From a virus, in IMG/VR virus record IMGVR_UViG_3300021376_000244, positions 1-30,094 of that record: DNA of 30,094 bases. The stretch is one strand, 5' to 3'. This document shows, piece after piece, positions 1-30,094 of the stretch (the first letter of the stretch is position 1; each line of letters starts with the position of its first letter). A model generated the notes under the pieces. It was not told the origin of the DNA. It ran no database searches and saw only the letters and a program-made list of their open reading frames with translations. The position numbers and the translations under genes are program-made.

Positions 1-41
1 AGCGAATCAATTTCACCCTGGTCTGTGACTAGAAGTGCCAT
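1..41 (-). CDS. 5' end of a further virion gene, cut by the window edge
   Basis: Only the first 13 codons lie in the window, reading MALLVTDQGEIDS from an ATG at 39-41. The start is well supported: an AGAGGAAA Shine-Dalgarno sequence lies six bases upstream (48-55 on the plus strand as its complement), and late-promoter motifs precede it at 81-88 and 133-141. The gene continues the same direction as the structural block, so it is probably another virion or tail-fibre protein, but 13 residues do not allow a family call. Confidence 0.75.
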   Translation of the reverse strand, partial: MALLVTDQGEIDS

Positions 42-47
42 GTAATG

Positions 48-55
48 TTTCCTCT
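48..55 (-). promoter_or_regulatory. Strong ribosome binding site of the left-edge gene
   Basis: AGAGGAAA on the minus strand, six bases before the ATG at 41. It is one of the clearest Shine-Dalgarno sequences in the window, where many genes have only A-rich leaders or rely on coupling. Confidence 0.7.
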
Positions 56-80
56 TTGAGTTTCTTACCTATGATAATGT

Positions 81-88
81 TATTTATA
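81..88 (-). promoter_or_regulatory. T4-type late promoter motif (TATAAATA)
   Basis: TATAAATA on the minus strand in the gap after the 241-residue virion gene and about 40 bases before the next start codon. This matches the single-element late promoter recognised by the gp55-type sigma factor of T4-like phages. Position in an intergenic gap and correct orientation support it; no transcript data are available. Confidence 0.65.
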
Positions 89-94
89 AAAAGA

Positions 95-820
95 TTATAG
101 TGCTAATTTTAAAGACACTACACATCTCTGAATATTTATAGAATATATGACTTCAAACTGCAAAATGTCTCCAGCATCGAGAGTTTTGTTCCAAGAAACG
201 ATTGTTGTATTCCGATTAATTCTTTGATTTGTTCCAGTATTAATATTTCCCAATTGAGGTTTTTCTGTGCCACAAATTGACGCAAAATTTGGAAAATTTA
301 TAAAGGAAGTTTTTTTGATATCAAATTGAATTTGACCATCTTGGTCTCCAATAATTGTCCATGATTGTATTTTTCCAGTTACATCTAATGTCATATCTCC
401 TTTAATTCCTGTTGCCATAGGAGATGATCCAGAATCAACAACAAAATTAATTGTTCTTGTGAGATCTGCTGTGGTTGAAAGAGCAACAACATAAACAATA
501 TTACTGGAAACTGGAGCAGAACTAAAAATTAAATTTGTTCCACTTACCGTGTAATCAATACCAGGAACTTGTACCAATCCATCAATAGCAACAATTAATT
601 GTTGATCATTAATCGGTGTATACGGATCACCTGCCTGGTCAATTAATGGATATGTAGTTGTTGTACCATCAAAAATCCAATTTGTTGTATTGAGAATTTC
701 GTTCCCATACTGCAAGTATTTACTAGGTATTTCATAATTAACACCAATGTTGTACTTCTGCTGTGGTTCAGATAGTACATTGTAATTTGATTTTTTTAGA
801 GAAATATTGTAATTTGCCAT
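95..820 (-). CDS. Virion structural protein with fibre-type C-terminal domain (241 aa)
   Basis: A likely tail-fibre or adhesin-associated virion protein. I chose the ATG at 818-820 (MANYNISLKK) rather than the TTG one codon earlier, because it overlaps the upstream gene's TGA as TGATG, a coupling signal. Residues about 75-105 carry the phage motif IDGLVQVPGIDYTVSG followed by IFSSAP, seen in many fibre proteins. The C-terminal half (about 130-241: NFVVDSGSS, TGIKGDM, SWTIIGDQDGQIQFDI, FPNF, EKPQL, LDAGDILQFEV, VSLKL) matches a beta-rich domain I know from many marine phage tail proteins. No signal peptide or membrane segment is seen. The exact virion position is unknown. Confidence 0.8.
   Translation of the reverse strand: MANYNISLKKSNYNVLSEPQQKYNIGVNYEIPSKYLQYGNEILNTTNWIFDGTTTTYPLIDQAGDPYTPINDQQLIVAIDGLVQVPGIDYTVSGTNLIFSSAPVSSNIVYVVALSTTADLTRTINFVVDSGSSPMATGIKGDMTLDVTGKIQSWTIIGDQDGQIQFDIKKTSFINFPNFASICGTEKPQLGNINTGTNQRINRNTTIVSWNKTLDAGDILQFEVIYSINIQRCVVSLKLAL
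133..141 (-). promoter_or_regulatory. Second late promoter motif (CTATAAATA), inside the upstream gene's 3' end
   Basis: CTATAAATA on the minus strand, overlapping the last codons of the gene ending at 95. It is a fuller match to the T4-like late consensus than the intergenic copy at 81-88 and points at the same downstream gene. In AT-rich coding sequence such motifs can arise by chance, so this copy is less certain. Confidence 0.4.
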
Positions 821-1155
821 CAAACAACTCCTGGCGTTACTTCAATTACTCCTTCAATAACTCTAGTTTTAATCCCCTGAGGAGATGTCAAAACAATATC
901 ATAAACATATCGTCGTGCCTCTATGCCTGCAGTAGTTGCATTAGGAAGAGAAATTTTTAAAATCCCATTATAACGATTCACAAAGGTTATAATAAAATCT
1001 GTAAAAGTAGTAGCATGATAACTACGACGCATTTTTGCTTGCGCTGTATACCCTGTTAAATTTAAAGGTGTTGTATTTTCTTCATTTGTAATGTTAAAAG
1101 TGGCATCAAAGTCCGTTCCTTTTTCCATTAGAAGATTTAAGGGAATTGCTGCCAT
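820..1155 (-). CDS. Small Ig-like / BppU-N-like virion protein (111 aa)
   Basis: Begins MAAIPLNLLMEKGTDF and shows the pattern of small beta-sandwich proteins common in cyanomyovirus structural clusters: an N-terminal 'EKGTDFDATFNI' strand, a 'LNLTGYTAQAKMR' segment resembling the baseplate-upper-protein (BppU) N-terminal fold, and 'RYVYDIVLTSPQG...RVIEGVIEVTPGV' at the end. It probably attaches or spaces a neighbouring fibre protein. It has its own late-promoter motif at 1174-1180 and an A-rich leader without a clear Shine-Dalgarno, and it is coupled to the next gene by a TGATG overlap. Family assignment is from pattern memory only. Confidence 0.75.
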   Translation of the reverse strand: MAAIPLNLLMEKGTDFDATFNITNEENTTPLNLTGYTAQAKMRRSYHATTFTDFIITFVNRYNGILKISLPNATTAGIEARRYVYDIVLTSPQGIKTRVIEGVIEVTPGVV

Positions 1156-1173
1156 TATTTTTTACTTTTTAGG

Positions 1174-1180
1174 TATTTAT
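1174..1180 (-). promoter_or_regulatory. Late promoter motif (ATAAATA)
   Basis: ATAAATA on the minus strand in the 53-base gap between the 794-residue hydrolase gene and the 111-residue gene, 19 bases before the ATG. Spacing and orientation fit a T4-like late promoter serving the two genes downstream. Confidence 0.65.
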
Positions 1181-1208
1181 GAGACTTTTTTTTGTAATGT
1201 TTAATAAT

Positions 1209-3593
1209 TTATGGATTGTATGGATATGATTTTCCAGGACCCCATACTATATTAACGGCTGAAGGTCCAGGAGATCCACTATATGATCCGCTGAAATCAT
1301 TGGTTCCTCCACTACCTCCACCAAAACTTCCTCCAACACCTCCATCATGAGTACCAGATGGATTTCCATTACCGCCACCAGATCCACCATAACCACCGTC
1401 GCCACCAAAATATGTTGAAGGGGCTCCTGCACCACTGGTTCCTTGACCATAAATGTTCACGCCACCTCCGCCGCCACCTTTTCTTTTGGTGTCGTTACTA
1501 TCTTGATCAATGTGACCAGCACCACCGCCGCCACCACCACCGGATCCAGAATTACCATAAGCTACTGCGCCATCTCCACCATTTCCTGTGTATCCACCGG
1601 CACCACCGCCGCCGCCGCCCCACTGCGTTGCAACACTACCAGATCCACCATTTCCTCCACCATCTCCGGCGTAAGTTCCACCTGATCTATTTGATGTACC
1701 TAAAGAGGTGGTTGCAGAGCTGCCACCACCACCTCTTACATAAGAAGAATTTATAAAGTAAGAATCACCACCGTTGGTTGTGTTTGTTCCGGGAGCCCCA
1801 ACAACTACAAGATAACTTGCTCCAGGTGTTACTGGTATATTATTTTTCCAACCTAATCCAGCTCCTCCTCCACCGCCGCCGCCGCCCATGCCGCCACCAC
1901 CAATACAGAGAACACAAACTGAAGTGACTCCAGCAGGAGCTACCCAATTAAAAGGTCCGGCGCCGGTGGAGGCACTAGAATAAAACGCAGATCCAGACGG
2001 AGTTGTTGATGTATCACTAATAGTTACAGCAGAACTTGTAGCAACAATAGTTCCACTTGTACTCCCTGTTCTGATTTGTAATTGAAAACTTTCAGAACCT
2101 TCAACTGTTAAATCGTTCGATAAGGTTCTTGTAATTGTTCCAGAATTACTACTAATGGTAAATGATCCACTTGTGGCACTATCATTAAAGTCTGATGCAT
2201 TGACAGTTCCAGAGACCGTAGAAGTAGACCAATATAAAGTCGTACCATTAGAGACATTAGTTGTACTTACCGTGAAAGTGACAGAAGAACCTTCATTGAC
2301 TGATGATGTTGATGGTGATACTGAATATGTTGGAGGAAGAGATGTGTCATTAATTGTTACTCCAGAACTTGTGGCTACAATCGTTCCTGAAGTAGAACCC
2401 GTTCTAATATACAATCCAAAACTTTCAGAACCCTCTGTCGTTAAATCATTTGATAGGGTTCTTGTGATTGATCCAGAATTAGCAGAAATTGTAAATGAAC
2501 CACTAGTTACTCCATCATTAAAGTCTGAACCAGTAATCGATCCATAATTTGTGTAAGTAGACCAATATAATATGGTTCCATTAGAAACATTGGTGGCAGT
2601 TACATTAAATGTAACAGAAGAACCCTCAGTAACTGATAATGTATTGGGTGATACTGAGTAGGCTGGAGTTGAAATATCACTTATAGATCCTATAAATGTA
2701 CGAATGTCTTGCTGCAAAACGGTGTTAGTTACAAAAGCGTCGTGTCCTCCAGTTGCATAATAATTAAAAGTTGATGTTGAACAATTCGTACAAGCGTTCA
2801 GTCCAACTTGTACTGTATTCTGCATCAAGTTAACTTGATATGAATCATCATCAAGTGCTTGAGTAAACAGTGTTGGAGATAAAGTTCCTGATAGATAACT
2901 CTTAAGCGACCTCGTATTATATGCGCTTGGATTTTCCGTTGTCGTACCAAAACCAAATCTGATTTTATTACACGTAAAGTTGTCAGTATTGTGTATTCCA
3001 GAACATCTATCTAACAAGTCAATAGGACCTGGAGCATTTGCTATAACACCATTAACAGGGTGCATCGTGTTCAATCGATGTACTAAGTAAGCACCTTGAG
3101 AATGACCAAAAGTAAATACTCTATTAACTGTTTTAGATATACCGTTACTTGACATGTAAGAATTCAAATTATTCTTAACCCACAGGAGTGCTGCTTCTGC
3201 ATATACAATGTTATCTCCAAAATATAATGTAGGATAATTTAATCCAGGAAATTGTGCTGCTGGTAATGATGCATCTAATTGCCAAGCAGGAATCATATCT
3301 TGTGGATATGCTACGGAAAAAATAAGTTTATCTCTAATGTTTATTTGATCTCTCACTATAGTCATAAACGTTGATGCAGCACCAGATGGGGACACTCCAG
3401 GTGCTCCAATTGTTCCGTGATATAGCACCACTACATCTACAGACGATCCTACATTTGATGATGTTGGGTAATACAAGAATCCTCTAACAGGATACCCATT
3501 GTATGTTGTTAGGATAAGAGAAGTGGTAACTCCTGTATATGCATCACTTGTTGGTATACCACCAATCTTACCAATTGTTTGTAAAAATGGCAT
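1209..3593 (-). CDS. Virion-associated alpha/beta-hydrolase fused to Calx-beta repeats and poly-glycine adhesin tail (794 aa)
   Basis: Three parts can be seen. Residues 1 to about 302 look like a complete alpha/beta-hydrolase of the esterase or PHB-depolymerase kind: VVVLYHGTIG for the oxyanion-hole strand, nucleophile elbow FGHSQG with Ser165, acidic cluster LDDDSYQ (Asp248-250), and GGHDAF with His284, in the right order and spacing for a catalytic triad. Residues 311-421 and 422-532 are two Calx-beta-like domains (YSVSP, EGSSVTF, SDFND, TRTLSNDL, EGSESF) in tandem. Residues about 540-794 are very glycine-rich, starting with FNWVAPAGVTSVCVLCIGG, as in phage glycine-rich receptor-binding tips. 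The ATG at 3591-3593 is preceded by GGAA; no own promoter is evident, so it is probably read from 3873-3879. No signal peptide is apparent, as expected for a virion part. Inferred role: fibre or adhesin with enzymatic deacylation or ester hydrolysis of host surface material; the substrate is unknown. Confidence 0.85.
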   Translation of the reverse strand: MPFLQTIGKIGGIPTSDAYTGVTTSLILTTYNGYPVRGFLYYPTSSNVGSSVDVVVLYHGTIGAPGVSPSGAASTFMTIVRDQINIRDKLIFSVAYPQDMIPAWQLDASLPAAQFPGLNYPTLYFGDNIVYAEAALLWVKNNLNSYMSSNGISKTVNRVFTFGHSQGAYLVHRLNTMHPVNGVIANAPGPIDLLDRCSGIHNTDNFTCNKIRFGFGTTTENPSAYNTRSLKSYLSGTLSPTLFTQALDDDSYQVNLMQNTVQVGLNACTNCSTSTFNYYATGGHDAFVTNTVLQQDIRTFIGSISDISTPAYSVSPNTLSVTEGSSVTFNVTATNVSNGTILYWSTYTNYGSITGSDFNDGVTSGSFTISANSGSITRTLSNDLTTEGSESFGLYIRTGSTSGTIVATSSGVTINDTSLPPTYSVSPSTSSVNEGSSVTFTVSTTNVSNGTTLYWSTSTVSGTVNASDFNDSATSGSFTISSNSGTITRTLSNDLTVEGSESFQLQIRTGSTSGTIVATSSAVTISDTSTTPSGSAFYSSASTGAGPFNWVAPAGVTSVCVLCIGGGGMGGGGGGGGAGLGWKNNIPVTPGASYLVVVGAPGTNTTNGGDSYFINSSYVRGGGGSSATTSLGTSNRSGGTYAGDGGGNGGSGSVATQWGGGGGGAGGYTGNGGDGAVAYGNSGSGGGGGGGAGHIDQDSNDTKRKGGGGGGVNIYGQGTSGAGAPSTYFGGDGGYGGSGGGNGNPSGTHDGGVGGSFGGGSGGTNDFSGSYSGSPGPSAVNIVWGPGKSYPYNP
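1998..2663 (-). repeat. Tandem Calx-beta duplication, 333-bp period, two copies
   Basis: Copies at 2331-2663 and 1998-2330 encode two adjacent 111-residue units that align without gaps. Shared blocks include YSVSP, EGSSVTF, TNVSNGT, LYWST, TSGSFTIS, TRTLSNDLT, EGSESF and IRTGSTSGTIVATSS. The in-frame 333-base period and high likeness show a tandem domain duplication inside the hydrolase-adhesin gene. Confidence 0.85.
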
Positions 3594-3625
3594 TTTTTTT
3601 ATTCCGTAGTTCGTGAAGTTTAATT

Positions 3626-3844
3626 TTATTCTTCAAAAACAGGTGTCGTGAGTTCAGAGGGAGCATTCTGTGTCTCTTCCTGCTCCTCGTTGTTTGAAGA
3701 TAAAAGTTCCAAAGTTTCTAGTCCTCCTTGTAACTTTATCTTATATTCTTTTAACTTTGTAAGTTGCTCCTCTGCCTGCGATATTTTTACATCGCATTCT
3801 TTGAGTTGCTTTTCAAATTCGAGTTTTAGTGATGAAGGATTCAT
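3626..3844 (-). CDS. Small coiled-coil protein (72 aa)
   Basis: I chose the ATG at 3842-3844 (MNPSSLKLEF) over a TTG three codons upstream. Residues about 5-48 form a charged heptad-like coiled coil (LEFEKQLKECDVKISQAEEQL, here split as LKLEFEKQLKEC and ISQAEEQLTKLKEYKIKL), then GGLETLELLSS and an acidic, disordered C-terminus ending PVFEE. Similar short coiled-coil ORFs are common beside cyanophage fibre genes and may be assembly chaperones or trimerisation partners, but that is inference. It is the first gene after the late-promoter motif at 3873-3879 and lies 32 bases before the hydrolase-adhesin gene. Confidence 0.75.
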   Translation of the reverse strand: MNPSSLKLEFEKQLKECDVKISQAEEQLTKLKEYKIKLQGGLETLELLSSNNEEQEETQNAPSELTTPVFEE

Positions 3845-3872
3845 AATTATCAATAAAAAATGATATCTGATC

Positions 3873-3879
3873 TATTTAT
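3873..3879 (-). promoter_or_regulatory. Late promoter motif (ATAAATA)
   Basis: ATAAATA followed by G on the minus strand, in the 55-base gap after the 534-residue repeat protein and 28 bases before the ATG at 3844. It probably drives the small coiled-coil gene and the hydrolase-adhesin gene. Confidence 0.65.
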
Positions 3880-3899
3880 TGCCCTTTTAATTAAACTTT

Positions 3900-5504
3900 T
3901 TATGCAAATTTATTCCGTGAAGCTAAAACTGTCCATTGTATTGTTGCATTATCGCCCGTTCTGATAATTGTATAAGTATAAACATCAATTGAGTTTGCAT
4001 TTCCTCCAGGAAATGCAGTTCCACCAGACCATTTTGGTACTACCACACTATTATCAATTTTGAAAGTAGTATTACGATACGCAGTTGATCCTTGAGTCGC
4101 CAAAATTACAAAGGTGAGGGAATCACCAACTCCTATCAACTGATGCAGAGTAGAAATTGAAGGTGAGTTTCTTACATCAACAGTCCAGTCTCCACTAGCA
4201 TTAGTTGTATAATAATATACTGCATTATTTTGCAAGTAAACCGTAGCACCGTTTGAACCACTCAAAGAATCCGATTTAAGCAATGCGCTTTCAATGACTC
4301 GGTTTGTATTAATGCTTGACTGAATAATTGAGACATCTAAAACTTTAGTAGATTTACTATAAGTAAATCCACTATCACCACTAAGTACGCCATTATCATT
4401 AAATTGAACTTGAGTATTTAAACCACCAGGAGTTCCGCTACCACCACCTGCTCCAGTTGGAGCAGAATTTTCCCACAAACCAGTTGAACTATTGTATGAA
4501 AGTACTTGTCCACTTGCAGGAGAAGTAATTGCTACATCATTTAGTGCATCAATAGAAAGGTTACTAATGCCAGTAATATAACCAGCAGTAGCATGGTTGC
4601 CCCAACTATATGCAGTATCCCAATTTGTTTTGTTTGTATTTGTAATTGTTGCCGCAGGCGATGCAGCAAATATTGGGTCAATTTCTGTATATGAAGTTAA
4701 ATATCCAACAGTACTATGATTCCCCCAACTATATGCAGTGTTCCAATTACTAATTTCGGTGTTTGTAATATTTTTTGAGGGAGAAGCATTGAATATAGGA
4801 TCAGTTTCTGTATAAGATGTTAAATATCCAGCATTAGCATGGTCGCCCCAACTATATGCAGTGTCCCAATTAGAAATCTTAGCTACATCTTTAACCCAAT
4901 AACCAGCAGTAGCATGGTTGCTCCAACTATATGCAGTATCCCAATTTGTTATATCTGTGATGGTGATACTACCAGCAGGTGATGCAACAAATATTGGGTC
5001 AGTTTCTGTTATATTTACATTAGACCATTGTATTCCACCATTACCATCTGCTGTAATAACTTGTCCTGCATTACCAGTAGGATTGGTGCCATAACCTATT
5101 GATATACCAGCTCCACCCACAAATGATATTAGTCCGTTTAGATAAGGTCCTCCAACAATTTTTTCAATTTCAATACCGCCGAGGGCCACGATTGGGTCAC
5201 CCGTTGTAATACCTTGTACATTTCTCCACTTGCCATTAGTATATGTTAGAAAGTGACCCTCATCTAAAGGCAGAAATCCAGGACCGCCTGGTGGAGTGAT
5301 TTCAACATCAGTTAAACCAAGAAGAGAAACAGAAGTTAAATATCCAGCACTAGCATGGTTGCCCCAGCTATATGCAGCATCCCAATTAGAAACATTAACA
5401 GAAGACAAAATGAAATTGATTGCATCTAGATCAACTGCAATTTCGTTGATTTCTTGCCTTTGTTCTTCAAATGTAAATTGTTTATTAACGTTCCTAAGTA
5501 CCAT
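3900..5504 (-). CDS. Repeat-containing virion/tail-fibre-like protein (534 aa)
   Basis: The N-terminus (MVLRNVNKQFTFEEQRQEIN) is a short charged segment of the kind that starts many cyanophage structural proteins. Five copies of a repeat with core NWDTAYSWGNHATAGYL occur at about residues 38-55, 183-200, 210-227, 251-268 and 292-309, several followed by TSYTETDPIF and ASPA. Middle segments such as DALNDVAITSPASGQVLSYN and GLNTQVQFNDNGVLSGDSGF are fibre-shaft motifs shared with many phage and marine metagenomic tail proteins. The C-terminus (about 390-534) is a beta-rich domain. The ATG at 5504 overlaps the upstream gene by 11 bases, so translation is probably coupled. Likely a fibre or whisker; attachment site unknown. 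Confidence 0.8.
   Translation of the reverse strand: MVLRNVNKQFTFEEQRQEINEIAVDLDAINFILSSVNVSNWDAAYSWGNHASAGYLTSVSLLGLTDVEITPPGGPGFLPLDEGHFLTYTNGKWRNVQGITTGDPIVALGGIEIEKIVGGPYLNGLISFVGGAGISIGYGTNPTGNAGQVITADGNGGIQWSNVNITETDPIFVASPAGSITITDITNWDTAYSWSNHATAGYWVKDVAKISNWDTAYSWGDHANAGYLTSYTETDPIFNASPSKNITNTEISNWNTAYSWGNHSTVGYLTSYTEIDPIFAASPAATITNTNKTNWDTAYSWGNHATAGYITGISNLSIDALNDVAITSPASGQVLSYNSSTGLWENSAPTGAGGGSGTPGGLNTQVQFNDNGVLSGDSGFTYSKSTKVLDVSIIQSSINTNRVIESALLKSDSLSGSNGATVYLQNNAVYYYTTNASGDWTVDVRNSPSISTLHQLIGVGDSLTFVILATQGSTAYRNTTFKIDNSVVVPKWSGGTAFPGGNANSIDVYTYTIIRTGDNATIQWTVLASRNKFA
4574..5391 (-). repeat. Five in-frame copies of a W-x-TAYSWGxHAxAGYL repeat
   Basis: Copies lie near 5338-5391, 4903-4957, 4821-4875, 4697-4752 and 4574-4629. 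At DNA level the core complement of 'ccccaactatatgcagt' (plus strand) recurs almost unchanged, so the copies are recent or kept alike by recombination. Copies 3 and 4 are joined by TETDPIF-type linkers, with a third such linker also before copy 2. Confidence 0.85.
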
Positions 5505-5703
5505 TTGATTGTATTAACTGACGTAGTAAAGATTTGATTTCACTAATTTCATTTTTCATGAAGTCTATTTCTTGCTCAAAATTACGAAACTTATTTTTAG
5601 ATTTTTTATATTTTTCAAAAGAAGATCTGTCAGTATTTATGATCGCACCTGTATCAGCGTCACGATATAAATGATCTTCATTTTTTACTTTGATATGTTT
5701 CAT
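5494..5703 (-). CDS. Small charged conserved-type protein (69 aa)
   Basis: Begins MKHIKVKNEDHLYRDADTG, continues AIINTDRSSFEKYKK and ends with a coiled coil (QEIDFMKNEISEIKSLLRQL). I recall near-identical layouts (HLYRD...GAIINTD then a C-terminal helix) as short hypothetical proteins in T4-like cyanophages, with no known function. It starts one base after the TGA of the 2715-residue gene and overlaps the next gene by 11 bases, so it sits in a coupled pair between two virion genes. It may be a structural adaptor or chaperone; that is a guess. Confidence 0.75.
   Translation of the reverse strand: MKHIKVKNEDHLYRDADTGAIINTDRSSFEKYKKSKNKFRNFEQEIDFMKNEISEIKSLLRQLIQSNGT
5634..5640 (-). promoter_or_regulatory. 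Possible internal late promoter motif (ATAAATA)
   Basis: ATAAATA on the minus strand inside the 69-residue gene, about 130 bases before the ATG of the 534-residue fibre-like gene. It could give that gene its own late transcript, since none lies in a gap, but in AT-rich coding DNA the motif may be chance. Confidence 0.3.
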
Positions 5704-5704
5704 A

Positions 5705-8700
5705 TCAATATGATGCTACTGCTCGTAGATCTTGTACTTTAGGAACAAATGCAGGATTACTTGACTTCATAATAATTTTAATTGCAAACGATGAGAATTC
5801 TGGAAGATTATCAACACTGTATGACAATTCTTGGTATGAAGATTGTTTCTCTGTAATTGCACTAATAGAATTTTCTGGAGAAGCAAGTATAACATTATCG
5901 GGAGCTCCATTAGTATTAAAATATTCCCATTCGATATCATCAAAATTTTCTTGTGATGAAGATTTCTTGATTCTGTAAAGAATACGAATATTTTCAATAT
6001 CAGTAGTATTTACAGTTGTTCTTACATCAATACCCGTTGCTGGATTTTCAATAGAAATTTCTTTAGTAACATATTTTGCAATGCTTGAACTATTTTTTGA
6101 TTGAACGTCACTTGTAAAATCTACACCATCAGAATATGTAATTTTTGATACTTCAATAAATTGATTTTGATTTTCGTTTTGACCCGGATATGAAATAAGA
6201 TCTCCAACTCTAAAGATATCACTGGTCTGACTATCTACACTAGAATTTCTATTAAATACCGATCCAGAACCTGTAGTTGGAATAGGTGAGTCATAGTCAT
6301 TATTGATAGGAAGTTTGTCATTAACAACCGTTAGTTCGCCAGTCTTCTCATTCCAAGAAATAATTTTTCCAGAAATCTTATTTGAATATAATTGAGCTGG
6401 GACTGATGGATTTCTTGCTGTTACATAAGTTGGAGGAACCAATGTATTGGGGATTTGGAAAATTTGTTTTGATGCCCCAGCAGAAGATACTTTGATAGGA
6501 TTTGCAAAAGTGCTGGTTTCAAAAGTTAATGTTTCCCCAGCAGTAAACGCATTTGTTGTTTTAATCTTAACGTAAATTACATTTTGTTCAACACGAACAA
6601 TTTTGCCAGATGCATTTGTTGTACTTCCCGTTACAATTTGATTTAGTGCAATTGTTTCCGATTGTTGTACACCAGTAATAAGCATTGAATATACTGGATA
6701 AAATTCTAAGATTTGATTTCTTCTTCCAAAACGAGGCTCTTTTCCTTTAGCATTTTCAATCTTATTTGTAATAGTCTTAATAGATGCTCGGGACAAATCA
6801 ACTAATGGTGATAGTGTTGATGTTTTACTTGAAAGTTCAATTTTATATGTCAAAGATCTATCAATGTCATTGATTGTTTCGTTGATTCTGGAAGTAATAA
6901 TTTTTTGATTGATAAAGAATGCCTCTTCATTCAAAAAAGTTTTTTCATAGTCTGTTTGTGAATAAGACGCAAAAGTTTTAACATTATCATCAACAGGAGA
7001 AATATTTGTCGTCTTAATAAAACTATCAATTTTTGTACTACTAAAAGATAGTACAGGAATTGACGCAAAGATTTTTTCATACTTTCTATTATATGAAGAT
7101 AAGATACTCGATCCTCCACCAAATGCATTTGCAGATGCTCTATTAATAGAAATTAGTGAATAATAATCAACTCCAGGATTATATACTTTAAATAATTGAC
7201 TATTTAATTGAGAGGACGATAAACCACCAACATCTTGGGCACCTCGGAAAAATACATACGAGTTTTCGTCAGAATCAAATCCATGATCTGGATGATACAC
7301 TTTAAATATAAAATTATTATTTTTAAATAAATCTGAGGTTGCAGTTGTATTTGATTCTGCATTCGTTTCAATAGAATTGGGATCTAACTTTTCATATCCA
7401 AGATTTTCATTTGTTAAAAGTAGTGTTGCTGTTCTTGAAATATCAAAGTCTGCACGATACATTTTAAACTTAATATCTTCAAATAAATCTTCCGTCCAGT
7501 CATTTGTATTTTGAGATTTAAATAATGAACCCAATGCCGGTTGAGTAGTAACGATGGTACTAGTAGCAATTTCAATTTCTCCCAGTTTAGATGCCCAAAT
7601 TTCATAATCAATAGAATCTGTTTCAATTGATAACGCATATTCTGTATCATTTTGTAAATAAACTGGATAATCAAATCTAAATTTTGTTGGCGTAATTGAC
7701 CTTGTTGTTCCAACGTCATCGGTTGCAATACCCATGCGAACTGCTGGAGTGTCGATTGTAATAAAAGCTTCGATTTCAGCACCAGCAGATCCAGTTCCAG
7801 TCCCATTAATTACAATTGCTGGTGGCTCTGTATATTCAGAACCAGATAATACTAATTCTGTATCATAAATCTTACCACCTGATACTCTAACGGTAGCGGT
7901 TGCATTTCCACCACCAGGAAGTTGTGGACTCTCAATAGTTAGGAAAGCAGATTCATAACTAGATCCGGTGTTTTTCACACGCAAATCTGTAACTCTGCCA
8001 GAATCTTTTACAATTTTTAAAGTTTTAGTAGTGTTATTTAAATTATTATTGGTTATAATTGATGGAACAGATAGATTTTCATCTGCTTTAAATGATATAC
8101 CGTTGTGGTTACTAGTAACTAATGTATAGATTTGATCGTTTGTTAATGTAAACACTCCAGATGAAGATACTGCTAATTCAATGTTATTTTTATCAAAAAT
8201 TCTTGAAATCGGACCAGATGCGTTAGAAGAAGAACCAGTTACCTTTTCTCCTTTTACAATTGTTAAAGTGTCGCTCGCAATAACTCTCAAATATGTTCCT
8301 GGTAATAACATTTGTTGAGATCCTGGAATAATATTCTTTCCTGGTTTTCCGTTTTCGATATCAGTCAAATAAACTCGTAATGGAATTGTTGAACTTTTCT
8401 TGGAGAAAAATAGATCTACAGCTGTTACAAATACACCACCTTCAAACTTTTCAATTTTAAAAGTTTGTGTCATTGGATTTGGTTTGACTGGATTATCAGT
8501 GTTGCTACCAGTTACTTGAGTACCTTCATTGGATTTAAAGTATGCAGGCGATGTTGAAACAATAGAAGATTTATTTTCTGGTAATAATCCAGTAGCATAG
8601 AACTTAATTTCTGCATAAGTATCAATAGTTTCTTTTGATGCATCGGTAGAACTAGAAGTAAATCGGATTGTTTTTGCTCCAGTAGTAAATCTAATTTCTT

Positions 8701-11700
8701 CAGCATCATCATCATAAACAACGGTATCTACATTTCCAGACCAAATAGCATTTTCTTTTGGCGGGTTTCCAGCTGGAACTAAAATAATTCCACTAGCATT
8801 ACCATTTTCGTCTGTAGTAATTCTACCATTAAATGCAGTTAAGGAGTTTCCAGCAATTCCTGTATAACGTGCATCTGGATTAACCCACCTTGCAATATTT
8901 CTGCCCTCCATAAAAACAAAAATATTTGTATTGGGTTTTAACCGATTAATAGTATATTTGATTGGAATACTTCTAGCAAAAAATGATAGAGATGTTGCAA
9001 CTACATTAGATCCAATTCCTTTTGTACTGATACCTTTACCAATTTCATTATTTTCAGGACTAATATTGGAAGAACTTGATATTGAAGCTGTAGCAACGCT
9101 AGAATCTGAGAGATTTGTATTTACTTCAGCAAACGATCCAATATTGAAAAACGACCTGTTTGCACCCAACCAATTAATTTTATATGAATTAAATAAACTA
9201 GAAAATGCATCTTTTAGTTTATTTTTTGCTAAAAAGATAGAATATAAATTTGTATTATTATCATTAACTAAAGGAGCAACGCTAGTATCATACCAAGAAT
9301 CGACATTTGGAGCAATATTTGCATCTCCTGCATATTGAAGAACAACAAATGGATTTGGATTTACGGTCTTTGTTGCAAATGAATTCCCCAGCAATTCTAT
9401 TTCTGATTTGATTGGAAGAGTAATACGATCTCCCATTCTTTTATATCCAGATACAGATCTTTGATCTTCTCTAGTATTAACTTCGACTAATGAAAAAGAA
9501 TCTTCTTTTGATTGTGGTCTCAAAACTGCCTGCTGGGTATCAATAGCACACTTGTAGTCTAATGATTGCAATGAACCAATTTTATGAGTTTCAAAATTGT
9601 CAACAATAAATCCACTCTTGTAACGATTTGTTCCTGTAGAATCAACGATTTGCATATTTAATGCTTGCTGCTCAAGAACACTGAGAAGAGTATAGTATTC
9701 AAGACGCTCTATTCTTTTTTCTAGTTTACCAATATCACGCATTGTATAACGCTTATTATCAACTGAAGTAATTCTTACATCTTTGCTGCTTTGAGTAAAA
9801 GCAGGAACATACAAGTAATATAATGGGATGGCGTCATTAATTAAATCTGGTCTAGTTGGATTTAAAGATGAATTGCCTTCTTTTAAAATAAATTCTCCTT
9901 TTTTATTTAAGAATACTCCGTCAATACGATCTAAATATTGTTTTTGCGTAAACGAAAAAGTAAATTCAATATTAGAATCTGGAGCTGGGGTGCTTGCAAC
10001 TATACCACCAGTTCCAGTAAACGCCCTGGTAATTGAAGATGAAAGTAAAGAAGTATTTTGGAATCCAGAAATAATTGAATTGTTGTCTATTTTTGGTCTA
10101 AAATCTAAAACATCTTTTAAAGAAACTTTTCCTAAAGATGGAGAATTATATGATGGAATTTGATCTGACGTTACTCCTGCTTCATGTAAATATGAATCAA
10201 CAGTACAAAAGTCTCCCTGAGTATGCTCAAAATAATCAAATGCAACAACTAATTGCCCAACAGTTGGTTGAGATCCTGGCTTTAAAATAATTCTAGAGAC
10301 ATCATAAATTGTATCTCTCTGACCATCATCAAAAGTAAATCTACTAGTAACATCAACACCGCTTACTAGCTTACCATTTCTATCTACAATAGGTGCTTCT
10401 GATGCAGATCCTTCATACACATATCTCAATTTAAACACATCTGCGTAACTAGCTACATCTAAACTACCAGTATCGTAGTCCTTTCCTCTCAAAGGAATGA
10501 TTCTATCTCTGGAAGAATCAATAATAATTCTTTTGTTAATAACAGCAGTCTTTAGTCTTGGTTTTGCTTTTGATACTTCTAACGTTGCTGTTAGTTTTAA
10601 CGTCGGATATTTGCCGTTCGTTGGAACAGTGCCAAAATAATTTAATGGAAATTTGAGTTCGACACTTCCAGAAGTTAAACCACTTGTTGCATCGGTAGAC
10701 GCTTTAATACTTATTTGTTCAGAAGTAACATATACAATATCACCAGTTTTAATATTAGGAGCATCTCCGGGGTTAAGAATAGTAACCAAGAAGTTACTTT
10801 CACTAAAAGAAACAAACCGCTGAGTTCCAAATGGAAGTTGTGCTGCAAATGTCAGTCCCTGCTGTGTACCATTTCCGGTACTTACAAAATCTCTTCTTAG
10901 ATAATAAGTAATTTTTGAATCTTCACTATTTGCAACAATTGAACTCAATTGACTTGTTCCAGTTTTGTAAATTAAAGTCCCCATGTTGAAATTATCTATT
11001 GCTGGACGAACTCGTACAACACTAGTATTGTCAACATCATTTGGCAGAGAACGATCAAAATAAATTCTTGATTTTAAAATGCCTTCTGGTTTTGTTGCTT
11101 GTTGTACAATACAACGTACTACTGTTCCCGAAGTATCTGTAATTTGAATTAAGTCATTTTGTTGTAAAAATTTTGTTGCGTCTCCACCAAATCCGTTACA
11201 CTCAATATATTTTCTTCCCTGCTCGCCACTAAATGTAAAATCTGTAATTCCAATAGTTTCTGTATATTTTTGTTTGCCAAGTTCAACATCTGAAGTAAAT
11301 ATGTTTGTATTTCCAGAACCAAATTCAGCAAAAAATGATTTGACATTTTGTGGTGTATATGTAGTGACTGCGTTTCTAACTAAAACAGGAGTTACAACAG
11401 CTGCTGTTGTAATACCACCACCGCCTGTTGCTTGTATTATATTGATAATTGGTGGTTTGGAATACTCTTGGTTGAAAACTTCTCTATTTACGATATCTGC
11501 GGAAACCAACGCCCCAGAATTATTGAGTCTTAAATTTACTTTTGTATTATCATAATCAATACCATCAACTCTAATTTTTGTTCCTGGAGCGTAATTTAAT
11601 CCTCTTTTATTAACAATAAAATGGGAAATTGTATTATCTTTGGCAATTCTCAGTGAATTATTACTTTCATCAAAAATAGTTTCTCCAGATTTAAAAGTTC

Positions 11701-13852
11701 CAAATAAAGTTTTTACCATCAAAGTTTTTCCAGATGTATAGAAACCAATATCTGAATTGCTCGCAGGACCGCCTTCTACGACCCCGTAAGCGCCGCTTTC
11801 AGCACCGTAGATATATTTACCTGGCGTGAAGCTATCGGCGACTGTAATCGCTTCATCGAGGGTAATTTTGGTAAAGAATTGAGGATCAAAGTATGAAAAT
11901 CCAAAAATAGTATTATAAACAGCACTGCCATCTTCTTTTCTGCCTTTAGAGACAATAATGTCAGTATCTGGATTGAATCCAGTTCCTCTTTCAATAAGAG
12001 TAAAGTTACTTGGTTTTATAGTTCCAATAACAGGGGTGATTGTTTCATTATAATCAACAATGTTTCCAAATGGTGTTGCTCCACTAATTGCATCATTTTG
12101 AGTTAAGTAAATTTCTCTAAAATTTGATCCAGAACCAAGATCATATTCTTTTAGATAATTATCTAGATAATCTTTTCTGCCAGAAACTGTTAATTCTAAA
12201 AAGGTCACCGATCCAGTAGGATCTACTTCTACTCTTTTCACTTTTGAGAATGCTATTGATTTTACCGATGCAGCTACAGATGGTTGTCCTTGATCTGTTC
12301 TTGTTTGTACAAACCAAATAGTTCCAATAGTTGATACAAAATTAGAACCACTTAAAGTAGAATAAGTATTTGCATATTGGGAATTGACAGCAATGTAAAT
12401 GGTTTTGATACCAGTTTGGATATCAAAAAAACTTCCTCTCAAGTTTAACGTTTGTTTAGGATCATTTATACCTTCTGTATTATTTAATCCAATAGATCCA
12501 TCATTGAAAACACAGGATAAAAATACATTTGGATATGCAGTTAACTGTGGTGCCTCGGCGTTTAGTGGGACACTACCGTAAGTGTTAGTAATTTTATATG
12601 TTGGAAGACCTTTTGTTTTAATTCTAATATCTTCTCGATCTAATGTTTCTCTAGCTTTATTTACAGTGATATATTTTGTTTCTTTATTTACAATTTCAAA
12701 CCCTTTGATGTATGCTTTTCCTGGTCCAACACTTGCTAATAATTTTTCCCTAGCTTTTTCTACCGAGTCACCATTTACCAAATTGAATTCGTCTTTTGAA
12801 TACACACCCAGATTTCCATTTTCCTGATAATACTCTCTAATATCAAGAGAAAAATCATCAACAACATAATCACCAGATTCATCATAAGTTCTTCTGGCAA
12901 GAGTTTGTTCTAAAAGATTATAATCAGTTTGAGTTACCTGAGACTGTATAGAACCTAAACGAACGGAAAGAAGTTGAATAAAATTTTTATCAGTAATTTG
13001 ATTTAATGAATACTTTATTAAGTCTAAAGAAATTTTTAATCTGTGCGCCCCAGGAGAAGTATAATTACTAGATCCAATAGCGTTATCATACAGAGAATTA
13101 TCTTCTTCAGCAGTTACAATACTTTCAGAAATTTTAAATCCAATTTTTGCAGATGGTTTATCGTAGTAATTATCAATTACTAATAACTGCGGGTTATTTT
13201 TTACAAAATAACCATTAACAAAATAAATTCCTTCTTCTACTTGTACAGCAGAAGCATATCCCATTGCTGGACTTTCAAGAGAAGATTTTACTCCAGTATC
13301 AGGATTAGTAACTTCAATACTTGTTGGTAAAACACTGCCGTCTGTTCCCACAACCAGTAGAGGAGTATTTATACCATCAACAACTTCTAGTGTTTCACCT
13401 TGACGGAATGTTTCTTCGTTCCCATCATTACCACTATTTGTATAATTTACAAAGATAACATCTGATGTGCTGTCGGTAGCTGTAATTGCATCAATTACAG
13501 TTGCTGTTACTCCAGAAGTAATACCTTTTAATTTTTCTAATTTTAATTGAGAGATATCATATTTTTTATATACAATCTGCCCATCTTGATTAATTGGAAT
13601 TTCAGATACCGAAGACAGTTTTACAAAATTTAATTTTGTATTTAATCCAACTTCTCCTGGAATTACAAGTTCTCCTTGCTTGAAGGAATACTTACCAAAT
13701 TGCTCAATTTGATTTTGTAAAATAGATTGTAGCTGCGTTAATTCTCTTGCCTGAATAGAATACCCAGGACGGAATAAAACTTTATAAAAATTCTTATCCT
13801 GGTCAAAGTCATTGTAGAACGGAGCTACATTCAGGTTTGTCTTTTGGGGCAT
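5705..13852 (-). CDS. Giant DUF4815-like virion structural protein (2715 aa)
   Basis: The N-terminus (NLNVAPFYNDFDQDKNFYKV, then LFRPGYSIQARELTQLQSIL, QNQIEQFGKYSFKQGELVIPG) is the hallmark of DUF4815-type phage structural proteins. Around residues 1365-1400 is the conserved YTMRDIGKLEKRIERLEYY segment with KCAIDTQQAVLRPQ after it. Around 1600-1690 comes IPIKYTINRLKPNTNIFVF, a segment typical of these proteins. Beta modules of the form GxxYxxPxxxI-GxGxGAxAxAxI and GExVxGxxSxAxGxI recur at several places. It is far longer than the DUF4815 domain itself. It starts 29 bases after gp8 and lies where T4 has gp9-gp12 genes, so a baseplate-rim or tail-pin role is likely, but homology to gp10 cannot be claimed from reading alone. 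It is probably co-transcribed with gp8. Confidence 0.85.
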   Translation of the reverse strand: MPQKTNLNVAPFYNDFDQDKNFYKVLFRPGYSIQARELTQLQSILQNQIEQFGKYSFKQGELVIPGEVGLNTKLNFVKLSSVSEIPINQDGQIVYKKYDISQLKLEKLKGITSGVTATVIDAITATDSTSDVIFVNYTNSGNDGNEETFRQGETLEVVDGINTPLLVVGTDGSVLPTSIEVTNPDTGVKSSLESPAMGYASAVQVEEGIYFVNGYFVKNNPQLLVIDNYYDKPSAKIGFKISESIVTAEEDNSLYDNAIGSSNYTSPGAHRLKISLDLIKYSLNQITDKNFIQLLSVRLGSIQSQVTQTDYNLLEQTLARRTYDESGDYVVDDFSLDIREYYQENGNLGVYSKDEFNLVNGDSVEKAREKLLASVGPGKAYIKGFEIVNKETKYITVNKARETLDREDIRIKTKGLPTYKITNTYGSVPLNAEAPQLTAYPNVFLSCVFNDGSIGLNNTEGINDPKQTLNLRGSFFDIQTGIKTIYIAVNSQYANTYSTLSGSNFVSTIGTIWFVQTRTDQGQPSVAASVKSIAFSKVKRVEVDPTGSVTFLELTVSGRKDYLDNYLKEYDLGSGSNFREIYLTQNDAISGATPFGNIVDYNETITPVIGTIKPSNFTLIERGTGFNPDTDIIVSKGRKEDGSAVYNTIFGFSYFDPQFFTKITLDEAITVADSFTPGKYIYGAESGAYGVVEGGPASNSDIGFYTSGKTLMVKTLFGTFKSGETIFDESNNSLRIAKDNTISHFIVNKRGLNYAPGTKIRVDGIDYDNTKVNLRLNNSGALVSADIVNREVFNQEYSKPPIINIIQATGGGGITTAAVVTPVLVRNAVTTYTPQNVKSFFAEFGSGNTNIFTSDVELGKQKYTETIGITDFTFSGEQGRKYIECNGFGGDATKFLQQNDLIQITDTSGTVVRCIVQQATKPEGILKSRIYFDRSLPNDVDNTSVVRVRPAIDNFNMGTLIYKTGTSQLSSIVANSEDSKITYYLRRDFVSTGNGTQQGLTFAAQLPFGTQRFVSFSESNFLVTILNPGDAPNIKTGDIVYVTSEQISIKASTDATSGLTSGSVELKFPLNYFGTVPTNGKYPTLKLTATLEVSKAKPRLKTAVINKRIIIDSSRDRIIPLRGKDYDTGSLDVASYADVFKLRYVYEGSASEAPIVDRNGKLVSGVDVTSRFTFDDGQRDTIYDVSRIILKPGSQPTVGQLVVAFDYFEHTQGDFCTVDSYLHEAGVTSDQIPSYNSPSLGKVSLKDVLDFRPKIDNNSIISGFQNTSLLSSSITRAFTGTGGIVASTPAPDSNIEFTFSFTQKQYLDRIDGVFLNKKGEFILKEGNSSLNPTRPDLINDAIPLYYLYVPAFTQSSKDVRITSVDNKRYTMRDIGKLEKRIERLEYYTLLSVLEQQALNMQIVDSTGTNRYKSGFIVDNFETHKIGSLQSLDYKCAIDTQQAVLRPQSKEDSFSLVEVNTREDQRSVSGYKRMGDRITLPIKSEIELLGNSFATKTVNPNPFVVLQYAGDANIAPNVDSWYDTSVAPLVNDNNTNLYSIFLAKNKLKDAFSSLFNSYKINWLGANRSFFNIGSFAEVNTNLSDSSVATASISSSSNISPENNEIGKGISTKGIGSNVVATSLSFFARSIPIKYTINRLKPNTNIFVFMEGRNIARWVNPDARYTGIAGNSLTAFNGRITTDENGNASGIILVPAGNPPKENAIWSGNVDTVVYDDDAEEIRFTTGAKTIRFTSSSTDASKETIDTYAEIKFYATGLLPENKSSIVSTSPAYFKSNEGTQVTGSNTDNPVKPNPMTQTFKIEKFEGGVFVTAVDLFFSKKSSTIPLRVYLTDIENGKPGKNIIPGSQQMLLPGTYLRVIASDTLTIVKGEKVTGSSSNASGPISRIFDKNNIELAVSSSGVFTLTNDQIYTLVTSNHNGISFKADENLSVPSIITNNNLNNTTKTLKIVKDSGRVTDLRVKNTGSSYESAFLTIESPQLPGGGNATATVRVSGGKIYDTELVLSGSEYTEPPAIVINGTGTGSAGAEIEAFITIDTPAVRMGIATDDVGTTRSITPTKFRFDYPVYLQNDTEYALSIETDSIDYEIWASKLGEIEIATSTIVTTQPALGSLFKSQNTNDWTEDLFEDIKFKMYRADFDISRTATLLLTNENLGYEKLDPNSIETNAESNTTATSDLFKNNNFIFKVYHPDHGFDSDENSYVFFRGAQDVGGLSSSQLNSQLFKVYNPGVDYYSLISINRASANAFGGGSSILSSYNRKYEKIFASIPVLSFSSTKIDSFIKTTNISPVDDNVKTFASYSQTDYEKTFLNEEAFFINQKIITSRINETINDIDRSLTYKIELSSKTSTLSPLVDLSRASIKTITNKIENAKGKEPRFGRRNQILEFYPVYSMLITGVQQSETIALNQIVTGSTTNASGKIVRVEQNVIYVKIKTTNAFTAGETLTFETSTFANPIKVSSAGASKQIFQIPNTLVPPTYVTARNPSVPAQLYSNKISGKIISWNEKTGELTVVNDKLPINNDYDSPIPTTGSGSVFNRNSSVDSQTSDIFRVGDLISYPGQNENQNQFIEVSKITYSDGVDFTSDVQSKNSSSIAKYVTKEISIENPATGIDVRTTVNTTDIENIRILYRIKKSSSQENFDDIEWEYFNTNGAPDNVILASPENSISAITEKQSSYQELSYSVDNLPEFSSFAIKIIMKSSNPAFVPKVQDLRAVASY

Positions 13853-13881
13853 TTCGCAAGATCTCTAAATCTAAATTGAAA

Positions 13882-15660
13882 TTAGAATTCAATTACTAGT
13901 TTAATGTCCTCAATTTGATCAGGAGCTCTAGTAATTTGTCTTCTGTTTTCTATGTATATGATTTCCCCAGAGTTTGGTTCAATTTCTGGAACTGATAAAC
14001 CGCCAACAAAACTAATATCTGCAAGAATTGCATTTTGAGTAGTATCAATATTTCCTGATGCAGTTGATGACTGACCAACAATAGCGTTTGCTGCATTTGA
14101 TTCAAATAAATAAACTTTTCCATTATGTGTATGTAAATCTGGAGATTGGAAATATTTAAGAATTCCGTTTGTGGAATCCCAAGAAACTACCGTTCCTTTT
14201 GCTATCCCACCAGCAACTGTTTGCTTAATTACTTCGTCTGGCATATAATCTGCCGTTGCTCCATTTACTTTAGCAACTCGTGTTCCACGAAGAGTACTAC
14301 TAGAAGCAAAAGTTGTTGATCCATATTCATAGGGATCTTTAATAATTCCAATGCTACGGAAATCATTATCAACGGGGAAGTCTCCTTGACCTTCATCGTA
14401 TGTCAAACGAATGTTTGTCATAATTCTTTTTGCAAATAATTCCTCCTCTGCATTTGATCCATGACCACCAATTGGAGACATAACAACCTCAATCGCTGCA
14501 GTTCCAGTAAATGGAGATACATTTGATGTTAAGGTTGCATTTGTATATACGTTTGCAGTTTTTAGAATTACATTGCCATATGTATATTTCGTACCTTTTT
14601 TATGCATTTTGCATGAAATAATAGATCCAGATCCATTAGTTTCAAACTTAACAATTGCTCCGGTGTTAGTTCCAGATCCAACTCCATCACCAAATACAGG
14701 AGTATAAAGAGTTTCAGATGCAGGAAGACCAGATCCAGCATTTTTGATTACAGCAACATCAATAGACCCACTGACCGCATTTGCTTCAACAGCAACTCTA
14801 GAAGCTTCTCCAACTTCAGCAATTGGCATAAAGTCTGAAGATAAAAATGCCAATACATCACTTGTGGTTAGCGTATACATATGTTTCCAAATGTATCCTG
14901 CAGTTCCTGTTGGCTCTGTGTAAATTCCGTTAGCAAACGTACCTTGACCAGCAGTTGGTTGTAAAGATGGTTCATAAGTTACATTTTGACCAGTTGGATT
15001 TGTTGCTGACTGACCATTGTACAGGCACTTAAATACTTCATATCTAGAGTTCATCACATAGAACTTTGAAGTGGATAATGAAGTTGAACCCAGTGCTGTT
15101 TGAATACCAATTGCTCCACCGCCCCCTGGGGTAGCAGAGTAATTTGGACGATACATATCAAACTTTTGATTCAGTGTCGTGTTCCAATTGTAACGAGGAA
15201 CAACAAGACGAGCAAAAGGAGATGTAATTCTTTTGGCAGCAATCATCTCTTCATAAGTTTTTCTCTTTTCAATTTGATTATCAAGTGGCGCCGGAGGAGA
15301 ATTTTCAGTTCCATATCTATAAACACCGGACTTAGCAGTTGCAGTTGAAGTTCCACCAGTGATAGTAGTTCCAAATGCTGGAGTTGTAGTTGGTGTTGGC
15401 AGAATACCTGTTAAGAGAAGACTGTTTGGGTATACAGCAGAAACAGATCCACTCCATCCCCCACCGCTAACAGTTTCACCAACTTGGAATGTTCCAGTTA
15501 CATTGAAGATTTCGAGATAACTATCCCAACTGGAAGATCTACCAATAAAAAAGTACATTCTTGTACGATTTGCATCAGCGTCATTAGAACCTTCGCTTAG
15601 GGATTCTAGAAACTGTTTCGCATTAAAAATTCTAAAATTTTCTGAAATTATAGCTGCCAT
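13882..15660 (-). CDS. 8: Baseplate wedge subunit gp8 (592 aa)
   Basis: A structural protein of the T4-type baseplate wedge. The N-terminus (MAAIISENFRIFNAKQFLES, then ADANRTRMYFFIGRSSSWDS) is the cyanophage gp8 signature: a FNAKQFLESLSE helix followed by YFFIGR and a tryptophan, matching T4 gp8's TYITFGRSEPW region. Further support is the central SFARLVVPRYNW, WKHMYTLTTSDVL and FLSSDFMPI stretch. At 592 residues it is much longer than T4 gp8 (334), the extra length being inserted modules such as FQVGETVSGGGWSG near residue 55 and GSGxxASE/GTGAIV-type stretches near 300-360. It starts at the ATG 15658-15660 behind a triple late-promoter motif and is followed after 29 bases by the 2715-residue gene. 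Confidence 0.88.
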   Translation of the reverse strand: MAAIISENFRIFNAKQFLESLSEGSNDADANRTRMYFFIGRSSSWDSYLEIFNVTGTFQVGETVSGGGWSGSVSAVYPNSLLLTGILPTPTTTPAFGTTITGGTSTATAKSGVYRYGTENSPPAPLDNQIEKRKTYEEMIAAKRITSPFARLVVPRYNWNTTLNQKFDMYRPNYSATPGGGGAIGIQTALGSTSLSTSKFYVMNSRYEVFKCLYNGQSATNPTGQNVTYEPSLQPTAGQGTFANGIYTEPTGTAGYIWKHMYTLTTSDVLAFLSSDFMPIAEVGEASRVAVEANAVSGSIDVAVIKNAGSGLPASETLYTPVFGDGVGSGTNTGAIVKFETNGSGSIISCKMHKKGTKYTYGNVILKTANVYTNATLTSNVSPFTGTAAIEVVMSPIGGHGSNAEEELFAKRIMTNIRLTYDEGQGDFPVDNDFRSIGIIKDPYEYGSTTFASSSTLRGTRVAKVNGATADYMPDEVIKQTVAGGIAKGTVVSWDSTNGILKYFQSPDLHTHNGKVYLFESNAANAIVGQSSTASGNIDTTQNAILADISFVGGLSVPEIEPNSGEIIYIENRRQITRAPDQIEDIKLVIEF

Positions 15661-15696
15661 AGCACTTTTGTCTGTATAGGGATACTGAATCCGAGT

Positions 15697-15715
15697 TATT
15701 TATATTTATTTATAG
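15697..15715 (-). promoter_or_regulatory. Three overlapping late promoter motifs before gp8
   Basis: Minus-strand elements CTATAAATA (15707-15715), ATAAATA (15703-15709) and TATAAATA (15697-15703) overlap one another in a 19-base run, the first straddling the stop codon of the giant gene. They lie 37-55 bases before the gp8 ATG. Tandem late elements of this kind suggest a strong or multi-start late promoter for gp8 and the 2715-residue gene. Confidence 0.75.
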
Positions 15716-18700
15716 GGCGTTTCTAATATAGGAACCAATTGTGTGTTCCTGGATAAGAGAGTTGTTAACAGCTCTAGTACAGTTTAAAAAACGATCCGTA
15801 AGTTTGTTAGTATAAGATATTTGTTCTTTTCCAATTAATATAGTTCCAGATGATGCAAAGTTGGTAGTGTTTGCATATACAACAACACCAGTTGATAGAT
15901 ATCCAGCATCACCAAAGTTTGGAAGATCTGAAGTATTTAATTGAGTTAAGTAATTATTAATAGATGGATATCCAAGATTAATTGTGTATCCAGGACTTAG
16001 TATATTAGAATTTTTTAAAGTTTCAAAATCATCAATTACAAACCCGTACATATTAAATTCTTCAATGGTCACAGCAGAAACAGAAATACCAGTAGAAGTT
16101 AGAATATCTCCAGTATTCATAAACTTTGCTCCTTCCCATTGACCAAATGTTGGACCAAGTGTATTATTTTCAAGTATTGAACCAAATGTTGCAAATCCCA
16201 ATTCATGATAGAAAGTCCATGCAGTTGTTGTTGTTAGCAATGATTGAGATTCAAAAGTTCTATCAATAACACTAGTTGTAATAATATGTGCAGAATTTTG
16301 AATAAGTGGATTTTGAATTCCGGCAATCGAGGTTGGGTTATAAATGACATACTCTTTTTTGAAATTGAGTAACGGAGCAGTATTTAATTTTCTATTAATA
16401 ATAAGAGTTATATCATATCCAGACGGAACGAATACTGATGCATCAATAGTAGCAAAATTTTCAATTCCTTTAACTCTACTAAGACTGTAATTTACTGCTA
16501 CTGGTGATTGTTTAATAATTTGAGTTCCGATGATTAAACTGTGAGAAGTATCAATTTTTCTACCATTTTTCTTAACAATATCATATTGTCTTGCAGTAAC
16601 TACTTTTGGTGCGGTTGTATATCCACTACCACTATTTGTTAAGACAATATCAATAATTTGACCACGAGATACAATAACTTCTGCTTTTGCGCCACCACCA
16701 TTTTGATCTACAGGAATAAAATGCAATACTGGTGGAGTTTCATATCCATATGCTGTTGTTGGTTGAATAATTCCTTTATTATACAACAATTGTAAATCTT
16801 TTTTATTCCACTCTAAAGAAGAAACTTTGCCATTTTTGATTTTACAGGTTACACTTAGACCAACGCCCAATGTTGATCCATTATAGTTTGTTGTTATGAC
16901 TGATCCAAAGAAATCGTTAGAAACATCAACACCAGGATTATAATTTTTTGGATTAACATATCTTGGGAGCTCATTAATTGTTCTATATTCTTTTTCTCCA
17001 TCAATTTTAACTATATCGCCAACGTTCAAATTAGCAAGCAATCTTCTTTTTTTATAGAATGTCTCATCTGCAGATTTTGTTCCATATAACCATTTTGCAG
17101 AATTTCTTTGCATCCTATAATTATTATCAAAATCTCTAGTAATTTCAAGTGTATTTGTTGTACCAGTCAGTTCGTATTCATCTGAAAAATCAGACTTACT
17201 AGAGAAGAAAATAGATGAATTGTTTAAATCTGGATTATTACCAGCAAGGACAATAATTAATGATTGATTTGTACTTGTAAAGGACTTAATGTTACCTATG
17301 AATTTCTTAATACCACCAACTTTTTGGTATGCAACTTGAAAATTTTCATACGAAGTGTTGTACCAAGTTTTCCAATCAGTGAAATCGTTGTTTGTTGTTG
17401 ATGTGCAAGTAATTTTTATATTATTATAATAAGTATTTTTTTCAAAATCATACAGAGTGACGGTCTGCTTTGTGTCTCTTCCATATAGAAGGATAATCTC
17501 AACACTATTATCAGTGTAAATTGGTTTATCAAATCTGATTGCTGGTCCATTAATTGAATATGATTCTCCATCTACCTGGAGAACTCCATCAAGAAATACA
17601 TACGCAAATCTTGAATCGTCAATATTCTGAACTTCCTTATTCTCTGAATTTAAAATAATAAATGGTCCAGCAGATCCGTCAAGAATACCAGATTTGTCAA
17701 TTTCGCAGCGATAATAATTACCTACACTGTGAGCAAAGAATTTTTCAACTGCTAATGGTTCTTGTACAGTTTTTGTATTTTCTTCTTGCCCCCAAATTGG
17801 TGGTGAAGAAAAGACAACTTTATTTGGAACAGATGATCTATCAATAAAATACGAAGAATCATGTTGTAGAACTCCACTCAACGCGATGAAAAGATTTTCA
17901 TTCTCTTGTGTATTTACAGGAGATCCATCAGTATAGTAGAGATCAAAAATTGTATTTTCACCATTAAAGTAGTCTGGTTTAGATATATCAGCAGTTCCAG
18001 GACCAGTTGTAAGTGTTTCTCTTATATTTTCATATAAAGAATCTAATGAAGATGCAACATCTTCACATTCTGTAAATGTATTATATTTTAATCCGGGATC
18101 AGCAATCAAATTATAATTAGAATATGATCGTAAATTTGTCCAATACCCAGTTGAATTTGGATTTTGAGGAATAGTATCAATCCTACCAGGACCACCTTCT
18201 AATATATCTTCAACTATTTGTGCGTAAGTTAAAATAGCACTTTTAACTTCCTGACAGTATGGATTTACAGTATCAATACGAACATTAGAATCAATTATAG
18301 GAGCAATTATTGTTGTGCCAGAAATTTGATTTAACATCGCATCAATCATAAGAATTGCTGCTTGATTATAAGCATAAATTGATTCTATTAATTCCTTGGC
18401 AATATGAACTCGTTTATTGTTGACAAAATAAGAATTTCCAAAAGCAATTACCTTTTCATTACCACCGTATCTCAAGGAATGTGCCACTGCATCGACAAAA
18501 ATACCAATATCTCTGAAACACAAATCTTCTGTTTTTACCCAAGATGATATTCCAGTATTTTTTGTTACTGTTGGTTTTTGACCATTTGTAATCGCTGTTG
18601 TTAAAATAGAAAATAGGGACGAAATTGCAGAGTTTACATTAGCACACTCAGGTACTTTTGTAATATTTGGATCTGTCACAGCACCTTGATTCGCAACCGC

Positions 18701-21700
18701 AATCAAACATAATTGTTTAGCATAATTAAATGCATATACAGATTGAGCCTCTTCTCCGTCTAGTCCATCGTGATTATCAAAGTAAGCATTCGTAACTTCT
18801 ATGGTTGTAGAATTTCCACCTCTTGCGACATCTTCTGCAATAGCTGCTAGAATAATTTTTAAATCTCTTCCACATTTTTCAGTAGCGTATTGTGCTCCAT
18901 AAACAGTAGTTAATTCTATAAGTGTTTGTGAAACAATATCGGTTAAATTTTTATAAATTAATCTTCTTGCATCTTTAAATCTATATGCAACTGTTGGCAC
19001 ATTAGGATAGACAAATCCAGGATATTTTTCATAAATTCTGTAAGCTGCTTCTCTTTGAATATTAATTTTATTAGCAGAAATTAAATCAGCAGCATCAACA
19101 AAAGTACCAATGTTTAATCCGCTCATAATAAATGTAACCACAGGAGCTCCTGGTGTAATAGATGTAGCAGGAGGAGTGATAAAATATATGTACGGTACTG
19201 GGAGTTGTAAATATATTCCAGGAGCAATTTGTACAATCGATGAGGTTGTGGTTACATTAGAATTTGTAACTGTGTTAGAAGTAATTTGTAAAATATTTTG
19301 CTGTGATAACGGAAGGGCGTTTTTACTTAATTTAATTTTTCTATTGTCTAAAATTTCTGTAACGATTGTATCTGAAGCAAATGCTCTTCCAGCACTTATT
19401 TTCATACCAATGGCAATATTATCAGTATCAGTAATTTCTACGATATCTTGTCCAGGAGTCCATGATGCTTGTCTTTCAACAACATCCCAATTTCTCATTG
19501 CTAGTTTACATAGACGAACTGCATATTTAAATGCTTCTATTGTTGCTTGTAATTCGCCGTCAATATAATCTAAAACTCCATCACGGAAATATAATTCAGC
19601 TGATAAAATAGTTTTTTCATTGCCACCAAATCTTAAATCATGTTCAAGCGAATCAATAATAAAACCAATATCTCTAAGACATTTTGTACTTAAAATACCC
19701 CATGTTAAATTTGGATATTTAGATTTAATATAGCCCAAAGTTTCATTTTGAATATATTCTCTATTCCTTTCTAATTGATTTGCAGCATCTATCCATCTTC
19801 CATTTCTTTGAAAAATATTTTTAATCTTCTTAAAATATTGTTGATTTAATGTATTTGTTTTAAACTGGAACCACCTTCCATAAAATCTAACACTCGGAAC
19901 ACTTTGACCATCTACTATTGATGGACCCAATGGTGGTTGAGAAAAAATAATTTTATCTCCTGAAATCGTATATGCAACTTTTGGTTCTTGTAAAATACCA
20001 TCAATAGTAATTGTTAATGCTTGTTCGTTGTATGGAAATATTGCATTATTTGATTGATCTACTAAATTAAAAACGGTAGTGCCTTCAAGATTTCCATTAT
20101 CAGTAAAAGCACCATTAAAATCCTGGACTAAGAATACTGGTTTTGCTATAATTTCTGAATAGTTTGCAGTATCTAGTGCTATAGAACCAACCCCTCTCTC
20201 AACCTCTAAAGATTTTACTAAAGCAATAATTTGAGTTGTTTTTTTAGTAGTGTTGATAACTGTAACTTTGTTTTTATTTTCATCCCATAGTTGAATAATA
20301 CTAGTATTTTTAATCAAAGTATCATTACTCATACTTGCAGTTGAATTAGATTCAACAAGAATTTCGCCAAAAATTTGGAACCCAGCTGGATGAGCAGTAG
20401 ATTTAATTAAAGATCTCCAAGTGTTGATGGATGATTTTGATTTAATAAGATATGAATAATCTTGATAGTAATAGGAATCTGTTACTTTTTGATTTGAATT
20501 ACTTATCTTTCCGTAGTCAGATGTATAATATCCTTGATTATCGTAGTATGTTTTAATTTGGGGGGAAAATTCAGTAAATGAAATAGATTCTAATTTAGCA
20601 GACTGGTTTTTTGCTAGTCCTATAATTTGTTGGTTTTCTCTAAAAATACCAACAACTCTATCAACTAATAGTAAATTGGATCCATATCTCCAGGAAGTTA
20701 TACGTGCTCGTGCAACTTCTTTGTTTCCAAGTTTCTGAATAATTGTTTCTCCAATGTTAAAAGCATCGTAGTTAAAATTAGATAATTTTAGTATATAATT
20801 TGATCTAAACGAAGATGATAATGTTTTATCATTATGATACGCGCCACCAATATTGATTATTTTAACATTTCGTGGGATACCAATATCATTACTATTAAAA
20901 AATGCAGTAACATCAGATTCTACAATTTTAATTACTGGGGCACTTGTATATCCAGATCCAGCATTATTAATTATAATACCTGTAATTTTACCAGAATCAA
21001 CCACTGCTCGTAGAGAAGCATTTCCAGAAACAACAACAATTGGTTTTGAATAATTTTTACCAGAACTTAATAAATTAATGCTAGAAATTCTACCTCTTGA
21101 AACTGTACATGAAGCAAGAGCAATTGATTCCTTTGATGGTGCAATTCCAGAAATTAAAGGAATTTTTTTATAATCATTGCCAATATTTGTAATTGATATT
21201 GTATTAATCTTACCAAGTGAAAATACAGATTCAGACGTGTACGAAATTGCTCCAGAACCGTCGTGCGGTGCTTTGATTGTTGTGTCGTATACAATTTGAG
21301 TATCAGTAACGTACAGCGCCTTCTTCCTACCCTGTAGGGGGTCATCAATTACATTTAAATAAGAACCTTCAGAATTTACATTATTATTTTGATCAAAGTA
21401 AAAATACTTATTGAATGTTACTTTTTGTTTTTTTAAATGTTGATTGGTGGAAATTCTAGGTCCAAACCCAAGCTTAATATCAATAATTGATCCAGAAACT
21501 GTTTTTTCTGGTGCCACTAGATTTAAATTGATACTAGGAGAAAAATCAAAATTAACACCTGCCATTGACGAATGAGAAACATCAAACTTATATTTGTAAA
21601 ACTTTTTAATATCAATAATTTGATTTCTAGTAAATGTAGTATTATTTTTAGAAAATTCAAAATATAATTTTGGGTCTAAAACATTTATAATTTTTACTAG

Positions 21701-24700
21701 TCTTGGATCTGCACTTTGATCAAAAAATACTGTTGATATAGTTAATTTTGAAATACTAGTCAATGTTTGATTATATCCGTAAACAAAAATTGCTTTTTGG
21801 GTGATAGGATCATATGAGAACAAAGTTGGTGCTCCTGCCCCCGCACCAATTTGATATCCAGTTTGTAGTGTAAATCCTCCATCATAAAGAAACACTTCAG
21901 AATTGTTGAAATGATCTACTGCTTTTGTTCCTTTTTGTGCTCTTAAAACTGTTAATTTATTCGCTGTCTTACTTTGAATTAATAAAATTTCATTACCAAG
22001 TTTTAAATAATCACCAGTGGTAAATCCAATTGTACTGTCAACAAATAATTGCGTATTCTGTAAAGCGAATCCAGAATGATCTACTCGTAAAGTTAAATTT
22101 GGTGTGGTTGTATTTGTCTTTAATAACGCAGTGCTCCCAACTGTCAAAAGATCAAATTTTTGATATCCAGTGCCCTTATCTGTAATTACTACACTTGTTA
22201 CAGATCCAGAAGAAGATACTGTAATAGTTGCTTTTGCGTTTTTCCCAGATCCTCCAGATAGTGCTATTCCAGAATAAACATTAGGTGTATAATTTTTACC
22301 ACCGTTCAAAATTTCTATTCTACCAATACCAGTATCAGTTAAAGTTCTTTGTAATACTGGAGTTGCTAAAGTAACTTCTTGATATATACGGTTTCTTACA
22401 TAATACGTAGTTGAAGTCGTTGTATCATTTGGATTGATGTCTATATCAATGAATTCATCAATTCCCACACCATGTTTATCGCTTGTGGTTAATAATGCGA
22501 CGTTGTCTTTAATATCAAAGATTATTAAATTATCACTCAATGAATTGATAGAAACAATTTTAGATCCCGTGGTATCAATTAAATTTGAACTTGTCAAAAA
22601 TAATTGAGATAAAATACTAAATGTTCCTGTTAAAACTTTTACCTTTACTGTATTTTGGTTTGTTGTTGATTCAAGAACCTCTCCAGTTGCTACTGCAACA
22701 CTAATACCATCCGACAAAGACAATGTAGCACCTTTTGTATATGATGAATTTTTATCTAAAATTAATGAAAGAACTTTAGTACTAGAACTCAAAACTTCGG
22801 ACTTATTAAATGTTCCAGAAACATTTTTAAGAGCAAATTTATTGGCACTAAAGACATTACCAACTATTTTTCCAGTAGCACCAGTTATTGCTTGTGTAAT
22901 TGTATCACCGTTGAAGAGATACGCTGTTGAAACTAAATCAACTAATAAAATTTTATTTGTTTGAGAATTTATAGAAATGACATTTCTTCCTTTAACAGAA
23001 GAAACTTTTGCTTCTGCACCAGATCCTTCTGTTTGATCATTATTTACTATGACTTCTGATCCAACAGAAAAATTATCTGTACTACTTAAAATATCAACTG
23101 AAGAAACTGTTCCTCTCTGTACATCTTCAATCTTTGCAATGGATAAATCACCATTTGAATCAATATCAACAGTTCTTAATCTTTTTGCATTAACAGGGAG
23201 ATCATCCTGTGAAATTTCAGAATTATAATTTGAATCAATTGGAAGAGAATAGTAATTTTGCCCTAAGATGTAGGGAAATTCTGGAATGTTTGTTGAACTA
23301 ACAGTAATAAAATAAGCATAAGTTCCCTCTGGAAATTCTGGAGTTACACAAAATCTTCCATTATTTCTATCAAGAGATCCAGACTTATCAATATATGAAT
23401 AATCATCTACAAATGTTCCTAGTGGATATGTTGCTACTGTTGGACCATTTGTTCTTGAAGTGTTTCTGAAGTAACTACTTGTCATTCTAACAATAGAACT
23501 TTGAGCGTTCAACGGATTTTGATACCCGTATGGACCATAAATGGGATTACCATCATACGCAAATCCCAAAATAGGCGAATGAGTAGAACCTGTATCTGAT
23601 TGTCTTAGAGCGTTTGGAGACGCATAATATGCATAACCGTATCCACGAAACGCAACATAGTTTTTAAAGAAATATCCATTGTTATTATCAAGTTTAGATA
23701 AATTTTTAAAATACTTATCTTTTCTCCATACTTTAATATTTGCTGTTGCTGTTGCTCCAGATCCAACAGAAATAATATCTATGATTGTATTTTCTTTTGT
23801 GTAAAGTCTTCCTCCATTTATTTTTTCAAATCCAACAAGTTTTCCAGCAGAAGAAATAACAGCACGAAAATCTGCAAATTTTCCTTTACCAGATATATCA
23901 GTAATTCTCACTTGGGGAGGAGAAGAATAGTACTCACCTGGGTTATTAATCTTAATGCTAGTAATTTCTCCATTTGTAACAATTGCTGTTACTATAGCAT
24001 TTCGTCCAGAAATAATTTCAATGTTGGGGGTTTGAGTGTAACTCCCTGGAGAATCAACAACAATCCTATCAACAACTTGACCAGCAAGAATAGATCTAGC
24101 CAATCCATTAACTCCATTTACTAATACAAATGGTGCTTTTTGATAACCAGATCCTCGTGATTCAACATTGATATTTTCTATAGGACCATTTAATACAGTA
24201 TCTTCATCTTTGCAACTTAAGAGTGGAATACCATTAATAGCAATACCAATATCTCTATACTTTGTCTCATAAATCTCAGTTGTTTGTATCGGATATTTTC
24301 TTATAATTCTTAAAAGTTTTTGATCAAAAATATCATTTGGAATATCGCTAATACCAGATTTAATAATATCATGAGATGGAAAACCAGATGAAGTAATATA
24401 ATATCCAGTACCATCCTCAAAAATTGCAGAAACGTTTGAGTTTAATTTATTAATTGCAGAGGAAACATTTGCATGATTTTGAGAATTAGGAACTCCTGAT
24501 GTAGTAATCCACCTAAGATTATTTTGTACATCAAATATTTTAATATCATTTGTTAAAAATCCAGATTCAGAAATTTCAACCGAATCCCCGGAATTTGAAT
24601 ATGGAAAAGCAGTATTTGTAGTAAGACCATATAGAATTCCATAAACAAGTAAGTTAACATTAGATCCAGATACATTTGCTCCATAAATTACGGACTCGCC

Positions 24701-25798
24701 AACAGGATATGATATAGATGCAGATCTAGTTTTTATAATAAATTGATTTACATTTTTATCTTTAAAAGTAATTTTTTCGGTTCCGATTATAAATTCTCCT
24801 TCTTTTTTCCAACCCATGGTTGAAAATACATTTATTCTACTTCCTACCGAATCCGAAAATAAAATTGGTTTTGTTAATTTTGTTTTTGCTGCAATTTCAA
24901 ATTGTCCATTAACAGTATTCTCTGCAAGTATAATATCATAGAGATCTTCACCATCAAAAGTACCAGCAAATTTTACATTGTCAACGGTAGCAGAGGCATA
25001 TTTTCCACCAATGTCTTGAATAATTTTTTTGCCAATTAAATTTTTTAGAGTTCCAGAAATAATTTTTGCTCGTAATGCATATACTTGAATCCAATTTGAT
25101 TCCGAACTTTTTAATGTAGAATTTCTTGGATATAAAATTTCTGGTTCAGGACCAAAAAGATCAATTAGGCATTTAAATAAAAATTTGATTGAATTATCTG
25201 TGCCTTTTGATTTATAAAATGAAGTAATATTTTTGATTAATGTTCTTTTATCTACAGCTTCCTTTAAATATACTTCGGGAAAATTTGCAAGATATTGTTG
25301 TTCAAAACTTTTAACAATAGAATATAAAAATAAGTTACTAATATTTTGTACAGTTGACCCACCAACATGAGTTTTCGCTTGTGTTGTTACAAATGTGCTG
25401 TTTGAATATAGATCTCCAAGAGTTGTATTTCCGCTAACACCCCTAGAAACTTCTAAAAATTGTGTATTTGTTCTTTTTTTATAGAAACAAATTTCATCAT
25501 CAATCTTGATATATCCACCATTTTCGGGAAATGATGTTGCATCAGCAACAGTGATTGTATCATTGGTCGCCGTAATTCCGCTAGACAATTCCGTTGATTG
25601 TACAAGAATATTTTTCTCGTAAAAATCAATATCATGATAAACTTCTAGATTTTGAATAATATCCAGAGGTTGTCCTTGTAACTCTAATTGCTCGTAATAC
25701 TTTCGTATGAACTTGCCGAAAAGTTCATATTCTTCGTTAATGAAGTCTGGTAGCTGAGACTCAATTAAAAATGAGATTTTGTTGGCAGTTTTTAACAT
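15710..25798 (-). CDS. Giant modular baseplate-region protein with YHYH domain and RDIG/GGN repeats (3362 aa)
   Basis: Lies between gp6 and gp8, where T4 has gp7, and is probably a baseplate or tail component. Residues 1 to about 245 form a module common in large phage structural proteins: FGKFIRKYYEQLE, NLEVYHDIDFYE, then DKRTLIKNITSFYKSKGTDN, IKFLFKCLIDLFGPEPEILY, with a SFPENGGYIKIDDEICFY beta insert. About 700-830 is a YHYH-type domain (FAYDGNPIYGPYGYQ; NNGRFCVTPEFPEGTYAYF). Near 1236-1306 and at the C-terminus are further copies of the G-x-I-x-I-G-x-E insert. About 2010-2600 has three imperfect RDIG...RxGGN helical repeats. DGILQEP/DGVLQVDG modules occur near 1930, 2640 and 2735, and many GSGYTxAP motifs are scattered through it. 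Its ATG is 5 bases after the gp6 TAG. Homology to T4 gp7 is not visible by eye. Confidence 0.85.
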   Translation of the reverse strand: MLKTANKISFLIESQLPDFINEEYELFGKFIRKYYEQLELQGQPLDIIQNLEVYHDIDFYEKNILVQSTELSSGITATNDTITVADATSFPENGGYIKIDDEICFYKKRTNTQFLEVSRGVSGNTTLGDLYSNSTFVTTQAKTHVGGSTVQNISNLFLYSIVKSFEQQYLANFPEVYLKEAVDKRTLIKNITSFYKSKGTDNSIKFLFKCLIDLFGPEPEILYPRNSTLKSSESNWIQVYALRAKIISGTLKNLIGKKIIQDIGGKYASATVDNVKFAGTFDGEDLYDIILAENTVNGQFEIAAKTKLTKPILFSDSVGSRINVFSTMGWKKEGEFIIGTEKITFKDKNVNQFIIKTRSASISYPVGESVIYGANVSGSNVNLLVYGILYGLTTNTAFPYSNSGDSVEISESGFLTNDIKIFDVQNNLRWITTSGVPNSQNHANVSSAINKLNSNVSAIFEDGTGYYITSSGFPSHDIIKSGISDIPNDIFDQKLLRIIRKYPIQTTEIYETKYRDIGIAINGIPLLSCKDEDTVLNGPIENINVESRGSGYQKAPFVLVNGVNGLARSILAGQVVDRIVVDSPGSYTQTPNIEIISGRNAIVTAIVTNGEITSIKINNPGEYYSSPPQVRITDISGKGKFADFRAVISSAGKLVGFEKINGGRLYTKENTIIDIISVGSGATATANIKVWRKDKYFKNLSKLDNNNGYFFKNYVAFRGYGYAYYASPNALRQSDTGSTHSPILGFAYDGNPIYGPYGYQNPLNAQSSIVRMTSSYFRNTSRTNGPTVATYPLGTFVDDYSYIDKSGSLDRNNGRFCVTPEFPEGTYAYFITVSSTNIPEFPYILGQNYYSLPIDSNYNSEISQDDLPVNAKRLRTVDIDSNGDLSIAKIEDVQRGTVSSVDILSSTDNFSVGSEVIVNNDQTEGSGAEAKVSSVKGRNVISINSQTNKILLVDLVSTAYLFNGDTITQAITGATGKIVGNVFSANKFALKNVSGTFNKSEVLSSSTKVLSLILDKNSSYTKGATLSLSDGISVAVATGEVLESTTNQNTVKVKVLTGTFSILSQLFLTSSNLIDTTGSKIVSINSLSDNLIIFDIKDNVALLTTSDKHGVGIDEFIDIDINPNDTTTSTTYYVRNRIYQEVTLATPVLQRTLTDTGIGRIEILNGGKNYTPNVYSGIALSGGSGKNAKATITVSSSGSVTSVVITDKGTGYQKFDLLTVGSTALLKTNTTTPNLTLRVDHSGFALQNTQLFVDSTIGFTTGDYLKLGNEILLIQSKTANKLTVLRAQKGTKAVDHFNNSEVFLYDGGFTLQTGYQIGAGAGAPTLFSYDPITQKAIFVYGYNQTLTSISKLTISTVFFDQSADPRLVKIINVLDPKLYFEFSKNNTTFTRNQIIDIKKFYKYKFDVSHSSMAGVNFDFSPSINLNLVAPEKTVSGSIIDIKLGFGPRISTNQHLKKQKVTFNKYFYFDQNNNVNSEGSYLNVIDDPLQGRKKALYVTDTQIVYDTTIKAPHDGSGAISYTSESVFSLGKINTISITNIGNDYKKIPLISGIAPSKESIALASCTVSRGRISSINLLSSGKNYSKPIVVVSGNASLRAVVDSGKITGIIINNAGSGYTSAPVIKIVESDVTAFFNSNDIGIPRNVKIINIGGAYHNDKTLSSSFRSNYILKLSNFNYDAFNIGETIIQKLGNKEVARARITSWRYGSNLLLVDRVVGIFRENQQIIGLAKNQSAKLESISFTEFSPQIKTYYDNQGYYTSDYGKISNSNQKVTDSYYYQDYSYLIKSKSSINTWRSLIKSTAHPAGFQIFGEILVESNSTASMSNDTLIKNTSIIQLWDENKNKVTVINTTKKTTQIIALVKSLEVERGVGSIALDTANYSEIIAKPVFLVQDFNGAFTDNGNLEGTTVFNLVDQSNNAIFPYNEQALTITIDGILQEPKVAYTISGDKIIFSQPPLGPSIVDGQSVPSVRFYGRWFQFKTNTLNQQYFKKIKNIFQRNGRWIDAANQLERNREYIQNETLGYIKSKYPNLTWGILSTKCLRDIGFIIDSLEHDLRFGGNEKTILSAELYFRDGVLDYIDGELQATIEAFKYAVRLCKLAMRNWDVVERQASWTPGQDIVEITDTDNIAIGMKISAGRAFASDTIVTEILDNRKIKLSKNALPLSQQNILQITSNTVTNSNVTTTSSIVQIAPGIYLQLPVPYIYFITPPATSITPGAPVVTFIMSGLNIGTFVDAADLISANKINIQREAAYRIYEKYPGFVYPNVPTVAYRFKDARRLIYKNLTDIVSQTLIELTTVYGAQYATEKCGRDLKIILAAIAEDVARGGNSTTIEVTNAYFDNHDGLDGEEAQSVYAFNYAKQLCLIAVANQGAVTDPNITKVPECANVNSAISSLFSILTTAITNGQKPTVTKNTGISSWVKTEDLCFRDIGIFVDAVAHSLRYGGNEKVIAFGNSYFVNNKRVHIAKELIESIYAYNQAAILMIDAMLNQISGTTIIAPIIDSNVRIDTVNPYCQEVKSAILTYAQIVEDILEGGPGRIDTIPQNPNSTGYWTNLRSYSNYNLIADPGLKYNTFTECEDVASSLDSLYENIRETLTTGPGTADISKPDYFNGENTIFDLYYTDGSPVNTQENENLFIALSGVLQHDSSYFIDRSSVPNKVVFSSPPIWGQEENTKTVQEPLAVEKFFAHSVGNYYRCEIDKSGILDGSAGPFIILNSENKEVQNIDDSRFAYVFLDGVLQVDGESYSINGPAIRFDKPIYTDNSVEIILLYGRDTKQTVTLYDFEKNTYYNNIKITCTSTTNNDFTDWKTWYNTSYENFQVAYQKVGGIKKFIGNIKSFTSTNQSLIIVLAGNNPDLNNSSIFFSSKSDFSDEYELTGTTNTLEITRDFDNNYRMQRNSAKWLYGTKSADETFYKKRRLLANLNVGDIVKIDGEKEYRTINELPRYVNPKNYNPGVDVSNDFFGSVITTNYNGSTLGVGLSVTCKIKNGKVSSLEWNKKDLQLLYNKGIIQPTTAYGYETPPVLHFIPVDQNGGGAKAEVIVSRGQIIDIVLTNSGSGYTTAPKVVTARQYDIVKKNGRKIDTSHSLIIGTQIIKQSPVAVNYSLSRVKGIENFATIDASVFVPSGYDITLIINRKLNTAPLLNFKKEYVIYNPTSIAGIQNPLIQNSAHIITTSVIDRTFESQSLLTTTTAWTFYHELGFATFGSILENNTLGPTFGQWEGAKFMNTGDILTSTGISVSAVTIEEFNMYGFVIDDFETLKNSNILSPGYTINLGYPSINNYLTQLNTSDLPNFGDAGYLSTGVVVYANTTNFASSGTILIGKEQISYTNKLTDRFLNCTRAVNNSLIQEHTIGSYIRNAL
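18000..19790 (-). repeat. Three divergent copies of an RDIG...GGN helical repeat in the giant protein
   Basis: The copies are centred on LRDIGFIIDSLEHDLRFGGN (about residue 2040), GRDLKIILAAIAEDVARGGN (about 2307) and FRDIGIFVDAVAHSLRYGGN (about 2427). Each is followed 15-50 residues on by a helix with AFKYAVRLCKLA, AFNYAKQLCLIA or AYNQAAILMIDA. Matching C-x-x-V-x-SA helices (CANVNSAI, CQEVKSAI, CEDVASSL) follow copies 2 and 3, giving a compound unit. The copies are diverged at protein level, so the duplication is old. Confidence 0.7.
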
Positions 25799-25803
25799 CT
25801 AAA

Positions 25804-27612
25804 CTACTCTTTGTATGCCACGAAAGTACTTTGTGATATATCTACATTAAGATATACCTCACGTTTAACTTCAATATCTTTATTCGCTGGTTTTACTCTT
25901 AACTCAATACGATTATCGGAAAATGATCCTTTTAAGATTGTGAAGTTATACATTTTAATTTCACCTTTAGCATAATCAATATCACCGATAAAATCATTCA
26001 AAAGAACTTTTTCACCAGTCACAGAATCTAGTCTATATAGGACGATTTTCCCATTTCTATCTTCCAAATATGAGGTATAAGTGGGATGCTCAAAAACTAC
26101 CATACCCGTAGATGATACAACTGGATTATCACAATCTTCTAGGAAAGAATTTTGATAACAAATTTCATAGTATGAAGATGAATTAATTTGAGCGTAAAAA
26201 TCTTTTCTTAAAGTTATTTCAGTAATATTTGAATTAATTGCTCGGTCTGAGTTGTCAATTACACCAATAAATTTACTATATCTAAACTTACCATTAAACT
26301 TTTCTGTTTCGGATGTTTCTAAGTATTCTTGAATTGCACCAGCAACTTTTGCTGCTACTTGAGATTGTAATAAATTTGTTTTCTTTTTGTCATAATAGAT
26401 ATCACTTGCAAGTTCAATGTATAAAATTGATGGGTCAATAAATTCTGGTTTTACTGAAGCAACTGAATATTTTTTTAATTCGTTTGCTAGTTCATTTTTT
26501 GTCAAAGAGGACAAACTTGCAGCTTCTTTCGGCTTTACAGAGATAAAAACTTTCCCATATGCTGGTGGTTCTTGATCCTCACCGCCGAATACAATAATGT
26601 CACTCACAGATGGATATAAGTTTCTTACGATTGCGGCATAGTCATCTACTGTGACTGCTCTGTTTTGAGATCCAAAAAACTTAGGAGCATTAAATTTAAT
26701 TTTTGAGATAGTTTCAATTTCAGCACCACCCGTTGCTTTTGCTACTGTTGAAACCACTCCAATGGTAAATGGAACAACAATTAAAGATTGATTTTCATCT
26801 ACAATCCTACCATTGAATGTAAATGTTTTTGCACCATTTGTATCAGGTCCATTCGTTACAATGTAACTAATATTGATGATTTGACCATCAGACAAATTTT
26901 TACCAAGTATACCATCACCAAAGAAAAGTTCATATGACTCATCTTCACCTTCGTTAATGAAGTATATTTTGTCGTCCAAACTGATATTTAAAATAGAATT
27001 TGCAGATGTATACTCTTCGTAAACAGTGCTAGTGCTGGATTCATAAACTAAAACTTTTAGTGTAGTGGTATCGATACCAGGATTTTTAATAATAAATCGT
27101 TGGTTTTTAAGTGACTGATTAACTGTAAAAGATACGTTGATTAAGGAACCTTCATAGATTTCAACATTTTCAAATGTAGCTACACCATTTAATACTTCTG
27201 CTCGTCTATCCTCTGCTAAAACAAACCGATATAGTGTGCCATCATAATTCGTAACAAATGCATTACCTGCTTTCAATATTGTTGCTGCCGGTGCTGAATT
27301 GATATTTTTATAAGTTACAGAAAAATTAACAATTGCTTTCGGAGAAGTTGTTGACTTAGGAGTATAACCAAGTTGCTTTGCTAGAGCTACTACATTGTCT
27401 CTTAACGTAGCAGAATCTAAGAACATTTCATTCACTACCATATTGGCATTGAACGCAGTGTAGTACGTATTATATGCCAATACATCTAGCAACTGACTTA
27501 GAGCAGAACCTTCAAAGTCATAGTCAGTAAAATCTGATTGTGCCCTCATATATTCTTTGAGAGCAATCTTGATTTCTGCAAAATCTAGATTATTTAACTG
27601 GGTATATGGCAT
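25804..27612 (-). CDS. 6: Baseplate wedge subunit gp6 (602 aa)
   Basis: A gp6 / baseplate J-like wedge protein that forms the inner ring linking wedges. The N-terminus (MPYTQLNNLDFAEIKIALKE, then FTDYDFEGSALSQLLDVLAY, NTYYTAFNANMVVNEMFLDS and LRDNVVALAKQLGYTP) is diagnostic: the F-x-D-Y-D-F-E-G-S segment and N-x-x-Y-x-x-F-N-A-N-M pattern are typical of T4-like gp6. The middle ITVDDYAAIVRNLYP-type segment (about residue 320) is the J-like core. Length is close to the usual gp6 size. The ATG at 27612 overlaps gp25's TAA as TAATG, so the two are translationally coupled, and the giant gene starts 5 bases after its TAG. Confidence 0.92.
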   Translation of the reverse strand: MPYTQLNNLDFAEIKIALKEYMRAQSDFTDYDFEGSALSQLLDVLAYNTYYTAFNANMVVNEMFLDSATLRDNVVALAKQLGYTPKSTTSPKAIVNFSVTYKNINSAPAATILKAGNAFVTNYDGTLYRFVLAEDRRAEVLNGVATFENVEIYEGSLINVSFTVNQSLKNQRFIIKNPGIDTTTLKVLVYESSTSTVYEEYTSANSILNISLDDKIYFINEGEDESYELFFGDGILGKNLSDGQIINISYIVTNGPDTNGAKTFTFNGRIVDENQSLIVVPFTIGVVSTVAKATGGAEIETISKIKFNAPKFFGSQNRAVTVDDYAAIVRNLYPSVSDIIVFGGEDQEPPAYGKVFISVKPKEAASLSSLTKNELANELKKYSVASVKPEFIDPSILYIELASDIYYDKKKTNLLQSQVAAKVAGAIQEYLETSETEKFNGKFRYSKFIGVIDNSDRAINSNITEITLRKDFYAQINSSSYYEICYQNSFLEDCDNPVVSSTGMVVFEHPTYTSYLEDRNGKIVLYRLDSVTGEKVLLNDFIGDIDYAKGEIKMYNFTILKGSFSDNRIELRVKPANKDIEVKREVYLNVDISQSTFVAYKE

Positions 27613-28010
27613 TATCGGGTCCTGGTCAGGAATAACTCTATGGTTGTAGGCGGAGCATCAGATCCAATAATTTCATAGGTCATTTCAACATCAAATTGAT
27701 TTTCATCAAAATTCGGATTTGTTTCAATTGATAGTATAGAAATTCTTGGTTCGTACGTGGATATTGTATATCTGATGTTATTTGAAATCTGTGCCGCAGT
27801 AGCATAGTCAAGAGGTTCAAATAAATACGATCTAACGTCTGATCCAAAATTTGGATTAAAAAGTTTTTCGCCCTTGTTCGTTAATAAAATATTTACAATA
27901 GACTGTTTAATGGCAGCATTATCCTTACTGACAACGAGATCATCAGTAACAGGATGCTTTTTAAACGTAATATTAATATCTCTAAAAGAGAGATTAGACG
28001 TTTTTGCCAT
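27612..28010 (-). CDS. 25: Baseplate wedge subunit gp25 (132 aa)
   Basis: A GPW/gp25-family protein, part of the baseplate core bundle with gp6 and gp53 that is conserved across contractile tails. Visible marks are DNAAIKQSIVNILLTNKGE, NPNFGSDVRSYLFEPLD, the helix ATAAQISNNIR and the signature Y-E-P-R-I (Glu87-Pro88-Arg89), followed by a V-E-M-T-Y strand. Length fits the family (about 130 residues). It begins 24 bases after a late-promoter variant embedded in a hairpin, and its TAA overlaps the gp6 ATG. Confidence 0.95.
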   Translation of the reverse strand: MAKTSNLSFRDINITFKKHPVTDDLVVSKDNAAIKQSIVNILLTNKGEKLFNPNFGSDVRSYLFEPLDYATAAQISNNIRYTISTYEPRISILSIETNPNFDENQFDVEMTYEIIGSDAPPTTIELFLTRTR

Positions 28011-28024
28011 TAATAGTCTACGAA

Positions 28025-28044
28025 GTCACTAGTTATTTAGTGAC
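28025..28044 (-). promoter_or_regulatory. Perfect 7-bp inverted repeat containing a late promoter variant before gp25
   Basis: GTCACTA (28025-28031) and TAGTGAC (28038-28044) pair perfectly around a 6-base loop. The minus strand reads CTAAATA at 28040-28034, a one-base variant of the late motif ATAAATA, partly within the loop. No T-run follows on the minus strand, so it is a weak candidate as an intrinsic terminator. It may be a late promoter, an mRNA processing or stability hairpin at the gp25 leader, or both. Confidence 0.5.
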
Positions 28045-28046
28045 CT

Positions 28047-28265
28047 TTAAACATGCCATCTTTCAACAAAATCATCAAAACCTCCAGCTCCGCCGCACGG
28101 GCGACTCATACGATCCTTAGGAATATCATATAGTTCTTCTTTTTTCTTGTTTCTATTTCGTTTTGCCGCTAGATTCAGATATATATCCGAATCTGTTTCC
28201 GTAATGAGAGTCATGCCCTCCTCAACGAATTCCTGACTTTTATCTACATTAAAATGGTTGCCCAT
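28047..28265 (-). CDS. Small hypothetical protein upstream of gp25 (72 aa)
   Basis: Starts MGNHFNVDKSQEFVEEGM, has a basic middle (AAKRNRNKKKEELYDIPKD) and ends RMSRPCGGAGGFDDFVERWH plus V. The ATG at 28263-28265 has AGGA nine bases upstream, a good ribosome site. The distinctive C-terminal CGGAGG-DDFVERW stretch suggests a conserved function, but I know no named family. One cysteine and no membrane segment are seen. It sits between the basic 49-residue gene and gp25. Confidence 0.7.
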   Translation of the reverse strand: MGNHFNVDKSQEFVEEGMTLITETDSDIYLNLAAKRNRNKKKEELYDIPKDRMSRPCGGAGGFDDFVERWHV

Positions 28266-28347
28266 AAATTTGTCCTGTAACTACACAGAACTTTTATTGG
28301 GGTTACTATCCCACTATTCAATTTTCGGAGTTTTCGGCGTTCGGCAT
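28266..28347 (-). promoter_or_regulatory. Short leader between two small genes, with CCGAA-type tandem repeat
   Basis: This 82-base gap holds three near-tandem units on the plus strand (TTTTCGGAG, TTTTCGGCG, TTCGGC; 28322-28345) and the AGGA ribosome site of the downstream gene. A 9-codon ORF begins directly after the upstream stop, but nothing supports it. No late-promoter match is seen. Confidence 0.35.
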
Positions 28348-28497
28348 TTAGCGTCCTTGCCCTCTATAACGCTTCCTACCAGTATTTCGTGAAGACGCTC
28401 CAAGATGTGTATTTTGACTACGCCCCTGCCGAGTTTTCTTCGGTTTGCCAGGAGCATAATTTGTTTTTACTAGTCCAACTTTTGATTTTGCTGCCAT
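28348..28497 (-). CDS. Very basic 49-residue protein
   Basis: A short ORF from the ATG at 28495-28497: MAAKSKVGLVKTNYAPGKPK, then KTRQGRSQNTHLGASSRNTG and RKRYRGQGR. It has many Lys/Arg and almost no acidic residues, so it probably binds nucleic acid or an acidic protein surface. The pattern KVGLVKT...KKTRQGRSQ...SSRN-GRK-YRGQG is one I associate with small conserved proteins of T4-like cyanophages, without known function. It lies 6 bases after the TAA of the proline-rich gene, fitting the operon, which supports it as real despite its length. Confidence 0.7.
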   Translation of the reverse strand: MAAKSKVGLVKTNYAPGKPKKTRQGRSQNTHLGASSRNTGRKRYRGQGR

Positions 28498-28503
28498 AAT
28501 ACT

Positions 28504-28983
28504 TTAAATGGTTCGTGTGCCAATAATAATTGTAGGGTAAAGAGTTGGGGATGTCAAGACATTCTCAATAATTGGTCTGATAGGCGGTATTGTAGGAGGT
28601 GCTGCTAGCAACCCATCTCCTGCCACGGTCACCAAGTTGCCTCTAAAATACACACCTGTCAGTGGTACATTCACCACAGAAACCAGCTCTGTGCGATTAA
28701 TCGTAGCAGGCGTTGGTATGATTGGCGGCGGTGCGACACCAGGCACTGGAGGATATGTACCTGCAGACTTTTCTATATCCATGATCATGATCGGTAAGAT
28801 ATTTGGATTCGGTGATCCGTCTGAATTTGTCTTACCACCACCATTTGTCGTGTATATACCACCTTCAGGTGTGGGTTCATCCAAAGACTTTAATACACCA
28901 CCAATCGTTAAGGGAGGATACGTTGTTGCTCCAATTACAGAAGGACTGTCAAGCATTCCTGGATTAACTATTTCTCCTGCCAT
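28504..28983 (-). CDS. Proline/glycine-rich virion-like protein, possible PAAR-like spike-tip protein (159 aa)
   Basis: Begins MAGEIVNPGMLDSPSVIGAT and contains PPLTIGGVL, PTPEGGIYTTNGGGK, PIMIMDIEK, PPVPGVAPPPIIPTPA and, near residue 105, VPLTGVYFRGNLVTVAGDG. The last resembles PAAR repeats (V-x-V-N-G-x-x-V-A-x-V-G-D), and the protein ends with a PTIIIGTRTI strand. T4 gp5.4 is a PAAR spike tip coded next to gp5, and this gene lies just before the gp25-gp6 baseplate block, so a spike-tip role is plausible but unproven. No His/Cys zinc ligands of a standard PAAR tip stand out. The ATG at 28983 has GAGGAA upstream and overlaps the preceding ORF by 20 bases. Confidence 0.65.
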   Translation of the reverse strand: MAGEIVNPGMLDSPSVIGATTYPPLTIGGVLKSLDEPTPEGGIYTTNGGGKTNSDGSPNPNILPIMIMDIEKSAGTYPPVPGVAPPPIIPTPATINRTELVSVVNVPLTGVYFRGNLVTVAGDGLLAAPPTIPPIRPIIENVLTSPTLYPTIIIGTRTI

Positions 28984-29182
28984 TTTCTAATTCCTCTACT
29001 TTATTATGTAGAATATCAAGAGTCTCTGCTATAGTCTGATAAGTCTGGGACTGGGGCGGCCTGTACATCAATTGGGGGCGTTCTAATAATGAAATTTTCT
29101 CCTCCACCATCGTCAATCTCTCGGACAGCGACTGGAGTAACTCTTTGTACTTCTGTGTTGTTGATCGGTTGTTTGGAGTCAT
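28964..29182 (-). CDS. Coiled-coil protein overlapping another ORF in a different frame (72 aa)
   Basis: Starts MTPNNRSTTQKYKELLQSLS, with heptads in ERLTMVEEKISLLE and ETLDILHNKVEELEN, joined by a proline/glutamine-rich hinge (RPQLMYRPPQSQTYQ). The coiled-coil pattern is too regular for a chance shadow frame. It shares 167 bases with the 92-residue ORF at 29016-29294, in the +1 frame relative to it, and its own end overlaps the next gene's start by 20 bases. Either it is a separately started internal gene, or it is reached by frameshift from the other ORF. No strong Shine-Dalgarno is seen before its ATG. Confidence 0.6.
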   Translation of the reverse strand: MTPNNRSTTQKYKELLQSLSERLTMVEEKISLLERPQLMYRPPQSQTYQTIAETLDILHNKVEELENGRRNS

Positions 29183-29294
29183 TATCTAATCCTGCAAAAC
29201 GTTTTGCTGCTGCAAATTCAAAATCATCACAAAATGCATCAAAATTTTGTAAGATTTGTTCGTAAAAATTTGGTTCTTTTTCGTAGTTGTTCAT
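29016..29294 (-). CDS. Acidic hypothetical protein (92 aa)
   Basis: Starts MNNYEKEPNFYEQILQNFDA, continues FCDDFEFAAAKRFAGLDNDS, then a proline-rich acidic tail ending PDLSDYSRDS. The first 37 codons lie outside the overlap and look like a normal helical domain; the rest shares DNA with the coiled-coil ORF at 28964-29182. The ATG overlaps the preceding stop as TAATG, a strong coupling sign, so the start is well supported. Function unknown; the location suggests a small virion or assembly protein. Confidence 0.65.
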   Translation of the reverse strand: MNNYEKEPNFYEQILQNFDAFCDDFEFAAAKRFAGLDNDSKQPINNTEVQRVTPVAVREIDDGGGENFIIRTPPIDVQAAPVPDLSDYSRDS

Positions 29295-29578
29295 TATGAT
29301 TTAGATTTTTTAGATTTTTTGAGAAAATTTGGAATAGGAGAATCCGCTCGTGGAAAACTCACAGATTCTTCTAGTTCAGTGAATTTTTTTTCAAGATCTA
29401 GAATTCTTTGTGCCATTTCTTCAATAATCATCGCCATCCTTTCTAGTTGACGCTCATGCAGCATTACGACGAATTTTGGATCTTCTTTGAGTTGACTTAT
29501 AACTTTTTCAGAATTTTCATACTCAGGGGGTTCTGCGGGTAGGGTGGTTTCTTCAGTAATTACAACGGGTTCTGTCAT
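29294..29578 (-). CDS. Coiled-coil protein with lysine-rich tail (94 aa)
   Basis: I chose the ATG at 29576-29578 (MTEPVVITEE) rather than an upstream TTG at 29635, because the TTG lies almost at the expected transcript start of the late motif 29639-29645. The N-terminus is acidic and proline-rich, the middle (HERQLERMAMIIEEMAQRIL, DLEKKFTELEES) is a strong coiled coil, and the end (PNFLKKSKKSKS) is basic. It is the first gene of the coupled run leading to gp25. Function unknown; a chaperone or structural adaptor is possible. Confidence 0.7.
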   Translation of the reverse strand: MTEPVVITEETTLPAEPPEYENSEKVISQLKEDPKFVVMLHERQLERMAMIIEEMAQRILDLEKKFTELEESVSFPRADSPIPNFLKKSKKSKS

Positions 29579-29638
29579 GATTTTTTCTGGGGAAAATTTT
29601 TTTAATTTCAGTGGTTTGGAAAAATGAATTTCCAATAG

Positions 29639-29645
29639 TATTTAT
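29639..29645 (-). promoter_or_regulatory. Late promoter motif (ATAAATA) heading the small-gene/baseplate run
   Basis: ATAAATA (context GATAAATAC) on the minus strand, 61 bases before the ATG at 29578 and just after a non-coding stretch with several inverted repeats. Placement at the boundary between the GC-rich ORF and the AT-rich operon makes it a convincing late promoter. Confidence 0.65.
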
Positions 29646-29683
29646 CGGTCTTTGGGATACTTTTGTAGGTTAGGGGAGGTTTG

Positions 29684-29737
29684 GGTTTTTGGAAACCGCT
29701 AGGCGCCCCTAGTACCCCCGTACTACGTATAAAATAC
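29684..29737. other. Array of four short back-to-back inverted repeats
   Basis: GGTTT-TTGG-AAACC (29684-29697), CTAGG-CGCC-CCTAG (29699-29712), AGTAC-CCCC-GTACT (29711-29724) and GTAT-AAA-ATAC (29727-29737) follow one another almost without gaps. The second and third share two bases, so they cannot both form fully. They lie between the GC-rich ORF's stop and the late promoter. None is followed by a T-run on the minus strand, so an intrinsic terminator is not clear; protein-binding sites or RNA processing structures are alternatives. Confidence 0.5.
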
Positions 29738-29768
29738 TGTCCGAGGTGTGCTAGGATGGGGGGTCTGC

Positions 29769-30094
29769 TCAGCGCACCCGCTTGCGAGATGCTCCAAGCG
29801 AATCCGTGGGGGCGAACCCTGTCAGGTTGCGATACTGCCAGGCAAAGCGCAGCACCTTTTCCTCAGGGGGGCGACCATAGCGACCCCGCAGATCACAACG
29901 GGGCAGACCTTCTGCGTCATAGTGGAAGCGGATGGGGGGGTTCTTCTCAGACTGCCCGATCCACCCGTCAACCCAAGGGGCAGGCGTGGGCAGGTCATCG
30001 CGGAACAGGGCAATCGTCTCATCCAGCACAGACATGGGCAGCACAAACCACTCACTGCCGCCCTCCTGCTGCTGGTAATACTTGCGATACTTGG
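29769..30094 (-). CDS. 3' part of a GC-rich ORF of foreign composition, cut by the window edge
   Basis: The frame is open from the window end to a TGA at 29769, so the gene starts outside. The visible part reads KYRKYYQQQEGGSEWFVLPM and ends QYRNLTGFAPTDSLGASRKR plus VR; it includes RFHYDAEGLPRCDLRGRYGR-type and PPEEKVLRFAWQ stretches. GTG or ATG codons near 30030-30044 could be internal starts, but the reading frame upstream is equally protein-like. Codons end mostly in G or C, quite unlike the AT-rich phage genes next to it. I do not recognise the family. Options are recent acquisition from a GC-rich host such as Synechococcus, a phage gene under different selection, or a chimeric join. Confidence 0.65.
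   Translation of the reverse strand, partial: KYRKYYQQQEGGSEWFVLPMSVLDETIALFRDDLPTPAPWVDGWIGQSEKNPPIRFHYDAEGLPRCDLRGRYGRPPEEKVLRFAWQYRNLTGFAPTDSLGASRKRVR

Follow-up and report, generated by a model that had tools for sequence, protein, structure and literature searches.

Results

The stretch of DNA that we analysed (the window; 30,094 bases) is the complete IMG/VR record IMGVR_UViG_3300021376_000244, which is classed as linear. Genes for a T4 gp8-like baseplate wedge subunit (13882–15660, minus strand) and a T4 gp6-like baseplate wedge subunit (25804–27612, minus strand), together with tail fibre genes and nucleotide similarity to Synechococcus phages, make the window a fragment of a T4-like cyanophage. 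The gene of interest is read on the minus strand from an ATG at 3593 down to 1209 and encodes a protein of 794 amino acids; the open reading frame is real, and its setting in a cyanophage tail/baseplate gene cluster fits the preliminary description of the product as tail-adhesin-like. On one side it adjoins a gene for a tail fibre protein (phrog_9729; 3900–5504, minus strand), and on the other lies a gene whose product is similar to L-shaped tail fibre assembly proteins (phrog_3304) or a BppU N-terminal domain (820–1155, minus strand). (Note that the baseplate region also encodes two very large proteins, of 2715 and 3362 amino acids, at 5705–13852 and 15710–25798, respectively; some relatives of the latter carry the hydrolase insert described below.)

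The N-terminal part of the protein had been read as an alpha/beta-hydrolase on the strength of three motifs, and all three lie where they had been placed: GHSQG, the nucleophile elbow, at residues 163–167 (3093–3107, minus strand, with Ser165 at 3099–3101), DDD at residues 248–250, and GGHDAF at residues 282–287. An AlphaFold (AF2) model of the domain (residues 21–303; 2685–3533, minus strand), for which the alignment consisted of 16 linear relatives, has a pLDDT of 89.9 and a pTM of 0.89 and contains an alternating beta/alpha core with strands and helices in the canonical order. In this model Ser165 follows strand beta5 (residues 155–164), Asp249 (2847–2849, minus strand) follows beta7 (241–246), and His284 (2742–2744, minus strand) follows beta8 (274–279), which is the canonical order of the triad; a helical cap spans residues 193–233. 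Comparison of the model with the PDB by Foldseek gave 1175 hits with E ≤ 0.001, down to about 1e-11, among them lipases, acylaminoacyl peptidases/S9 peptidases, and the feruloyl and acetyl esterases with which a comparison had been proposed. The alpha/beta-hydrolase fold is confirmed at the level of the predicted structure, and the result that would have spoken against the preliminary description, a model lacking such a core, did not arise. Moreover, the arrangement of the motifs is far above chance, because the domain has homologues at 76%, 68%, and 39.5% identity in addition to the modelled fold and the low Foldseek E-value. (An SGNH/GDSL deacetylase of the kind found in phages was considered as an identity for the domain and rejected, since the fold and the elbow are those of an alpha/beta-hydrolase.)

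When the window domain was searched alone, nothing exceeded the cut-offs of Pfam, NCBIfam, or PHROGs, a sequence search of the PDB gave no significant match, and the curated profiles for PHB depolymerase, feruloyl esterase, and tannase gave no match; the best hit of a profile search of the PDB was LpqC (3d0k; E = 0.014). The tannase profile was matched by two relatives of the domain (best E = 3e-4). Since the window domain reaches no curated family cut-off, the labels "PHB depolymerase" and "feruloyl esterase" are not established. We considered whether the module might instead be a peptidase, an amidase, or some other non-esterase that opens, for example, outer-membrane protein or S-layer-like material. 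Two bacterial relatives (see below) do pass the gathering cut-off for Peptidase_S9 (PF00326; 24.8 and 25.2 vs 22.6 bits), the best fold matches include acylaminoacyl peptidases, and at two loci (L001 and L018) the module precedes a subtilase-like protease part. However, the window domain itself falls below that cut-off (12.8 vs 22.6 bits; E = 0.08), PF00326 catches esterases too, and the fold matches range over lipases as well as feruloyl and acetyl esterases. We regard a non-esterase activity as rather unlikely, if still a realistic contender, and favour an esterase.

The rest of the protein had been described as two Calx-beta domains and a poly-glycine end. The glycine-rich end is present (residues about 543–790; 1224–1967, minus strand). 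Of the two Calx-beta-like repeats (residues about 310–420 and 421–533; 1995–2666, minus strand), Pfam PF03160 sees the second alone, and that just short of its cut-off (E = 6.3e-6; 26.6 vs 27 bits), but in alignments the first repeat (310–419; 68%) and the second (77%) fall on a single Calx-beta domain of L132, a relative. A match to phrog_4474 spans residues 421–793 of the protein (E = 3.9e-53). Calx-beta repeats followed by a glycine-rich end, as at 1224–2666 of the window, are common among IMG/VR contigs and there follow many different leaders. Neither the hydrolase nor the leader of the window protein was present in any of the 79 Calx-beta/Gly-rich loci that we kept from IMG/VR (each with one or both modules), and no empty-site relative of the window protein itself was found among them. 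The Calx-beta and glycine-rich parts would present the hydrolase and bind surfaces.

Among 50,697 phage records, the sole match to the hydrolase domain was Synechococcus phage S-SCSM1 (two copies of one genome), whose protein QFG06499.1 has 39.5% identity over the shared core and a conserved triad. IMG/VR yielded two close relatives (L001 and L002), and many further ones were obtained with S-SCSM1 and profile queries. A narrower first scan of bacterial and archaeal genome contigs found no relative; with a broader profile, a scan of 84,980 bacterial and archaeal species genomes found two, both in MAGs (the scan was pattern-based, and more distant cellular relatives may exist). Both bacterial relatives are stand-alone proteins of about 300 amino acids with an N-terminal hydrophobic, export-like segment. 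With 42 distinct viral copies these two make up a set of 44 representative domains.

For comparisons of strand order the domain was split into three profiles, namely the core (beta1 to beta6, with the Ser), B (the acid strand), and C (the His strand). Each of the 44 domains contains one copy each of core, B, and C within a single open reading frame, and these copies occur in three circular orders. The linear order, core-B-C, is that of 19 viral domains and of both bacterial ones; 19 copies have the acid and His strands first (B-C-core), and four, including that of the isolate S-SCSM1, have the His strand first (C-core-B). In S-SCSM1 the His segment GTSHAAFTSNATLQAAIRNFIGS lies upstream of the nucleophile elbow. 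The breakpoints are constant. As judged from a junction table and alignments, the B-C-core domains are opened in the cap region, between residues 216 and 225 of the window protein, so that the loop at residues 217–224 (2922–2945, minus strand) corresponds to the termini of all 19; the C-core-B domains open between helix alphaE and strand beta8, and the loop at about residues 267–273 (2775–2795, minus strand) corresponds to the termini of the four. The C-core-B form retains two linkers, GASTGDGSEPY in the cap, shared with nearby linear forms, and TNPGGPIANAQF joining the C to the N terminus, shared with B-C-core forms, which is what would be expected from a tandem intermediate. Segment by segment, the S-SCSM1, linear, and B-C-core forms are clearly homologous in sequence. 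An AF2 model of one B-C-core domain was of moderate quality (pLDDT 79, pTM 0.83), and sequential Foldseek aligned mainly its unbroken core (E = 3e-4). Because this is how a permuted chain would be expected to align, the model supports, and does not prove, that permuted chains keep the alpha/beta-hydrolase fold.

The copies come mostly from metagenomic contigs, and we asked whether the permuted orders could be artefacts of assembly or annotation. That explanation is barely credible and we rejected it: the isolate S-SCSM1 has the third order within one open reading frame, the same insert was recovered at the same place from several metagenomes (L010–L012; L013/L024; L018/L020; L019/L021–L023), and the breakpoints are constant and the linkers conserved.

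The re-ordered segments were placed in a maximum-likelihood tree with the two bacterial domains as the outgroup. It contains two linear-only clades, one of which holds the window and L001; a third clade (support 100/99) comprises 27 domains. Within this third clade, one B-C-core domain (L036) and four linear ones (L015, L055, L009, and L025) split off before 18 B-C-core domains, and the four C-core-B domains are nested within these 18. The order labels require four changes overall, one of which is bacterial versus viral, and three changes are forced for the linear label by well-supported branches. On this tree, the linear order is ancestral and the order has switched at least three times.

Asp249 is present in all 44 domains, and Ser165 and His284 are each present in 43. 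(Note that the preliminary description had named the cluster Asp248–250; Asp249 is its invariant member, whereas Asp248 and Asp250 vary.) Cys197 and Cys208 are also invariant in this comparison. The one domain without the Ser and the His is that of L054 (8031–8933 of that contig), in a baseplate-type protein, which has GHTQG in place of GHSQG and GGQNAY in place of GGHxAF and is apparently dead; its sister L056 keeps the triad. Since in L054 the Ser is replaced by Thr and the His by Gln, activity is evidently not indispensable everywhere, and one might suppose that the domain is in general a catalytically idle element for binding or spacing. Phages re-use folds as decorations, and shuffling of domains among their tail proteins is documented (PMC10684548). 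Nevertheless, the triad is kept at the above frequencies across three permutations, and both losses fall in one member, as would be expected if activity had been lost once and the constraint had then gone. We consider a pseudoenzyme quite unlikely. Because the triad is conserved through permutation, the hydrolase is probably catalytic.

The hydrolase is carried by proteins of the virion tail and baseplate, and these belong to ten families or more. They include tail fibres (phrog_529 and phrog_9729), a short tail fibre (phrog_4924), a baseplate wedge protein (phrog_2885/4406), a tail protein (phrog_457), protease-bearing proteins (phrog_15006 and phrog_9158/3677), a virion protein (phrog_30655), phrog_6942/677, phrog_24848, and phrog_4474 (the window); several others have no family. 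The cleanest junctions can be read in L014, where the hydrolase amounts to exactly 300 extra residues in a T7-like (podoviral) tail tubular protein B (phrog_457), flanked by MPHEL(V/A)xT and GATTFTF; the insert is absent from seven relatives at 75–78% identity and from S-RIP1. (GenBank gives no annotation for the gene that encodes tail tubular protein B in Synechococcus phage S-RIP1, L192, at about 2715–3560 of HQ317388.1, although its reading frame is intact.) One loop of a tail fibre holds both linear domains (L009, L015, and L025) and a B-C-core domain (L047), and the P-SSM2 counterpart is empty. In relatives (L016, L104/L107) of the phrog_9729 tail fibre protein that adjoins the window gene, the permuted hydrolase is likewise an insert. 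Among the sequences fetched, an empty-site relative was available for 20 of the 42 viral copies, some of the alignments being at 26–37% identity; for the S-SCSM1 host protein none was found.

Two further arrangements were observed. In L001 (7671–10793; linear) and L018 (7611–10403; permuted), the hydrolase, one in each, sits between a short protease-propeptide-like N-terminal part and a subtilase-like protease, which places two hydrolases within one virion-type protein. Separately, domains of different clades, permuted in L013/L024 and linear in L028, occupy loops roughly 30 residues apart in the same baseplate wedge family, suggesting that this region may be hot for inserts.

The presence of one module in many unrelated genes, together with clean empty sites, is also what might be expected of a selfish insert that spreads by itself, in the manner of an intein or otherwise, and brings the phage no benefit. 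Yet each of the ten records that we examined (up to 250 kb) has a single copy, wherever the host family can be named the inserts are confined to proteins of tail or baseplate type, and the triad of an enzyme is conserved. An intein was rejected, the edges having no conserved Cys/Ser/Thr on the N-terminal side and no His-Asn on the C-terminal side. A selfish insert is in our view very improbable.

Turning to the virion, GenBank tags S-SCSM1_235 (QFG06499.1) as "(virion protein)", a tag shared by 48 proteins of that phage, and mass spectrometry of S-SCSM1 virions identified 45 proteins (PMC9602691); the tag is thus near to the experimental list and not identical with it (48 tags vs 45 proteins). 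From the host families and this tag we infer that the window protein is displayed on the virion.

Discussion

The window protein shows one layout of many: its hydrolase is a module that recurs in virion proteins of ten or more kinds, with its segments in three circular orders. We think it fairly probable that this module is a mobile, permutation-tolerant, esterase-like hydrolase that is displayed on phage tails and modifies the host surface, its activity and its substrate being predicted. The window protein would then be a virion protein of the tail/baseplate region that displays an active serine hydrolase, most likely an esterase, which would attack ester groups, acyl groups among them, in the host's envelope or slime. 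The module is apparently of bacterial origin and would derive from an exported, linear, stand-alone enzyme; by in-frame insertion, marine phages would have placed it in the surface loops of numerous different tail and baseplate proteins. Permutants would probably arise when the module is duplicated in tandem within its host gene and the ends are then trimmed away. On balance we also lean towards regarding this recurrently permuting mobile module, with its at least ten structural contexts and three connectivities, as a natural, permutation-tolerant display of an enzyme whose activity is predicted.

Natural circular permutation is usually one old event per family. In the present case, close relatives with a very common enzyme fold differ in the connectivity of their catalytic core, which has switched at least three times. 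With linear ancestors, permutants, and empty sites all at hand, it can be tested directly whether the switches came about by duplication and trimming or by some other recombination. If our reading is true, the catalytic core of the alpha/beta-hydrolase fold is recurrently permuted in nature, and marine phages carry one hydrolase, predicted to act on surfaces, in many positions along the tail, some of them in proteins not considered receptor-binding. Loops that take a 300-residue enzyme would mark cargo-bearing places in tail proteins, and the isolate S-SCSM1 opens the way to laboratory testing.

Compared with the alpha/beta-hydrolase superfamily at large, the window domain shares the fold, the linear strand order, and the positions of the Ser, Asp, and His, but no specific family fits it, and the permutants described here put the His, or the Asp and the His, before the nucleophile. 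A 2024 survey of the superfamily records permutation of the edge strands beta1/beta2 only (PMC11878206). In the open-access literature we came across no permutants in which the catalytic acid and His precede the nucleophile, nor any account of the present module or of alpha/beta-hydrolases permuted in phages. Esterases on phage tails and the shuffling of domains are both known already. The closest permuted serine hydrolases are the SGNH hydrolases AlgX/AlgJ and PatB1, in which the His likewise precedes the Ser through natural permutation (PMC9487903). These nevertheless have another fold, act in acyl transfer during polysaccharide synthesis, show one fixed permutation, and are not phage tail proteins.

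By analogy, a precedent exists in another fold for tail esterases acting on surface polysaccharide (PMC8471582). Aristophanes gp41 removes O-acetyl groups and is needed for infection (PMC8471582), and structural (tailspike/tail fibre) polysaccharide deacetylases are also reported for Possum and PP99 (PMC9569702, PMC6989608). Gp41 resembles the role proposed for the window protein in being a hydrolase on the adsorption apparatus; it is, however, an SGNH/GDSL hydrolase that forms the C-terminal part of one tailspike, whereas the window module is an alpha/beta-hydrolase nested in many proteins. Re-use across receptor-binding and baseplate proteins is a feature that the module shares with the domain shuffling in phage tails described by Smug et al. 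in 2023 (PMC10684548). That text mentions neither permutation nor esterases, and in our case the insertion is nested and the module itself permuted. The homologue from an isolate, the "tail fiber protein" QFG06499.1 of S-SCSM1, which was deposited without recognition of the hydrolase, differs from the window protein in having the His strand first and in being a stand-alone protein of 368 amino acids.
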